Assembly (NCBI RefSeq): GCF_000016165.1
Contig: NC_009253.1
Location: 2,576,332-2,640,331, forward strand
Length of the DNA: 64,000 nt
Direction: 5' to 3'
Source of the DNA: Desulforamulus reducens MI-1
GTDB lineage: Bacteria; Bacillota; Desulfotomaculia; Desulfotomaculales; Desulfotomaculaceae
Below, piece by piece: positions 1-64,000 of this stretch. Positions within the stretch are counted from its first letter, which is position 1. Each line of letters begins with the position of its first letter. The position numbers and the translations under genes were made by a program. The notes below the pieces were generated by a model, which made no database searches, had not been told where the DNA came from, and was given only the letters and a program-made list of their open reading frames with translations.

Positions 1-124
1 CTCTCACCTCTTGCATAATAGAAGCAACCCGTTGGGCCACCTCCGCCTGGGTGTCTATTCTGTTATTTAATAAGCTGGCTATTTTTTCCTCATCTGAGGA
101 CTTAATAACTCTAATCATTTCCAT
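1..124 (-). CDS. hisD: Histidinol dehydrogenase, N-terminal fragment
   Basis: Only about the first 41 codons are inside the window; the gene runs off the left edge. The visible translation starts [13 protein letters not shown] and continues with an EVAQRV segment, which fits the variable N-terminus of HisD, the enzyme of the last two oxidations of histidine synthesis. A GGAGG sits nine bases before the ATG at 124; a second in-frame ATG is at 118. The start overlaps the 3' end of hisG, whose stop is at 113-111, so the two are probably translationally coupled. The identity rests on the short peptide plus its position directly after hisG, so confidence is moderate. Confidence 0.7.
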
Positions 125-779
125 TTAGCTTCCCCTCCTCCACAACTTGCCGCATTCTATCTACTAGGGGATTTATCCGTTCGCTCTTTAAGCGGTGACT
201 GACCCGGTTAGCAATCAAGCGGGTGGTTGAACTAAGTACATCGGCCACTGGTACCAGTTTGTTCTCACGCAGAGTACGACCAGTGGATACCAGGTCCACG
301 ATCATCTCAGCTAATCCCACGATGGGTGCTAATTCAATGTTGCCATGCAATTTAACAATTTCCATTTGCATACCCCGTTGGCGAAAGAATTCTTCAGCAA
401 TGCGGGGGAACTTGGTGGCTACACGGGTTTGATTCCAATACTGAAGTTGTTGTTCCTTGCCCTCGGGCACAGCCACCACAAAGCGACAGCCTCCGTATTT
501 TAAATCCAATAACTCGTAAATATCCTTATGCTGTTCCATAATAGTATCTTTTCCCACCAGACCCAGATCTGCGGCTCCATATTCTACATAGGTAGGAATA
601 TCAGTGGGCCGACAGATAATAAAGCGTACCGCTTCTTTTTCGGATTGCAGCAGTAGCTGACGCCCGGGATCTTTCATAAAATCTATATCCAAACCTGCCA
701 TGCCCAGAAGTTTTACGGTTTCTTTGTATAGGGTTCCCTTGGGCAAAGCAATAGTTAATTGTTCTCTGGCTGCCACCAC
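111..779 (-). CDS. hisG: ATP phosphoribosyltransferase catalytic subunit, short form
   Basis: HisG catalyses the first step of histidine synthesis, joining ATP and PRPP to give phosphoribosyl-ATP. The protein is about 222 aa, the short form that lacks the C-terminal regulatory domain and depends on HisZ for activity and feedback control. The N-terminus has [11 protein letters not shown], and [11 protein letters not shown] and [14 protein letters not shown] are typical HisG motifs. The open frame reaches GTG at 788, but the AAAGAGGTGAT ribosome site overlaps that codon, so GTG at 779 is the better start. A promoter lies upstream at 822-850, so the gene does not depend on read-through from the SLH gene. 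hisZ is about 5.4 kb away. Confidence 0.95.
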
Positions 780-821
780 GGGTATCACCTCTTTAACTTA
801 TTAAATTACTAATATAATGAT

Positions 822-850
822 ATGTTAAATGCATGTAGTAAAGGTGTCAA
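822..850 (-). promoter_or_regulatory. Sigma-A-type promoter for hisG-hisD
   Basis: On the minus strand TTGACA (850-845) is followed after 17 bases by TAACAT (827-822), about 40 bases before the hisG start. It lies just after the SLH gene terminator, so the histidine genes downstream restart transcription here. Confidence 0.65.
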
Positions 851-937
851 GTAAAATTTTTAATACCCTTTGGTGGTAATAATAAATTGCACATGTATTT
901 CTAGTATTCCTTTAATTTAATGAATTAATGCTAGATA

Positions 938-971
938 AAGAAGAAACCCCCCAGCATTTCTGCCGAAGGGT
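938..971 (-). terminator. Rho-independent terminator of the SLH gene
   Basis: On the minus strand an 11-bp stem (arms 971-961 and 56-46 of the 900s, i.e. 956-946, including two U-G type pairs) closes a GAAA tetraloop and is followed by TTCTTCTTT. It sits 14 bases after the SLH gene stop. Confidence 0.8.
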
Positions 972-984
972 CTCCTCTGTGGAT

Positions 985-3900
985 CTAGTCTACCAAGGGA
1001 ATAGAATCAGTAAGTTCATCGGTAATAGAATTAGTGAGTTCATCAGTAACAGGATCAGTAAGTTCATCGGTGACAGGATTAGTAAGTTCATCGGCAACAG
1101 GATCAGTTATTGGCACATCTGTTATTGTATTTATTTCCTCCACGCTTAGGTTATTGGGAATAGTTTCAACATCGGTATTTTCCAAGGTTACTAACATATT
1201 TGCATTGGTATCTTCTAAAGGAAAAGAACAATCAAGACTTGTGGTAACATACCCTGTTTTACTAAAAGTTAGTTTATATTCCCCTGCCATTGGTCTATAA
1301 TCATCACTGGGGTAGATAACATAGTGTCCCTCATTTTCTTCATTATTCATTTCGTTATGAAAGACCCTTTGTAAAGGAATATTTACACCATCTTTTTCCA
1401 AAGAGAAATTAAACACGAGACTGGAATCCTCGTCTAGATCGCCAGCAACAAGATCTGTTATTGGAGCACCTGTTGCTGCATCTTTTACCCTCACACCTAG
1501 ATGATATGGAACAGACATCTCGGTACTCTCTAAGGTAACTGCTATATCTGCAGCGGGATCCGCTGGTGCTCCAAGAGTAATTCTCACACCTTCCATCATG
1601 TGACCCTGGTGTCCGCCTTGTACCGACACAAGTCTCCAAAAATCTGAAGTGTTGTGAAGATACAGTTCAGACACACCCTGGGGAATAGCTGCAGCAATAT
1701 CAAACATTGCAGTATTATCCCGGGGGGTAATGGAGTTGATGGGGACAATTATTTCATTATTACCAGCATAATAGGAAAGCTTTACTTCTTCAGGTGTAAG
1801 TCCTGCTAGGCTTTTATCAAGATTAAGTGTGAATCCGTCGTTGGTAACATTATTTACATAGGCTTTATTGGTAATGACTGGTGACCAATGAGACAATATT
1901 TGGATAAAACCACCCACATTGACACCATCGCCAGTGGCACGGCAGAGCAGAAGGTAGCCTGCATCGGCTTCGCTGGTTGTATAGGTTAGCTCTGTTGCTC
2001 CTTCTATGGCCGTCATAGTAAAGGTAGCTGGATTTACCCTATACCACTGGTAAGTTAGATATTGACTAAGATCAGTGTTATCATGCTCCGGCAGTTTTTT
2101 TACATCAAATGATGCTTGCTTGCCACTGCCAACAAAGGGGCTCATGACACCAGTAATCCACATACTTTCATCCAGTCCCCAGCCTGAAAAGGTTGTAGCA
2201 ACAGCAACTAGAGGGGCCTCCACCTCGTTGGAGGTATAGCCATCCCTGTCGCCACCATTAACCAACAGACGGTACTTATAACTTCCGGCCGGGCTGCTGA
2301 GGCTGAAATTATCCTGTGCATTATTTGAGGTCGTAAGATCCACATCGTAATGCTGATAATTCCTCCATGTGGAGCCATCATCAGAATACTGCAAAGTATA
2401 GCTAGTGGCACCATATTCTGAGGGTGGGTCAAATTTAAGGTCTACTACAGCATAATTACCCAATTCTCCTCCATTATAGATAAAGCCCTCATTTACCCTA
2501 TGGGTTCTATCTACATATAGTCCACCAATTTTTCCTGGTTCACTGCTAAAGGGTGTAAAGTCAGGTAGTGTTCCTCCCTCTCCTGGTGTAAAGGGAGCCG
2601 GTTCAACGGGAACTTCTGTTATAAAATTAGCCACCAGGGTTTTGGCTGCTGAACCCATGGTGAATGAGTAGGAAGCATTAGTACTAACCTGTATACCATT
2701 CTCTTTCCAGTCAATAAATTTGTAGCCAGGGTTTGCTATGGCGGTTACTGTTACTGCCACCCCTTGAGTATAGCTACCGCCACCACTTACTGTGCCTCCT
2801 GCTTCGGGATTAGTCAATACTGCTACTTCATATTTTGTGGTAGTACTGCTGCCACCACTTCCACCGCCGCCACCGCCGGTGGATGAAGTTCCTCCAGAAA
2901 CAGTCTGACCTCCAATACTGGAAGTTACACCGTTAGCAACCTCTCGCTTTGTGGGTGTCTGGGCAATACTCACATTAGCTGCGTTTACTTTGGCCGTTTC
3001 AATTTTACCCTCTCCAGTAACCTTGGCCGCTGCATTAGCCGTTAAAGTGTTTACCGTTGCATCTTTGGCAACATTAACAATGGCACCAATAGCCTCCTTG
3101 GCCACTTCTAAGGTTTCGATTTGACCAGCTGTAACTTCCACCTCTACTTCTTTGGTTGCCACTATAACAGCAGCAAAATTACCTGTTAAATTGACCTTAG
3201 CAGATGCAGGGATAATTTCCGATAGGGTTACGGCTTCAAAGCCGGGGCCCGTTGTGGTAGTTTCAACCAGGGTGGCACCGGACTCCAGCCGCACAACCTT
3301 AACTGTTGTATTACCGGAGGCAACTACCCTTACACCTTCTTTGGATACTGTTATATTGGGCAATGAGCAATCCTCCAAGGTAACGCTGTTTGCTCCACCA
3401 CCCTTAATAATTGTTTTACCACTTACCTTTACGTTCTTAAGCTTGACATCACCGTTTCCGACTCCCTCAGCTAATAACAAATCTCCGCTAATGGTAGTGT
3501 TTTGCAAAGTTACATCTGCCACACTAATTGTAACATTACCGTTAATGGTTTCTCTACCTGTGGCAGGTCCATAGGTGCCTGGTTTAGCATAGAATACGGT
3601 TTTCTCTGCAGCAGTGGCTTGCTGACCTTTGACCCGATCCAATGAAACTATGGCTTCAGCCCGTGTAATAGGCTTTGTTGGTTTAAAAGTTTGGTCTGAG
3701 TAGCCACCCATGTAACCCTTTGAAGATACTGCACCTATGGCAGCCTTACTCCATTGGGGCATATCCTTTGCATCCTTAAAGTTGTTTATATTAAAACCTG
3801 AACCAGCATCTAGTTTTAAGAGCCTAGATATTATTGAGGCAACTTCTTGTCTAGTTATCTGATTATTCGGCTTCATTGTTCCATCCTGGTAGCCGCTGAT

Positions 3901-4230
3901 ATACCCCGCGGCGATGGCTTTACCTATTTCACCAGCGAACCAATCATTTGCTTTAACATCTGAAAAATTAAATTCTATTATTTCTGTAAAACCAAAGGAC
4001 CTGTTTACTAGTGCTACAAATTCCGCCCTTGTAATATTGTTGTCTGGCTTAAATTGGCCGTCCTCATATCCTTTGGCCAAACCACTTTGCACCCACCCGC
4101 TTAATTGATTTTCAGCCCAGTGTCCTTTAATGTCGGAGTCTTGGGCTAACACAGCCATGGGCATTAAAGTTAACAACAACAAAATTATCAGTAACTGGAT
4201 AAATAACTTATTTTTTATTTTCTCAACCAT
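985..4230 (-). CDS. SLH-domain surface (S-layer type) protein with InlB-B-like repeat
   Basis: A predicted exported cell-wall protein of about 1081 aa. Residues 1-30 form a signal peptide ending AVLA. Three S-layer homology domains follow at about 33-80, 89-138 and 151-200, each with an ITRAE or ITRQE core; such domains bind pyruvylated secondary cell-wall polymer. Next comes a Val/Thr/Asn-rich, beta-helix-like stretch (about 215-420), a Gly/Ser linker, and an InlB-B-type repeat near 465-540 (NPEAGGTVSGGGSY, GYKFIDW). The C-terminal half is beta-rich with no domain I can name. The end carries four 8-residue repeats (TDELTDPV type). ATG at 4230 follows AAAGGGAGGT at good spacing. The substrate or partner is unknown. 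It lies between hisZ and hisG, opposite a membrane regulator. Confidence 0.9.
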   Translation of the reverse strand: MVEKIKNKLFIQLLIILLLLTLMPMAVLAQDSDIKGHWAENQLSGWVQSGLAKGYEDGQFKPDNNITRAEFVALVNRSFGFTEIIEFNFSDVKANDWFAGEIGKAIAAGYISGYQDGTMKPNNQITRQEVASIISRLLKLDAGSGFNINNFKDAKDMPQWSKAAIGAVSSKGYMGGYSDQTFKPTKPITRAEAIVSLDRVKGQQATAAEKTVFYAKPGTYGPATGRETINGNVTISVADVTLQNTTISGDLLLAEGVGNGDVKLKNVKVSGKTIIKGGGANSVTLEDCSLPNITVSKEGVRVVASGNTTVKVVRLESGATLVETTTTGPGFEAVTLSEIIPASAKVNLTGNFAAVIVATKEVEVEVTAGQIETLEVAKEAIGAIVNVAKDATVNTLTANAAAKVTGEGKIETAKVNAANVSIAQTPTKREVANGVTSSIGGQTVSGGTSSTGGGGGGSGGSSTTTKYEVAVLTNPEAGGTVSGGGSYTQGVAVTVTAIANPGYKFIDWKENGIQVSTNASYSFTMGSAAKTLVANFITEVPVEPAPFTPGEGGTLPDFTPFSSEPGKIGGLYVDRTHRVNEGFIYNGGELGNYAVVDLKFDPPSEYGATSYTLQYSDDGSTWRNYQHYDVDLTTSNNAQDNFSLSSPAGSYKYRLLVNGGDRDGYTSNEVEAPLVAVATTFSGWGLDESMWITGVMSPFVGSGKQASFDVKKLPEHDNTDLSQYLTYQWYRVNPATFTMTAIEGATELTYTTSEADAGYLLLCRATGDGVNVGGFIQILSHWSPVITNKAYVNNVTNDGFTLNLDKSLAGLTPEEVKLSYYAGNNEIIVPINSITPRDNTAMFDIAAAIPQGVSELYLHNTSDFWRLVSVQGGHQGHMMEGVRITLGAPADPAADIAVTLESTEMSVPYHLGVRVKDAATGAPITDLVAGDLDEDSSLVFNFSLEKDGVNIPLQRVFHNEMNNEENEGHYVIYPSDDYRPMAGEYKLTFSKTGYVTTSLDCSFPLEDTNANMLVTLENTDVETIPNNLSVEEINTITDVPITDPVADELTNPVTDELTDPVTDELTNSITDELTDSIPLVD
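1001..1096 (-). repeat. Four tandem 24-bp coding repeats in the SLH gene
   Basis: Four near-identical 24-base units (1001-1024, 1025-1048, 1049-1072, 1073-1096), plus a partial fifth, encode the octapeptide TDELT(D/N)(P/S)(V/I). The unit is a multiple of three, so copy-number change would keep frame and alter only the length of the acidic C-terminal tail. Confidence 0.9.
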
Positions 4231-4677
4231 CACACATTACCTCCCTTTTTAAAATCCAACCATTTTGATGACTTGTTTATTCAACCCACCTTTCTTAAAT
4301 AATTAAAATATAAAGCCATATTTCCATAAACCTAATTAGACAAAAAAGTTGCCACCAAAGACAAAACCCCGGGCAAGGAAATAAATTGGAAAACATAAGA
4401 AGCTGTTAGAAAGCAAAAAGAAATAGCTAAACTTATTTAGCCATAAGAAACAAATTTATCGTGCAATTATTATTACTGTAAAAGGATTACTTAAACTACT
4501 ACCCATTAAGATTGTTTTATGGATATTCTTACCCTGAATGATATCCTACCCCTAAACCTACCCCTAACTTATATCATGTAGTCAAACAGAAACCACCCTT
4601 TGGGTGGTTCAAAATTTTTAAAAAATTTAGGTTTTAGGGGTAGGAAAAAAAACAAAAAAAAAGAATGTATTTTTATT
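4231..4677. other. Divergent intergenic region between the SLH gene and the luxR-type gene
   Basis: This AT-rich 447-bp stretch has no credible gene. It holds three TACCCCT heptamers, two direct (4547-4553, 4559-4565) and one inverted (4636-4642), a GC hairpin at 4591-4609, and a weaker hairpin on the minus strand at 4342-4376 (TTGCC/GGCAA with a following T-run) within the possible SLH leader. Both divergent promoters must be here, but I could not identify one with confidence. Confidence 0.7.
4591..4609 (+). terminator. Hairpin with short T-run upstream of the luxR-type gene
   Basis: AACCACCC, a TTT loop and GGGTGGTT form an 8-bp stem followed by CAAAATTTTT. It lies about 70 bases before the start at 4678, inside the presumed leader, so it may be a leader attenuator and not a gene terminator. 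The inverted heptamers at 4547 and 4636 flank it and could extend the structure. Confidence 0.45.
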
Positions 4678-6129
4678 ATGATTAGAAATAAATTAAAATC
4701 AATTTTATATATGCCGCAATGGGTAGCCCACTCCGCCTCCCTAATCTTGATATTTGGCTGGATCTTAATTTATCCAATGCACGGTTTTTTGTTGCATTAT
4801 CTGTTTGGATCCAATGCTTACCTTTTAGGCCATGTTTTTACTGCAAGTCATGGTCTGGGACTGGTAGCATTAGGACTACTACCCATTTATGTACTTCGAA
4901 ACACCTTATTAGTAAAATTGGCCGGCTTTGCCATTTTCATTTTTACATTTATTTGGACCATATTGCCAGTAAATAGTTACATCCAGTATAGTATATGTAC
5001 TTTACTTGGTTTTATCTCCGCCTACCTAGTACTGATCTGGGCCTGTGGCTTCCATTTTAATAAATATCCAGAGCTTACAGTAGGTTTTGCAATGGCATTT
5101 ACTAACATAATACTTGGCCTAGTGGTATTCGAGTATACCCAACCAGAAACATTGCCTAAAGTTATCACCTCTTTAACCGGACTGGGCCCCCTGTTTGGAG
5201 CTTTTTATCTAGCCCGCCCAAAACCAATAGCAGAACCTCAGCTAATCTTGGAAGAACCAGGAAAAAACAAAACCATCATGTACACATTTCTAGGCATAGC
5301 AATATTGTCTTCTTTCGCCTACTTTTCTGGGGGGTTGTGGTATAGGGCGGTGCTACCCCTGTTCTATTTAAAAATGCCTGAACTAATTGGTATTGAATCC
5401 TTCGTATACGCATTATCCGTTCTTATCCTGGCATTTTTCTCCAACAAATACTCCTTCTACTGGGTAGGAACCATCGGCCTAAGTATGCTAGGGGTTGGCC
5501 TGGCTACTTCAATATCGGGATTAGAAAGTTCCATCGAGGTTACAATAACTCTTTCCTTTTTGGCCATTGGATTTGGAGCCATAGACTTGTTTTACTGGCT
5601 TATACTGCGTAAATTGTCTACTTTTCTAGGATACCAGAAGGCCTTCGGTCTGGGCTTGGGTTTATCCCTGTTTTTTATCACAGCCCCTGGCATAGCCATA
5701 GATACTGGTATTCTTAAAAACCCGCTTTTAAACCCAGTCCTGTCTATAATAGGAGCCTGTCTGTTATTTTTGATTAACCCCCTGCTGGTATATTTGCTTC
5801 GCTCATTGTCATTGTTTTCAGCCAGTGAAAAAATACTTGCCACTCTCACAGATAAGCTGACCGCTACCAGGGATGATCAGATACCCACTGCAAAATTGCC
5901 GGAATATTTTATCAGATTAACCAAGGCTGAGAAAAAAGTGTACGATCTTATCTGCAAAGGTCATACCGACGTGGAAATCGCAAGTTCTCTATTTATATCC
6001 CGTCATACCGTAAAGTTTCATGCTAGAAATATTTTTAAAAAAGCTGGTGTCTCTAACCGAAAGGAACTACTGGCTAACCTGTCTGGAAACAGAGATGAAG
6101 ATAAAAGATACCCCTCTGGAAAGTGCTAA
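4678..6129 (+). CDS. Membrane-bound LuxR-family transcriptional regulator (multi-TM sensor + HTH)
   Basis: A 483-aa protein. Residues from about 15 to 405 are strongly hydrophobic and can form about 12 membrane helices, like an MFS-type permease. The last 65 residues are a LuxR/GerE helix-turn-helix: LTKAEKKVYDLICKGHTDVE, then IASSLFISRHTVKFHARNIF. The layout suggests a one-component regulator that senses at the membrane and binds DNA with its C-terminus; the ligand is unknown. The open frame extends to ATG 4600, but that would cross the upstream hairpin and add a Lys-rich stretch, so ATG 4678 is preferred although its ribosome site is weak. It is divergent from the SLH gene, a likely target. 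The 3' end is embedded in the terminator stem. Confidence 0.85.
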   Translation: MIRNKLKSILYMPQWVAHSASLILIFGWILIYPMHGFLLHYLFGSNAYLLGHVFTASHGLGLVALGLLPIYVLRNTLLVKLAGFAIFIFTFIWTILPVNSYIQYSICTLLGFISAYLVLIWACGFHFNKYPELTVGFAMAFTNIILGLVVFEYTQPETLPKVITSLTGLGPLFGAFYLARPKPIAEPQLILEEPGKNKTIMYTFLGIAILSSFAYFSGGLWYRAVLPLFYLKMPELIGIESFVYALSVLILAFFSNKYSFYWVGTIGLSMLGVGLATSISGLESSIEVTITLSFLAIGFGAIDLFYWLILRKLSTFLGYQKAFGLGLGLSLFFITAPGIAIDTGILKNPLLNPVLSIIGACLLFLINPLLVYLLRSLSLFSASEKILATLTDKLTATRDDQIPTAKLPEYFIRLTKAEKKVYDLICKGHTDVEIASSLFISRHTVKFHARNIFKKAGVSNRKELLANLSGNRDEDKRYPSGKC

Positions 6130-6158
6130 AACATTAGCTTTCCGAAGGGGTATCTTTT
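6104..6158. terminator. Bidirectional terminator between the luxR-type gene and hisZ
   Basis: A long imperfect palindrome (AAAGATACCCCT ... AGGGGTATCTTT) with extra inner pairing GGAAAG/CTTTCC has A/T runs on both sides, so it can end transcription from both convergent genes. Its left arm encodes the last residues and stop codon of the regulator. Confidence 0.85.
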
Positions 6159-6174
6159 ATCAAAAATAAACAGA

Positions 6175-7380
6175 TTATAGGCTTAACTCCTCACTTTTGC
6201 CTTCTTTATCAAAATAGATCACCCTAGAAGCTCCCAGGCTTCTGGCCTCGGCCTTGGCCTTTGCCGGTGGATATTCGAACATGGCAGTAACCACCTTTAG
6301 TCCCTGGTATCTTAATTCCTTTACACATTGGAGGGCATTAGCCAGACTATTATCCTCCCAAGCCACCAGTACATCCGGTACTGGTTCCCTTGGGGGACCC
6401 TGTAGACGCTCCAGTGCCACCAAAACCCGTTCTAGATTAACCGCAAAGCCCGTGGCAGGCATGGGTAAACCAAATTTTGCCAAAAGTTGATTGTAGCGAC
6501 CTCCACCACAAATGGGAAAGCCCATGGCTACGGTATAACCTTCAAATACCAGACCAGTATAATAATCCAGTCCCCTTAACAAACCTAAATCCAGGGTTAT
6601 ATGCCTTTCCACGCCATAACAGGTTAATCCCCAGTACAGTTGACGAAGATTATCAATGGCATCAGCAGCTGGCCCTGGTTGGGCCAACCCAAATGCCCGG
6701 TCTAATATTTCCGGCCCGCCACGCAATTCAATAAGATCCAGTGTCCGGCGAGCTTCCTCCGGTGTGGCCGCGTGGGAGCCAAGAATTTCTTCCACCTTAA
6801 CAAAATCTTTATTTCCCAGGGCTTCTTTCAGTTCCTGGGCTACTTCCTTGGGCAGACCCAGTTGCTTTACTAAGCCATGAAATATGCCTACATTACCAAT
6901 GCTAATTTGAAAATCGGCTAATCCGGTCTGCATTAAATATTCAGCCACCATTGCCACCACTTCAGCATCAGCTTCAGGCGACGAAGGGCCCATTAATTCC
7001 ACCCCTGCCTGATAAAACTCCCTTTGGCGACCTACCTGGGGCTGTTCATAATTGAAAACATTGGCCAAGTAAAAAAGTCTTAGGGGTGGTGTGATCCCTT
7101 TCATACGGGTGGCCACCAAACGAGCCATTGGACGTGTCATATCCGGGCGTAGAGCCATTAAATGGCCCTGCCGGTCCAGGAACTTAAAAAACTTTTCTTC
7201 CTGTAGTTCCTCAGAGGCCAGATTTTCCATGTATTCAAAGGTGGGGGTTACAACTTCTTTATACCCCCAGGTCTCCACCAGTTTGGTGAATTTTTCTTTT
7301 AGCCCACGCATTAAATGAGCTTCTGCGGGCAGTACATCCCTGACACCGGGAGCCAGCCGACCAAATCTGCTTGATGTCAT
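6175..7380 (-). CDS. hisZ: ATP phosphoribosyltransferase regulatory subunit
   Basis: HisZ is a catalytically inactive paralogue of histidyl-tRNA synthetase that forms a complex with short HisG and gives it activity and histidine feedback. The 401-aa protein has class II synthetase-like segments: LRPDMTRPMARLVATR near 77 and RGLDYYTG at 269-276. Only a short C-terminal extension (about residues 335-401) follows the synthetase core. ATG at 7380 follows AAAGAGGTGAATTT. A full histidyl-tRNA synthetase would normally be longer and carry an anticodon-binding domain; the presence of a short hisG in the window supports HisZ. It lies 14 bp after the yerC-like gene and is convergent with the luxR-type gene. 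Confidence 0.93.
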   Translation of the reverse strand: MTSSRFGRLAPGVRDVLPAEAHLMRGLKEKFTKLVETWGYKEVVTPTFEYMENLASEELQEEKFFKFLDRQGHLMALRPDMTRPMARLVATRMKGITPPLRLFYLANVFNYEQPQVGRQREFYQAGVELMGPSSPEADAEVVAMVAEYLMQTGLADFQISIGNVGIFHGLVKQLGLPKEVAQELKEALGNKDFVKVEEILGSHAATPEEARRTLDLIELRGGPEILDRAFGLAQPGPAADAIDNLRQLYWGLTCYGVERHITLDLGLLRGLDYYTGLVFEGYTVAMGFPICGGGRYNQLLAKFGLPMPATGFAVNLERVLVALERLQGPPREPVPDVLVAWEDNSLANALQCVKELRYQGLKVVTAMFEYPPAKAKAEARSLGASRVIYFDKEGKSEELSL

Positions 7381-7394
7381 AAATTCACCTCTTT

Positions 7395-7721
7395 TTATTC
7401 TTCTGTTTTTTGTTCTTTTAATGGAGTTGGATCAGCTAAACGATTTAAAACTAGCTTATAACCATCCGCCCCATAGTTTAGGCAGCGTTTCACCCGGCTG
7501 ATGGTGGCGGTGCTGGCACCGGTTTTGGTGGCAATCTCACCATAGGTTCGATTTGCCTCCAACATTTTGGCTACCTCCAAACGCTGGGCCAAGGAGCGCA
7601 GCTCGGAAACGGTACATATATCTTCAAAAAAGTGATAGCAGTCATCAATACTTTTCAAGGATAAAATAGCTTCGAAAAGACGGTCATTGAGTTTGTCTTT
7701 TAATTTACCCTGATATGCCAA
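7395..7721 (-). CDS. YerC/YecD-family TrpR-like regulator
   Basis: A 108-aa cytoplasmic DNA-binding protein with a TrpR-type helix-turn-helix. SELRSLAQRLEVAKML and TYGEIATKTGASTATISRVK are diagnostic of the YerC/YecD family. The start is TTG at 7721, preceded by GGGAGGGATTTCC. It sits immediately upstream of hisZ with a 14-bp gap, which suggests co-transcription and a role linked to histidine genes. Neither its effector nor its operator is known from the sequence. The region between it and purD contains the purD terminator, so its promoter should lie between about 7722 and 7868. Confidence 0.88.
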   Translation of the reverse strand: MAYQGKLKDKLNDRLFEAILSLKSIDDCYHFFEDICTVSELRSLAQRLEVAKMLEANRTYGEIATKTGASTATISRVKRCLNYGADGYKLVLNRLADPTPLKEQKTEE

Positions 7722-7867
7722 GGAAATCCCTCCCGTGCTATCTAATTATTATGACCAGGATGAGTCTTTTCCATTTGTTCCCTTTACCCTTTTCGACGCT
7801 AAAACATTAAAGTCCTTTAATATTTTATTATTTTAACGAGAGAAATTATTCTTGTTTTATTAGAAAA

Positions 7868-7900
7868 TAAAAAAGGAGCGTCCGTCCTGGACGCGCCCCC
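7868..7900 (-). terminator. Terminator after purD
   Basis: On the minus strand GGCGCGTCC and GGACGCTCC pair (one mismatch) around AGGAC and are followed by TTTTTTATTTT. It closes the purine operon about 80 bases after the purD stop. Confidence 0.85.
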
Positions 7901-7978
7901 CAATTTCTCTCTGGTGCTCCGGTAAGTTGTTTGGCAGGTGTTAACGTGACACTTAACACAATTTCCTATGCTCTAGAC

Positions 7979-9247
7979 CTACTCCCTGTTTAAAGCCCTC
8001 TGTCCAATATCCGATCTGTAGTGGGCTCCAGCAAAATGGATAGCCTTAACTCCTTGATAGGCCAGTTCGACGGCCTTGGAGATGTCTCGGCCAGTGGCGG
8101 TTACACCCAGAACTCTGCCGCCGGACACAACAACCTCGCCTTGCCGCAGGGTGGTACCGGCGTGGAATACTTCTACGCCTGCTGGGACCTGATCGAAGCC
8201 AGTTATTGCCATATCCTTTTCGTACTCTCCGGGGTAGCCCTTGGCTGCCATAACCACACAAACAGCCGCTTCATCCTTCCACATCACCGATTGTTGGGCC
8301 AACCTGTCTTCCATGATGGCTTCCATAATATCCACTAGGTCTGTCTCCAGCAGGCTTAATACCGGCTGGGTTTCCGGATCACCGAAGCGGGCATTAAATT
8401 CTAGCACCTTCGGCCCCTCGGGTGTTACCATGAGCCCTGCATAGAGCACACCCCGGTAGGTCCGACCTTCCGAAGCCAAGGCCTTCACCGTCGGGTATAA
8501 AATATCCCGCTCCACTAGCTTGGCCAGTTCCGACGTATAAACTGGTGCCGGAGCATAGGCACCCATGCCCCCGGTGTTGGGGCCAGTATCCTGATCCCCC
8601 ACTCTCTTATGGTCCTGGGAAGCTACCATCGGTACAATGGTTTCTCCATCCACAAAGGCTAGAATGCTTACTTCTTCACCCTGTAAAAACTCTTCTATCA
8701 CCACACGATCCCCAGCCTTGCCAAAGGCCCTTTCTGCCATGATGATATCCACCGCTGCCAGAGCTGTTTCATCATCCATTGCTACGATAACACCCTTACC
8801 CGCAGCTAAGCCATCGGCCTTAATGACACAGGGTGCACCATATTTCTTTACATACTCCCTTGCTTCCTCAGCATCTTCAAAGGTTGCATAACGGGCAGTG
8901 GGGATGTTGTATTTAGCCATAATATCTTTAGCCAGGGCTTTACTGCCTTCTATTTCCGCAGCAGCCTTGGAGGGACCAAAAATTTTAAGACCTTCCTGCT
9001 GGAACAGATCCACAATACCATTGGTCAAAGGGATTTCCGGCCCCACCACTGTCAGGTCAATCTGTTCTTTTTTAGCGAAATTCAGCAATCCCTGGGTATC
9101 CTCTGCACGAACATTGATGCAGGCAGCAATCTGGCTGATACCCGCATTACCTGGGGCGCAGTATATTTGCTTCACGCGGGGGCTTTGTCTGAGCTTCCAG
9201 ACCAAGGCGTGTTCCCGCCCGCCACCGCCAACCACTAAAATTTTCAT
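7979..9247 (-). CDS. purD: Phosphoribosylamine-glycine ligase (GAR synthetase)
   Basis: PurD joins glycine to phosphoribosylamine using ATP, the second step of IMP synthesis. The 422-aa length is normal. The N-terminus KILVVGGGGREHALVWKL, the ATP-grasp segment KADGLAAGKGV and DTGPNTGGMGAYAPAP are family signatures. ATG at 9247 follows GGAGTGGTC. It is the last gene of the pur operon, 22 bp after purH, and is followed by a strong terminator. Confidence 0.98.
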   Translation of the reverse strand: MKILVVGGGGREHALVWKLRQSPRVKQIYCAPGNAGISQIAACINVRAEDTQGLLNFAKKEQIDLTVVGPEIPLTNGIVDLFQQEGLKIFGPSKAAAEIEGSKALAKDIMAKYNIPTARYATFEDAEEAREYVKKYGAPCVIKADGLAAGKGVIVAMDDETALAAVDIIMAERAFGKAGDRVVIEEFLQGEEVSILAFVDGETIVPMVASQDHKRVGDQDTGPNTGGMGAYAPAPVYTSELAKLVERDILYPTVKALASEGRTYRGVLYAGLMVTPEGPKVLEFNARFGDPETQPVLSLLETDLVDIMEAIMEDRLAQQSVMWKDEAAVCVVMAAKGYPGEYEKDMAITGFDQVPAGVEVFHAGTTLRQGEVVVSGGRVLGVTATGRDISKAVELAYQGVKAIHFAGAHYRSDIGQRALNRE

Positions 9248-9269
9248 TTAAAGACCACTCCTGCTTCTT

Positions 9270-10811
9270 CTAGTGCTTAAAATGCCGCATGCCGGTAAAG
9301 ACCATGGCAATGCCGTGCTCGTTACAAGCTTGAATGGATTCTTCATCCCGAATGGAACCGCCGGGTTGAATAACGGCTTTCACCCCGGCTTTGGCCGCTT
9401 CATCTATGGTGTCCCGGAAGGGGAAGAAGGCATCACTGGCCATGACAGCCCCCCGGGCCCCTTCGCCGGCCTGTTCAAAGGCAATGCGGGCGGAGCCAAC
9501 CCGATTCATCTGGCCTGCCCCAACACCAATAATCTGTCCATCCTTAGAAAGAACAATGGCGTTGGACTTCACATGCTTAACCACCGTCATGGCAAAGATT
9601 AATTCCTTTAATTCTTGCGGCGAGGGTTGGCGTTCGGTTACAACCTTCACCTCATCCATGTTCAACACCCGCCGATCTGCCTGCTGGACCAAAAGTCCCC
9701 CGTTCACCTTCCGGACCTCTAACACATCATTGGTTTGCTCCGTTAGTTCCCCGGTTTTCAGTAACCTAAGATTGGCTTTCTTGGTCAAAATGTCCAAAGC
9801 TTCGGTAGTAAAGTCCGGTGCGATAACCGCTTCCAAAAAGATCTTAGCCATTTCAGCGGCCGTATCTCCATCAAGGGTCCGGTTCACCGCCACAATACCC
9901 CCGTAGGCAGAAACAGTGTCCGCTGCAAAGGCCTTACGGTAAGCCGCTGGCAAATCCTCTGCAGTGGCGGTACCACAGGGATTATTATGTTTAATGATAA
10001 CTGCACTGGGTTCACTAAATTCTCGAACCAGTTCCAGGGCGCTGTTGGCATCCAGGATATTATTATAGGAAAGTTCTTTCCCATGAATTTGAACGGCATT
10101 GGCAATACAGGGTCCAGTAATGCCGGGATCTTTGTAAAAGGCAGCCCTCTGGTGCGGGTTTTCCCCATAGCGCAAGTCCTGGACCTTGACTAAAGAAAAG
10201 TTAAACTCAGGACGAAATGCCTCTGCTTGGCTTACGCTGCCCAGATAATTGGCAATGGCTGTATCATAACTGGCCGTGTGGGCAAAGGCTTCCCTGGCCA
10301 ACTCCAAACGCTGATCTCCTGTAAGTTCTCCCTTTTCCCCTAAGGCTTCCAGAACCTGACCGTAACGCTGGGGATTGACCACAACCCCCACATAGGCATG
10401 GTTCTTAGCCGCGGACCGTACCATAGTGGGCCCACCAATATCAATATTTTCTATGGCATCTTCCAAGGTCACCTCAGGTTTGGCAATGGTTTCACGAAAA
10501 GGATAAAGGTTTACCACCACCAGGTCTATGGGTGTAATGTTATGTTCTTCAAGTTGGCTAAGATGTTCTTCGGTCCGCATGGCTAAAATACCACCATGAA
10601 CATTGGGATGCAGGGTTTTAACCCGGCCATCCAAAATTTCCGGAAAACCGGTAACATCTGATATATAAATTACCGGTACACTGGCCTCCCGCAGGACTTT
10701 TGCGGTGCCGCCGGTGGAGATAATCTCCACTCCCAGTTTCGCCAACCCCCTGGCAAAATCCACCAGACCGGTTTTATCGGAAACACTAATTAAAGCGCGT
10801 TTGATTTTCAT
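9270..10811 (-). CDS. purH: Bifunctional AICAR formyltransferase / IMP cyclohydrolase
   Basis: PurH performs the last two steps of IMP synthesis: formylation of AICAR with 10-formyl-THF and ring closure. The 513-aa protein has an N-terminal MGS-like cyclohydrolase domain (about 1-140, with [15 protein letters not shown] and GGTAKVLRE) and a C-terminal transformylase domain with the KHNNPCGTA motif. It begins with ATG at 10811. It follows purN by 60 bp, where neither a terminator nor a promoter is obvious. Confidence 0.98.
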
Positions 10812-10871
10812 TTCCTTACCACGCCTTTCACTTAATGGGTTATGGGCAAACCATCATTACCGATCTGCCCT

Positions 10872-11483
10872 TCATTTCTTAATATATACTTTCCGCCCCA
10901 CAACCTGCAGCCGTCCTTCAGCAAACAACTTAACTGCCTCTGGATAAATCCGGTGTTCCTGATTGAGAATCCGGGCTGACAGGCTTTCCTCTGTATCGTC
11001 ATCCAGCACCGGAACCGCTGCTTGTAAAATAATAGGGCCGGTGTCCATCCCTTCATCCACAAAATGCACCGTGCAACCAGATATCTTAACCCCATACTGC
11101 AGGGCATCCCTCTGCCCATGTAAGCCGGTAAAGGATGGCAATAAAGCAGGATGAATGTTCATAATCCGATTAGGGAAAGCCCTTAACAGGGATTCCCCCA
11201 CCAAGCGCATGTAGCCTGCCAGGCAAACCAGTTCCACACCAGCATCTTGCAAAAGCTTAACAACAGCCTGTTCGTATTCTCTCTTACCGGGAAAGGATCT
11301 AATCTCTAACCCAAAGGCCGTAATCCCTGCCTGCCGGGCCCTTTCCAGGGCATAGGCAGCAGGTTTATCGCTGATTACCACCACCACTTCCGCCGCAACT
11401 GTCCCCTCCTGGCAGCGATCCAGGATGGACTGCAAATTGGAACCCCGCCCCGAAGCCAATACCCCTATCCGTAATTTATTCAT
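10872..11483 (-). CDS. purN: Phosphoribosylglycinamide formyltransferase (GART)
   Basis: PurN transfers a formyl group from 10-formyl-THF to GAR. The 203-aa protein carries the catalytic segments NIHPALLPSF and HFVDEGMDTGPII, which supply the conserved Asn, His and Asp. The N-terminus LRIGVLASGRGSNLQSI is typical. ATG at 11483 follows GGGAGAAAT. It sits 24 bp after purM in the pur operon. Confidence 0.97.
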   Translation of the reverse strand: MNKLRIGVLASGRGSNLQSILDRCQEGTVAAEVVVVISDKPAAYALERARQAGITAFGLEIRSFPGKREYEQAVVKLLQDAGVELVCLAGYMRLVGESLLRAFPNRIMNIHPALLPSFTGLHGQRDALQYGVKISGCTVHFVDEGMDTGPIILQAAVPVLDDDTEESLSARILNQEHRIYPEAVKLFAEGRLQVVGRKVYIKK

Positions 11484-11507
11484 AAGATTTCTCCCTAAGG
11501 CTGATCT

Positions 11508-12560
11508 TTAACCCTGTATATATTCAACTTGTGAAGGACCACTTTCCACCTGTCCAATCAGATAGGCCTGTTCATGACGGCTGGCTAAATCCTGCAGCAC
11601 CGCCGCTGACTCTGCTGCGGGTACAATCAATACCATGCCGATTCCCATATTAAAGGTACGCAGCATTTCCTCTTCTGCTACCTGGCCAATCTGTTGAATT
11701 AGCTGGCATACGGGCAATACCGGCCAAGCGGAACGGTTCAGTACCACCTTGACCCCTTCGGGCAACATACGGGGAATATTTTCAGTTAAGCCACCGCCGG
11801 TAATATGGGCCATTCCCTTGACAGTAAACTTTTCCAGCAGCGGTTGAACTGCCTTGACATAGATACGTGTGGGTTCCAGTAATTCTTCCCCAACAGAACG
11901 GCCCAGCTCTTTTACGGTATCGGTCATCCCGTAACCTGCTACCTCCAGCAGGGCCTTCCGGGCCAAGGAATAACCATTGCTATGGAGACCTGAAGAAGGA
12001 AGACCAATTACAGCATCCCCTGCTTCAATACCTCTACCATCAATTAACTGCGTACGCTCCACAACGCCTACGGCAAAGCCGGCAATGTCATATTCTTCTA
12101 CTGCATAAAAACCCGGCATTTCTGCTGTTTCCCCGCCAATTAAGGCACAACCGGCCTGGCGGCAACCTTCGGCCACACCCTTTACAATCTCGGCCACCCT
12201 TTCGGGCACTAGCTTCCCCACAGCTAGATAATCCAGAAAAAACAGTGGTTCTGCCCCCTGAACCAAGATATCATTCACACACATGGCCACGGCATCAATG
12301 CCAATGGTGTGATGATTGTCGGTTAGTTGAGCCACACGTAATTTGGTGCCTACGCCATCGGTACCGGAAACCAATACCGGCTCCTTATATTTACCGGCAT
12401 TGAGAGCAAAGAGTCCCCCAAAGCCTCCAATGTCCGTCAGAACCTCCGGTCGAAAGGTGCTACGTACTGCCTGCTTCATGAGACTGACAGCCTGGTTTCC
12501 TGCTTCGATATTGACCCCCGCCCCAGCATAGGTAAGGGGTTGTGATTTCTGCTCTGTCAT
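11508..12560 (-). CDS. purM: Phosphoribosylformylglycinamidine cyclo-ligase (AIR synthetase)
   Basis: PurM closes the imidazole ring of AIR using ATP. About 350 aa, normal size, with the family features [20 protein letters not shown] and [11 protein letters not shown]. The open frame begins with GTG at 12566, but ATG at 12560 lies at better distance from GGGAG and is preferred. It starts 13 bases after the purF stop. Confidence 0.97.
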
Positions 12561-12572
12561 GGACACACTCCC

Positions 12573-13997
12573 TTATTCCAGACTGAACTTACCGCCCTGC
12601 GTCTGTTTGGGCACTTCCACCGGGTAAATGCCGTTGAAACATGCGGTACAGAAGTTCTTTTCCTTGGGTGCAAAGATATCCAACAACCCCTCCAGGCTTA
12701 AATAGTGTAAGCCATCTGCCTCGATGCTCTGGCAGATTTCCTCTGGAGACTTTTGGGCTGCAATCAATTCTTGTTCGTTGGAAGTATCAATACCGTAATA
12801 GCAAGCCCGAAGAACTGGCGGTGAACTAATGACCATATGAACTTCCTTGGCTCCGGCCTCCCGCAGCATGGCTACAAGCTTTTGACTGGTGGTACCCCGC
12901 ACTATGGAGTCATCCACCATCACCACACGTTTGCCCTGCAACACCTCACGAATGGGGTTTAACTTCATGCGCACTCCCAATTCCCGCATTTCTTGGGTAG
13001 GCTGAATAAAGGTCCGGCCAATATAGCGGTTTTTCATTAGCCCCTCTTCGAAGGGTATCCCCGACTCTTCGGCATAACCCCTAGCCGCTGCGGTACCTGA
13101 ATCCGGTACTGGTATGACAATATCTGCATCCACCAAGTATTCCCGGGCCAATTGACGCCCCATCTCTCGGCGCACCTTATTCACGTTAAAGCCATCCATT
13201 GTGCTATCGGGCCGGGCAAAGTAAATATATTCAAAAATACAATGGGCCGGGCATTGTGCTGTCAGGCCGTGGGTTGTGGTTAATCCCCCACGATCAATAC
13301 GAATAATTTCGCCGGGTTCTACATCTCGGACAAAGGTGGCCCCCACAGTGGTAAGGGCACAGGATTCCGAGGCTACCACATAGCCTTCGCCCAGACGACC
13401 CAAACAAAGGGGCCTGAGACCGTAGGGATCCCGTGCAGCATATAAAGTATCCTCGGTGATAATTAGCAATGCATAGGCCCCTTTAACATCAATCATGCAT
13501 TTCATCAGAGCTTCTTCCACGCTGTTAGCATTATACCGGGCAATCAAGTTCACCAGCACCTCACTGTCAGTGGTGGATTGAAAGACCGAACCAGTGGAGG
13601 CCAATTGAGCTCGCAGGTCCGCCACATTGGTGAGGTTTCCATTATGCGCCAACCCCAACATCCCCTTGGCGTAACGAAACACCAGGGGCTGGGCGTTAAG
13701 GGGAGAACTGGCGCCAGTGGTGGAATAGCGTACATGTCCAATGGCAGCAAAGCCCGAGAATTTATCCAGACTATGCCCCGAAAAAACTTCCGGTACCAGC
13801 CCCATTCCCTTTTGAAGTTCAATCTGACTTCCATCGGCCACCGCAATACCGGCACTTTCCTGTCCCCTATGCTGCAGGGCGTGAAGCCCGTAGTAAGTTA
13901 AACGAGCCACATCCAACCCAGGAGCAAAAATGCCAAACACACCACATTCTTCCACTGGCTTATCGGACCAAAGGATCGTACCTATTTCATTAAACAT
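12573..13997 (-). CDS. purF: Amidophosphoribosyltransferase
   Basis: PurF commits PRPP to purine synthesis by forming phosphoribosylamine with glutamine as amine donor. In the 474-aa protein Cys18 (EECGVFGIF) would be the N-terminal nucleophile after removal of a 17-residue propeptide. The PRPP loop [14 protein letters not shown] is present, and the C-terminal NFCTACFNG resembles the cysteines that hold a 4Fe-4S cluster in the Bacillus-type enzyme. Its start overlaps the end of purL by 16 bp, indicating coupled translation. Confidence 0.98.
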
Positions 13998-16207
13998 TCA
14001 ATCGCCCCCCGCCAGGTTTCTGCCAGCTTGGACACGGATAGATTTATCAAATTGCCGCCGCAACCGGTGCAACCAGGATTTACAACATTGATGACCAATG
14101 AATTGCCTCCCACGGTTCCCAACTGGCTGTAGGGTACTCCGGCATCCACCAGCTTTTTAACCAATTCCACACCTTTGCTGCGGTCGAGGGAGATCACAAT
14201 GCGGGACTGGCTTTCCCCAAAAAGTAGAGCGTCCCCTCTGAATCTGCGTACCATTGTGATATCCGCTCCCAAACCGCCGGCAATGCAACACTCAGCCAAG
14301 GCCACAGCCAAGCCGCCTTCGGAACAGTCATGGGCAGATTTAATCAAACCGTTCTTTATTTCATTCAGTACAAACTGCTGAATTTTCTTTTCTAATGCCA
14401 GGTCCAGTACCGGTGCCTTACCCTTTTCCAATCCATGATGCACCTTTAGATATTCACTACCGCCTAGCTCTGGAAGGTTTTCACCAATCAAGAAAATGGC
14501 GTCTCCCTCTGTCTTAAAATCCTGGGTACATACCTTGTCCAAATCTTCCACCAAGCCCACCATACCAATGGTAGGGGTGGGATAAACGGCACTGCCCTTT
14601 GTTTCATTGTATAAACTTACGTTACCTCCAGTCACGGGAGTTTCCAGTACTCGGCAAGCCTCTCCCATTCCTTCGATGCAGCGCCAGAAGGTCCACATGA
14701 CTTCCGGCTTTTCCGGATTACCAAAATTGAGGCAGTTAGTAATAGCCAGGGGTTTTGCCCCGGAACAAACTAAGTTGCGGGCTGCCTCAGCCACGGCAAT
14801 GGCTGCGCCGGTTTTTGGGTCCAGATAGCAAAAGCGACCGTTGCAATCGGTGGTCATGGCAATGCCCTTTTTGGTCCCCTTGACCCGTAATACCGCGGCA
14901 TCAGAGCCAGGCAGGACAACAGTATTGAGACCCACCATATGGTCATATTGTCGGTAGACGTATTCTTTGCTGGCAATGTTAGGGGTCGCCAGCAGCTTTA
15001 GCAGCACTTCATTATAGTCATCGGGCATATTAAGCTGCTCCAGCGGAAAATTATGAATGTCTTCTAAATAAGCAGGTACTTCGGTGGGCCGGTGATATAG
15101 CGGTGCTTCGTCTGTCAGGGCTTTGGCAGGCATCTCTGCCACCACCTGATCCCCTTCCTTCAGGCGCAGCAGTCCATCGTCTGTAACCTGCCCCACCACC
15201 ACGCAGTCCAGGTCCCATTTTGCAAAGATATCTTTTACTTTATCCTCGGTACCCTTTTCAACCACCAGCAGCATCCGCTCCTGGGATTCCGACAGCATTA
15301 GCTCATAGGGGGTCATTCCCTCTTCCCGGCGGGGTACCAGGGCTAAATCCATCTCCAGTCCAGTACCAGCCCGGCTGGCCATTTCACAGGAAGAACTGGT
15401 TAATCCCGCAGCACCCATATCCTGAATACCTACCACATAACCGGTTTTAATAACCTCCAGACAAGCTTCTAAAAGAAGTTTTTCCATAAAAGGGTCCCCT
15501 ACCTGCACAGCAGGACGCCTTTCTGCAGCTGCTTCAGACAATTCTTCCGAGGCAAAGGTGGCCCCATGTATACCATCACGGCCGGTTTTGGCACCAACCA
15601 CCATGACCGGGTTACCAACTCCGGCGGCCAGACCTTTTTTAATATCCTTCTGGTCAATTAAGCCCACACACATGACATTTACCAGACAGTTTTCTTCATA
15701 GCTATCTGAGAAATATACTTCACCACCCACCGTAGGCACACCGATACAGTTGCCGTAGCCGCTGATACCAGATACTACACCATCAAAAAGGTAGCGTACC
15801 CGGGGGTTATCCAGTTCACCAAAACGCAGACTGTCTAACACGGCAATGGGCCTGGCACCCATGGTAAAGATATCCCGTAAAATTCCACCCACACCGGTGG
15901 CCGCACCTTGATAGGGCTCAATGGCTGAAGGGTGGTTATGACTTTCTATTTTAAAGACAACAGCTTGTCCATCGCCAATGTCAACAATACCAGCATTTTC
16001 GCCGGGTCCCTGCAGAATGGCCGGTCCCTCGGTGGGGAGCGTTTTCAAGGCTGGCCGGGAAGTTTTGTAACTGCAGTGTTCCGACCACATAACGGCAAAT
16101 ATACCAACTTCTACATAGTTAGGGTGGCGACCCAGAATCTCTACGATCCTTTCATACTCAGAGTCAGTCAGGCCCATCTCCCGCCAAACCTTTTCCTCCA
16201 CTATCAT
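13982..16207 (-). CDS. purL: FGAM synthase, small PurL subunit
   Basis: The synthase subunit of the three-part FGAM synthetase converts FGAR to FGAM with ammonia delivered by PurQ, assisted by PurS. At about 741 aa it is the small form, as expected with separate purS and purQ. Motifs include [20 protein letters not shown] and [10 protein letters not shown]. The open frame extends to 16216, but ATG 16207 overlaps the purQ stop (TAATG) and is preceded by AGGAGGTGT inside purQ, so it is the likely start and is coupled to purQ. Confidence 0.98.
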
Positions 16208-16908
16208 TAGCCACACCTCCTCTGCCAGGTTTCCAGCAAGGATTTAAAAATCAGTTGTCCATCAATATTACCCAGTATTTCTTCGGCACAGCGTTCCGGG
16301 TGGGGCATCATGCCCAGCACATTGCCCTGCTCATTGCAAATACCAGCAATGTTGTTTACAGAACCATTGGGATTGACTCCCTGTGTAATTTCGCCATTGT
16401 AATCACAATAACGGAACACAACCTGATTATTTTCTTCTAAACGACGGACCGTGTCTGAATCCGCAAAATAATTTCCCTCACCATGGGCAATGGGAACCTT
16501 AATAACACTACCCCGGCTGGCCAATGAAGTAAAGGGAGAAATATCATTCTCCACCCTTAAATAGGTGTCATGACAAAGGAAAGATAAATTTTTATTTCGA
16601 TGTAGGGCTCCGGGTAAAAGACCTGCTTCGGTCAAAACCTGAAATCCATTGCAAATTCCCAGCACCAGTCCACCCCTGCGGGCAAATTCAATAACCGGTG
16701 ACATCACAGGGGAAAACCTTGCCACAGCGCCGCATCGCAAATAATCTCCATAGGAGAATCCCCCAGGCAGCACGATGCAGTCATAACCATCCACGCTGCC
16801 AGACTTGTGCCAAATGTAATCCACCGGCTGCCCGGTAACAGTTTTAATGGCATGCAGGCAATCGGCGTCACAATTGGAGCCAGGAAAAACCACCACTCCA
16901 AATTTCAC
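16207..16908 (-). CDS. purQ: FGAM synthase glutaminase subunit
   Basis: PurQ hydrolyses glutamine and passes ammonia to PurL. The 233-aa class I amidotransferase has the nucleophile Cys in [10 protein letters not shown] and the catalytic His/Glu in [10 protein letters not shown]. The start is GTG at 16908, after GGAGGTGTAAAGC at the end of purS. Its stop overlaps the purL ATG. Confidence 0.97.
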
Positions 16909-16911
16909 GCT

Positions 16912-17160
16912 TTACACCTCCACCAGTTCAAATGTATAGTCTTCAATTACCGGATTAACCAGCAATTTATCACACATATCACGTACCTGTTTTTCTGCTT
17001 CAGCCCTGTCAGTGATTTCTATATCAACCACCATATAACGTCCAATACGTACTTCAGGAACATTGGAATAGCCCAGGGCACAAAGGGATTTACGCACTAC
17101 ATTTCCCTGGGGGTCCAATACACTTTTCCTAAGGGTAACGTAAATCTTTGCTTGAAACAC
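16912..17160 (-). CDS. purS: FGAM synthase subunit PurS
   Basis: PurS is a small dimeric subunit needed to assemble the PurQ-PurL complex. The 82-aa protein contains KIYVTLRKSVLDPQG and CDKLLVNPVIEDY, typical of the family. The start is GTG at 17160, with TAAGGAGGGCTTAGC before it. Together with purQ and purL this gives the Gram-positive/archaeal type of FGAM synthetase. Confidence 0.95.
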   Translation of the reverse strand: MFQAKIYVTLRKSVLDPQGNVVRKSLCALGYSNVPEVRIGRYMVVDIEITDRAEAEKQVRDMCDKLLVNPVIEDYTFELVEV

Positions 17161-17242
17161 GCTAAGCCCTCCTTATTTTCAGGCCACAGCCCATTTAAAT
17201 TTTAAGAAAAACTATTGCTTTTTACTAAAAAACCTTTATTAT

Positions 17243-17272
17243 ATTATAGGGGAATTTTGTTATACTTCTAAA
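17243..17272 (-). promoter_or_regulatory. Possible internal promoter before purS
   Basis: In the 164-bp purC-purS gap the minus strand has TTTAGA (17272-17267), 18 bases, then TATAAT (17248-17243). The -10 is perfect but the -35 is weak. No terminator was seen in this gap, so it would be secondary to read-through from purC. Confidence 0.4.
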
Positions 17273-17324
17273 TACGGTTGAATTAAAGCTCTTATGGAAC
17301 TAATGTTTTAATTAATTAAATTTA

Positions 17325-18035
17325 TTAGGCTTCTCCGGTTAAGCGGCGCAGTACTTCCTGGTAAGCTCCTTCCACGTTGCCCAAGTCCCGGCGGAAGCGA
17401 TCTTTATCCAATTTTTCTCCGGTGGTTTTATCCCAGAAACGGCAGGTGTCCGGAGATATTTCATCACCCAGCAAAACTTGACCTTTATGAAGTCCGAATT
17501 CTAATTTGTAGTCAATGAGGTCAATGTTAACAGGGGCTAAGTATTCTCGCATAATGTCATTTACTTTCAGGGCAGTTTCTTTGATAAAAGCCATTTGCTC
17601 CGGGGTTGCCAGGTCCAAGGCTGCAATATGTGAGGCGTTAATTAAAGGGTCGCCCAAGTTGTCATCCTTATAATAATATTCAAGAACTGTTTTCGGCAGA
17701 ATGGTTCCTTCCGGAAGTCCCACTCTTTTTGCCAGGGTGCCGGCCACAATATTACGGACCACAACTTCTACTTTGATAATATCCAGGGCCTTAACAATCA
17801 TTTCACGGTCGTTTACCAGCTCAACAAAATGAGTAGTAATGCCTTTGCTCTCCATAAGTTTAAAAAAAACTGCTGAAACTTTGTTGTTAACGACACCTTT
17901 GTTATCAATGGTACCTTTCTTTTGCCCATTAAAGGCAGTGGCATCATCTTTATACTCAACCCAGTAAAAATCAGGATTATCGGTACGATAAACCTTTTTT
18001 GCTTTACCTTCATAAATCATTTCTAACTTTTCCAT
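17325..18035 (-). CDS. purC: SAICAR synthetase
   Basis: PurC condenses CAIR with aspartate using ATP. The 236-aa length fits bacterial Pur[17 protein letters not shown] at the start, [16 protein letters not shown] and LIDYKLEFG are recognisable. ATG at 18035 follows AAAAGGGGAGGATATA. It is the first gene after the purB terminator, so it relies on read-through or on a promoter in 18036-18140 that I could not pin down. Confidence 0.97.
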
Positions 18036-18144
18036 TATATCCTCCCCTTTTACATTTAACAGCTTGTTGATAACTTTTCGGTAGCATGCAAAATTCTACT
18101 TGTGACAGCTCCTTGCAGTAATTTCAACAAACCCTTTATCTATT

Positions 18145-18188
18145 TTTTAAAAAGGTAGCGTATTACCCCCGTTGCCGGGGATAATACG
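18145..18188 (-). terminator. Intercistronic terminator between purB and purC
   Basis: On the minus strand CGTATTATCCCCG and CGGGGGTAATACG pair around GCAA (one mismatch), followed by CTACCTTTTT. It lies 11 bases after purB and would separate pbuG-purE-purB from purC-purD unless read-through is allowed. Confidence 0.8.
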
Positions 18189-18198
18189 TTATTAATTT

Positions 18199-19491
18199 TT
18201 AAAGTCCAAACCGGGCATAAATATCGTCAATATGAGACAGGTGATAGCTATAATCAAAGAGTCCGGTTAACTCTTCTGAAGTGATATGAGACATAATGTC
18301 GGCGTCCGCTTTCAATAAATCAATAAACTTGGTACCAGTACGCCAGGCTTCCATAGCATTGCGTTGTACCATTTCGTAGGCCTGTTCCCTGGTTAAGCCT
18401 TTATCCACCAAGGCCAACAGCACCCGTTGGGAGAATACCAAACCCAGGGTTTTTTCCAGGTTTCGTTTCATATTTTCTGGGTACACCAACAGTTTTTCCA
18501 TAATACCGGTAAAACGATAAAGCATAAAATCTAAAGCAGTGGTACTGTCAGGGATAATGACCCGTTCAGCGGAAGAATGGGAAATGTCTCTCTCGTGCCA
18601 GAGTGTTACATTATCCAAGGCTGCCATGGCATTGGCTTTCACCACCCGGGACAGGCCAGATACATTTTCTGCTGTGATGGGATTCCGCTTGTGGGGCATG
18701 GCTGAGGAACCCTTTTGGCCTTTATTGAAGTACTCCTCCGCTTCTAAAATATCTGTACGCTGCAAATTGCGAATCTCTGTGGCAAACTTGTCTAGGGAGG
18801 CGGCGATGACTGCCATTGTGCAGAGATAATCTGCATGGCGGTCCCGTTGTAGAATTTGGGTGGAAACCCGAGCTGGCTTCAGCCCCAGCCTATTACAAAC
18901 ATGGGCCTCAATCTTGGGATCAATATTGGCATAGGTTCCCACTGCACCGGAAATTGCTCCTACACTTACTGTCTTAATGGCGTCCTGTAGACGCTCCATG
19001 TTACGTTCGGTTTCAGCTACCCAAAGTAGCATCTTCAGACCAAAGGTCATGGGCTCCGCATGAATACCGTGAGTTCTGCCAATCATGATGGTATGTCTGT
19101 GTTCCTTGGCCTTTTCCAGCAGTACTTGGCGCAGGCGTTCTAGTTTTTTAAGGATTAGTTCCCCGGCTTCTTTCATGCGCACACACTGGGCCGTATCCAC
19201 TACATCAGAGGATGTAAGACCCATGTGTATATATTTAGAATCTTCCCCTACGTTCTCAGCCACGCAGGTTAAGAAGGCAATCACATCGTGTCTGGTAACT
19301 TCTTCAATTTCCAGAATACGTTCCACAGAAAAGCTAGCCCGTGCCTTAATGTTCTCCAGAGCCTCCGCAGGAATTTGTCCCAATTCAACCATAGCTTCGC
19401 AGGCAGCTATTTCTACGTCCAGCCATTTTTGGAATTTGTTTGTGTCAGACCAGATGTGCTTCATTTCGGGCAAGGTATAACGTTCAATCAT
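18199..19491 (-). CDS. purB: Adenylosuccinate lyase
   Basis: PurB removes fumarate from SAICAR and from adenylosuccinate, so it acts in both IMP and AMP synthesis. The 430-aa protein has the fumarase/aspartase-superfamily signature GSSAMPHKRNP, with the flexible catalytic loop, and MGLTSSDVVDTA. ATG at 19491 is preceded by GGAGGAACC. It is the third gene of the riboswitch-controlled unit, 30 bp after purE, and is followed by a terminator. Confidence 0.98.
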   Translation of the reverse strand: MIERYTLPEMKHIWSDTNKFQKWLDVEIAACEAMVELGQIPAEALENIKARASFSVERILEIEEVTRHDVIAFLTCVAENVGEDSKYIHMGLTSSDVVDTAQCVRMKEAGELILKKLERLRQVLLEKAKEHRHTIMIGRTHGIHAEPMTFGLKMLLWVAETERNMERLQDAIKTVSVGAISGAVGTYANIDPKIEAHVCNRLGLKPARVSTQILQRDRHADYLCTMAVIAASLDKFATEIRNLQRTDILEAEEYFNKGQKGSSAMPHKRNPITAENVSGLSRVVKANAMAALDNVTLWHERDISHSSAERVIIPDSTTALDFMLYRFTGIMEKLLVYPENMKRNLEKTLGLVFSQRVLLALVDKGLTREQAYEMVQRNAMEAWRTGTKFIDLLKADADIMSHITSEELTGLFDYSYHLSHIDDIYARFGL

Positions 19492-19521
19492 CGATAAGGT
19501 TCCTCCGTTTCGTCTATAAAC

Positions 19522-20037
19522 CTATTTGTTATTCAGGTAACCCTCTACACCCAGCTCTTTTAGCTTGCTGTCCTTGGCTTCCACTTCCCTGGCTAGATCT
19601 TCTTTAAAGTCATGCAATTTTTTCCCCAGTGATGCATCGGCTAAGGCAATCATTTGGGCTGCTAAGATGGCTGCGTTTTTCGCCCCGTTAATGGCCACAG
19701 ATGCCACTGGGATACCCGGAGGCATTTGGGCGATGGAGTAAAGGGCATCCACACCCTCCAAAGCACCGGATTTTACCGGCACCCCGATGACAGGTAAAAT
19801 ACTATGAGCTGCTATGACCCCTGGCAGGTGGGCTGCCAATCCAGCAGCGGCTATAATTACTTTAATTCCTCTGGCCTCCGCAGACCGGGCATACTCAGCA
19901 GTTTTTTCCGGTGCCCGGTGAGCTGAGGAAATGGTTACCTCATAAGAAATTTCAAGTGTATCCAATATTTTAACTGCATCTTTCATCAGCGGCAGATCCG
20001 AGTCACTGCCCAAGACAATACCGACCAAAGCAGTCAT
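19522..20037 (-). CDS. purE: N5-carboxyaminoimidazole ribonucleotide mutase
   Basis: PurE rearranges N5-CAIR to CAIR in class I organisms. About 171 aa, with VLGSDSDLPLMKDA and ISSAHRAPEKTAEY, which match class I PurE. TTG at 20040 is possible, but ATG at 20037 is better placed after AGGAGGGG. The purK gene that normally supplies N5-CAIR is not in this window. It lies between pbuG and purB with short gaps. Confidence 0.95.
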   Translation of the reverse strand: MTALVGIVLGSDSDLPLMKDAVKILDTLEISYEVTISSAHRAPEKTAEYARSAEARGIKVIIAAAGLAAHLPGVIAAHSILPVIGVPVKSGALEGVDALYSIAQMPPGIPVASVAINGAKNAAILAAQMIALADASLGKKLHDFKEDLAREVEAKDSKLKELGVEGYLNNK

Positions 20038-20059
20038 CAACAGCCCCTCCTTTTAGGGT

Positions 20060-21433
20060 TTACTCGCCACCCAGGAAGAGGTAGCGGGCAACAATAATAA
20101 CAAACAGCAGATACATCATCCAATGAACTTCTTTGGCGCGACCGGATGCTACTTTTAAAGTGGTGTAGAAAACGATACCGGCAGCAATACCATTGGCAAT
20201 GTTATAGGTAAAAGGCATTAAAGCAAATGTTAGGAAAGCCGGGAATCCTTCGGTAAAGTCATCGAAGTCAATTTCGCGGATGGCTGAGACCATCAGTAAG
20301 CCCACAATAATTAAGGCTGGGGCGGTGGCTGCATTAGGAATTAGTCCCGCCAGGGGAGCAATGACCAGAGCCAGCAAAAACATGGCGCCGGTGGTTACTG
20401 CGGTCAAACCGGTACGACCACCTTCTCCAACACCAGCAGCACTTTCCACGTAAGCGGTTACGGTACTGGTTCCCATAAAGGCGCCAAAGGAAACACCCAG
20501 GGCATCCACCAGCATGGCTTTACCAATTTTAGGGGATTGCCCATTTTCATCCAGTAGGCCTGCCTTACCAGCTGTGCCTACCAAAGTACCAAAGGTATCA
20601 AACAACTCCACAAAGGTGAAGGTAAATACAATGGTCCAGAGGCCCATTTCAAAGGCACCCATAATATCTAATTTGCCCACATATACCTGACTAAGGTCAG
20701 GTATAGCAAAGGGGGTAAAGTTTTCAGGAATTACTGTAACTCCCATAGGAATACCAATGATGGTGGTCAGTACGATACCAATTAACAGGGACCCCTTTAC
20801 TCCCCTTGACATCAAAATTCCGGTAATGATCAGACCGATAATAGTTAAGACCATGGATGGGTTGTGGAAAGAACCAATAAAAGAATTCCATTCAAAGAAC
20901 TTCAGAGTGGCTACTCCACCCTTTTGCAGGGCATCCATGGTAGGAGGAATGACCGGGCCCGCTTTCACTATGGCCACTTCAGAAAGTTTTAAGCCGATAA
21001 TGGTGATAAATAAACCAATGCCTACGGTGATAGCTCGCTTCATGGAATTAGGAATAGCAACCATCAGGATTTGACGGATCTGGGTCACGGTTAATATAAG
21101 AAAAATAATACCAGAAATAAATACAGCACCCAGTGCTGTTTCCCAGGGCATCCCTTGTCCTTGGGCAGCAACTGCAGCAAAATAAGCATTAAGACCCATA
21201 CCCGGGGCCAGTGCGATGGGAAAGTTGACAAATAAACCCATGGCTATGGTAACCACAGCACCTGCCATAGCAGTGGCGAAAAATACCGCGTTCTTATCCA
21301 TCCCAGTACCAGCCAAGATATTGGGGTTCAAAAACAGAATATAGGCCATTGTCATGAACGTTGTCAGACCGGCTACCACTTCTGTTCTTACTGTGGTTTT
21401 ATTCTCCTTGAGCTTGAATAACTGTTCCAGCAC
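20060..21433 (-). CDS. pbuG: AzgA/PbuG-type purine base permease (NCS2 family)
   Basis: A 457-aa membrane protein of about 12-14 helices that should import hypoxanthine, guanine or a related base by proton symport. The N-terminal block (TTVRTEVVAGLTTFMTMAYI, then FLNPNIL) and GMGLNAYFA are characteristic of the AzgA/PbuG branch. The start is GTG at 21433 after AAGGGAGGAAAATTCAAC. It is the first gene after the tandem riboswitch, which supports a purine substrate. Whether guanine or hypoxanthine is preferred cannot be read from sequence. Confidence 0.93.
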   Translation of the reverse strand: MLEQLFKLKENKTTVRTEVVAGLTTFMTMAYILFLNPNILAGTGMDKNAVFFATAMAGAVVTIAMGLFVNFPIALAPGMGLNAYFAAVAAQGQGMPWETALGAVFISGIIFLILTVTQIRQILMVAIPNSMKRAITVGIGLFITIIGLKLSEVAIVKAGPVIPPTMDALQKGGVATLKFFEWNSFIGSFHNPSMVLTIIGLIITGILMSRGVKGSLLIGIVLTTIIGIPMGVTVIPENFTPFAIPDLSQVYVGKLDIMGAFEMGLWTIVFTFTFVELFDTFGTLVGTAGKAGLLDENGQSPKIGKAMLVDALGVSFGAFMGTSTVTAYVESAAGVGEGGRTGLTAVTTGAMFLLALVIAPLAGLIPNAATAPALIIVGLLMVSAIREIDFDDFTEGFPAFLTFALMPFTYNIANGIAAGIVFYTTLKVASGRAKEVHWMMYLLFVIIVARYLFLGGE

Positions 21434-21551
21434 GTTGAATTTTCCTCCCTTAGATTGACAGTTCCAGTGGTATTGGCTTTGTTTCCTTAGGTATTATTTA
21501 CTACGGGAAAATCTATCATGCAGAGGGGGCGGGTCCTAAGCATGGACCAAA

Positions 21552-21607
21552 GCAAAAAAACCCAGCACGATAGGTCTCCTCTAATAGAGTGAAACCTACC
21601 GCCTGGG
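21552..21607 (-). terminator. Riboswitch expression-platform terminator
   Basis: On the minus strand a long stem (CCCAGG and CGGTAGGT against ACCTATCG and GCTGGG) is followed by TTTTTTTGC. Its 5' arm includes AGGT of the 3' strand of the PRPP aptamer P1, so aptamer closure and terminator formation are mutually exclusive. Confidence 0.88.
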
Positions 21608-21690
21608 CTTTTATCCCTATCGGTGTAGCGCGCTGACGCCTGTACCGCTCGGTCCGAACCAACCAAAGGTTGTGGAACCCTAGGTACACT
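21588..21690 (-). promoter_or_regulatory. PRPP riboswitch aptamer (ykkC subtype 2 type)
   Basis: The minus strand carries the ykkC-class core: CTAGGGTTCC, GGACCGAGCGGTACAGG, then GGGATAAAAGCCC. The outer helix can pair AGTGTACCT (21690-21682) with AGGTTTCACT (21597-21588). The ykkC scaffold occurs as guanidine, ppGpp and PRPP binders; the purine genes downstream and the adjoining guanine aptamer favour PRPP, which normally turns expression on by preventing the terminator. The class assignment is from conserved sequence; the ligand is inferred from context. Confidence 0.85.
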
Positions 21691-21695
21691 TTCCC

Positions 21696-21762
21696 TCCCG
21701 TAGTCGGGCAATTACGGTTGCCCGGTAGAAACACTTGAGCCAATTCCCAAGCATATACGGAA
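21696..21762 (-). promoter_or_regulatory. Guanine-type purine riboswitch aptamer
   Basis: The minus strand matches the purine aptamer: P1 TTCCGTA/TACGGGA, P2 CTTGGG/TCAAG, the conserved GTTTCTACC joining segment, P3 with CCGTAA in its loop, and GACTACGG at the end. The C in GACTACGG occupies the specificity position (C74 in the xpt numbering), which pairs with guanine; adenine riboswitches have U. It starts about a dozen bases after the expected transcription start and lies five bases before the PRPP aptamer. Confidence 0.92.
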
Positions 21763-21781
21763 CATTAATTTGTACAAACTC

Positions 21782-21810
21782 ATACTAGCAAGAGCTGACC
21801 CGTTTGTCAA
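21782..21810 (-). promoter_or_regulatory. Promoter of the pbuG-purE-purB unit
   Basis: On the minus strand TTGACA (21810-21805), 17 bases, TAGTAT (21787-21782). The start would fall about a dozen bases before the guanine aptamer. Confidence 0.85.
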
Positions 21811-21851
21811 CGAGCCAGAACAAATTTTTACATGTTTTTTAGAGGTCTGAC

Positions 21852-22442
21852 CTACTCTTCTTGGATATGTTTCATCAATGAACAGCTATATAAGTAAGAG
21901 GCCAATATATGAATTTTTTCCAACTCCTCATAAAACTCCACACTGGCTGCATTTTGCATGGTCCTTAGAACCTTTGCACCAATGGTGATGGTATTATCTG
22001 GCAAAAATAATTCCAGCTCAATATCTTGCCCATCAACCAGTCTCTCCGGTGTAAAAAAGTATAAACCTCCGGCAGAAACATTAATGGTTTTAGTATTTAT
22101 TTCCAAACCACTTGCTCGATAGATCATATTTAGCTCAATGGCTAAGCGTAAATATTTCCTTCTCTTTTTTTGGCCTAGGTCTGGAGGAACATAGATACAA
22201 AAATGCTTGTTCAGATCATTATCTAAAAAACAAATATAGCTATTAAATTCTGTCATATTTTGGGAATTGGACATACCTACTTTTATTTGCTGACCGGGGT
22301 TAATTACGGGATCTTGCTCTGGGTTAACAACTAAATAAGTTCCGTAATCAGCTACAATTTGCCCTGTAAATTCCTGCCTGGAAGAAAGATCACAGATGGT
22401 TATTCGACTGCCCTCTTCTAATTGCCCTTGGTCGCTATTCAC
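21852..22442 (-). CDS. PilZ-domain c-di-GMP-binding protein
   Basis: A 196-aa protein with a YcgR-like N-terminal half and a C-terminal PilZ domain. The c-di-GMP-binding residues are present: an RxxxR site (R95 to R99, in RRKYLRL) and NxSxxG (N121 to G126, NVSAGG). This suggests a cyclic-di-GMP effector, possibly affecting motility or surface traits, but its neighbours are purine genes and a metallo-hydrolase, so the target is not evident. A second PilZ protein is in the fla operon at 34634-35299. Confidence 0.85.
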   Translation of the reverse strand: MNSDQGQLEEGSRITICDLSSRQEFTGQIVADYGTYLVVNPEQDPVINPGQQIKVGMSNSQNMTEFNSYICFLDNDLNKHFCIYVPPDLGQKKRRKYLRLAIELNMIYRASGLEINTKTINVSAGGLYFFTPERLVDGQDIELELFLPDNTITIGAKVLRTMQNAASVEFYEELEKIHILASYLYSCSLMKHIQEE

Positions 22443-22556
22443 TTGTTTCTCCCCTTAGATATGCTGGTTCTTAATACTTCTTTCGGACTTTCTACAAAAT
22501 TCTGAAGGGCTCAAACTAATCTGGATTTTTCTTTCGGAGATTTTACAGTTACAAAC

Positions 22557-23399
22557 TCAATCATACTGTAATTTTAACCCTACCCCTACCTCTTTTAAAT
22601 TAACAACCTCTGACAACTCTATCTTGGCTTGAAGATCCGTACAATGACAGGCATGTACTTCCTTTGGTTGTAATGTCCTGAGATAATCCTTAACACCGTC
22701 CATCTGACTCCGGGGTGGACTTAGCAAATGAAATCCTCCAATAATGTCTAGCACCCGCTCATCCTGGCAAACCTTCTTAGCATACTCAACAATATTACAA
22801 ATACCTGAGTGGGAACAACCAACTATAATGACTAACCCGTCCTTTGCTTTATACGCCAGGGCTGTATCATCCAACAGAAAATCCTCTTCTTCATGGGATT
22901 TTTTTAGGACAGTACCTAGGGGGGTCTTAGCTTCAAACTCATAGGTCCTTGGTATTTCACCTAGGAAAACTAGTTTTTCAGTAAGCCAAAGGGGATTTTT
23001 CAACAGCTTGAGTTCAAAGTGTTGGGAGAGTTTGCTCTTTGCCACAGTACTCCCTATTTCCCCCATTCCCTTTAATCGTTTGCTATAGAAAACATCAGAA
23101 TGTCCCACAACCACAGGTTTTAACATCCCCGCTTGGTTTTCTATGATGGCTTCTGTATAAAGCCGTATAAGGGGATCTAAGCCCCAAGTATGATCCATAT
23201 GCCCGTGGGAGAGTACAACGTAGTCTAATACCCGAAGATTGATCCCTATCTTTCCTGCGTTTTGTATAAATGCATCTGAATAACCAGTATCAAACAGGAT
23301 TCGCTTTCCCCCGGTTTCCAAAAAGAACGACAAACCTGGCTCTCCAATCAAATACCGATCAATAATCGTATTGTTATCCACTAATACAGTAAGCTGCAT
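22557..23399 (-). CDS. Metallo-beta-lactamase-fold hydrolase
   Basis: A 280-aa protein with the metal-binding motif LSHGHMDHTWG and further ligands in VGCSHSGI and ACHCTD. It most resembles the family annotated as 7,8-dihydropterin-6-methyl-4-(ribofuranosyl)-aminobenzene-5'-phosphate synthase-like MBL proteins, whose members have mostly unknown substrates. ATG at 23399 follows AAAGGAGAAAACC. It stands between the pilZ gene and guaA and on the same strand; no partner is evident, and I do not assign a substrate. Confidence 0.8.
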   Translation of the reverse strand: MQLTVLVDNNTIIDRYLIGEPGLSFFLETGGKRILFDTGYSDAFIQNAGKIGINLRVLDYVVLSHGHMDHTWGLDPLIRLYTEAIIENQAGMLKPVVVGHSDVFYSKRLKGMGEIGSTVAKSKLSQHFELKLLKNPLWLTEKLVFLGEIPRTYEFEAKTPLGTVLKKSHEEEDFLLDDTALAYKAKDGLVIIVGCSHSGICNIVEYAKKVCQDERVLDIIGGFHLLSPPRSQMDGVKDYLRTLQPKEVHACHCTDLQAKIELSEVVNLKEVGVGLKLQYD

Positions 23400-23473
23400 G
23401 GTTTTCTCCTTTGTGGTTTAATCCCTCTTAGTTTGCCTTTATCATATCAGAAAAATTTATTCTTTTGATATAC

Positions 23474-23510
23474 TAAAAAGCCTCCTGGTATTGTCCAGAA
23501 GGCTTTTCTT
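23474..23510 (-). terminator. Terminator after guaA
   Basis: On the minus strand AAGCCTTCTGG and CCAGGAGGCTT pair around a short loop and run into TTTTTAGTA, just after the guaA stop. Confidence 0.85.
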
Positions 23511-23514
23511 AACC

Positions 23515-25056
23515 CTACTCCCACTCAATGGTACCTGGGGGCTTGGAGGTGATGTCGTAAACAACCCTATTGATCTCTGCCACCTCATTCACCAAACGGG
23601 TGGAGATATTACCCAGCACATCGTGGGGAATCTTCGCCCAGTCTGCTGTCATGCCGTCATGGCTGTAAACAGCCCGTACCACAATTGCATAAGCATAGGT
23701 ACGGCCATCGCCCATGACACCCACACTGCGCATGTCTGGCAAGACAGCAAAATACTGCCAAATTTCCCGGTTTAAACCGGCGTTCTTAATTTCATCGGTT
23801 ACCACGAAATCAGCTTCACGCAGAATGGCCAGCTTTGGTTTGGTGATTTCCCCTAGGATACGAACGGCCAGTCCCGGACCAGGGAAGGGTTGACGCCAGA
23901 CAATCTCCTCAGGCATTCCCAATTCCTCACCCAAGCGGCGAACTTCGTCTTTAAAAAGCCAACGTAAAGGTTCTACCAGATCAAACTTCATATCTTCCGG
24001 CAGGCCGCCTACATTATGATGGGATTTAATAACTTCCGCGGTGGCGGTACCGCTCTCAACAACGTCCGGATACAGGGTTCCCTGTACAAGAAAATCAATT
24101 TCACCCAGTTTTCTGGCCTCTTCTTCAAAGACACGGATGAACTCAGTGCCAATAATTTTACGTTTTTGTTCTGGATCGGTTACACCCTGCAGTTTTCCTA
24201 AGAAGCGTTCCGAAGCATCCACATGAACCAGCTTAATATTAAACTGATCCCGGAAGGTCTTAACAACCTGTTCAGCTTCGTTTTTCCGCAACAGACCGTG
24301 ATCAACAAAGACACAGGTTAAGTTATCACCTACTGCCCGGTGCACCAAAACCGCAGCCACAGAAGAGTCGACGCCACCGCTCAGGGCACAAAGAACCTGA
24401 CGATTACCGACCCTTTGTTTAACCTCTTTAACGGCTTCGTCCAAGAAGGAACCCATACTCCATGAACCACTACAGCCGCAGATATCAAAAAGAAAGCTCT
24501 TTAAAACTTCCATACCCTTTGGGGTATGGATCACTTCTGGGTGGAATTGCACTGCAAAAAGTTTTTTTTCGGGGTTTGCCATGGCAGCCACCGGAGCCTT
24601 TTCGGTTTGGGCAAGCACCTGAAAACCCGGAGGAACTTCCTCAACCCGGTCGCCATGGCTCATCCAGCATTCTTCATCAGCTGTCAGGTTCTTCAGGATA
24701 TTGTCACACTGCATAACCCTTAATGTGGTACGCCCATATTCACGCATCTCGGCGGGCACCACTTTACCCTTTAACTGTTGAGTCATTAGCTGCATACCGT
24801 AGCAGATCCCCAGTACTGGTATATCCAGTTCGTAAACTGCCGGATCAACGGTGGGAGCTTTTTCACCGTAAACACTGGAGGGTCCACCTGAAAATATGAT
24901 ACCCTTAGGATTTTTTGCCTTTATTTTATCGATTGATACATTATGGGGCTCAATTTCGCAATACACATTGACATCCCGAATACGACGGGCAATCAGTTGG
25001 GTATATTGGCCACCAAAATCAAGAACTAGAATTAATTCTTGTTCTGCCAAGGACAT
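23515..25056 (-). CDS. guaA: GMP synthase (glutamine-hydrolysing)
   Basis: GuaA aminates XMP to GMP. The 513-aa protein has an N-terminal class I glutaminase domain with nucleophile Cys85 (LGICYGMQ), and FHPEVIHTP supplying the catalytic His and Glu. The ATP pyrophosphatase domain has the P-loop ALSGGVDSS, and the C-terminal dimerisation domain ends [13 protein letters not shown] at 25056 follows GGAGGTACATAC; the in-frame TTG at 25074 lies before this site and is unlikely. It is 54 bp after hpt and probably co-transcribed with it. Confidence 0.98.
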
Positions 25057-25110
25057 GTATGTACCTCCGTTCAATCCTAAAATATTAGGCCTGGTTACCC
25101 AGGCTAAGTA

Positions 25111-25650
25111 TTAACTTTGGTAAATTTCCGGCTTCAGCACGGCAATGTACGGTAAGTTACGGTAACGCTCATTATAATCCAGGCCAAAACCAACAACAAA
25201 CTCATCGGGGATCTGGAAACCGTTATAATCGATGGGTACTTCCACTTTGCGACGGTCCGGCTTATCCAGCAAGGTGCAAACCTTGACACTGGCAGGACCC
25301 CGGGATTTTATATTCTCTACCATATATTGCAGGGTAAGACCGGTATCAACAATGTCTTCCACAATAATAATGTGTTTACCCTCAATACTTTTATCCAAAT
25401 CCTTTAAGATGCGAACCACACCAGAAGAAACAGTTCCGGCCCCATAGCTGGAAACAGCCATAAAATCAAAAAAAGTAGGTACCTCAATGTTACGTACCAG
25501 GTCAGCCAGAAAAATCATGGCCCCTTTAAGAATACCTACCATTAAAATATCCTTACCTTGATAATCCTGTGTAATCTGTTGCCCTAACTGCTGAATCCGT
25601 TCATTAATTTGATTTTCTTCTAACAGTATTTTTTCCACATGGGGATGCAT
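25111..25650 (-). CDS. hpt: Hypoxanthine phosphoribosyltransferase
   Basis: Salvages hypoxanthine (and usually guanine) to the nucleotide using PRPP. About 179 aa. The PRPP-binding motif IIIVEDIVDTGLTL and the substrate loop region YGAGTVSSG are clear. GTG at 25659 is possible, but ATG at 25650 is better spaced after AAGGAG. A promoter lies upstream at 25687-25716. Together with guaA and pbuG it forms the salvage arm of the purine genes here. Confidence 0.95.
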   Translation of the reverse strand: MHPHVEKILLEENQINERIQQLGQQITQDYQGKDILMVGILKGAMIFLADLVRNIEVPTFFDFMAVSSYGAGTVSSGVVRILKDLDKSIEGKHIIIVEDIVDTGLTLQYMVENIKSRGPASVKVCTLLDKPDRRKVEVPIDYNGFQIPDEFVVGFGLDYNERYRNLPYIAVLKPEIYQS

Positions 25651-25686
25651 TTCTTTCACTCCTTACCAGTCATTACCTACCAAATG

Positions 25687-25716
25687 AGCATAACAAAAAT
25701 AGTCATTTTTCGTCAA
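25687..25716 (-). promoter_or_regulatory. Candidate promoter for hpt-guaA
   Basis: On the minus strand TTGACG (25716-25711), 18 bases, TATGCT (25692-25687), about 37 bases before the hpt start. Confidence 0.5.
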
Positions 25717-25763
25717 TAGCTCTGAGGGAAGATTCTTAGTTTAGATTTTCCGATAAATGAATA

Positions 25764-25792
25764 AAAAATGCCGTTCTAGGGGGAAACGGCAT
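25764..25792 (-). terminator. Terminator of the gene at 25798
   Basis: On the minus strand ATGCCGTT and AACGGCAT form an 8-bp stem, followed by TTTTTATT. Confidence 0.8.
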
Positions 25793-25797
25793 AATCT

Positions 25798-26541
25798 TTA
25801 GTAGGGAACATTTTCCTGAGTTGTGGTACTAGCCTTTACCGGAGCGTCAATTTGCAAGTCACGATCATAGTCCCAGATTCGAATTTTCATATCTAAGCCG
25901 CTATTACCACTTTCAGGTCGATTAGCTTTAATGATAGCTTGACGAATATTGACATCCTTTTGGTCAACCCAAACCTTATAATAAAAGTCGGAAAACTGCT
26001 CTTCTAAAAATGCGTTTACCACATTAGGTTTTAATTCATAGACATAACATTTATCTTCGTCCAGATCTTCTTCTCCTACCATTTCAATTTCCGGTATATC
26101 TTTAAAATTAAAGTTTGCCAACGGGTTCAACTCCGTTATAAATAGTTCTGATTGGGAAAGCTTGATATCCTTGAGAGTTAACCACTTACCAGAAAAGGGG
26201 TCCTTCATGTAGGTATTCTCGTTCACCTGCGTAAACTCCACTGGTGTCTTTAACACAGTTCCCTTAATGTGTACTTTATCTGGCATGACCCGTTCGCCTT
26301 CCACTTTACTATAAAAACCGTTTTCCCCTAATAGTTTGGACTCCACTTCAAATCGAAAGCTTCGGCTGGCAAAAGTATTGTCCAAGGCGGTTGTAAAGCT
26401 TTTTTGCTTATCCAACTGGCTCTGGCTGGGACCTGAAAAAAAAGCGCTGCCCAAAAATATCACCAGGACAACGATACCGGCCACTGCTGTAATGGGACCC
26501 AGTTTACGCCTGTTTAATAATATCCATCTCGGTGTGAGCAT
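25798..26541 (-). CDS. Membrane-anchored exported protein of unknown function
   Basis: A 247-aa protein with one N-terminal transmembrane segment (about 17-37, ITAVAGIVVLVIFLGSAFF) after a basic start, so most of it should lie outside the cell. The rest is beta-rich, with FTQVNENTYMKDPFSGKW and a C-terminal stretch reminiscent of the LolA/LppX lipoprotein-carrier fold, but there is no lipobox cysteine and the resemblance is only impressionistic. ATG at 26541 follows GGGGGGATTTTC. It has its own terminator and is divergent from mazG. No function is assigned. Confidence 0.75.
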   Translation of the reverse strand: MLTPRWILLNRRKLGPITAVAGIVVLVIFLGSAFFSGPSQSQLDKQKSFTTALDNTFASRSFRFEVESKLLGENGFYSKVEGERVMPDKVHIKGTVLKTPVEFTQVNENTYMKDPFSGKWLTLKDIKLSQSELFITELNPLANFNFKDIPEIEMVGEEDLDEDKCYVYELKPNVVNAFLEEQFSDFYYKVWVDQKDVNIRQAIIKANRPESGNSGLDMKIRIWDYDRDLQIDAPVKASTTTQENVPY

Positions 26542-26654
26542 GAAAATCCCCCCAGGCTTTTTAATGGGCTTTCTAATAAATAATACGCAATGGATTCTAC
26601 TTTATTCCAATAACATGAAAAAGGTAGCTGGGGTAACAATAAAAGGAAGCGGGT

Positions 26655-26662
26655 GGTATAAT
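26655..26662 (+). promoter_or_regulatory. Extended -10 promoter for the mazG-type gene
   Basis: TGGTATAAT gives a TG-extended perfect -10, about 37 bases before the GTG start at 26699. The -35 region (around TAACAA) is weak. Confidence 0.6.
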
Positions 26663-26698
26663 ATACCTGTGAATTTTTTCTAAAGCGGGAGTGATTCT

Positions 26699-27031
26699 GT
26701 GAGCCTCAAAGACATGCAAAAGGACGTTCATACTTGGATCAGCCAGTTTGAAGAGGGTTACTGGCATCCCCTGTCCATGTTAGCCCGTTTGACAGAGGAA
26801 GTGGGTGAATTGGCCCGGGAGGTTAACCACCTGTATGGACAAAAACCAAAGAAAGAGGAGGAGCCTGAGGGTAATCTGGAACTGGAATTGGCGGATATAT
26901 TGTTTATTATTGGCTGTTTTGCTAATTCGATGGATATCGACTTAGATAAGGCCTTTGATAAAATGATGGAAAAATACCGACAGCGGGATAGCAATCGTTG
27001 GACCCGTATTGACCCTGAAAATAATGATTAA
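26699..27031 (+). CDS. MazG-type nucleotide pyrophosphohydrolase
   Basis: A 110-aa all-helical single-domain MazG/YpjD-like protein that should hydrolyse a nucleoside triphosphate to the monophosphate and pyrophosphate. The metal-binding motif is present as TEEVGELARE (EExxE) and ELELADILF (ExxD). The start is GTG at 26699 with GCGGGAGTGATT upstream. It is followed after 15 bp by the small gene at 27047. Substrate specificity (house-cleaning or regulatory) cannot be determined. Confidence 0.9.
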   Translation: MSLKDMQKDVHTWISQFEEGYWHPLSMLARLTEEVGELAREVNHLYGQKPKKEEEPEGNLELELADILFIIGCFANSMDIDLDKAFDKMMEKYRQRDSNRWTRIDPENND

Positions 27032-27046
27032 AGGAGGTTATACTCT

Positions 27047-27475
27047 ATGTCTAAGGTGTTACTAATAAAAGAAAGCAGCCTGCACCCCCTTTCCCTGCTG
27101 GATCGTTTAACCGGGTACTTTGTCCAAGAAGATTATATTCTTAGCCATGGATTTAGTAACCTGGATGTGTTGTTAAACAGGATGATTGCTTTAAGTCAGC
27201 AAGGGGAGCACCAAAAAATTGTTTTTACAGTTTACCCTGGCGGGGATTGCTCCTTTATTAATACCATGAAAGAAACTTGTCCATTACTGGACTCCTTGCA
27301 GTCCAACACGCCAGAAAAAACATTGGCTTTTCTCTACGAATATGTACTGGGGACCATCCTTGGTTTAACCGCTGAGGTTCAACAACAAAATATCATCTGT
27401 TCCGATGATCTTCCCGGGGCCCTTAGGGACGTGGACGAGGGACAGTATGCTTTGGGCATTATTGTTGCTTCTTGA
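27047..27475 (+). CDS. Small DUF1015-like protein of unknown function
   Basis: A 142-aa protein. The C-terminal half (LAFLYEYVLGTILGL, then DLPGALRDVDEGQYALGIIV) resembles the C-terminal part of DUF1015-family proteins, which continue with a conserved Pro-Lys-Ser-Thr segment that is missing here. It may be a shortened relative or a fragment that kept its own start: AAAGGAGGTTATACTCT before ATG 27047 is an excellent ribosome site. It is probably co-transcribed with the MazG-type gene and ends just before a terminator. Function unknown. Confidence 0.65.
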   Translation: MSKVLLIKESSLHPLSLLDRLTGYFVQEDYILSHGFSNLDVLLNRMIALSQQGEHQKIVFTVYPGGDCSFINTMKETCPLLDSLQSNTPEKTLAFLYEYVLGTILGLTAEVQQQNIICSDDLPGALRDVDEGQYALGIIVAS

Positions 27476-27504
27476 GTTATAATTTAAAATGCAAATGTTA
27501 ATTC

Positions 27505-27536
27505 AGGCCAATGGTATATTGCCATTGGCCTTTAAA
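27505..27536 (+). terminator. Terminator of the mazG-type operon
   Basis: AGGCCAATGG and CCATTGGCCT form a perfect 10-bp stem with a TATATTG loop, followed by TTAAAAT; the T-run is weak. Confidence 0.7.
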
Positions 27537-27615
27537 ATGCTTATTTTCATTCTATTATTGGTGCCTTAAAGGACATATTATCTGTTAGCTAAGGACTAAG
27601 ACTCAGGGCTAACGG

Positions 27616-28851
27616 CTAATTATATTTACTTAACCGTTTAACCCGTTCCATGGGACTAATGATATTGGTGATACGAATACCAAAATTTTCGTTAACCACC
27701 ACCACTTCTCCAGTAGCCACCAGGGTTCCGTTTACCAGAATATCCACTGGTTCATCAGCCAGAGAATCCAGCTCCACCACTGATCCCGGAGCAATTTTCA
27801 ACACATCTTTAATGGGACGCTTGGTTCTGCCCAGAATAACACTTACCTTTAGCGGAATATCTAAGATTAAATCCAAGTTTCTTTGTTCCAGGGAAGCCAA
27901 GGACGTCTGTTTAATCGGTGCTGCTTGCGGCGGCATGGCAGGAGTCGGAGGAGGTGCTGTTTCCTGCATCATTATGCCAGCCAATTCATCCGATTCCCTA
28001 TCGTCAGATCCAGGTATGCTGGTGGCTGACGTAGCTGCTTCTGTTGGCACCATGGGAGCTTCCACCTGCTCTTCTGTGCCTCCCATAATGTCCTTCAGCA
28101 AAAGATGGGCTTCTTCTTTGGCAGTCTCCACCGACATAATCTGCATAATCTCTGTGTCCACCAGATCTCCAATTTTCATATCAAAGGAAACCACAACAAT
28201 AACATCTTCGATATCCTGGGGTGGTTGAGCCAGTGGATCTCCCTTTGATCTTAACAAATTTGTTTGGGGCGGTGATATATTAATGGTCCGTTGGAACATT
28301 TGAGACAGGGATGTTGCCGCAGTTCCAATCATCATATTCATGGCTTCGGATGCTGCACTAATTTCTAATTCCGAGATTTCTTCGGACATGGGGGTACCAT
28401 CTCCCCCCATCATTAAGCTGGCCATAGTGGCAGCATCATTAAGCTTAATCACCAATACATTATAACCGTTTAATCCTTCATTAAAGTCAACCTTGATGAC
28501 GAGATAAGGAATATTAAAGGAATCGAATAATTGCTGTTTTGTTTGTATCTTAACCCTTGGGCTGGTGATATTTACCTTCTGGCTTAAAAGTTCTGACAGA
28601 GTTGTGGAGGCCGAGCCCATTGAGATATTGCCAATCTCCCCCAGGGCATCCATTTCTTCCAAGGTCATTAGACTACAATAATTCGCTTCCTCTGCCAATG
28701 CTTCTGGTTTAGCCAAGTTAGGCTGCGTATTTTCCGGTTCAATTACTGTATCAGACATTTCTGACTGATTCCCCAGAGGATCCGGTTCATTTCCCAGGTC
28801 TTGCCCTTTCATTAAAGCGTCAATTTCTTCCTGGCTTAATAGTTTAGACAT
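27616..28851 (-). CDS. fliY: Flagellar motor switch phosphatase FliY
   Basis: A 411-aa C-ring protein that dephosphorylates CheY-P at the motor. It starts with the FliM-like CheY-binding peptide LLSQEEIDALM, then a CheC-type phosphatase domain with two active-site helices (GEIGNISMGSASTTLS near 75 and EAMNMMIGTAATSLSQ near 170), a Pro/Ala linker (about 270-310), and a C-terminal FliN/SpoA domain (about 325-405). ATG at 28851 overlaps the end of fliM. A second, stand-alone FliN is encoded at 42744. It is the last gene of the fla/che operon; no clear terminator was seen after it. Confidence 0.95.
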   Translation of the reverse strand: MSKLLSQEEIDALMKGQDLGNEPDPLGNQSEMSDTVIEPENTQPNLAKPEALAEEANYCSLMTLEEMDALGEIGNISMGSASTTLSELLSQKVNITSPRVKIQTKQQLFDSFNIPYLVIKVDFNEGLNGYNVLVIKLNDAATMASLMMGGDGTPMSEEISELEISAASEAMNMMIGTAATSLSQMFQRTINISPPQTNLLRSKGDPLAQPPQDIEDVIVVVSFDMKIGDLVDTEIMQIMSVETAKEEAHLLLKDIMGGTEEQVEAPMVPTEAATSATSIPGSDDRESDELAGIMMQETAPPPTPAMPPQAAPIKQTSLASLEQRNLDLILDIPLKVSVILGRTKRPIKDVLKIAPGSVVELDSLADEPVDILVNGTLVATGEVVVVNENFGIRITNIISPMERVKRLSKYN

Positions 28852-29836
28852 TTTCCCACGCCTCCTCGGCCAGTGAGGTCACCTGAACCGCCAAGCTCTG
28901 GCCGACCGTTCCCACTTGCACTTTGTACTTAAGTTCTTCATCCACATACATATCAAGATCCTGAGTTAAACCTCTGCCTAAAGGCAATACATCTCCTACT
29001 TGAAGCTGCAAGAAATCCTTAACGGTTATTTGAGCCTCACCCATGACTACACTGATGGCCACATCCGACTCTCCCAGCCAGTACTCCAGCGCCATAAGTT
29101 CCTTCTGATCCTGCTCTGTTGTCTTGGTAAACTGGTTAGCCATAGAGAACTTCGACAAGATCGGATCCAATAAACTATAGGGCAAGCAAAGATTGATTAG
29201 ACCCCTGACTTCCTCTGCCACCCCGGTGGAAAAAGTGATCACAACAACGATGTCATTGGGGGACATTAATTGGTGAAGATGGGGGTTAGCATCAATGGAT
29301 TCTACTTTTGGAGATACCGACATAATATCTTTCCAACTAATGGTTAGGTGATCTAACAGTCTTTTGATAATCCGGTTGGATACCGATAATTCGATATCCG
29401 TAAGTTCCCTCGTTTTAGGAGGCATTTCTCCTAGGCCACCAAATTGAAGATCAATGATGGGGAACAAAAATTGCAAATTTGTCTCCATTAGTGCAGACCC
29501 TTTCAGTGGGGCCAAACTAAAAATCGTCATAACCGTGGGGCTAGGAACCGAATTGATAAACTCTTCATAGGTAAATTGACCTATGGATGCAATTTCAATG
29601 GTGATGGGTGTCCTTAAATAGCCTGATAAAAAGTTAGAAAGTAGCCGTGCATATCCCTCATGTAATACGTGCAGGGTGCGAAGCTGTTCCTTGGTGAATT
29701 TATTGGGCCTACGGAAATCATAAGATTTGTATTTCTTTTGTTCCTTGGTTTCAACAGTCTCCTGAGATACATCCCCGGACATCAATGCTGCCAAAAGTGA
29801 GTCTATTTCCCCTTGGCTCAGAACTTCCTTGGACAA
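28844..29836 (-). CDS. fliM: Flagellar motor switch protein FliM
   Basis: FliM binds CheY-P and forms the middle of the C-ring. The 330-aa protein opens with the CheY-binding peptide VLSQGEIDSLLAAL, has a CheC-like middle domain (DFRRPNKFTKEQLR, then TLHVLHEGYARLLS) and a C-terminal SpoA domain. The start is TTG at 29836, with AAGGGGTGTAAAGG upstream. It overlaps fliY by 8 bp. Confidence 0.97.
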   Translation of the reverse strand: MSKEVLSQGEIDSLLAALMSGDVSQETVETKEQKKYKSYDFRRPNKFTKEQLRTLHVLHEGYARLLSNFLSGYLRTPITIEIASIGQFTYEEFINSVPSPTVMTIFSLAPLKGSALMETNLQFLFPIIDLQFGGLGEMPPKTRELTDIELSVSNRIIKRLLDHLTISWKDIMSVSPKVESIDANPHLHQLMSPNDIVVVITFSTGVAEEVRGLINLCLPYSLLDPILSKFSMANQFTKTTEQDQKELMALEYWLGESDVAISVVMGEAQITVKDFLQLQVGDVLPLGRGLTQDLDMYVDEELKYKVQVGTVGQSLAVQVTSLAEEAWENV

Positions 29837-29878
29837 CCTTTACACCCCTTTACGATACCATCCTAAAAAAATATTTGA

Positions 29879-30247
29879 CTAGGCACGGGAAAGAACACGT
29901 TCAATGGCTTGCAGAATACGATCCTGCTGGAAGGGCTTGACAATAAAGTCCTTGGCGCCGGCTTGTATGGCTTCCATTACCATGGCCTGCTGTCCCATGG
30001 CACTGCACATAATAATATTAGCTCCGGGATCTACGGCACGAATAGCCTTAACACCTTGAATCCCATCCATTTCAGGCATGGTAATATCCATTGTGACTAA
30101 ATCTGGTTTTAACTCCTTAAACATTTGTAAAGCTACGGCACCGTTCTCTGCCTCTCCTACAACTTCATAACCATTCTTGGTTAATATATTTTTAATCATC
30201 ATCCGCATAAATGCTGCATCATCCACAATCAAAATACGCTTACCCAT
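29879..30247 (-). CDS. cheY: Chemotaxis response regulator CheY
   Basis: A 122-aa single receiver domain. The acidic pair D9/D10, the phospho-acceptor D54 (VTMDITMPEMDG), the Ser of CSAMGQQ and the Lys of FIVKPF are all present. When phosphorylated by CheA (not in this window) it binds FliM and FliY. ATG at 30247 follows GGAGGAGTAGTAAAC. It is 42 bp before fliM. Confidence 0.97.
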   Translation of the reverse strand: MGKRILIVDDAAFMRMMIKNILTKNGYEVVGEAENGAVALQMFKELKPDLVTMDITMPEMDGIQGVKAIRAVDPGANIIMCSAMGQQAMVMEAIQAGAKDFIVKPFQQDRILQAIERVLSRA

Positions 30248-30267
30248 GTTTACTACTCCTCCTAAAA

Positions 30268-30885
30268 TTAAATTGTCATGCCTAGTGAACCAAATAATGT
30301 TTGCAAAGAACCTTGCTCTGTTATCATAAAGAAATGTCCCCTAATTTTCTCCTGGTCTTCGAATAGCAACGTCTCAATCATTAGAATATGTTCTTCAACA
30401 TAGCCACCAGCTATCAGTGATGTACTTAACACAGCCCCCAGCATATCCGTTGCAAACATAGGGACAGTAGGAATCATATTTAATCCTGTCAAGGTACCAA
30501 TGGCACTAAGAAAGGAACCTGTTAAAACGTTGCCAATTTCTTTAACGACGGACTCTCCCATCTCATCCAGTTCTTTCGTTGTACCTTGCTCCATACCCAT
30601 CAACATATCCACCAGATTAAAAGTACTTTCAAGGTTAAAAAGGAATAGAATCTGTCCTGGGACATCCCCCTCTAACCGTAGGCTAACGCAACTTACAACT
30701 TCCTCCAAGCCACCCATTAGATCCATAACTTCATCCAAAGCAAGGAATTTACTCTGGGGAACAGCCATGTCAATCCGTTTATTTACCATAGTAGCCAGGG
30801 CGGTAGCCGCATTTCCCAGACCTATATTTCCTATTTCTTTGAGAACATCAAGATGACTTTCAGTTAAAGCCTGGTTTTCGGTCAT
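30268..30885 (-). CDS. cheC: CheY-P phosphatase CheC
   Basis: A 205-aa CheC protein with both phosphatase motifs, LKEIGNIGLGNAATAL near 15 and VVKEIGNVLTGSFLSA near 110, each carrying the Glu and Asn used in hydrolysis. In Bacillus CheC activity is stimulated by CheD, which is encoded two genes upstream. ATG at 30885. It lies between cheR and cheY. Confidence 0.95.
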   Translation of the reverse strand: MTENQALTESHLDVLKEIGNIGLGNAATALATMVNKRIDMAVPQSKFLALDEVMDLMGGLEEVVSCVSLRLEGDVPGQILFLFNLESTFNLVDMLMGMEQGTTKELDEMGESVVKEIGNVLTGSFLSAIGTLTGLNMIPTVPMFATDMLGAVLSTSLIAGGYVEEHILMIETLLFEDQEKIRGHFFMITEQGSLQTLFGSLGMTI

Positions 30886-30919
30886 TTCATCCCATCCTTT
30901 CAGCCACCTGTTTAGCTAA

Positions 30920-31690
30920 TTATTTCTTTCGATAAAAACATGGAGAAACCTTTTCAAAACCAATTTCCGCATAATTAAAAATCGTTTCACTACCACCAAT
31001 AAACAAATACCCCCCGGGATTTAAGGATTGGGCAAAACGAGCATTTACTTTGTCCTGGGCTTCCCGGGTAAAATAAATGGTGACATTTCTGCAGGCAATT
31101 AAGTCGTATCCCTTCGGATATGTATCAGCCAGTAGGTTATGTTGTTTAAAATTTACCTTTGATTTAATTTTATTACTGATAAAATACCTGCCTTGTTCTA
31201 CTGTAAAGTACTTGGCTAGACGGTCCTTAGAAATGTTGCGAACCAAATCTGCCCCATAGCTTCCTGAGGCAGCGGCCTGCAGAATGGTATTATCAAGGTC
31301 TGTGGCATCAATTTGATGCCTTTTGCCGTTGGCAATCTCCTCCAGAATAATGGCAATGGTATAGGGCTCACAACCATTGGAACAAGCGGCACTCCAAATT
31401 TTTAAATTTCCTCTGTTCTGAAGCAACTCCGGTAAGACCTTTGTTTCTAGGGTTTGAAACATTTTTATGTCTCGAAAAAATTCTGAAACATTGATGGTAA
31501 GGTAATCCAAGAACTCATGCCAGGCATTTTTATTACTGGTTAAATAATTGAAAAATGTCTGATAATCGGGATATTGTTTTCGGGTCAGCAAATTGTCCAA
31601 TCGTCTTTTTAGCTGGTTTTCTTTATAGCTGTGCAAATCTAAACCAAAGGTCTGATAGATTTTCTCTTTAAAACGATCAAAGTCTGTCAT
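30920..31690 (-). CDS. cheR: Chemoreceptor methyltransferase CheR
   Basis: CheR methylates glutamates of chemoreceptors with SAM. The 256-aa protein has the N-terminal helical domain and a SAM-binding domain with IWSAACSNGCEPYTIAI, the DATDLD segment and LIACRNVTIYF. ATG at 31690 follows AAGGTGATATAG, overlapping the end region of cheD. The methylesterase partner cheB is not in the window. Confidence 0.95.
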   Translation of the reverse strand: MTDFDRFKEKIYQTFGLDLHSYKENQLKRRLDNLLTRKQYPDYQTFFNYLTSNKNAWHEFLDYLTINVSEFFRDIKMFQTLETKVLPELLQNRGNLKIWSAACSNGCEPYTIAIILEEIANGKRHQIDATDLDNTILQAAASGSYGADLVRNISKDRLAKYFTVEQGRYFISNKIKSKVNFKQHNLLADTYPKGYDLIACRNVTIYFTREAQDKVNARFAQSLNPGGYLFIGGSETIFNYAEIGFEKVSPCFYRKK

Positions 31691-31691
31691 T

Positions 31692-32192
31692 CTATATCAC
31701 CTTCAATGGAGAACCAATGGTCCGTATGGTGACCTGGCCGCTGGCTATATCAAAGATCATGGTTCTACCACGATTGCCACCCAATTCTTCTGCCAGTATG
31801 CGAATTCCCATACGAGACAAAATCTCCTTTACCATTTTAGAATTACGCTGACCAATATTTAAAACAAATTTTTCGTCCAAGCCTGAGAACATTTGGGCTC
31901 CGCCGGCTAATTTAGCCGTTAGCCTACTGGGGATACCGCCTAACCGTTTAATTTCATCAATCATCAACGGTATTCCCGTATCCGCAAACTTGGCAGGTTT
32001 TGTAACATTATTAAATTGTGTACTGTCCGGGAGCATTATGTGTAAAAGCCCTCCGACTTTTTTAACAGGATCGTAAAGCACCACCCCAACACAGGAACCC
32101 AATCCCAGGGTTATCAGGCGATTGGGGGAAGCTGCGACCTTGTAGTCGGCTATCCCGACCTGTATTTCCGCATTTCCCTTTGCTAGCTCCAT
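31692..32192 (-). CDS. cheD: Chemoreceptor glutamine deamidase CheD
   Basis: CheD deamidates receptor glutamines and in Gram-positives activates CheC. The 166-aa protein has the catalytic Cys34 (LGLGSCVGVVLYD) and His51 (GGLLHIMLPDS). ATG at 32192. It is one base before cheR, so translation is likely coupled. Confidence 0.95.
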   Translation of the reverse strand: MELAKGNAEIQVGIADYKVAASPNRLITLGLGSCVGVVLYDPVKKVGGLLHIMLPDSTQFNNVTKPAKFADTGIPLMIDEIKRLGGIPSRLTAKLAGGAQMFSGLDEKFVLNIGQRNSKMVKEILSRMGIRILAEELGGNRGRTMIFDIASGQVTIRTIGSPLKVI

Positions 32193-32230
32193 GTCCGCCC
32201 CCCTAAGCTATATTATCATCAAGATTTATT

Positions 32231-33031
32231 TTATTTTCTTAAATTATTGGCTCTATCCCACATTTCATCGGCAGTTTGGATAGTGCGTGAGTTGGCAGCG
32301 TAAGCCCTCTGGGCTTCAATCATACCAATCATTTCTGTGGCTAAATCAACATTGGAACGCTCCAGATAACCAGAATAAATAGAGCCTATGCCATCCTCCC
32401 CTGGTACCCCGGAGGTCTCCTCTCCACTGGCCTCTGTGGCCATATATAGGTTGCTACCTTTACTGACTAGACCAGAGGGTGCCGGAAAGGTGAACAATTC
32501 AATATTCCCTACTTCCTCAGTTTTACCGTCTTCAATCCTTTGCCCCCATACCGTTCCCTTTTCATCCACAGAGTATGCTTTATAGGTTTCAGCATCCAGT
32601 TCTCCATCCCAAACCAGCTTATAACCACTGGAGTTGACTAAAACCGTTTCATCATCAATGGTTGTGATGTAAAAAGACCCATCCCGCGTATAGTATTCTA
32701 TGTCATCATCCCCGGTGGCAGGGGTCACTTTAAAAAAGCCCTGTCCTTCTATGGCTAAATCAAGGTCACGACCAGTTTGAATTAAATCACCCTGGTCAAT
32801 AACTCTGGCCAGCGATACGATTCTGACCCCAGATCCACCTTCCGGCCTGGGATCGTTGGCGGCTGGTATCCCATCTTCTCCAATGGCTTGTCGGACAATT
32901 TCACCAAAATCAGTCCTATTTTTTTTAAAGGCAGTGGTGTTAATGTTAGCAATGTTGTTACCGATGGTATCTAGTTTTAATTGGTGAGCCCGCATGCCCG
33001 AGGCTCCACTGGACAGTGTCTTAATAATCAT
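32231..33031 (-). CDS. flgG: Flagellar distal rod protein FlgG
   Basis: A 266-aa rod/hook-family protein. The N-terminal LSSGASGMRAHQLKLDTIGN and GFFKVT, and the C-terminal SNVDLATEMIGMIEAQRAY, are typical of FlgG. It probably builds the distal rod; no L or P ring exists in Gram-positives. It starts with ATG at 33031 and follows the flgF-like gene by 44 bp. The two genes correspond in position and type to the paired rod genes of Bacillus (flhO/flhP). Confidence 0.92.
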   Translation of the reverse strand: MIIKTLSSGASGMRAHQLKLDTIGNNIANINTTAFKKNRTDFGEIVRQAIGEDGIPAANDPRPEGGSGVRIVSLARVIDQGDLIQTGRDLDLAIEGQGFFKVTPATGDDDIEYYTRDGSFYITTIDDETVLVNSSGYKLVWDGELDAETYKAYSVDEKGTVWGQRIEDGKTEEVGNIELFTFPAPSGLVSKGSNLYMATEASGEETSGVPGEDGIGSIYSGYLERSNVDLATEMIGMIEAQRAYAANSRTIQTADEMWDRANNLRK

Positions 33032-33075
33032 TTAATCACCCACTTATTAAGAATTGATATCAGACTTCTTAACTT

Positions 33076-33849
33076 TTATTTCACTCGCCCCACCTGATTG
33101 ATAGCTTTATCCAAAAGCTCATCTTGGATTTGTATTAACTTCTGGCTGGACTCGTAAATACGAGCCACGGGGATGATATTAATCATTTCTTGTACTGGGT
33201 CCACATTGGACTTTTCTAACCAGCCTTGGGTGACTGTGGTTGAAACAGCCGCTTCTGCAACTCCCTCGGGATCTTGAAAATAATTACCATCGGTTTTTTT
33301 CAAAAGAGCAGGCTCTGAAACTTCCACAATTTGCAGTTTATCAATTTCTTCTGCTTCTGTACCCTGTCCCACCATAATGGTACCATCTTCCTTAAGGGTA
33401 AAATCTTCCGGTTTTTCAAGGATAATGGGTCCGCCTTCGCCCAGTACCCGGAAGCCGTCGCCGGTTAATAAGGCCCCCTCCTCATTGACATGGAAAGAGC
33501 CGTCCCGGGTTAAAAATTGTTCGCCATTTTCATCCTCTACTACAAAATAACCGTTTCCTTCTAAGGCCATATCCGTCAGCTTTCCCGTTTCCGTAAGGGG
33601 TCCCTGTCCGTAATCGATATGAACTTGAGTAATCATATTCCCTAAAATACCCTTCCCAATGGGTTGTCGTTTTCCTCCCGGGCCATGGTTTTCCAAAGCC
33701 AACTGCAGGGATTCGGCAAATTGACTATCCACCATATTATTTTTCTTATAACCGGTTGTCGAGAGGTTCGACAGGTTATTGGTAACATTATTTAATTTCG
33801 CCTGTTGGACATTCAGGCTGTTCATGGTGATATATAATCCTCGCAGCAT
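33076..33849 (-). CDS. flgF: Flagellar rod protein, FlgF-like
   Basis: A 257-aa axial protein. MLRGLYITMNSLNVQQAKLN and NNLSNLSTTGYKK form the N-terminal rod motif; the C-terminal WLEKSNVDPVQEMINII is more divergent than in FlgG. It is likely the proximal-side partner of the FlgG above. ATG at 33849 follows GGAGGTAAGCA, 13 bases after the sigD stop. Confidence 0.85.
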   Translation of the reverse strand: MLRGLYITMNSLNVQQAKLNNVTNNLSNLSTTGYKKNNMVDSQFAESLQLALENHGPGGKRQPIGKGILGNMITQVHIDYGQGPLTETGKLTDMALEGNGYFVVEDENGEQFLTRDGSFHVNEEGALLTGDGFRVLGEGGPIILEKPEDFTLKEDGTIMVGQGTEAEEIDKLQIVEVSEPALLKKTDGNYFQDPEGVAEAAVSTTVTQGWLEKSNVDPVQEMINIIPVARIYESSQKLIQIQDELLDKAINQVGRVK

Positions 33850-33862
33850 TGCTTACCTCCAA

Positions 33863-34618
33863 CTAACTATTTAACATACTTTCCAGGGTTTTCTTTAATC
33901 TTTTCATCACCTGGGAATGAAGTTGACAAACTCTGGATTCGGAAACTTCTAATACCTGTCCTATCTCCTTAAGGGTTAGCCCCTCACTGTAGTAGAGAGC
34001 TAAGATTAGCTTCTCCCGTTCAGACAGTGTCTCTATGGCCTCCGCCAGCAGTCTTTTGCTTTCCTTTTCTTCTACGATGCTTAAGGGATCTGGGCTATTG
34101 GTATCCTCCAATAATTCCAGCTTGCTCATTTGGCTGCCATCATGACCGGCTACCTCTTCATCCAAGGACTGGATATACATTTTATTGGCATTAAAGATTA
34201 GTTGACGAACCTCTTCAACAGGTATTCCCATCTCTTTGGCCAATACCTCGTTAGTAATTACTTCACCCTGTTCCCTTTCTAAACGCTCCCGGGTGTTTTT
34301 TAAAAGTTGATTCTTTTGCCAGGCTGTTCTGGGCAGCCAATTTTGACGTCGCACTTCATCCAACATGGCTCCCCTAATACGGTGGTAGGCATAGGAATCG
34401 AAGCTGTGCCCCATGGCCGGATCGTACTTATCAAGGGCCTCCATTAACCCGATCACACCGTAACTTTCCAGATCCTCTCTTAGGATGAAGGAAGGTAATT
34501 TTACCGCAACTCTTCCTGCCAGATGTTTAACCAGAGGTAAATGAAGCAGGATTATTTTCTGCCTGGCTTCCGGATCACGAAGCGTTATGTATTTTTCCCA
34601 TAAGAGATCAATCGACAT
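33863..34618 (-). CDS. sigD: Flagellar sigma factor sigma-28 (SigD/FliA)
   Basis: This sigma factor directs late flagellar and chemotaxis genes. The roughly 251-aa protein contains region 2 (DLESYGVIGLMEALDKYDP) and region 4 (TLKEIGQVLEVSESRVCQLH), as in the FliA/SigD family. The open frame extends to a TTG at 34633 right after the upstream stop, but ATG at 34618 (MSIDLLWEKY) matches the usual SigD start. The anti-sigma factor flgM is not in this window. Confidence 0.95.
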   Translation of the reverse strand: MSIDLLWEKYITLRDPEARQKIILLHLPLVKHLAGRVAVKLPSFILREDLESYGVIGLMEALDKYDPAMGHSFDSYAYHRIRGAMLDEVRRQNWLPRTAWQKNQLLKNTRERLEREQGEVITNEVLAKEMGIPVEEVRQLIFNANKMYIQSLDEEVAGHDGSQMSKLELLEDTNSPDPLSIVEEKESKRLLAEAIETLSEREKLILALYYSEGLTLKEIGQVLEVSESRVCQLHSQVMKRLKKTLESMLNS

Positions 34619-34633
34619 GCTTTCCACATCCAA

Positions 34634-35299
34634 TTACTGCCTGCGTTTTATTTGAATCATCCGTTCAAACACAAAGGCCATAATCATATCTTGCTGCTGG
34701 GGTCGAATATCGGTAAACCTTACGCCAACATGATATACCTTTGCTTCTTCGTCAACCAATTGGCATCGCATGACTCTGGCTAATAACTTAAACTCTTGGG
34801 TCTTCTTCTTTGCCTTTACAGCCAGTGTAAAGCGTACCATGATGTTTGTGCCCCGATTAATAGGCTCCTTTAAAGCAAACTTTAAGCCTCCGCCACTGAG
34901 ATCTACAATACACACCTTTTTGAAGCTTGGTGACTCGTTGTCGGCCACTGCTTCTGCATACTCAATGTCCAACATCACCGGCACCCGGGCAAATTCCCTG
35001 AGCTGCACTCTGGTAATCTCTGACTCCTTTGGGTGTTTCAAGATATACATGGGTAACTTGTCCTGTTCTATCCTTCTGCCAATGGCTTCGGTAACAAACA
35101 GATAGGCACTGCCTTCCCCCATGTACTTTACACGAATTTGCTGTCCATGGGCTAAAATTAACGGATGCTTCTCCGCATATGGAATGGGTACATATATCCC
35201 TTTGTTATCCATATCATAAACAGAACTCAAATACTGTTCTTCTGTGTCCATTGGAAAAATAGTAACCTTTTGTCCCACTTTAATTCTTTCAATTGCCAC
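34634..35299 (-). CDS. PilZ-domain flagellar brake-type protein (YcgR/YpfA-like)
   Basis: A 221-aa protein with an N-terminal YcgR-like domain (GQKVTIFPMDTEEQYLSSVY) and a C-terminal PilZ domain. The c-di-GMP-binding residues are R101 and R105 (REFAR) and D133/S135/G138 (DLSGGG). Its place between flhG and sigD strongly suggests control of motor or flagellar function by c-di-GMP. The start is GTG or ATG near 35299. It directly abuts the sigD reading frame. Confidence 0.9.
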   Translation of the reverse strand: MAIERIKVGQKVTIFPMDTEEQYLSSVYDMDNKGIYVPIPYAEKHPLILAHGQQIRVKYMGEGSAYLFVTEAIGRRIEQDKLPMYILKHPKESEITRVQLREFARVPVMLDIEYAEAVADNESPSFKKVCIVDLSGGGLKFALKEPINRGTNIMVRFTLAVKAKKKTQEFKLLARVMRCQLVDEEAKVYHVGVRFTDIRPQQQDMIMAFVFERMIQIKRRQ

Positions 35300-35311
35300 A
35301 CCATCAGCTCC

Positions 35312-36133
35312 CTAGCGAAACAACCGCATTAGTTTTCCAAAAAAACTTTGCACCCCTGAAGCTGCTTCCTCTTTTCCGGAAATTAAGCAATTGACAATCC
35401 GCGATAAGTTTTTTGCCGCCGGAGCAGAGGGAGAAAGGGTGATATAGGGTTTCTGGGATTTAACTCCCTTTACCACCGCTTTGTCTTCTGGGATAAAACC
35501 CAAATTTTTAACTCGTATCTTTAAAAATTGATTCGTGGTAGACTCCATTGATTGAAAGGTTCGCAGGGCCTCTTTCTCATCCGTTGCTTTATTAACCACC
35601 AACATAACTTCATTATGAACATTATATTTACTAAGAACCTTGATTAATCCATAACCGTCTGTAAGGGATGTGGGTTCTGGCGTAATCACCACAATAACCT
35701 CATTGGCAGCGGCCACAAAACCGAGAACGGTCTTGGATATACCTGCTCCAGTATCAACCAGGACAAAGTCAAATTGGTAGTCCAATTCCTCCAGCCCCTG
35801 ACCTAAACGTTTCCTGGCCTGGGTATCCAGATTGGCCAACTCCACAAAACCAGACCCACCGGAAATGATAGAAACCCCCTGGGGCGAAGGCGTTAGGATT
35901 GCTGCCATGTCTTTACCACAAAACAAGTAGTCATAAAGAGTATATTGCGGAACAATCCCCAGCAAAACCTCTGCATTGGCCATACCTAAATCGGCATCGA
36001 AGATTGCTACCCGATAGTCGCGGCGAGTTAATTCCACAGCCAGATTGACTACCAGATTTGATTTACCCACACCGCCTTTACCACTGGTAACAGCTATTAC
36101 TCTGGCCCCGGAGTGCCCGTTAACAATCTTCAT
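35312..36133 (-). CDS. flhG: Flagellar number regulator FlhG (MinD-like ATPase)
   Basis: FlhG/YlxH is a ParA/MinD-type ATPase that controls flagellar number and placement with FlhF. The 273-aa protein has the deviant Walker A VTSGKGGVGKSNL, the FDADLGMANAEVLLG switch region and VLVDTGAGI. GTG at 36145 is possible but overlaps the AGGAG site; ATG at 36133 lies inside the last codons of flhF. The C-terminal segment is basic and amphipathic, as expected for membrane association. Confidence 0.95.
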   Translation of the reverse strand: MKIVNGHSGARVIAVTSGKGGVGKSNLVVNLAVELTRRDYRVAIFDADLGMANAEVLLGIVPQYTLYDYLFCGKDMAAILTPSPQGVSIISGGSGFVELANLDTQARKRLGQGLEELDYQFDFVLVDTGAGISKTVLGFVAAANEVIVVITPEPTSLTDGYGLIKVLSKYNVHNEVMLVVNKATDEKEALRTFQSMESTTNQFLKIRVKNLGFIPEDKAVVKGVKSQKPYITLSPSAPAAKNLSRIVNCLISGKEEAASGVQSFFGKLMRLFR

Positions 36134-37337
36134 AACGATCGGCACTCCTAAATAACAAATTGGCTATTTTTTTGGGGTGGGCCCTTTTAATATCATCTGG
36201 AATACTCTGACCATCTGTATAGTAGGCAATGGGTAATCCTGTTTTACCCACCACATTTAACATAGAACCTAATGTAGCTGTTTCATCAACCTTGGTAAAA
36301 ATAAATTTATTAAAACTGGTTATGCGAAAATCATGGATAGTTCGGAACAAATCTCGATCTTTCGTACTGGCATTTAGTACCAGAAAAATATCGTTTTCCG
36401 ACGGGATCACCTCTAAAAAACTCTTCAGTTCCAGAACCTGACCAGTGTTATTGGACGAGCGTCCCACAGTATCAATAAAAATATAGTCTTTGTTACTGTG
36501 TTTTTCAATGGCTTGGCTCAATTCAGTCGGCGTCATCACTACTTCCACGGGTAGATCAAGGTTGTCGCCATATATTTTCAGGTGGTCCGTACTGCCATAT
36601 CGATAGGTGTACAGGGTAATTAGGGCAACATTTTTTTTCTCCAGCAGTTGATACTTTGTGGCTAGCTTAGTCAGAGTCGTGGTTTTCCCTACTCCAGGCT
36701 GACCAATGAAGGTCATGAAACGGGAATTCTTTTCCCCTTTATAAGGTGCCTTTAATAGCTCTGCTGTCTGGTTTATTAACACCAGTTCAACCATATCCAA
36801 TGCTTCACTATCTTTTATCTTTAGCAATGCCGCATCCAATAACGTCTTAGCCACGGCGGGCTGAATGTCCATTTCCAGCAACTTCTCCAACCATCTTTGA
36901 TAGACCTGGTCGCCATTGACAGCTGGTTCTATCAGCTTCGCCTGGGTCTTGACTTCCCCCTCGGCCATTTGCAATAAAACTTCATCTAATAGAGGCTGAA
37001 AACGGGTTTCCCCCAGTTTTATCCTCTGCACTTGGGCATGAACGGGATCCTGCATCTTTTGACTTCTGGCGACTCGGTAATCCAGGTATTGGCTTTGTGG
37101 GGGTTTTGTCTCTAACGATTTTTCTATTGGTACCCCACCAGTTAAAAGGGTTTTGGCCGGTTGAACCGGGGCATCATCCAATACTGCCGTAACCTCCAAG
37201 GATTTTTTCAACCAGCCCAGCCAACCCTTGCCCTTAACCCGTTGGCTACTTACAATAACCGCTTCGGACCCTAAATCTTGTTTGATTAGTTGGATGGCTT
37301 CCTGCATTTCATTGACGGTATATTTTTTTATTTTCAA
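36120..37337 (-). CDS. flhF: Flagellar SRP-type GTPase FlhF
   Basis: FlhF positions flagella and works with FlhG. The 405-aa protein has a basic N-domain and a C-terminal SRP-GTPase NG domain with the P-loop FIGQPGVGKTTTLTKLA, TYRYGSTDHLKIYGD, IDTVGRS and TKVDETATLG. The start is TTG at 37337, overlapping the flhA stop (TTGA). flhG starts within its last codons. Confidence 0.96.
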   Translation of the reverse strand: MKIKKYTVNEMQEAIQLIKQDLGSEAVIVSSQRVKGKGWLGWLKKSLEVTAVLDDAPVQPAKTLLTGGVPIEKSLETKPPQSQYLDYRVARSQKMQDPVHAQVQRIKLGETRFQPLLDEVLLQMAEGEVKTQAKLIEPAVNGDQVYQRWLEKLLEMDIQPAVAKTLLDAALLKIKDSEALDMVELVLINQTAELLKAPYKGEKNSRFMTFIGQPGVGKTTTLTKLATKYQLLEKKNVALITLYTYRYGSTDHLKIYGDNLDLPVEVVMTPTELSQAIEKHSNKDYIFIDTVGRSSNNTGQVLELKSFLEVIPSENDIFLVLNASTKDRDLFRTIHDFRITSFNKFIFTKVDETATLGSMLNVVGKTGLPIAYYTDGQSIPDDIKRAHPKKIANLLFRSADRYEDC

Positions 37338-39406
37338 TCAATGCTCACCGTCCCAATGGCCTCTACTTCTAGGTTGGCCGGTATTTCATTTAAAGAAAGT
37401 ACCCCGAGGTTTGGTAAATGCCTCTCGATTAATCTTCGAAAGGGTAAGCGCACCCGCGGTGAACAGAGTAACACCGGGTTAGCCCCCCGCATAGTTACAT
37501 CCTCGATCACAGTATTCAGCTTTTGCAACAGTTTTCTTACCAGTTGTGGTTCCAGCACTGGATAGGCCCCAAATTGAGTTTGTTGAATGGCCTCTTGAAT
37601 GTTCTGCTCCAGCTTCGGATGCAAGGTTACAACTGACAGTTTGCCTTGCTCCCCTGTATACCGCTGACAAATGCTCCGGGACAAGCTTTGTCTTACATTG
37701 TCTGTCAAGTAATCCGGGTCTTTATTGATCCGGGCCCCATCTGCCAAGGCCTCTAAAATCGTTACCAAATCCCGAATGGGTACCCTTTCTTTAAGAAGGT
37801 TTTGCAACACCTTCTGAATTTCACCCAAGGAAAGCATATCCGGTACCAATTCTTCGACAACCGCTGGCTGCTTCTCCTTTACCACATCAACCAGTTCCTT
37901 AACTTCCTGTCTGCCTAACAATTCGTGAGCATACTGCCTAATAATTTCTGTTAAGTGCGTTACCAGCACCGTGGAACAATCTACCACCGTAAAACCATTG
38001 AGTTCTACAAACTCCCGGTCTTGACCAGTCACCCACCAGGCCGGTAAGTTAAAGGTGGGTTCTGTGGTGGGAATACCATTAAATTTCAGATCCTGCCCCA
38101 TGGGATCCATTGCCAGATGATGACCGGGCATAAGATCCCCATTAGCCACCTCAACACCTCTAATTTTAATGACGTAGGCGTTGTAGGATAACTGCATGTT
38201 ATCCCGAATGCGAATGGGACGTACCAGAATACCCATTTCCGAGGCACACTGGCGGCGTACCGCTGCCAACCTCTGTAGCAAGTCACCACCCTGGGACTCG
38301 TCCGTCAGGGAAATTAAGTTATAACCAATTTCTATTTCTAAAGGATCCACCTGAAAGTAACTAAAGACATTTTCAGGTTCCCGTTTTTGCTGCTTTTGAC
38401 TTTGGGCCACCTCCGCCTGCTGATCTGCAATTTCCTTCTTCTTTCTCTCTTGCATTAATGTTCTGGAGGAATATAGCAGTACTCCTGCCATGGAGAGAAT
38501 TAACAAGTTTGGCATAGCCGGAATAAGACCAATCACCCCTAAGATAACCCCTGCCAAGAGGAGTACCTTGGGGAAATTTAAAAACTGCTTGGAAAGATCA
38601 CTACCAAAGGAGCCATCAGAGGAAGCTCTGGTCACTAAAATACCAGCTGCAGTGGAAATTAACAGGGCAGGAATTTGCGATACCAAGCCGTCACCGATGG
38701 TTAGAATGGTAAATTTCATTAATGCCTCTGTAATAAGCATATCCATTTGGACTACCCCAATGACAAAGCCGCCTAAAATATTAATCAGCAGAATAACAAT
38801 ACCCGCGATGGCATCCCCCCGGACAAACTTGCTGGCACCATCCATTGCACCAAAGAAATCGGCTTCCTTTTGCAGCCTTTCACGTTTGGCCCTGGCTTCA
38901 TCTTCGGTAATCAAGCCGGAGTTTAAATCGGCGTCAATACTCATTTGCTTACCTGGCATGGCATCCAGGGTAAAGCGGGCACCTACCTCAGCCACACGAC
39001 CGGAACCGTTGGTAATTACCACAAACTGAATCACAGTGATAATGATAAAAACCACCGCACCCACAATATAGTTGCCGCCCACCACGAATTGGCCAAAGGC
39101 CTCAATAACTTTACCCGCTGCCCCATCCCCTAAAATCAAGCGGGTTGAGGAAATGTTTAGGGACAGTCTAAATAACGTGGTGACCAGTAACAGGGATGGA
39201 AAAATTGAAAACTGCAGAGGTTCAGTGGTGAACATGGTAATTAACATGATTACCATGCCAAGGGTCATGCTTAAAATCAGGAAGAAGTCCAACAAGCTTG
39301 GCGGTAGGGGAATAATAATCAGCAACACAACGCCAATAATTAACGCGGCTATTATTAAATCACTATATTGTTTTAATTTTAAGGCCATTGAAGTTTGTGC
39401 TGCCAC
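37334..39406 (-). CDS. flhA: Flagellar type III export protein FlhA
   Basis: FlhA is the large gate component of the export apparatus. The 690-aa protein has about eight N-terminal membrane helices (to about 320), including the conserved block ATRF-like GARFTLDAMPGKQMSIDADL, and a soluble C-terminal domain that docks substrates and chaperones. GTG at 39406 follows GGAGGGTTAATATTCC; the ATG seven codons later is an alternative. It lies 39 bp after flhB and overlaps flhF. Confidence 0.98.
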   Translation of the reverse strand: MAAQTSMALKLKQYSDLIIAALIIGVVLLIIIPLPPSLLDFFLILSMTLGMVIMLITMFTTEPLQFSIFPSLLLVTTLFRLSLNISSTRLILGDGAAGKVIEAFGQFVVGGNYIVGAVVFIIITVIQFVVITNGSGRVAEVGARFTLDAMPGKQMSIDADLNSGLITEDEARAKRERLQKEADFFGAMDGASKFVRGDAIAGIVILLINILGGFVIGVVQMDMLITEALMKFTILTIGDGLVSQIPALLISTAAGILVTRASSDGSFGSDLSKQFLNFPKVLLLAGVILGVIGLIPAMPNLLILSMAGVLLYSSRTLMQERKKKEIADQQAEVAQSQKQQKREPENVFSYFQVDPLEIEIGYNLISLTDESQGGDLLQRLAAVRRQCASEMGILVRPIRIRDNMQLSYNAYVIKIRGVEVANGDLMPGHHLAMDPMGQDLKFNGIPTTEPTFNLPAWWVTGQDREFVELNGFTVVDCSTVLVTHLTEIIRQYAHELLGRQEVKELVDVVKEKQPAVVEELVPDMLSLGEIQKVLQNLLKERVPIRDLVTILEALADGARINKDPDYLTDNVRQSLSRSICQRYTGEQGKLSVVTLHPKLEQNIQEAIQQTQFGAYPVLEPQLVRKLLQKLNTVIEDVTMRGANPVLLCSPRVRLPFRRLIERHLPNLGVLSLNEIPANLEVEAIGTVSID

Positions 39407-39445
39407 GGAATATTAACCCTCCAACCATATGTACAAATAAAATAT

Positions 39446-40510
39446 TTAAAAAAAACTTTTGTTCTTCATCCGGTAAACCATTGCTAAAATTTCTGCCACT
39501 GCCTGAAACATTTCCATGGGTATGGCATGGCCAATTTCAACATTGGCATATAAAAAGCGGGCCACTTCGACGTTTTCGATAACCGGGACTTCATTTTTCC
39601 GGGCAATTTCCCGAATTTGTCTGGCCATGTGGTCAGTACCTTTAGCCACCACCACAGGAGCATCCATGGGTTGTTCATATTTTAGAGCCACCGCATAGTG
39701 GGTGGGGTTGGTAACAACCACTGTGGCCTGGGGTACTTCTTTACGTGCCAGATTGGCAAGCAATTGTCGCTGCCGCCGACGGAGCCAACCCTTAATTTGC
39801 GGGTCCCCCTCGGTCTGTTTGTACTCTTCTTTCACTTCTTGCTTGCTCATGCGCATTTGCTTTTGAAAGGCGTAGCGCTGGTATAATAAATCCAACAGTG
39901 CAATCCCCAGATAAACCACCGCTCCCCAAAGGATCACTTTTAATGCAATGGTTAACACCTGATTCAGCAGGGTCCGGGGCGGCGAATGAAAGATTGCCAG
40001 CAGATTAGCCATTTCACCCCTGACCGCTGCATAGACCACCCAACCGACAATGGTAATTTTCAAAAGAGATTTTACCAGTTCAAACATGGCCCGGCCACTG
40101 AACATATTTTTCAGGCCATTGATGGGATTCAGTTTATCAAGCTTGGGTTTAATGGCCTCCGGCGCAAACAGAAATCCCACCTGGGCCAAGTTTACACCCA
40201 GGGCCACCACCATTAATAAGATAAAAAGTGGGGTAAAAACAACAAAGACATTGATCATAAAGTCAATTAATATCTGCACTAAATAGCTGTCTTGCTGTTG
40301 CTGTTTAACAAAATTATTAAAATAAGTAAAGAAATAGGTCTGCATATGGGTAATTAAATTATCCTTATAAAGGAGAGCGAACAACCCCGTTATGAGAAGC
40401 AGGATGGCCCCGTTTAGGTCGGCACTTTTAGGCACCTGACCTTTACGTCGGGCCTCCTGCAATCGCCTGGGCGTCGCCTGTTCAGTTTTTTCCTGAGAAC
40501 CTTCTGGCAT
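39446..40510 (-). CDS. flhB: Flagellar export switch protein FlhB
   Basis: FlhB is the export apparatus protein that switches specificity from hook to filament. The 354-aa protein has four membrane helices and the C-terminal autocleavage motif NPTH in VVVTNPTHYAVALKY. ATG at 40510 overlaps the fliR stop (TGATG). Confidence 0.98.
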   Translation of the reverse strand: MPEGSQEKTEQATPRRLQEARRKGQVPKSADLNGAILLLITGLFALLYKDNLITHMQTYFFTYFNNFVKQQQQDSYLVQILIDFMINVFVVFTPLFILLMVVALGVNLAQVGFLFAPEAIKPKLDKLNPINGLKNMFSGRAMFELVKSLLKITIVGWVVYAAVRGEMANLLAIFHSPPRTLLNQVLTIALKVILWGAVVYLGIALLDLLYQRYAFQKQMRMSKQEVKEEYKQTEGDPQIKGWLRRRQRQLLANLARKEVPQATVVVTNPTHYAVALKYEQPMDAPVVVAKGTDHMARQIREIARKNEVPVIENVEVARFLYANVEIGHAIPMEMFQAVAEILAMVYRMKNKSFF

Positions 40511-41277
40511 CAGGCCAACCCCTTCAGCAAGAGTAATAGATCCTTATGCAGGGTATCAAATAAGTATTTAAAGACGGAGGTTAGGGCTGGTAATAATATT
40601 GCCAATGTGGAAACCCCCACCGCAATTTTCAAAGGAAAACCAAGTTGAAATATATTGAGCTGAGGTGCTGTTTTACCTATTAGCCCCATGGCCAAGTCGG
40701 TAATCACCAGTACTGCTACAACCGGGGCACAAATCTGAACTGCCAAGGCAAAGGTATCGGTAAAAATTCGAATGATTAATAGGGTTAGTTCACCATTCAT
40801 AGCCGCAGCAGTCAAGGGAACAAGCTCATAACTTTTTACCAGAGCACGAATCAAAGCATGATGACCATCCATATTCATATATAAGACCAGCGTCATAAAG
40901 AAAAGGAACCGGGAAACCAGGGTGTTCATGCCGCCACCCAAAGGGTCCATGACAGCGGCCATGGCAAATCCAATTTGAAAATCCAGCAATTGGCCGGCAA
41001 TCCGAATGGCATTAAAAACAAAGGTACAGACCAAGCCTATGGCAAGTCCCACTCCCACTTCACTAAAAACCGCCAGACCCAATCCCCATAAACCACCGGG
41101 AAAGCTGGCTGCAGCTGGTTCTACCAGAGGGGCTGTCAGAGCAGCCAAAACTAAGGATAGCCCCGCCTTAACCAAGGGCGGAATGCCCGGTATGGCATAC
41201 AGTGGACAAGAAAAAATAAAGGATAACATTCTAACAAATACCAAAAAGAAGGTGGTTACATAAACTAGATTAATCAC
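40510..41277 (-). CDS. fliR: Flagellar export protein FliR
   Basis: A membrane core component of the export gate, about 255 aa, with roughly six hydrophobic segments and the motif GQLLDFQIGFAMAAVMDP. The open frame extends upstream into fliQ to 41316, but AGAGGTGTGGAA just after the fliQ stop supports GTG at 41277 (starting MINLVYVTTFF). Its stop overlaps the flhB ATG. Confidence 0.95.
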   Translation of the reverse strand: MINLVYVTTFFLVFVRMLSFIFSCPLYAIPGIPPLVKAGLSLVLAALTAPLVEPAAASFPGGLWGLGLAVFSEVGVGLAIGLVCTFVFNAIRIAGQLLDFQIGFAMAAVMDPLGGGMNTLVSRFLFFMTLVLYMNMDGHHALIRALVKSYELVPLTAAAMNGELTLLIIRIFTDTFALAVQICAPVVAVLVITDLAMGLIGKTAPQLNIFQLGFPLKIAVGVSTLAILLPALTSVFKYLFDTLHKDLLLLLKGLA

Positions 41278-41287
41278 TTCCACACCT

Positions 41288-41557
41288 CTAACGAATAAGG
41301 TTGGGTATCTGTTCATATAATCGAGTAGTGAAACGTATGGCTATATTTAGTAGCCAGCCAGCAGCTACAATTAAGGTTAGAAAAACTGCCACCATTTTCG
41401 GTACAAAGGAAAGTGTTTGTTCTTGAATTTGGGTGGTAGCCTGAAAGATCCCGATAATTAAGCCCACCAGCATGGCCACTCCCAGGGTTGGAATGGAAAG
41501 AATCACAACCATCATTAACGCTTCCCGGGCCAAGTGCAGTACATAGGTTTGTGTCAT
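41288..41557 (-). CDS. fliQ: Flagellar export protein FliQ
   Basis: An 89-aa protein with two membrane helices, a core part of the export gate. VGLIIGIFQATTQIQEQTL is the family signature. ATG at 41557, 13 bases after the fliP stop. Confidence 0.97.
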   Translation of the reverse strand: MTQTYVLHLAREALMMVVILSIPTLGVAMLVGLIIGIFQATTQIQEQTLSFVPKMVAVFLTLIVAAGWLLNIAIRFTTRLYEQIPNLIR

Positions 41558-41570
41558 GGCTTAGCCCCCC

Positions 41571-42365
41571 CTATCGAAAACTTTCCACCAAAGATTTTAC
41601 CACCAAATACCAACCATCCACCATGACAAAGAGAAGCAATTTAAAGGGCAGTGCAACCATCACCGGCGGTAGCATAAACATCCCCATGGACATTAAGGTA
41701 CTGGCAACCACCATATCGATGACTAGAAATGGGACAAACAGGATAAAGCCGATTTGAAAGGCTGTTTTCAACTCACTGATGACAAAGGCTGGTACCAATA
41801 CACTCATCGGCACTTCATTTGCATTTTTGGGTTTGTCCATTTTGGCAATGTTTAAAAACAACCCTAGGTCTTTCTCGCGGGTTTGCCTTACCATAAAATT
41901 CCTTAGGGGTTTAGCAGCTTGATCCGTTGCTTGCTCATAGGTTAATTGGTTGGCTAAATAAGGCTGTATGGAATTCTTATTTATATCCTGATACACCGGA
42001 TTCATAATAAAAATCGTCAGGAAAAGGGCCAAGCCAATTAACACTTGATTCGGAGGCGTCTGCTGTGTACCCAGGGCACTGCGCAAAAAAGAAAGTACCA
42101 CAATAATCCGCGTAAAGGAAGTTAACATCATTAAAAATGCAGGGACCATGGACAGTAGGGTTAAAAAAATCAGCAGTTTTACGCTGTCTACCACCTGCTG
42201 AGGCTCCTGGGCAGTCTCTACATTTAAGTTAATACTGGGTATAGGAATAAGGGGTTCCGCAAAAACCCCATTGGGAATCAGGAAAAGTAACAATGCTGTC
42301 AATACTATGATGATCCATGCGTTAATCTTTTTCTTTCTGACCACTTGCCGGACACCCACTCCCAC
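41571..42365 (-). CDS. fliP: Flagellar export protein FliP
   Basis: A 264-aa core export-gate protein made with a cleavable signal sequence (hydrophobic about 15-33, ending GVFA). MLTSFTRIIVVLSFLRSALG and TPPNQVLIGLALFLT are typical. The open frame begins at 42365 inside fliO (44-bp overlap). An in-frame GTG a few codons later could be the true start; the ribosome site does not decide. Confidence 0.95.
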   Translation of the reverse strand: MGVGVRQVVRKKKINAWIIIVLTALLLFLIPNGVFAEPLIPIPSINLNVETAQEPQQVVDSVKLLIFLTLLSMVPAFLMMLTSFTRIIVVLSFLRSALGTQQTPPNQVLIGLALFLTIFIMNPVYQDINKNSIQPYLANQLTYEQATDQAAKPLRNFMVRQTREKDLGLFLNIAKMDKPKNANEVPMSVLVPAFVISELKTAFQIGFILFVPFLVIDMVVASTLMSMGMFMLPPVMVALPFKLLLFVMVDGWYLVVKSLVESFR

Positions 42366-42744
42366 TTTTTCCTTTACGGCCCTTGCCGGATAGGTACTGC
42401 TGTGTTTGTTTCATGTGCTGATACAAAATATCTTTGAAATTGGTTACAGAACCCGTTGCTGGACTGGATGCGCTAATGGACTCCGGTAATGTGTCGAATT
42501 CCTTAAGCAAAGAAATGCTGTTTTCCTGAAAAGCCACCAGATAATATCTGCCACCCACTTCCACCAGTGTCAGGCCAGCCTTAGGACCCAGGGGTAAATG
42601 ATCCACCCTTCGCATATAGCGGGTTCCTATGGTGAACCCCCTGGTGCGGGCCAGTCCATATTTTATGGTTATGTAGGCTAAAACAAGGATTAAAGGCAAC
42701 AATGTAAATACTTTTATAAACAGCCAAATGGTTTCGTTATCCAT
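42322..42744 (-). CDS. fliO: Flagellar biosynthesis protein FliO
   Basis: A 140-aa bitopic protein with one membrane helix (about 6-24, LFIKVFTLLPLILVLAYI) and a FliO-type cytoplasmic domain (VDHLPLGPKAGLTLVEVGGR). FliO assists assembly of the FliP ring. It shares its start base with the end of fliN and overlaps fliP. Confidence 0.9.
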   Translation of the reverse strand: MDNETIWLFIKVFTLLPLILVLAYITIKYGLARTRGFTIGTRYMRRVDHLPLGPKAGLTLVEVGGRYYLVAFQENSISLLKEFDTLPESISASSPATGSVTNFKDILYQHMKQTQQYLSGKGRKGKSGSGCPASGQKEKD

Positions 42745-43130
42745 TATTCACTCTCTCGCCTGAGTTTTTTCGGGGAAGTAATGGAATTAATTCTTACAGC
42801 AAATTTATCATTAACAATAATGATTTCCCCTTGAGCGGCTTTTATGTCATTAATATAAACATTGATGGCGTCCCCGGCGGATTTTTCCATATCCAATACC
42901 GTTCCCACATCCAGGTTTAAGACCTCACGGAACTTTAAGATCTTCTCGCCCAATTCAGCGCTTATGGTTACCTTAACATCTTCTATGTGACTTAGACTGG
43001 TTTTAATGATTCTTTCCTGGCGAAAAGAATCCAAGGGAGGAAAGCGGACCTTTTTAATGGCCGCTTCCTCTCTGGTTTGTGTGCCGTCCAGCTCACTCAG
43101 AAACAATTCTATTTCTTTTTCATTCATCAT
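42744..43130 (-). CDS. fliN: Stand-alone flagellar switch protein FliN
   Basis: A 128-aa protein with an N-terminal linker and a C-terminal SpoA domain (ISAELGEKILKFREVLNLDV to FAVRINSITSPKKLRR), as in FliN. It forms the base of the C-ring and binds FliH. The operon also encodes FliY, which has its own FliN domain, so the cell has two versions. ATG at 43130 follows AAGGGTGATGCTTA. It sits between fliL and fliO. Confidence 0.9.
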   Translation of the reverse strand: MMNEKEIELFLSELDGTQTREEAAIKKVRFPPLDSFRQERIIKTSLSHIEDVKVTISAELGEKILKFREVLNLDVGTVLDMEKSAGDAINVYINDIKAAQGEIIIVNDKFAVRINSITSPKKLRRESE

Positions 43131-43142
43131 TAAGCATCACCC

Positions 43143-43622
43143 TTACTGAGTGAGATATTCGGAAAAGTAAACTCGCAATATTTTGCCATGGCGAAGCTGG
43201 CTGTTAATCTCTGTTTTTAATTCCTCAGCGACTTTATCGATACTTTCCGGCGGTTGTACATCCTTCAATTTCTTTTTGCGGATCACCCGGATAATACAGT
43301 CCTGTAAAATCACTTTGTTTTTTGTCAATTCCTCGCCTAATTTTTTATTTTCTTTGTTTTGCTCATATTCCAAAACCGGGGTGAGCCTCATAAAACTGTT
43401 ACCACCAGAATCAGCAAGATTCACCAATAAACTGCCCATACTATAGGTAACCAATTTTTCTGGATCTGGGCCAGTTCCCTTGGCGTTGGCGGTGCTTTTC
43501 ATGTAAAAATATCCACCCAAACCTATGCCTGCGACAAGCAAAAGTATGAGGATAATGAGCAAGGTTTTTATGGAAATAAAACTTTTTTTAGGCACCTGAG
43601 GTGCTGTTTCCTGTGGTGGCAC
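43143..43622 (-). CDS. fliL: Flagellar basal-body protein FliL
   Basis: A 159-aa single-pass membrane protein (helix about 18-40) with an extracytoplasmic FliL domain ending LRHGKILRVYFSEYLTQ. It supports stator function around the rod. The start is GTG at 43622 after AAGGGTGAGTTATCA. It follows flgE. Confidence 0.92.
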   Translation of the reverse strand: MPPQETAPQVPKKSFISIKTLLIILILLLVAGIGLGGYFYMKSTANAKGTGPDPEKLVTYSMGSLLVNLADSGGNSFMRLTPVLEYEQNKENKKLGEELTKNKVILQDCIIRVIRKKKLKDVQPPESIDKVAEELKTEINSQLRHGKILRVYFSEYLTQ

Positions 43623-43666
43623 TGATAACTCACCCTTTACACTATAATTCTATTCTAACTGATTTA

Positions 43667-46237
43667 CTACCGTTTGAGTTGAATTAGTTCCTCCAGTAGG
43701 CTGTCAGATACGGTAATGACCCTGGCATTGGCCTGGTAGCCCCGCTGAGTGGTAATCATGTTGGTAAATTCTTCGGTCAGATCAACGTTGGACATTTCCA
43801 GGTAGCCTGAGTTAATGGTTCCAAAACCAGATTGATTAGCCTGCCCTTGTTTAGGTTCGCCCGATGATACCGAGGTGCCAAAAAGGTTTCTTCCTGCCTT
43901 CTCCAGACCCTCCGGGTTTTGGAACGTAACCAGCTTAATGACACCCATGGTATCCTGGGGCGGAGGTGTAACACTGGCAGCTTCACCATCCACTTTATCC
44001 GGCTTGTCACCGATGAGATCTGCAGCATGGGAGCCACCAATATTAACGCTGGGCGTTTCCCCAATTTCGCCGTTATCAATGGTCTGAAGTACCAGCTTGC
44101 CGTCGTTCATATAATCCACTTTGATCTTATTTTCGCCAATTTTTTTGTCGATTAACTTTTCTAAAGCTATTTTTAAGGATTCTCCACTGATAATATTACC
44201 AAATCCTGCTTCTTTTTTCTCCCCTGCGGTGAAGGTATATTTTGCACCATTATATTCAATAAAAAAGTCTTTCTCGGACCAGTCGGCGGAATTGACCCCT
44301 TTTTCAGTTCTGTCGACATAACCGATCAAGTCCACTGCGTCCTTAATTCGAATTTGAGGTATGGTGGACCCATCCTTTGGTGTACCAACCGTAGAGAATT
44401 CCAAGTGGTCGATATTCCAGGTCACTGCTACATTGGTAGATGGTTTGTCGGCCTTTACATTATAGGTCCAGGTATCTCCGTTTTGTACCGTTCCTGTACT
44501 AATTACGTCAGATACATCTATCGTTAACCCGTTATAAGTTGCTGATGTATCACCATTAGACAGAGTTACAGCCCCAGAAACCCCGCTAATACTAATTGAT
44601 CCGCTTGTCAATGAGATGTCCCAATTATTGTCAGATGTGGGTGTAAGACCTGTTTTGTCAATTTCGACACCGCTAGGATCGGTATAAATATCACCGGTAA
44701 AAGTAATAGAATTATAGCCTGTACCGTCACCCTTATCAAGCAACCAATCTGAAGTAGCATTATCATACTTTAAATTCCATGTTGCTGGTGTATTATAATA
44801 TTTTGAAGCATTCACAGTGGGGCTTCCTGCTAAACTGTTGGCCGGATCTGGTGTAGTAGTTGCACTGCCTTCACTATACACTACTGATACCGTTCCATCA
44901 GAGGTATCTGAATACTTACCAGTGATTGTAACATTTCCAGCTGTAGCATTAGTTGCTGTCATATTTTCAGGAACTGTGATATTAGTCCCAGGTATTGTAG
45001 TCCGTGCATCCAATAATGCTTGCAGTTTTTGGGCCAAATCTTCACCACTTGTAACTGCATCTAACCCGGTGGACCCGGCAGCTCCACCAATCTTCGAGAA
45101 GTCATCCACCGTTGTTACTTGCTCCCAACCGTTACCGGTATCAATATAAAAGGTTTTTCCTGTCCAGTCCTTCGTTACTACTTCTTTACCTGTGTCAGAT
45201 AAGGCCGAAGTGGCCACGCCACCCATGTACCTCTTAACACCAGCGCCTCCTATTTCAATACTAGGTATTACACCAGGTGTAACGTTGCTTGTTTTGGTTT
45301 GGAATACCAGTCCCCCATTGGGGCTACCGTCGTAGGATACTATAACTTTATCCTTTAAAGGGAAAGTACCTGATCCTGGGGGATTTTCGTAAGTGTTTAT
45401 CGCATTTTGCAATTGTGAGGCCAAATCATACCAACTTTTCACTTGGGTCAAGCCAGTATTTAATGTGGCTGTATAAGTATTGGTCCCATCGGAATATTTC
45501 AATGTAAGTTGATCAGTGCTCATATCAATGGGGGTGACACTGTCTGTAATACCCAGGGGCGCTACATCCGGACTATTGCTGTCCCCCCTGACCATTGCTT
45601 CCTCCAGGGGTTGTGTTACCGGACTCATGGCTATGCCTTTAATGGTGGCTTCTTCCACCTTTGGGGTTGTGTATTTGGGCGCTCCTTTTATGCTAGACTG
45701 TTGGGCTGGGGTGATAATGGCTTGACTATCATTATTAGAGAATTTTAGTGGTTGACCAGCTGTATTGGTACCAGCGATGGCACCATCGGGCCCGATATTA
45801 ATGGTTGAAACCGGACCGTTCAGGACCCTAATGTCTTGGCCAGCCAAGGATTGTACCCTTAACCCTTCGCCATTCACTAAAAATCCTTGTTTATCGACAA
45901 AGAAAATACCTTCTCTGGTATAGAATTCATTGGTGCCATCACTGACCACAAAAAAACCGTTCCCCTGTATACCTAAGTCGAGGGTTCTGCCTGTACTCTG
46001 CATGGGTCCCTGGGTGAAATTGTTGGACACAGACCCCACAGACATACCAGAACCCACCTGGGCAGGGTTGGTACCATTGCCCGCGGAACGAACTGTTTGG
46101 CTCAGCGTATCCTGAAAATTCACCCGGCTGGATTTATAACCGTTGGTATTTACGTTGGCAATATTATTACCGGTAACATCCATTCGTGTCTGGTGGTTTC
46201 TCATGCCTGAAATACCGGAATAGAGAGAACGAAGCAT
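43667..46237 (-). CDS. flgE: Flagellar hook protein FlgE, long form
   Basis: FlgE builds the hook. The 856-aa protein has the conserved N-terminus LRSLYSGISGMRNHQTRMDV and the C-terminal axial motif GYLEMSNVDLTEEFTNMITT. Typical hook proteins are about 260-450 aa; the excess is a large Thr/Ser/Asn/Gly-rich insert (about residues 200-750), which should form extra surface domains. ATG at 46237 follows AAGGAGGTAAAAGG and two intercistronic hairpins. It is the distal end product of the flgD-hook cluster. Confidence 0.95.
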   Translation of the reverse strand: MLRSLYSGISGMRNHQTRMDVTGNNIANVNTNGYKSSRVNFQDTLSQTVRSAGNGTNPAQVGSGMSVGSVSNNFTQGPMQSTGRTLDLGIQGNGFFVVSDGTNEFYTREGIFFVDKQGFLVNGEGLRVQSLAGQDIRVLNGPVSTINIGPDGAIAGTNTAGQPLKFSNNDSQAIITPAQQSSIKGAPKYTTPKVEEATIKGIAMSPVTQPLEEAMVRGDSNSPDVAPLGITDSVTPIDMSTDQLTLKYSDGTNTYTATLNTGLTQVKSWYDLASQLQNAINTYENPPGSGTFPLKDKVIVSYDGSPNGGLVFQTKTSNVTPGVIPSIEIGGAGVKRYMGGVATSALSDTGKEVVTKDWTGKTFYIDTGNGWEQVTTVDDFSKIGGAAGSTGLDAVTSGEDLAQKLQALLDARTTIPGTNITVPENMTATNATAGNVTITGKYSDTSDGTVSVVYSEGSATTTPDPANSLAGSPTVNASKYYNTPATWNLKYDNATSDWLLDKGDGTGYNSITFTGDIYTDPSGVEIDKTGLTPTSDNNWDISLTSGSISISGVSGAVTLSNGDTSATYNGLTIDVSDVISTGTVQNGDTWTYNVKADKPSTNVAVTWNIDHLEFSTVGTPKDGSTIPQIRIKDAVDLIGYVDRTEKGVNSADWSEKDFFIEYNGAKYTFTAGEKKEAGFGNIISGESLKIALEKLIDKKIGENKIKVDYMNDGKLVLQTIDNGEIGETPSVNIGGSHAADLIGDKPDKVDGEAASVTPPPQDTMGVIKLVTFQNPEGLEKAGRNLFGTSVSSGEPKQGQANQSGFGTINSGYLEMSNVDLTEEFTNMITTQRGYQANARVITVSDSLLEELIQLKR

Positions 46238-46255
46238 CCTTTTACCTCCTTATAT

Positions 46256-46307
46256 ATCCACCTCAGTCGGTCGGTGGATTCAGGCAGCTTCCTTTCGGGC
46301 CAGCTGC
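46256..46307 (-). other. Two intercistronic hairpins upstream of flgE
   Basis: ATCCACC/GGTGGAT (46256-46279) and GCAGCT/AGCTGC (46284-46307) form two adjacent stem-loops between the gene at 46311 and the flgE ribosome site. Neither has a T-run, so they look like mRNA processing or stability elements and not terminators. Confidence 0.6.
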
Positions 46308-46310
46308 TTA

Positions 46311-46757
46311 TTATTTTACAATGACAGCACTATCAATATTGGTAAAAACGTGTTCAGCCATGTTGTTACCATCAATTGCCGTAATAACTGTGCGATTGGT
46401 TATGCTGGTAACCAGTGCTAAATCTCGATAAAGAATCAAAGAATCCTTGGAACCTTTGGCCGCAGCCTGTTGGACTGCCTTGTTAATTTTGGCAAAGTCC
46501 TCCTGTGACAGAGCTATCTTTCTTTCCTTCAACCTTTTCTCAGCATGGGCAGATATTTTAACCTCCTGCTGCTTTACTAACTCCCGATAAAAGAGTTCAT
46601 CAAAGGAAACATTATTCGATTGGCTCAGTTGGTTCAGTTGTTTCGGTTTGCTGGTCTGTCCCACCTGTTTCGTCTGGGATTGGTTCACCTTCGGTGGTAT
46701 CATCGACTGGCGGTTCGTCTCCACTGTCTGGTACTTCGGGTAGTTCTTCAGGTTCAT
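46311..46757 (-). CDS. Flagellar operon protein, TIGR02530-like
   Basis: A 148-aa protein found between flgD and flgE in many Gram-positive flagellar operons. The C-terminal part has SAHAEKRLKERKIALSQEDF, then ITAIDGNNMAEHVFTNIDSA, typical of that family; its molecular role is not established, though it may regulate hook assembly. The N-terminal 48 residues are Gln/Lys/Asn-rich and are encoded inside flgD in another frame (146-bp overlap). The start is supported by GGAAAGGGGGGTAACCG directly before ATG 46757. Confidence 0.85.
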   Translation of the reverse strand: MNLKNYPKYQTVETNRQSMIPPKVNQSQTKQVGQTSKPKQLNQLSQSNNVSFDELFYRELVKQQEVKISAHAEKRLKERKIALSQEDFAKINKAVQQAAAKGSKDSLILYRDLALVTSITNRTVITAIDGNNMAEHVFTNIDSAVIVK

Positions 46758-47169
46758 CGGTTACCCCCCTTTCCACTGAGATAACCTGATCCAGGCTATA
46801 GGGGTGGCCGGCTACCCAGATATTTACACTATTTTCCCCCAGGGTCACCCTTTCAACCTCCCCAATGACTTGTTCTTCTTCGGCAATTAAGTTGACCCTT
46901 TTACCAATTAACGAGGAAGCATGGTTCAATTCCTGGAGATGATAAAGCCTTTCCATATTGGTGTTAAGGTTTGTCATTTGTTCCAGGGTGGTAAACATGG
47001 CCATCTGCTCAATAAATTTGCTACTATCCATGGGACTGGAGGGATCCTGGTAGCGTAGCTGTGCAATCATAATTTGCAGGAAAGCATCTTTATCCAAGGT
47101 TTTCACAGATTCTTTTGTTTTTCTATTTTCATAATATAAATCGCTATTGTTAGTCTGATTAACTTCCAT
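46612..47169 (-). CDS. flgD: Hook capping protein FlgD
   Basis: A scaffold for hook assembly. The 185-aa protein has the conserved N-terminal LDKDAFLQIMIAQLRYQDPS and MDSSKFIEQMAMFTTLEQM, a short beta domain, and an unusual acidic Glu/Pro/Thr tail from about residue 135 to the end. The tail overlaps the next gene by 146 bp in another frame. ATG at 47169 follows AAGGGGGTGGAGCA. Confidence 0.93.
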   Translation of the reverse strand: MEVNQTNNSDLYYENRKTKESVKTLDKDAFLQIMIAQLRYQDPSSPMDSSKFIEQMAMFTTLEQMTNLNTNMERLYHLQELNHASSLIGKRVNLIAEEEQVIGEVERVTLGENSVNIWVAGHPYSLDQVISVERGVTDEPEELPEVPDSGDEPPVDDTTEGEPIPDETGGTDQQTETTEPTEPIE

Positions 47170-47181
47170 TGCTCCACCCCC

Positions 47182-48924
47182 TTACACAATAAGATTCAAA
47201 CCAGAACTGGCAGATCGCTGTTCACTACTGGAAGGTAACGTCTCTTCCACCAGAGTTAAGCCTGTGTACTGCCCTTTGCCTCTTTTCTGACTGCTCTCTT
47301 GCCAGCGCTGCCTTTCTGCAAAGGTATTCTGACCCCCTTGCCCGTTACTTTGTTGCCCCATGAATACGGCAGCTTCACTTAACCGGATATTTTGTTGGGC
47401 CAGTAGTTCCCTGAGCTGGGGAAAGGTGGTTTCCAGGGCTTCCTTTGCCATACCAGAGGAGGTAACAAACTGTGCGGAAAGTTCCCCCTTAGACCAGGTT
47501 AATTTAACCGTCACTTCACCTAAGTGTTCTGGTTGTAGCTTCATCTTTAGGGTGGTCTGGCCTGACTGCTGCTGTACCAGTAAAGACTTCACCATTTCCT
47601 GCAGCTTGGCGGGCAGCTGTGTTAGAGAAACCTCCTTTACCAGGCTGTTACTACCGACATCCATGCCCTTCATACCACTAGTTTGCAATGAATCCTGGTT
47701 ACTTAGCTCTGGGTTATCCCGCTTTAGGTTATCCTGTATGGATAAACTTTTCACTTCTTCCTTCATCCCAGCTTGTACTTTGTCAGCAGCACCTTGGTTA
47801 CCATGATTGCCTAAACCTTTATCAAGGGAATTTCTCTCAAATTCTAGAGAGTTAGTTGCTTTAGCTGCTTTATCCATTAAAGGTCTAACTGGCTGCGCCA
47901 ATTCCTGTTCCGAGGAGGTATCCCCCTCTGCTTGAACCTCTAGGGTTTGCCCGACAATTTGGTCCGTGGTATCCTTGCCCCTAACATCTGCTTTTTTAAT
48001 AAAGTTAGGTATTAACTCAATAATTTTTATAGCATCCTCTTGGTTGTCAGGCAAAGAGGGTATAGCCTTACCCGATGATGTACCAGAGTTAAGGTCGGTG
48101 ATTACGGGTGCCTGTTCCTGTATCACTGGTATAACATCCCTTTGCTGTGGCTTTGCTAAATCACTCGTTGGCATAATCCTTTGATTTACCATTTGCCCAG
48201 CCTGCAATCCCCTTTGACTCTGAGTGATCAGTGCAGCAGCCTCTTTACCCTCTTCCTTTCCCTCAGTAACAGGCTGCACTGGGTTCCCTGGAATCTTAGC
48301 ATCTTCACCCTCTTGAGAAACAAATTCCTCCAGAGGAACAATTACTTTACCTTGGGGCACCTCCTGATCCTGTGCTTTTTTTCCATCAGTCATTGAATTG
48401 GATTTTGGGTCCTCAAGGATCATCTCAGGTAATTCAGTACCAGTAGCCTTGACAGCCATAGCAACCTCTGGGGATACATTGGGGTCGGTGCTATTCAATA
48501 TCCCTATTTGATTGACCGTACCTTCAACTATGTCCCCTTGCTCATGGTTGGTCTTGGCAGAAAAATCCTTTGTTATGCTTAGTGGTAAAACTGGTACTAC
48601 TGGCTCAGCCACTTCCAAACTTTGTTCTTTTCCAGTAGCCTGTTCCGAGGTTAGTTTAAGAATCGTTTCTTCTTGACTTTGTTCCTGATCTACTCCCTCA
48701 TGTTCTATTACCATGCCAGGATAAATAAAACCTGTCACTGAATCGGCAGTTTGAAAAAGATCTGGCTTAGCCGTCTCGTCAGCTAGTATCACTTGATTAC
48801 CATCAGAACCTAAAAGGCAATCTAATAACGCCGCAAAGCCATCACCTTTTATTCCCTTGCCAACTGCCCCTTGTGTGAGAACTTCCTGTCCAGAATGAAG
48901 TTTACTTATCTGAATATTTTTCAC
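47182..48924 (-). CDS. fliK: Flagellar hook-length control protein FliK
   Basis: FliK measures hook length and switches FlhB. The 580-aa protein has a long low-complexity Gln/Glu/Lys-rich N-terminal region and a C-terminal Flg_hook domain (about 445-530) with LKMKLQPEHLGEVTVKLTW. The GTG at 48924 overlaps its own AAAGGGGGTG ribosome site, so a start a few codons later, possibly at a non-standard codon, cannot be excluded. Confidence 0.9.
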   Translation of the reverse strand: MKNIQISKLHSGQEVLTQGAVGKGIKGDGFAALLDCLLGSDGNQVILADETAKPDLFQTADSVTGFIYPGMVIEHEGVDQEQSQEETILKLTSEQATGKEQSLEVAEPVVPVLPLSITKDFSAKTNHEQGDIVEGTVNQIGILNSTDPNVSPEVAMAVKATGTELPEMILEDPKSNSMTDGKKAQDQEVPQGKVIVPLEEFVSQEGEDAKIPGNPVQPVTEGKEEGKEAAALITQSQRGLQAGQMVNQRIMPTSDLAKPQQRDVIPVIQEQAPVITDLNSGTSSGKAIPSLPDNQEDAIKIIELIPNFIKKADVRGKDTTDQIVGQTLEVQAEGDTSSEQELAQPVRPLMDKAAKATNSLEFERNSLDKGLGNHGNQGAADKVQAGMKEEVKSLSIQDNLKRDNPELSNQDSLQTSGMKGMDVGSNSLVKEVSLTQLPAKLQEMVKSLLVQQQSGQTTLKMKLQPEHLGEVTVKLTWSKGELSAQFVTSSGMAKEALETTFPQLRELLAQQNIRLSEAAVFMGQQSNGQGGQNTFAERQRWQESSQKRGKGQYTGLTLVEETLPSSSEQRSASSGLNLIV

Positions 48925-48959
48925 CCCCTTTCAGTACAATACAATTAGCTGCTTTTTGT

Positions 48960-49409
48960 CTAAAACACCCCTGACTGATGAGTACCTCTGGCATAACTCA
49001 TGGTAGCTAACTCATCAATTTCTTTTTGCTCCAAGAATAACTGTAATTCCCTATACTCCATCAGTTGTTTTTCCTTTAACTTCTCAAATATCTTCCGTTC
49101 CTGCCGGGCTTTCATGCTAATCTTGATCCGGTTTTGCAAGATTTCATTGGCCCTTTGCAGATTCCTCATCTGCCTTTCTCTGAGTTCCCGCAAGCTGTCC
49201 CGAAACATTAACATGTAGAGCTGATCCTCGGGTCTTAAACCCAATTGTGCAGTTTGATAAGATTCCTCAAGCTTATCCCTGGTTGCAGCTAACTCCTTTT
49301 CACACCTACTGTATTCTTCTTGGGCCTTAGCTTGTTCCAATAAGGCTTGTTCCTCTTGTTTTATTTTTTGTTGCAGTACTTGTTCTAGCCTAAAATGAAA
49401 CTTTTTCAA
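48960..49409 (-). CDS. fliJ: Flagellar export chaperone FliJ
   Basis: A 149-aa, almost wholly coiled-coil protein that links the FliI ATPase ring to FlhA. FHFRLEQVLQQKIKQEEQAL at the start is typical. The start is TTG at 49409 with GGGAGGTAGCTAACC before it. It follows fliI closely. Confidence 0.9.
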   Translation of the reverse strand: MKKFHFRLEQVLQQKIKQEEQALLEQAKAQEEYSRCEKELAATRDKLEESYQTAQLGLRPEDQLYMLMFRDSLRELRERQMRNLQRANEILQNRIKISMKARQERKIFEKLKEKQLMEYRELQLFLEQKEIDELATMSYARGTHQSGVF

Positions 49410-49411
49410 GG

Positions 49412-50740
49412 TTAGCTACCTCCCACCAGGTCTGCTAGTCCATTTAATGTTTCCTCATAGCTGCTATATTCTAAAGGCGACTGTCTTAAATAGCCTATGA
49501 TCTCGTCATGTTTAGAGATTGCATGGTCAATTTTGGGGTTCGAGCCCAGTACATAGGCACCAATATTGATAAGATCCTCGGATTCCTGGTAGGTTGCCAG
49601 TAAATCCCGCAAATTGCCTGCCTGGTTTTTATGTTGGTCAGAAGCGATATCCGGCATTAATCGACTGACACTTTGCAATACATCGATGGCCGGATAGTGA
49701 TTGGCAGAGGCTAGTTTCCTGGTTAAGACAATATGCCCATCTAAGATACCCCGTACTGCATCGGCAATGGGCTCATTCAGATCATCCCCATCCACCAACA
49801 CGGTGTAAAAGGCAGTTATGGAGCCTTGTTGTCCCATACCAGAACGTTCCAATAGTTTAGGCAGCAGAGCAAAAACCGATGGAGTATACCCCTTGGTGGC
49901 GGGCGGTTCACCCACCGCCAGTCCCACTTCCCGTTGGGCCATGGCAAAACGGGTTACGGAGTCCATCATTAACATAACATCCAAACCCTGATCCCGGAAA
50001 TATTCTGCAATGGCAGTGGCCACAAAGGCCCCCTTGAGTCGTACCAGGGCCGGCTGATCGGAGGTGGCAGCCACAATAACCGAACGGGCCATACCTTGGG
50101 GTCCCAGATCTTCTTCCAAAAATTCCAGCACTTCACGGCCCCGCTCACCGATCAAAGCAATGACGTTAACGTCAGCACTGCCATGCCGGGCAATCATGCC
50201 CAACAGGGTGCTTTTACCCACACCACTGCCGGCAAAAATACCAATACGCTGGCCTTTACCACAAGTCAGCAAAGCATCCACTGCCCGGACACCGGTGGGT
50301 AAAACCGAATCGATCCGTTTCCTTTTTAGGGGGTTGGGAGGTTTGTTATCCACCAGAAACTCCTGGCCGCTGGCATAGTCCACTGTTTTATCAATGGGTC
50401 TGCCCAGACCGTCCAGTACTTTACCCTGCAAGTGTTTACCCACTTTAATGGTCAGATTATGCCCGCTGGGTATCACCGCACAGCCGGGATAGATGCCTCT
50501 CAGCTCGCCAAGGGGCATCAATAAAGAGAATTGATCCCGAAAACCCACCACCTCGGCCCTCACTGGTTCGGGTTCGCCCTGGGCTACAATATCACAAACC
50601 TCACCGATACGGGCCGTAATTCCCTGCACTTCTATCATCAATCCGATGACCCTGGTGACCTTCCCAATGGGTTTAATAACCCTGGCTCTGGACACTCTTT
50701 CCTTGTAGGGATTAAGGTTAATGTTAACCTTGCATTCCAT
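49412..50740 (-). CDS. fliI: Flagellar export ATPase FliI
   Basis: FliI is the ATPase of the flagellar type III export machine. It is 442 aa, with the Walker A GIFAGSGVGKSTLLGMIARH, the Walker B segment LDVMLMMDSVTRFA and the F1-beta-like ALLPKLLERSGM. The open frame extends to 50830 inside fliH, but AGAGGAGTGAAGGG right before ATG 50740 (MECKVNINL) fixes the start four bases after the fliH stop. Confidence 0.98.
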   Translation of the reverse strand: MECKVNINLNPYKERVSRARVIKPIGKVTRVIGLMIEVQGITARIGEVCDIVAQGEPEPVRAEVVGFRDQFSLLMPLGELRGIYPGCAVIPSGHNLTIKVGKHLQGKVLDGLGRPIDKTVDYASGQEFLVDNKPPNPLKRKRIDSVLPTGVRAVDALLTCGKGQRIGIFAGSGVGKSTLLGMIARHGSADVNVIALIGERGREVLEFLEEDLGPQGMARSVIVAATSDQPALVRLKGAFVATAIAEYFRDQGLDVMLMMDSVTRFAMAQREVGLAVGEPPATKGYTPSVFALLPKLLERSGMGQQGSITAFYTVLVDGDDLNEPIADAVRGILDGHIVLTRKLASANHYPAIDVLQSVSRLMPDIASDQHKNQAGNLRDLLATYQESEDLINIGAYVLGSNPKIDHAISKHDEIIGYLRQSPLEYSSYEETLNGLADLVGGS

Positions 50741-50744
50741 CCCT

Positions 50745-51494
50745 TCACTCCTCTTTCCCGTAAAGCACTTTGAATACTTCCTGCCAGCGGGTTTCCAGGG
50801 TAGCATCCACCTGTCCCTGATCTGTCTCAATGCGGCAACCCCCGGGGGTTATGCCATTATCCACCAATATGTTCATTTCCACTTTACCCGGCAACCCCTG
50901 AAGCAGTTCATTTTTTCCCTCTTGTACCATCTGATAATCCGCATGGTTTACGTATAGATTAACAAGAGGTTTATTTTTTACCATATCCATACATTCCCGG
51001 GCAATTTCCATAATGGTGCGGGGTTCCACGGCCAATTGTGTCAGTACCACCCGTTCTGCAATATCCACCGCCAAGTCGACAATCTCTGCTTCCATCTTCC
51101 CGAGGGTTTGACGATAAATCTCTTTGGACTGCCTTAAAACATCACTGGCCTGCTGGCGGATCTTTTCGGCCTCGGCTTGGGAAGCTGTGATTCCTTCCTG
51201 CCAGCCAGCCTGCTTCGCCTGTTCCCTCATTTGCCGGGCTTCGGCCTCTGCCTTGGATTGGGTCTGCTGAATGATCTGTTTTGCCTCTTGTTTGGCCCGG
51301 TTTATCATTTCCGCTGCCTGCTGCTGTGCAAGGACCATTATTTCCTCTGGGGAAAGCTGCTTCTCCTGGTTAACTTCCTCAGAGGGTGGTGGGGGAAGCT
51401 CCTTGAGGGGTATTAACCAAGCAACTTCTTCTATAGGTGCTCCTTTAATAACCTTAAACAAGGATAGCATCCTCCCCACCACGGGATATGACAA
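50745..51494 (-). CDS. fliH: Flagellar export regulator FliH
   Basis: FliH binds and regulates FliI. The 249-aa protein has a long charged Gln/Glu/Ala coiled coil (about 50-130) and a C-terminal V/A-type-like stalk domain. The open frame begins at TTG 51494 within fliG. GGGGAGG lies next to ATG 51470 (too close) but is well spaced for TTG at about 51461 (FKVIKG), so the exact N-terminus is uncertain. Confidence 0.9.
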   Translation of the reverse strand: MSYPVVGRMLSLFKVIKGAPIEEVAWLIPLKELPPPPSEEVNQEKQLSPEEIMVLAQQQAAEMINRAKQEAKQIIQQTQSKAEAEARQMREQAKQAGWQEGITASQAEAEKIRQQASDVLRQSKEIYRQTLGKMEAEIVDLAVDIAERVVLTQLAVEPRTIMEIARECMDMVKNKPLVNLYVNHADYQMVQEGKNELLQGLPGKVEMNILVDNGITPGGCRIETDQGQVDATLETRWQEVFKVLYGKEE

Positions 51495-52467
51495 TCTCGC
51501 CCGCCTCTTCTAAACGACGTATGACATTCACAATGCGTTGTTGGGCTTCTTCTACATCCTTCAGGCGAACGGGACCCATGTAATCAATTTCTTCTTTGAG
51601 CATTTCTGAAGCACGTTTGGACATATTCTTGTAAATACGGTTGTTAACTTCCTGATTGGAGCCCTTCATGGCAAGTGCCAGATCCTTATTATCCACTTCA
51701 CGCAATACTTTTTGAATGGATATATCGTGTAATTTGACAATATCCTCGAAGATAAACATTAAGCGACGAACCTCTTCGCTGAGGTTGGGGTCCGCCCGTT
51801 CCAAATCTTCAAAGATGGTTTTCTCTGTGGAGCGGTCTACTCGGTTTAAGATGTTGACCAGACACTGAACACCACCCACAACGGTTTCCTCGTGTTGGGC
51901 CACCGAAGCCAGTTTCTTCTCCAGAACCTTTTCCACCTCTTTGGCCACATCCGGGGATATTCGATCCAGAATAGCCACCCTGCGAGCCACTTCACTTTGC
52001 AATTGGGAGTCAAGTTCTGCCAAAATAACTGCCGCCTGATCTGGTTTAAGATACGATAGTACAAAGGCAATGGTCTGCGGGTGCTCCTCCCGGATAAAGC
52101 TCAAAATATGTCTGGGGTCTGTTTTCCTTAAAGACCCAAAGGGTACTGACTGCATGGTAGAGCTGATTCTTTCTAGAATCTCTGAACCTTTGTCATAACC
52201 ATAGGTTTTTTCTAAGAGTTCCTTGGCATAGTTCACACCACCATTTAGCAAATAATCCCGGGCCTGAATTAAGTAAATGAATTCTTCAACCACTTGTTTC
52301 TGAATATCATTGGGGACTTTATCCATCTCTGCAATGGCGGCGGTTACCTTTTCAACCTCATCCTCAGTAAATTCCTGTTTTAATAGCTTTGAGGAAACAT
52401 CAGCTCCCAGGGAGATAAGTAAAATAGCCGCCTTTTGTTCTCCGGTTAATTTTTCATATTGATTCAT
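51454..52467 (-). CDS. fliG: Flagellar motor switch protein FliG
   Basis: FliG is the C-ring protein that contacts the stator. About 337 aa, with LTGEQKAAILLISLG at the start, the middle EHPQTIAFVLSYL armadillo motif and the C-terminal torque helix DNKDLALAMKGSNQEVNNRI. GTG at 52479 is possible, but AGGTGATAAAAGTC supports ATG at 52467. The end overlaps the fliH frame. Confidence 0.97.
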   Translation of the reverse strand: MNQYEKLTGEQKAAILLISLGADVSSKLLKQEFTEDEVEKVTAAIAEMDKVPNDIQKQVVEEFIYLIQARDYLLNGGVNYAKELLEKTYGYDKGSEILERISSTMQSVPFGSLRKTDPRHILSFIREEHPQTIAFVLSYLKPDQAAVILAELDSQLQSEVARRVAILDRISPDVAKEVEKVLEKKLASVAQHEETVVGGVQCLVNILNRVDRSTEKTIFEDLERADPNLSEEVRRLMFIFEDIVKLHDISIQKVLREVDNKDLALAMKGSNQEVNNRIYKNMSKRASEMLKEEIDYMGPVRLKDVEEAQQRIVNVIRRLEEAGEIVISRGGEDAILV

Positions 52468-52479
52468 GACTTTTATCAC

Positions 52480-54045
52480 CTATTCCCTAAGCCATACTTT
52501 CAGTACCGAGGCAATATCATCGGGTCGTTCTTGGGCCAGTTCCTTTAACTGCTTTTGTTTATCCTTGGGCGGAGGAATTTCCCACTGGGCTTCTTCCTCT
52601 TCTTCCTCTTCTTCCTTAGTAGTCACACTCTCAATTGGCATTGGCGTAGTTTCTTCAATAACCTGCAATTCTTGTTCTGCGTTCTTTCTACGCCGACGTA
52701 GCCAATAAGCCACCAGAAGCAACAGAAGCAGTAAGCCTCCCACAACCGCTGCAATGGTCATATAAAATAGTTCTTTTTCCTTTTGGCTGTTATCAGGCAA
52801 ATCCTGGTCTAAGTCGTATTGGCTTCGATCAAAGGTCATGGCAGATACCGTAATCTGATCACCCCGTTGATCATCAAAACCAATGGCTGCGGTTACAATC
52901 TTTTCAACCTGTGTTCGATCCAGATTTTTCACCGATTCATCCAGAACCACCGCAGTGGAAAGCTTAATCAACTTACCCGGTGCCTGCACCTCTGATTGGG
53001 TTCTGGTTCCATGTTGGTAATTCTTGGTGTCATCGGTCTTGATATAACTATTTTGACTGGTTGAAGTCTCGGCGGGAATACTCTGACCGGGCATTTGCGT
53101 GGTTGAACCAGTCACCCCGCCGCCACTACCATCACTGCCTTGTTCCTTGATACTTCTCTCGCTGACCACTTGACCTGGCACAACCTCAGTGGTATTGGTT
53201 TGCAGTTGGTTAAAATCCATTTCTGCTGTAACCATAGCCACTGCTTTATTGGGTCCCAATACCTTGGCCAGCATATTTTGTACCCGGTTCTCTAATTCTT
53301 TTTCGTAGGTCCGGCGAATCTGCTGTTGTCGTTCCAAAATTGTTCCAGAAAAGCCATTCCCAGGGGTCCCGGAAGAATCCTTAAGAAAATCGTTTAAGAC
53401 ATTTCCTTCGGTGTCAATGATATGTACGTTCTCCGCTTGCAAACCTTCTACGCTGCCGATAATCAGGTCATTAAGGCCCTTGACCTGTTCCGCTTTCAGT
53501 TTAGCCCGGGGCTTCAATTTTACCACCACCGAGGCCGAAGCAGTTCCCTCCTCCTCAATAAAAACACTTTTCCGGGGCAATACCAGGTGTACCCGGGCTT
53601 GTTCAACACCCTCCACCTTAGTAATAGTACGTCTTAGTTCCTCTTGAAGAGCCCGCTGATAGGATATTTGTTGTTCGAAATCCGTTTCTCCGAATTTACT
53701 TTTATCAAATAGCTCAAAGCCATTCCCCACTCCTGTCAGCAAGCCATCACTGGCTAACTTCACCCGAATCTCGTCCACTTGCTCCTGGGGAACGAGAATG
53801 GTTGTTCCTTGATCAATTAACTGGTAAGGAATCTTTTCGCTTTCCAGTTGTGCAACAATATCTCCGGCATCCTTTGGTTCCAAGTCTCCCAGCAAAATTG
53901 CATAATTGGGTTTTGTCAATGTCATTGCCAAATACACCAAACCTGCCAGAACAACTGTGCTTACCAGGATGACCAATACTTTTCTGTTTTGACTTGTTTC
54001 CTGCCACCGCTGTTTAAGTCTCTCCAGCAGGTCATTAAAGTTCAC
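52480..54045 (-). CDS. fliF: Flagellar MS-ring protein FliF
   Basis: FliF forms the membrane ring of the basal body. The 521-aa protein has an N-terminal helix (about 24-43), a YscJ-type ring-building domain (AILLGDLEPKDAGDIVAQLE), a Gly/Ser/Thr linker, a second helix (about 425-447, followed by RRRRK) and a FliG-binding tail. A Glu run lies near 480. The start is GTG at 54045. fliG follows directly. Confidence 0.97.
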   Translation of the reverse strand: MNFNDLLERLKQRWQETSQNRKVLVILVSTVVLAGLVYLAMTLTKPNYAILLGDLEPKDAGDIVAQLESEKIPYQLIDQGTTILVPQEQVDEIRVKLASDGLLTGVGNGFELFDKSKFGETDFEQQISYQRALQEELRRTITKVEGVEQARVHLVLPRKSVFIEEEGTASASVVVKLKPRAKLKAEQVKGLNDLIIGSVEGLQAENVHIIDTEGNVLNDFLKDSSGTPGNGFSGTILERQQQIRRTYEKELENRVQNMLAKVLGPNKAVAMVTAEMDFNQLQTNTTEVVPGQVVSERSIKEQGSDGSGGGVTGSTTQMPGQSIPAETSTSQNSYIKTDDTKNYQHGTRTQSEVQAPGKLIKLSTAVVLDESVKNLDRTQVEKIVTAAIGFDDQRGDQITVSAMTFDRSQYDLDQDLPDNSQKEKELFYMTIAAVVGGLLLLLLLVAYWLRRRRKNAEQELQVIEETTPMPIESVTTKEEEEEEEEAQWEIPPPKDKQKQLKELAQERPDDIASVLKVWLRE

Positions 54046-54064
54046 ATAACCACCTCAACGAAAA

Positions 54065-54355
54065 TTACAATTGTATCCTGGATATTTCTTGATAAGCTTC
54101 AACAATTTTATTTCTTACTTCCACCGCCAGTTGCATGGTCAGTTTTGCTTCCTGCATAGCAACGGTTACCTGATGGATATCTTGTACCTCTCCCACCAGA
54201 AATTTTTGCATAACATCATCGGCTTGTATTTGTGTGTCGTTTAATTTTGAAATGGCTTTATTTAACACCCCACCAAAATCCGCTGGGCCTGCGTATTTAT
54301 TGGCAGAAGTTGTCTCAGAAACTTGTAGCGGTGTGGCCACAGGCAAAATATTCAT
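54065..54355 (-). CDS. fliE: Flagellar hook-basal body junction protein FliE
   Basis: A 96-aa protein joining the MS ring to the rod. DVMQKFLVGEVQDIHQVTVA, then QEAKLTMQLAVEVRNKIVEA, is the conserved FliE core. ATG at 54355. It lies between flgC and fliF. Confidence 0.96.
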   Translation of the reverse strand: MNILPVATPLQVSETTSANKYAGPADFGGVLNKAISKLNDTQIQADDVMQKFLVGEVQDIHQVTVAMQEAKLTMQLAVEVRNKIVEAYQEISRIQL

Positions 54356-54369
54356 TCATTAAAAACCTC

Positions 54370-54807
54370 CTAACCCCGGGAAATTTCTAAGGCCTTCAGG
54401 GCCATACTCTTGGCTGCATTCAAGGCAGTAACATTGGCCTCGTAGGTTCGACTGGCAGTGATCATGTCCACCATTTCATTGACAATGTTGATATTGGGGT
54501 AGGCCACATTACCTTTATCGTCAGCCAAGGGGTGACTTGGATCATTAACGATTCTGGGTGGCGCAGGATCTTCTGTAATGGCCTTTACCCGCACCCCTGC
54601 ACCCTTGGGTTCAACCCCTTTGGTTGATATCGTTTGCCGCAATTGTTCCGCAAAGATCGGTACCCTGCGGCGGTACACCGGACTGTTGGGGTCATTGGGT
54701 CGACTGGGGGTATTCATATTAGCAATATTATTGGAAATTAAATCCAGTCTCAGTCGCTCAGAAGTCATACCAGAAGCACTAATACCAAAACTATCAAACA
54801 AACCCAC
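54370..54807 (-). CDS. flgC: Flagellar rod protein FlgC
   Basis: A 145-aa proximal rod protein. LFDSFGISASGMTSERLRLD at the start and NINIVNEMVDMITASRTYEA near the end are typical. The start is GTG at 54807 after GGAGGTAAGAATC, five bases after flgB. Confidence 0.97.
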   Translation of the reverse strand: MGLFDSFGISASGMTSERLRLDLISNNIANMNTPSRPNDPNSPVYRRRVPIFAEQLRQTISTKGVEPKGAGVRVKAITEDPAPPRIVNDPSHPLADDKGNVAYPNINIVNEMVDMITASRTYEANVTALNAAKSMALKALEISRG

Positions 54808-54812
54808 GATTC

Positions 54813-55211
54813 TTACCTCCTACCTCCGATTACCGTTCCCAAAATATGAAAGCGATCCATGACTCCCTGGGCCAGCACATCATACTCTATGGTGGCGGCG
54901 GCCAAATTAACCATTTCCTCATCAACATCCACATTGTTGCCGTCATACCGCATGGTGGTTTCTTCCACCTGCTTAATCTCAGGCTTTATTTCCCGATTGC
55001 TTGTACCAATATGTAAAGGATGGGTCCCCTTTAAGGACACTCCACTGTTGCCTAGGGCCGCCTTAAGCTGATCCTCAAAGCTTACATAGGACTTCTTAAA
55101 ACCAGGCGTATTAAAATTGGCAATATTATTGGCAATTACCCTCTGGCGTGCAGCTCCGGCATCCAGTCCCTGTTGGAGGATCATTAACGTCGGGCTATTA
55201 AAAACATCCAT
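54813..55211 (-). CDS. flgB: Flagellar rod protein FlgB
   Basis: A 132-aa proximal rod protein and the first gene of the fla/che operon. DAGAARQRVIANNIANFNTP and NVDVDEEMVNLAAATIEYDV are family motifs. ATG at 55211 follows AAGGATGATGGATT. A promoter-like element lies about 120 bases upstream. Confidence 0.96.
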   Translation of the reverse strand: MDVFNSPTLMILQQGLDAGAARQRVIANNIANFNTPGFKKSYVSFEDQLKAALGNSGVSLKGTHPLHIGTSNREIKPEIKQVEETTMRYDGNNVDVDEEMVNLAAATIEYDVLAQGVMDRFHILGTVIGGRR

Positions 55212-55327
55212 AATCCATCATCCTTATTTACTATTTTTTTATAAAATGGGCTAAAGTTTTGATTTCAGTGTACGATATCATGATTAAAGATTTCTATCTA
55301 TTTGGTTAAAAAAAGTAAAAGCGGTTA

Positions 55328-55357
55328 TATATATAAAAATTCTACATTTTACAACAA
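55328..55357 (-). promoter_or_regulatory. Candidate promoter of the fla/che operon
   Basis: On the minus strand TTGTTG (55357-55352) is followed after 16-18 bases by a TATATA run (55335-55328). It overlaps an inverted repeat CTACAT/ATGTAG, and TGTAGAA (one base off the Spo0A box TGTCGAA) lies between the two elements. No sigma-28 consensus was seen. Confidence 0.45.
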
Positions 55358-55410
55358 ATTCCTTCATGTAGGGTTTTTTGTTGTGTTTTTTTACATTTTT
55401 GCCAAACTAT

Positions 55411-55448
55411 AAAAACGTCCGTACATTTGTACAGACGTTTATTTTTTT
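55411..55448. terminator. Terminator between the aminotransferase-like gene and flgB
   Basis: AAACGTC-GTAC and GTAC-GACGTTT form a stem of about 11 pairs with one mismatch. A T-run follows on each strand (TTTTTATAG on the minus, ATTTTTTTG on the plus), so it can act in both directions; on the minus strand it insulates the fla/che operon. Confidence 0.75.
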
Positions 55449-55611
55449 GTCATTGTTTCCTAATTTCTGTATTTTCTTAAAGTTAATGTAATTTTATGTC
55501 ACAATATTTACCATTTTATTTTATTTGATTACCCAATGCCTGTCCATTCTTTTCTTTATGACTTTAGTCTAAATTCTCATAGGACCATGGTCTTATTTTT
55601 TAACTATTTTC

Positions 55612-56685
55612 CTATAATTTATTAAATATTTCAACAATTTTCTTTATGCATTGTTTGTCAATATATGGCAAAATAGGTAAATTTACGACTCTTCTGTAAA
55701 AGTCTTCGGCCCTCGGGCAGAGGGGACCTTCAACAGTGCAGACATCCGGATGCCCCTGCCATAAATAAATGGGATGCAAATAAATGGGGTAATATTGAAC
55801 ATCCACTGGTATTCCCTGCTGTAGTAAGATTTCTACGAGCTCCTTTCGCCGGGCAATAAGGTGTTCTCCCTTAAGAAGCACCGGGAAGGAGTACCATGCT
55901 CCGTGACTATCCTGGTTTTGAATGGGTAGTTGTAAGCCAGCTGTCTCTGCCAATGCAGCCAAATATTTTTCCGCCATTTCCTGACGACCAGCATGTACTT
56001 GCTCAATATCTATGAGTTGTTGCAACCCCATTTCTGCTTGCATACTGGTCATACGATAATTAAAGCCAATTTCCTGGGCTTCAAAGTGCCAGGGTCCTTC
56101 TTCTTTCACCAGTTCTGTCTTATCCCTTCTTATTCCGGTATCCCGGAATAATGTCAGCCAATGGTAGTACTCTGCCGAATCCGTTACCACCATACCACCC
56201 AATTCGGTATAGAGACCCTGTTTATGGGAAAAATCAAATACCGTTAGGGAACTCACTGTACCAATCTTTTTTCCCTTATAACTTGCCCCCAGGGCCTGGG
56301 AGGCATCTTCAATAATCACAATTTCTTTGCCTGCTGTAACTTTGGCAAGGGCATCCATGTCACAGGGTTGCCCGGCATAGTGGGTGGCAATCACAGCTCT
56401 GGTATTGGCAGTAATACGCCAGCGAACCGCTGCGGGGTCCAGCAAGCCGGTTTGGGCATTGACATCGGTGTAGATGGGCACACCATCCAGGTAACGAATG
56501 GCATGGGCCAACTCCGGGTGGACAAGGGGCGATAAAATAACTTCATCTTTGTGGCTGACTCCGGCGGCATAGAGGGCAGCATGGAAGGCAGCGGTGCTGT
56601 TGGAAACTGCCACTGCATATTTAGCACCTATGGTTTGGGCAAAGGCCTCTTCAAATTTCTCAACGGTTTTGCTTCTTGTTTCCAT
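55612..56685 (-). CDS. DegT/DnrJ/EryC1-family sugar aminotransferase-like protein
   Basis: A 357-aa fold-type I PLP enzyme resembling the PseC branch that aminates UDP-4-keto sugars in pseudaminic/legionaminic acid synthesis, which would suit flagellin glycosylation. SNSTAAFHAALYAAG (cofactor phosphate binding) and the PLP-ring Asp in IIEDASQALGASYKGKKIG (D127) are present. The usual Lys of FSFHPVK-type motifs aligns with Gln156; a Lys sits one residue earlier (DFSHKQGLY), and the usual GEGG is ELGG. It may be inactive or altered. ATG at 56685 follows AAAGGAG; it has its own promoter (56721-56750) and terminator. Confidence 0.85.
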   Translation of the reverse strand: METRSKTVEKFEEAFAQTIGAKYAVAVSNSTAAFHAALYAAGVSHKDEVILSPLVHPELAHAIRYLDGVPIYTDVNAQTGLLDPAAVRWRITANTRAVIATHYAGQPCDMDALAKVTAGKEIVIIEDASQALGASYKGKKIGTVSSLTVFDFSHKQGLYTELGGMVVTDSAEYYHWLTLFRDTGIRRDKTELVKEEGPWHFEAQEIGFNYRMTSMQAEMGLQQLIDIEQVHAGRQEMAEKYLAALAETAGLQLPIQNQDSHGAWYSFPVLLKGEHLIARRKELVEILLQQGIPVDVQYYPIYLHPIYLWQGHPDVCTVEGPLCPRAEDFYRRVVNLPILPYIDKQCIKKIVEIFNKL

Positions 56686-56720
56686 TGGTTAGACTCCTTT
56701 GTATATTTTTAACAGTCTTT

Positions 56721-56750
56721 ATTATAAAATGTTATGGTTAGGATTAACAA
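56721..56750 (-). promoter_or_regulatory. Promoter of the aminotransferase-like gene
   Basis: On the minus strand TTGTTA (56750-56745), 18 bases, TATAAT (56726-56721), just after the flaG terminator. Confidence 0.65.
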
Positions 56751-56761
56751 CCAGAACAAAT

Positions 56762-56788
56762 AAAAAACCAGTCTTACTTGACTGGTTC
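56762..56788 (-). terminator. Terminator after flaG
   Basis: On the minus strand AACCAGTC and GACTGGTT form an 8-bp stem around AAGTAA, followed by TTTTATTT. Confidence 0.85.
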
Positions 56789-56795
56789 AGTGTAA

Positions 56796-57182
56796 CTAGG
56801 CAAATTTATCTACAACAATTCCGAGCATTTCTTTAAAATAGGCCACCATATTCAAAACCCTTTCCGGGGGGATTTCCCGAATGACAGAGTCATCTTTGGG
56901 ATTGATGATTTTTACGATATACTCACCGCTTTTCTCATGCAACTTAAATCGAAGTTCTGTGTTATAGGTTTCCATGGTTTTATTGAGTTTATCAATGGCT
57001 TGCTCCGCTTGGCCTTTATTAACTTCACCCTGTTTATCCCCATATTCTGCAGATTTATTAAAACTATTATCCACTGCCCCCTGAGCTTCATCAACTCTTT
57101 TCACAGAGGTTTGCTCCTGCAAAGAAGACTGCTGAGGATAGTCCATTGGCATACCCTGCACTGCACCCAAACCGTCTATCAC
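56796..57182 (-). CDS. flaG: FlaG-family flagellar protein
   Basis: A 128-aa protein whose C-terminal half (LRFKLHEKSGEYIVKIINPK, then VIREIPPERVLNMVAYFKEM) is the FlaG domain. FlaG proteins influence filament length but the mechanism is unclear. The N-terminal 50 residues are polar and probably disordered. The start is GTG at 57182. It is the last gene of the fliD/fliS region and has a terminator. Confidence 0.92.
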   Translation of the reverse strand: MIDGLGAVQGMPMDYPQQSSLQEQTSVKRVDEAQGAVDNSFNKSAEYGDKQGEVNKGQAEQAIDKLNKTMETYNTELRFKLHEKSGEYIVKIINPKDDSVIREIPPERVLNMVAYFKEMLGIVVDKFA

Positions 57183-57203
57183 TTTTATCTCACCCCCTCT
57201 GTG

Positions 57204-57629
57204 CTATTTCTTGTTATCAATAAAATAACCGTTATTTTGTTTTCTTTGTGGGTAATAGGCTTGCTTAATAACTTTCCGGTTCGCTGCTTCCTTTAGTTTT
57301 TGTTTGACAAAAAGTTGAGCTTTAGATAAATCCTCTTTATGTTGAGTATCACAAGCCATAATCTGTTTGATCAGTTCTTTTATACCTGACTTTATATACT
57401 GTATCTGTTGGGATTCAGGAATATGAATCAAGGAGATTTGTTTATCAATTTCATCTACTTTATCCATCAGTTCCTGGCGTTTCGTCAGATGCTTATCCAG
57501 AGCATTTATCTCCTCGGCACTGATAAACTTTGTCATCTCCTTAGTGATCTCCAATATCTCCTGAACTATATTTTTTTTATTAAGATAGAGTTCTTCCAAA
57601 GCTTGTCGCTTATTATCCAACGGAAACAC
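57204..57629 (-). CDS. FliT/FlgN-like flagellar chaperone candidate
   Basis: A 141-aa, mostly helical, highly charged protein with heptad-like patterns (about 5-80). By its position immediately after fliS, overlapping it by 17 bp, it corresponds to fliT of Bacillus; the sequence itself is too divergent for a firm call, and FlgN-like is the alternative. The start is GTG at 57629, or the TTG three codons later. The tail is basic (KQAYYPQRKQNN). Confidence 0.6.
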   Translation of the reverse strand: MFPLDNKRQALEELYLNKKNIVQEILEITKEMTKFISAEEINALDKHLTKRQELMDKVDEIDKQISLIHIPESQQIQYIKSGIKELIKQIMACDTQHKEDLSKAQLFVKQKLKEAANRKVIKQAYYPQRKQNNGYFIDNKK

Positions 57630-58002
57630 CTGTTTTCACTTGTTTAACGGCCTGGACCCAGGTATCTCTAATCTCTTCGGCAAACCCAGCTACTTCCTGT
57701 AAAATTTCTTTATCTTTCTTTAAGTTCCCTTCCACCAGCCTGCGGCTCATATAATCGTACATGAGTTCCAGGTTTTTCCCCACTTCCACACTGGTATCCA
57801 GGGTATTCATAAGGTGATCCAGTATATCCTGGGCATGGGTAATATTATTATGGGCTAACTGTATTTCTTTTTGTTCTATATGCCCCTGGGCCAGCTTTAA
57901 GTCCTTCACAAGCCTGTTATAAAGCATGGTGGTCAGTTCCTCTGGCCCGGCACTCATGATGGCATTCTGTTGATAATTTGAATAGGGGTTTTTGGCAATC
58001 AT
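57613..58002 (-). CDS. fliS: Flagellin export chaperone FliS
   Basis: FliS binds flagellin, and FliW competes for it. About 129 aa, with NPYSNYQQNAIMSAGPEEL and YNRLVKDLKLA typical of the family. The open frame starts at ATG 58035, but GGAGGAAAAGCGA before ATG 58002 gives the better start. It is divergent from fliW. Its role here ties the fliD-fliS part to the FliW-CsrA regulators. Confidence 0.95.
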   Translation of the reverse strand: MIAKNPYSNYQQNAIMSAGPEELTTMLYNRLVKDLKLAQGHIEQKEIQLAHNNITHAQDILDHLMNTLDTSVEVGKNLELMYDYMSRRLVEGNLKKDKEILQEVAGFAEEIRDTWVQAVKQVKTGVSVG

Positions 58003-58160
58003 TCGCTTTTCCTCCATCCTTTTTCTTCTAATCATTAGGATGTTTTATACTTTCACAAGGTTCTATCATTTTTTTCGGTTGTTTTATGCTATTCTTGAGG
58101 CCACTTATGGTACATTAGAAATAAAACCTTTTCAGATACATCGTAAGGAGGCCTTTTGTC

Positions 58161-58571
58161 GTGGATCAGCCAGTTAAAATTCTTTTTAAAAATGGACTTC
58201 CAGGGTTTGAGACCCTGCGGTATTTCAGCATTAGCCGCGCCTTTGCAGAAACAGAGTTTTATTATTTACAATCCAATGAAGAAACAGAGATTTGTTTTCT
58301 CTGTATCAACCCTTTTCATTATACCAAGCATTATGAATTTGTTGTACCCCAACCAATTCAGGAGGAACTGGGGATTCAGCGGTTAGAGGATGTTGCTGTT
58401 TTTAATATCGTTACCATAAACGGCCAGTTGGATCAGGCCACAGTAAACCTGCAAGCCCCGCTGGTGATCAATGTTCCCCTGCGTAAAGGCATGCAAGTAG
58501 TTTTAAATGATCCCGCCTTAAACATTAAAGAGTCCCTCAAAAGTTTATTACAAGGGACGGTGGGAAAATAA
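58161..58571 (+). CDS. fliW: Flagellar assembly factor FliW
   Basis: FliW binds flagellin and CsrA, so that free flagellin releases FliW to block or free CsrA action on flagellin mRNA. The 136-aa protein has KILFKNGLPGFETLRYF and VNLQAPLVINVPLRKGMQVV. The start is GTG at 58161 after AAGGAGGCCTTTTGTC. Its stop overlaps the csrA start (TAATG). Confidence 0.95.
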   Translation: MDQPVKILFKNGLPGFETLRYFSISRAFAETEFYYLQSNEETEICFLCINPFHYTKHYEFVVPQPIQEELGIQRLEDVAVFNIVTINGQLDQATVNLQAPLVINVPLRKGMQVVLNDPALNIKESLKSLLQGTVGK

Positions 58572-58813
58572 TGTTAATCCTATCCAGAAAAAAGAATGAG
58601 TCTATACATATCGGTGACAATATCATCATCACCGTGGTGGATATTGGCGGGGATAACATTAAAATTGGTATCGATGCCCCCAAAAATGTCCAAATTTTTC
58701 GTAGTGAACTATTAAAGGCCGTTGAACAGGAAAATAAAAATGCTGTCTCCTCCAAGTCGGTAATTCAAGATTTGGCTCAATTAATTAAAGGTGACGAAAA
58801 AAAACAAACGTAA
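58571..58813 (+). CDS. csrA: Carbon storage / translational regulator CsrA
   Basis: An 80-aa RNA-binding protein that represses flagellin translation in Gram-positive motile bacteria and is antagonised by FliW. MLILSRKKNESIHIGDNIII and IGIDAPKNVQIFRSELL are diagnostic. It overlaps the fliW stop, and its own stop codon lies in the stem of the downstream terminator. Confidence 0.97.
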   Translation: MLILSRKKNESIHIGDNIIITVVDIGGDNIKIGIDAPKNVQIFRSELLKAVEQENKNAVSSKSVIQDLAQLIKGDEKKQT

Positions 58814-58842
58814 GAAGAGATATCTTCTTACGTTTGTTTGTT
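58798..58842. terminator. Bidirectional terminator between csrA and fliD
   Basis: CAAACGTAAGAAGA and TCTTCTTACGTTTG form a perfect 14-bp stem around GATA, with T-rich flanks on both strands. It ends the convergent csrA and fliD transcripts. Confidence 0.92.
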
Positions 58843-58843
58843 A

Positions 58844-60682
58844 TTATGCCCCTCCTCCGAATTGCTGCATTAGCCAGGAACTCTGTTGGTTTAACTTGTT
58901 GATGGCCGCTTCCATGGCTGAGAATTGCCGCCAATAACGGTCTTCAATTTGCTTTAAGCGGTCTTCCAAGTTGTCAATATCATCATTTACATTATCGATG
59001 CGCTTGCCAAGAAAACTGTCATCATCCGCTTTGTTACCGTTGGCACCGGCTTTCTCGATAATGGTGGAAATGCCGGAACTAACATGGTCGGAAAGTTTTT
59101 GTCCCACACCATCAACGCCGTCACCACTACCGGTAAATACATCCATAACACCCTGCAGATCATTCTGGATGGCCTTTTTCAAAGTATCTTCTTTAATCTC
59201 CAGCTTGCTGGAGAAATAGTCCGACGTGGTCACGATCCCTATTTTAGACAATTCACCCATGGTGCTTCTTAGTTTATCCCGAATATCCCGAAGTGTATTA
59301 TCATTTCTCAACATACCACTACGGGCCTTTTCCTTCCACATGTCAATTTGGTTATCTGTCAGTTTCTCTTGTTGATCCTCTGTGAGTGGCCAGGTATAGT
59401 CTTTATAACGTTTTTCGTTAAGCTTGGTATCAAGGGTATCCATAAGTTTGTTGTATTCGTCAATAAAGGATTTAATGGAGTTGTATACCGCATCGTTATC
59501 TGTTTGAACCTGTATAATGGTGGTTGCAGCGGGATCCGCATTTTGTAGCCTATAGGTAACACCGTTTAGGGTGAATTCGTTGCTTTTATATTCCGTAATT
59601 TCCATGCCATCAATCACTACATCGGCATTGGTGCCATTTGATATCGCATTGACGGTTGGGGTCGCGGCATCCGTGAGCTTCAGTTGTTGTGCCAGGGTAT
59701 TGTTGACCACTTCCAGCTTTTGGTCTTCACCGGTTTTATTGGTAAATAGGAAGAAACGATCCACTGTGCTATCATAGGAGGCCCGGACATCCCAGCTTTT
59801 TCCCCCGGCTACCTTTGCTGTTACTGCCTTTTCTGCACCCACTTCATTTGATGTAATGGTTAGTTCTCCAACATCTGTTTTGGTTAAGGTTGCTCCAGTG
59901 ATAGCTAATGTACCATCATCTATATCGCTCTTAATAGCGTCAACAACGGCATCTCCCGTGGTAAGGCTGGCAATATCATATAATACATCGGCCTTCAGGG
60001 CGGACTTAGCAATGCTTTCCGATTCGTATTGAGAATTTGTACTGTCCCAGAGGGCAACTTTTTTATCTCCAATGGTTATGGTTAACCCCTCTGCCAAGGC
60101 ACTGTCTGCGAGCTTTAGTTTTTGTACCTGGGCTTCTGTGGCAGTGGCCCGCTGGGTGGTATTTAGGGACACCCCGGCGGAGGAATGCTGATTAATTCTA
60201 CCCACCAGGTCATAAATGCTTTCCGTTTGCGGGTCCATCTGGAAAATTACATCGTTAACCACAAAGTCCAGCGGATCTGTGTGTGCGGTGCCAAATTGGT
60301 CATTTAAGGTGGCCAAATTTTCTGTGGCACTTATCTTGGCACTGCTTGTTAAGGAAGCCCCTTCGGCCAGATTCTTAACGGTAATTCGGTGGGTTCCTTC
60401 ATGGGCTAAGGAACTAGCCGTTGCCTTTACGGTATTTTCATTGGAGGAAGTAGCGTTTCTGGCTAAGTAGGTGGATTGCAATTTCATTTGAAAAACCTGA
60501 TTATCTCGGAAACTTCGCAGGGTTGAATTGATGGTTCTATAGTCCTCTTGCTGCCATTCAAATATCTGCTTTTCTTGCTTTAATTTATCCATTTTCATAT
60601 TCTGTATTTTCATTAAGTCTTTTACAATCTGGTCAATATCCATACCGGAGGCTAAGCCGCCGATTCTCATGTTAGAAGACAT
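58844..60682 (-). CDS. fliD: Flagellar cap protein FliD
   Basis: FliD caps the filament and helps insert flagellin. The 612-aa protein has the N-terminal IGGLASGMDIDQIVKDLMKI and a C-terminal coiled coil ending FSAMEAAINKLNQQSSWLMQ. The middle part is Ala/Thr/Asp-rich and longer than in the shortest homologues. ATG at 60682 follows AAAGGTGGTAGAACC. It probably forms a unit with the gene upstream at 60749. Confidence 0.96.
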   Translation of the reverse strand: MSSNMRIGGLASGMDIDQIVKDLMKIQNMKMDKLKQEKQIFEWQQEDYRTINSTLRSFRDNQVFQMKLQSTYLARNATSSNENTVKATASSLAHEGTHRITVKNLAEGASLTSSAKISATENLATLNDQFGTAHTDPLDFVVNDVIFQMDPQTESIYDLVGRINQHSSAGVSLNTTQRATATEAQVQKLKLADSALAEGLTITIGDKKVALWDSTNSQYESESIAKSALKADVLYDIASLTTGDAVVDAIKSDIDDGTLAITGATLTKTDVGELTITSNEVGAEKAVTAKVAGGKSWDVRASYDSTVDRFFLFTNKTGEDQKLEVVNNTLAQQLKLTDAATPTVNAISNGTNADVVIDGMEITEYKSNEFTLNGVTYRLQNADPAATTIIQVQTDNDAVYNSIKSFIDEYNKLMDTLDTKLNEKRYKDYTWPLTEDQQEKLTDNQIDMWKEKARSGMLRNDNTLRDIRDKLRSTMGELSKIGIVTTSDYFSSKLEIKEDTLKKAIQNDLQGVMDVFTGSGDGVDGVGQKLSDHVSSGISTIIEKAGANGNKADDDSFLGKRIDNVNDDIDNLEDRLKQIEDRYWRQFSAMEAAINKLNQQSSWLMQQFGGGA

Positions 60683-60748
60683 GGTTCTACCACCTTTCCG
60701 TGGACTTCTAATTTATATATCGGTGATTTGGTCATTTTCTTTAGTAAT

Positions 60749-61117
60749 TTATAAGGTTATAATGGGCAATAGGGTTCTGTCCAGTTCACAGTGCCATATT
60801 TGAAAACTAGGAAGGAACTCCCCTTCTATAACCTCCAGGGCCCTCTCCCTGTTGTCCCGTTTATAGGCACTAACCAATGAATAAAAGCTCTCACTTAATT
60901 GCTCGGTTAAGGGTTCCAACTGTTCCGACAGCAACATCGGCAGCAGCGGTTGCAGTGCCCCTTCTATGGATAAAAAGGCCTGTGTTACATCTTCCATTAA
61001 AGGTAGAGTTTCCCCAAAGTATCCTTCAGCCAGCTTGTTTTTAATATGTACAATCCCTTCGTGGCAGGTTTCAGCCAGATCCACTATTCTTCTTATGACA
61101 TCATAGTATTTTTGCAT
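60749..61117 (-). CDS. Uncharacterised helical protein upstream of fliD
   Basis: A 122-aa acidic, all-helical protein with no domain I recognise. VDLAETCHEGIVHIKNKLAE and LSESFYSLVSAYKRDNRERA suggest a four-helix-bundle adaptor or chaperone-like fold. ATG at 61117 follows AGGAAAGAGGACATAA. Its location 66 bp before fliD, on the same strand, suggests a flagellar role. A TGGTATAAT extended -10 lies upstream at 61153-61160. Confidence 0.75.
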   Translation of the reverse strand: MQKYYDVIRRIVDLAETCHEGIVHIKNKLAEGYFGETLPLMEDVTQAFLSIEGALQPLLPMLLSEQLEPLTEQLSESFYSLVSAYKRDNRERALEVIEGEFLPSFQIWHCELDRTLLPIITL

Positions 61118-61270
61118 TTATGTCCTCTTTCCTTATATTTTGGATGAGATAAATTATACCATATCTCACCAACCAGCCTATAATTTGTATAGCGATAGGA
61201 TGTCATCATTGGCATGCAGTGGATTATAATAGGTCTATTTTTTAGAATATTTTGCAATTTAGGTAGGGAT

Positions 61271-61370
61271 TCTCTGCTTTAAAGAGAAATATTAGTAAAA
61301 CTTGGCTTCCGCCCAAGTCTTTGACGCACCCTGAAGGGCACAAGCGGGTGGAGCCTAATCTTACTATTTT
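61271..61370 (+). promoter_or_regulatory. Structured leader RNA of unknown class upstream of the C_GCAxxG gene
   Basis: The leader can form a hairpin TCTCT/AGAGA (61271-61287), then either ACTTGG/CCAAGT (61300-61318) or a longer helix GGCTTCCGCCC (61304-61314) with GGGTGGAGCC (61346-61355), which share bases and exclude each other. TAGTAA (61293-61298) and TTACTA (61361-61366) could close the whole. It ends just before the GGAGGTGATT ribosome site. I do not recognise it as a known riboswitch. Confidence 0.5.
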
Positions 61371-61382
61371 GGAGGTGATTCA

Positions 61383-61832
61383 ATGAGTGACAATATAGCC
61401 ACCCAAGCTCGCAACAAAGCAGGCGGCTATTACAAGGAAGGCTATAACTGCGCAGAAGCTATTTTTTTGGCCTTCCGGGAGTATTTGGCGCCTGAACTCA
61501 GTCCGGAACTGGTAAAACTAATAACAGGTTTCGGCAGCGGGGTGGGACATGCCGGGTGTTTGTGTGGTGCTTTATCAGGTTCGGTCATGGCCTTAAATAT
61601 GGTTAAGGGTAGAACCTCTAACCAAGAAAAACGGGATGCAGCCTATGATACTGTCCGGCAATTTCATGATCGCTTTAGGGAACAGTTTGGTTCTACTGAT
61701 TGCCGGGTTTTGAACCCTCATCCCCATGACACACCGGAACAATTAAAAAATTGCTTAAAAATTACCGGTGGTACTGCCAAGCTTTTGATGGAATTTCTCC
61801 AGGAAAAGAGTCTTTATAAAATGGCTGAATAA
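61383..61832 (+). CDS. C_GCAxxG_C_C family redox-type protein
   Basis: A 149-aa protein of the C_GCAxxG_C_C family, predicted to bind metal or to be redox-active; substrates are unknown. The conserved cysteines are C23 (GYNCAEAIF), C59 and C61 (GCLCGALSG), C107 (STDCRVL) and C124 (KNCLKI). ATG at 61383 is preceded by GGAGGTGATTCA. A structured leader lies upstream, and a terminator follows. Its last codons begin a 36-bp sequence repeated after the next gene. Confidence 0.9.
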   Translation: MSDNIATQARNKAGGYYKEGYNCAEAIFLAFREYLAPELSPELVKLITGFGSGVGHAGCLCGALSGSVMALNMVKGRTSNQEKRDAAYDTVRQFHDRFREQFGSTDCRVLNPHPHDTPEQLKNCLKITGGTAKLLMEFLQEKSLYKMAE

Positions 61833-61853
61833 ATAGAACTGCCCCCTGCCTGC
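61818..61853 (+). repeat. 36-bp direct repeat, copy 1
   Basis: The sequence starting AAAATGGCTGAATAAATAG includes the last three codons and stop of the C_GCAxxG gene and the first arm of its terminator. It recurs without mismatch at 63964-63999. Confidence 0.97.
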
Positions 61854-61874
61854 TGGCACTGGGGCACTTTTCTT
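61840..61874 (+). terminator. Terminator after the C_GCAxxG gene
   Basis: TGCCCC-TGCC and GGCA-GGGGCA pair around TGCT, followed by CTTTTCTT. Confidence 0.8.
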
Positions 61875-61957
61875 AGTCACATAGTAAAAAAAATTTACCG
61901 AAAAATTCAAAATATTTTGTATGTTGGGGAGTTCATTGGTAAAAGGAGGGTTTTTTA

Positions 61958-63964
61958 ATGTCCATTCTTTTTTCACCTGCCCAAATAGGTACACTTCAGC
62001 TTCGTAACCGTATTATAATGACTCCTATGCATTTAGGGTACACTCCCAATGGAGAAGTCACTGATCAACTGATTGAGTTCTATCGAGTTCGGGCCCGCGG
62101 TGGTGCTGGCCTTATCGTGGTCGGCGGGTGCGGCATCGACCGGATCGGAAATGCCTACGGCATGACTCAACTTGATGATGATCGCTTCATTCCGGGCCTG
62201 CGCCGTTTGGCAGATGCAGTACAAGCAGAAGGTGCGAAAATCGTGGCACAGCTTTACCAAGCCGGGAGATACGCCCACTCTGCTTTAACCGGTCAGCCGG
62301 CAGTGGCTCCATCCCCTATCCCCTCCAAACTTACAGGTGAAACACCTGTGGAACTTACTGAAGAAAAAATAGCTGAAATTGTTGCCTCATTTGCAAAGGC
62401 AGCAAAAAGAGCCAAAACGGCAGGCTTTGACGGGGTTGAGATTATTGCCAGTGCCGGATACCTTATTTCCCAGTTCCTTTCCCCGCTTACCAATAAACGC
62501 ACAGACCGTTATGGCGGAGACCTCCAGGCCCGCATGACTTTCGGACTCGAAGTGGTAGCCGCAGTACGAGAAGCTGTAGGTTCGGACTATCCCATTATCG
62601 TCCGGGTAGCAGGCAATGACTTTATGCCCGGCAGTCACACTAACACCGAGGCTCAGGTTTTCTGCCAAGCTATGGAAAAATCCGGGGTAAACGCTATTAA
62701 TGTAACCGGTGGTTGGCATGAAACTCAAGTCCCTCAAATTACTATGAATGTTCCTCCCGGAGCCTATGCTTACCTGGCCTATGGAATTAAACAGGCTGTT
62801 TCTATTCCTGTTATCGCCTGTAACCGTATTAACACCCCTGACCTTGCAGAGGCAATTCTGCAAGAGGGTAAAGCCGACTTTATCGGCATGGCACGGTCGC
62901 TCATGGCTGATCCAGAACTGCCCAACAAAGCCATGAGTGGACATCCCGAACAAATTCGCCCGTGTATCGGATGTAACCAAGGGTGTTTAGACCACGTTTT
63001 TCGCATGAAACCGGTAAGCTGTCTGGTAAATGCAGAGGCAGGCCGGGAGGCTGAACTGTCACTAACCCCTACCTCCCAACCTGGTAAAATTCTAGTGATT
63101 GGGGCCGGTGCAGCTGGGCTGGAGTTTGCGCGGGTAGCCGCCCTCCGGGGACACAAGGTGACAATTTGGGAGGAAAGTGATCAGGCCGGGGGACAACTGA
63201 TTTTGGCCGCAGCACCACCTGGACGCAAGGATTTCTTACACCTTAGAACCTATTTGGTTAATGCCTGCCGGGACCTTGGAGTAGAAATTCAGTATCATAC
63301 TAAGGCCACCCCTGAGAACATTCTGTCTGCCGTTCAAGAAGGTAAATTCAATAGGGTAGTTATTGCAACCGGGGCCCACCCCATTACTCCTCCTATCCCA
63401 ATTGAAGAAGGAGTAAAGGTCATTCAGGCCTGGGATGTACTAGCAGGTCGCAGCAAAGCCGGACAAAACATAATTATTGTTGGTGGTGGAGCCGTTGGGG
63501 TAGAAACAGCTCTATTACTGGCTGAATCCGGTACTCTGGATAATGAAACCTTACGTTTTCTCATGCTGCAGCAAGCAGAAACAGAAAAGGAACTCTATCG
63601 CTTGTTAATCCAGGGAACTAAAAAGATTACAGTTCTGGAGATGGCCAACGGAATCGGACGCGACATCGGTCCCAGTACTCGCTGGTCCATGCTGGCAGAT
63701 TTAAAACGCCACCAGGTTAACTGTCTGGACGAAACCACCGTGCTGGAAATTCGCCGGGAAGGTGTTCTGGTGAAGAATGCCGGAACTCAAAAGATTCTAC
63801 CGGCAGATACAGTAATCTTAGCCGTTGGCTCCCGTTCCCAAAATGAACTTTACCAAGCCCTGCAAGGTAAGGTGGAGTATTTGAGCATCATCGGGGACGC
63901 AATAAAACCCCGGAAAGTAATGGATGCAATCCACCAGGCTTATAATGAGGCGATTAAATATTAA
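61958..63964 (+). CDS. FadH-type NADH:flavin / 2,4-dienoyl-CoA reductase-like oxidoreductase
   Basis: A 668-aa FMN/4Fe-4S/FAD enzyme of the FadH/trimethylamine dehydrogenase-like group. Domains: old-yellow-enzyme TIM barrel (1-335) with Y168 (AGYLISQFL) and H254 (GGWHE) matching FadH catalytic residues; cluster cysteines C336, C339, C343, C355; an FAD domain with ILVIGAGAAGLEFA near 372; and an NAD(P)H-binding part IIIVGGGAVGVETALLLA. The substrate could be an enoate, dienoyl-CoA or another unsaturated compound. ATG at 61958 follows AAAAGGAGGGTTTTTTA. It lies between two copies of a 36-bp direct repeat. Confidence 0.9.
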   Translation: MSILFSPAQIGTLQLRNRIIMTPMHLGYTPNGEVTDQLIEFYRVRARGGAGLIVVGGCGIDRIGNAYGMTQLDDDRFIPGLRRLADAVQAEGAKIVAQLYQAGRYAHSALTGQPAVAPSPIPSKLTGETPVELTEEKIAEIVASFAKAAKRAKTAGFDGVEIIASAGYLISQFLSPLTNKRTDRYGGDLQARMTFGLEVVAAVREAVGSDYPIIVRVAGNDFMPGSHTNTEAQVFCQAMEKSGVNAINVTGGWHETQVPQITMNVPPGAYAYLAYGIKQAVSIPVIACNRINTPDLAEAILQEGKADFIGMARSLMADPELPNKAMSGHPEQIRPCIGCNQGCLDHVFRMKPVSCLVNAEAGREAELSLTPTSQPGKILVIGAGAAGLEFARVAALRGHKVTIWEESDQAGGQLILAAAPPGRKDFLHLRTYLVNACRDLGVEIQYHTKATPENILSAVQEGKFNRVVIATGAHPITPPIPIEEGVKVIQAWDVLAGRSKAGQNIIIVGGGAVGVETALLLAESGTLDNETLRFLMLQQAETEKELYRLLIQGTKKITVLEMANGIGRDIGPSTRWSMLADLKRHQVNCLDETTVLEIRREGVLVKNAGTQKILPADTVILAVGSRSQNELYQALQGKVEYLSIIGDAIKPRKVMDAIHQAYNEAIKY

Positions 63965-63999
63965 AAATGGCTGAATAAATAGAACTGCCCCCTGCCTGC
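63964..63999 (+). repeat. 36-bp direct repeat, copy 2
   Basis: Identical to 61818-61853 over 36 bases, beginning at the last base of the oxidoreductase stop codon. The first difference is base 64000 (A instead of T), which would fall in the terminator loop. It may continue beyond the window. Confidence 0.97.
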
Positions 64000-64000
64000 A

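Follow-up and report, generated by a model that had tools for sequence, protein, structure and literature searches.

A predicted guanine-PRPP tandem riboswitch with one common terminator in the leader of the Desulforamulus purine operon

We analysed a stretch of 64,000 nucleotides from Desulforamulus reducens MI-1 (the window), in which an RNA leader on the minus strand is, with a probability of about 0.9, a guanine-PRPP tandem riboswitch that governs the de novo purine operon of Desulforamulus (formerly Desulfotomaculum) through one common transcription terminator. A guanine aptamer comes first, a PRPP aptamer adjoins it, and one terminator overlaps the PRPP aptamer. Both aptamers are present with their marker bases, and the overlap of their outer helices is conserved among related tandems. 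The first-pass annotation, made from the letters alone, had recognised this arrangement as one already described, and guanine-PRPP tandems are indeed a published IMPLY gate, in which expression is switched off solely when guanine is present and PRPP absent; the window tandem is a further example of this known RNA logic gate.

Aptamers, terminator and downstream genes

A sequence scan places a promoter, TTGACA-17-TAGTAT with an extended TG -10 element, at 21782..21810 (-), in agreement with the consensus promoter described in the first-pass annotation. It is the sole promoter-like site in the 501 bases scanned, where 0.5 would be expected by chance, and most related tandems also have a similar promoter-like sequence upstream. 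The guanine aptamer, from P1 to P1, occupies 21696..21762 (-). The Rfam purine model RF00167, which the same annotation had proposed as a check, gave 75.8 bits (E 1.1e-11) against 21780-21681, far over its cut-off of 37. C74 together with U51 distinguishes guanine aptamers from adenine, xanthine and 2'-dG variants (PMC9295807), and the first aptamer has both bases. The guanine rather than the adenine class is indicated because the specificity base (C74-equivalent) is C at 21703, within ACUAC, as had been claimed, and because the J2/3 junction GUUUCUACC is intact.

The Rfam matches to the second aptamer included no PRPP family, even at E up to 10, and we therefore built our own PRPP covariance model, from an alignment of 33 tandem-linked aptamers, all outside the genus. 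This held-out model scored the window aptamer at 99.0 bits (E 1e-22) at 21586..21697 (-), and across the window's genome it found exactly three such aptamers. The marker bases of the predicted PRPP aptamer (ykkC subtype 2b) are C49 (21647), C75 (21625), C77 (21623), G96 (21603) and G104 (21596), with residue numbers carried over by counting along Thermoanaerobacter relatives rather than by alignment to the crystal construct. The ykkC fold with P0-P3 and its conserved blocks is present, together with the pyrimidine at position 49 and G96 that belong to subtype 2b. The leader has the single terminator that had been reported, with an intrinsic terminator stem at 21561..21607 (-) in the folds, followed in the sequence by a T-tract of seven (T7) at 21554..21560 (-).

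Downstream of the leader there is a run of 12 purine genes on the same strand, which is likely a twelve-gene operon, pbuG-purEBCSQLFMNHD. It begins with a pbuG-like NCS2 purine permease (20060..21433 (-), Pfam PF00860), followed by purE (19522..20040 (-), TIGR01162), purB (18199..19491 (-), TIGR00928), purC (17325..18035 (-), TIGR00081), purS (16912..17160 (-), TIGR00302), purQ (16207..16908 (-), TIGR01737), purL (13982..16216 (-), TIGR01736), purF (12573..13997 (-), TIGR01134), purM (11508..12566 (-), TIGR00878), purN (10872..11483 (-), TIGR00639) and purH (9270..10811 (-), TIGR00355). It ends at 7979 with purD (7979..9247 (-)), an open reading frame named from our own reading of its sequence, to which tandem-linked reading frames elsewhere are 54-62% identical. 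The first-pass annotation had taken the element to control pbuG-purE-purB; these genes do follow the leader but are merely the start of the run. The 163 bases that separate purB from purC contain a terminator-like hairpin of 13 pairs at 18188-18159 (-), which might attenuate expression of the pur genes beyond it, and a promoter-like site lies between purC and purS (17272-17243), although neither kind of site exceeds chance in the region. Because of these two sites, full co-transcription of the twelve genes is not proven.

A strand common to the guanine P1 and PRPP P0 helices

The folds and the comparison of 80 tandems described below point to a contested strand, UACGGGAG, at 21695..21702 (-). 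Positions 21702-21696 pair with 21756-21762 in guanine P1, and 21697-21695 pair with 21587-21589 in outer PRPP P0, so that G21697 and A21696 are common to both helices. The P0 5' strand, GAG(G)GAAA at 21690..21697 (-), has its partner UUUC(A)CUC at 21594-21587, a pairing based on the fold and on P0 covariation. The terminator 5' arm in turn holds the P3 3' strand CCC (21607-21605), G96 (21603) and AGGUUUC (21597-21591, including the P0 3' strand UUUC at 21594-21591), and for this reason the PRPP pocket, once folded, excludes the terminator and vice versa. The AGGT that the first-pass annotation had seen as shared by the terminator arm and the outer helix is therefore real but understated, and the exclusive pairings it had read for aptamer closure and termination are reproduced by the predicted folds, in which the terminator 5' arm takes up the P3 and P0 strands.

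In a secondary-structure model, to which tertiary contacts and ligands are external, the full 223-nt RNA folds into guanine P1 and the long terminator at -88.4 kcal/mol (z = -4.67; 0 of 200 shuffles fold as well), as compared with -70.3 kcal/mol when P0 and P3 are held. The terminator fold is thus favoured over the alternative by about 18 kcal/mol, and so the choice between the two folds must be kinetic. In the same model, an RNA ending at 21586, before the terminator 3' arm, forms P0 and a five-pair P1 at -61.2 kcal/mol, and holding P1 at seven pairs gives -60.3, a cost of just 0.9 kcal/mol.

We infer the binding of both ligands, the succession of steps and the IMPLY logic of the output as follows. 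RNA made as far as 21586 would have two folds of almost equal energy. Guanine in the first aptamer would keep P1 at full length, taking G21697 and A21696, and outer P0 would be blocked; as P0 yields, its 3' strand AGGUUUC and the CCC of P3 would enter the terminator, and transcription would halt. PRPP in the second aptamer would hold P0 and P3 and occupy the terminator 5' arm, leading to read-through, and in this PRPP-bound state guanine P1 would be shortened to five pairs. The logic proposed in the first-pass annotation, in which PRPP allows transcription and guanine opposes it, is the one that Sherlock et al. measured for the B. megaterium member, where the same architecture switches in vitro and in B. 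subtilis (PMC5912903). Exclusion between P0 and P1 has also been proposed for the T. mathranii tandem (PMC6031431).

A scan for tandem-like patterns across 84,980 species, each represented by one genome, returned 114 stretches, of which 80 were drawn on, some of these being singlets. The comparison set, assembled from the scan and from related genomes, consists of 80 tandems whose strands could be read; over the strands compared, 55 of these tandems are distinct. P1 and P0 have at least 1 nt in common in 77 of the 80 tandems and at least 3 nt in 67, counts that are slightly low because four loci (L066, L070, L099 and L102) look mis-anchored. When full-length RNAs were folded, the P0 strand lay in the terminator in 74 of 77, and P0 never coexisted with the terminator. 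Among truncated RNAs (n = 77) P0 prevails in 22 and P1 in 49, so folding alone shows the competition in some tandems but not in every one.

The P0 column pair 2-133 is AU in 18 cases, UA in 6 and GU in 6, and pair 4-131 is UA in 10, UG in 7 and CG in 5; P0 outer pairs are retained in 82% of cells versus 75% after partner shuffling (sd 1.4%), and P1 pairs 3-7 in 93% versus 76%, all of these figures being inflated by related sequences. At the contested base the triple is U-A-U in 47 tandems and A-U-A in 6, the latter within one clade (L056-L066), where the swap may be a single evolutionary event. Singlet PRPP aptamers (n = 19) also have P0, with inner pairs in 17-19 of 19 and outer pairs in 9-17 except at one position (7). 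This suggests that the guanine aptamer borrows a P0 strand that was already there.

A different account, in which both aptamers work but guanine acts by steric clash or coaxial stacking rather than by capture of the P0 strand, is unlikely yet has to be weighed seriously. The overlap in the window is just 2-3 nt, a seven-pair P1 and inner P0 are compatible at a cost of 1.5 kcal/mol, and steric interference was also considered by Sherlock et al. (PMC5912903). These observations have to be set against a strand that is common to nearly all tandems, against overlaps that in most cases are of at least 5 nt, and against the P1 5' strand often copying the P0 3' strand, as with CACTC at both sites in Thermoanaerobacter. 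The window overlap is smaller than in most relatives, and here the competition may be weaker or mainly steric. Strand capture, with the common P1/P0 strand of 80 tandems at its centre, is a hypothesis specific enough to be probed by mutation, and it takes further what had been proposed for a single species.

Decayed relatives and the identity of the second aptamer

Several loci in related genomes depart from the full tandem. At L067 6009-6194 (-) (genome G045), before an importer-xpt operon, a guanine aptamer of 85.3 bits is followed by a degenerate PRPP half of 35.1 bits, seemingly a tandem losing one input. In D. aeronauticus (G006) a decayed tandem lies directly before an adenine deaminase gene (L063, purine match at 6251-6345 (-)); it has U for C at the specificity position, with scores of 37.0 for the purine and 58 for the PRPP model, and may represent either a move towards adenine sensing or mere decay. 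At L062, about 6108-6300 (-) (G007), a PRPP aptamer of 101.7 bits is preceded by a guanine aptamer reduced to a short hairpin with P1 retained. We set this collapsed aptamer aside as evidence, because the genes there are full of frameshifts and the assembly is 72% complete, so that it may be an error.

Relics such as those at L067 and L063 raise the question of whether one aptamer of the window is also a relic, with a single ligand mattering in this organism. This is very improbable for a tandem in which neither half has weakened (75.8 and 99.0 bits) or lost a marker base, and whose orthologues at the same operon retain both aptamers.

The second aptamer also matches the Guanidine-I model RF00442, at 56.9 bits, slightly below the cut-off of 63, because the subtypes have the ykkC scaffold in common; a score under the cut-off is what is expected of a different ykkC subtype. 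A pyrimidine at position 49 excludes guanidine-I, and G at position 96 separates PRPP from ppGpp aptamers (PMC6031431). The window has C49 rather than the A49 of guanidine-I, and at 21603 it keeps the G96 that ppGpp subtype 2a lacks or has exchanged for A, C or U; G is found at this position in 80 of the 80 tandems compared. As controls we used ten weakly scoring ykkC-type sites from related genomes, nine of them readable at position 49, where six have A and three have G. The G49 copies precede NUDIX-like genes, and at least three of the A49 copies lie upstream of SMR-type transporters, according to our own reading of the translations. With the PRPP model, Guanidine-I and NUDIX-linked copies reach about 44-52 bits and the window aptamer 99.0. 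Guanidine-I identity was rejected on C49 and the model scores, the NUDIX-linked subtype on C49 where the controls carry G49, and ppGpp identity on G96 and the model scores. That the second aptamer senses ppGpp or guanidine rather than PRPP is very improbable, given these bases and scores, the presence of P0 and the purine synthesis genes downstream.

The first-pass annotation had called the second aptamer PRPP-type, an assignment favoured here by the non-genus model and by C49 and G96, and had named two outcomes that would count against its reading. A covariance score below threshold was not found for the purine aptamer, and the second aptamer, although below the Rfam guanidine-I cut-off, reaches 99.0 bits with the PRPP model, which leaves no refutation in substance. 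Nor, judged by C49, G96 and the PRPP-model score, is the guanidine or ppGpp class in substance its best match.

Further tandems and comparison with known systems

Two further guanine-PRPP tandems, about 89% identical to that of the window, are present in the window's genome. The second (L038 6219-6430 (-)) lies before an importer-xpt operon encoding a PnrA-like substrate-binding protein, an ABC ATPase, two permeases and xpt. The third (L039 6644-6861 (-), also covered by L182) is followed by genes for an adenine deaminase, the molybdopterin subunit of a xanthine dehydrogenase and a second PnrA-like importer with ABC parts; the FAD and iron-sulphur subunits are encoded immediately upstream of it. 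These contexts recur in relatives of two families, the window's genome included: 14 tandems precede de novo synthesis genes, 10 importer-xpt genes, and 4 adenine deaminase-xanthine dehydrogenase genes. Outside this class nearly all tandems precede pur genes or pbuG. The exceptions, two loci in other Bacillota (L079 and L118) whose tandems lie upstream of a gene of the phosphorylase superfamily and of a PnrA-like binding protein, are a second lineage with salvage targets. In the same genome as the window, a singlet guanine riboswitch (L040, 96 bits) lies before a second NCS2 permease (3473-4768 (-)). A model of the B. subtilis-type PurR gave no match in this genome over its cut-off of 258.7, the best match, at 78 bits, being the xpt gene.

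We lean towards the view that the guanine-PRPP gate was copied in this lineage and is used as a purine regulon. Three near-identical gates, in one genome where no B. subtilis-type PurR was found, would then permit every PRPP-consuming route of purine acquisition, and the common P1/P0 strand would be the switch element. If this is true, the regulon would take in de novo synthesis, the import of nucleosides together with xanthine phosphoribosyltransferase, and the conversion of adenine and hypoxanthine to xanthine, and the gate would have a broader role than the published one, in which it serves the IMP/ATP route only. Tandem copies before purine uptake and recycling genes are less expected than purine-synthesis targets. 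The published rationale is that AMP is raised and GMP-specific genes are avoided. It is at odds with a gate placed before xpt, adenine deaminase and a xanthine dehydrogenase subunit, since Xpt makes XMP.

The guanine-PRPP tandem, its logic and its use with purine genes were described in 2018 from 127 cases (PMC5912903), and a 2022 review counts 192, lists IMP and ATP genes as targets and states that the structural changes behind the IMPLY gate are yet to be established (PMC9481103). The public genome that holds the window may already be among the 127 or 192. Our search for open-access papers that name both "PRPP riboswitch" and "xanthine dehydrogenase" returned none, the supplementary gene lists of Sherlock 2018 lying outside this search. 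With those lists aside, the common-strand comparison and the salvage and catabolic targets go somewhat beyond the published description.

Like the B. megaterium codA tandem (PMC5912903), the window tandem has a guanine aptamer directly 5' of a PRPP aptamer, with few bases between them, one terminator and purine-related genes; it differs in that its operon is pbuG-pur, and in that binding and switching were measured for B. megaterium, whereas the window tandem is known from its sequence. With the T. mathranii tandem, the source of the PRPP aptamer crystal structure (PMC6031431), it shares C49 and G96, and in that tandem PRPP P0 and guanine P1 are reported to be mutually exclusive. Thermoanaerobacter tandems have at least 5 bases common to P1 and P0, whereas the window has 2-3, together with a G-A mismatch inside P0. 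Finally, singlet PRPP riboswitches of other Desulfotomaculum-related genomes have the same PRPP aptamer with P0 as the window but lack the upstream guanine aptamer.
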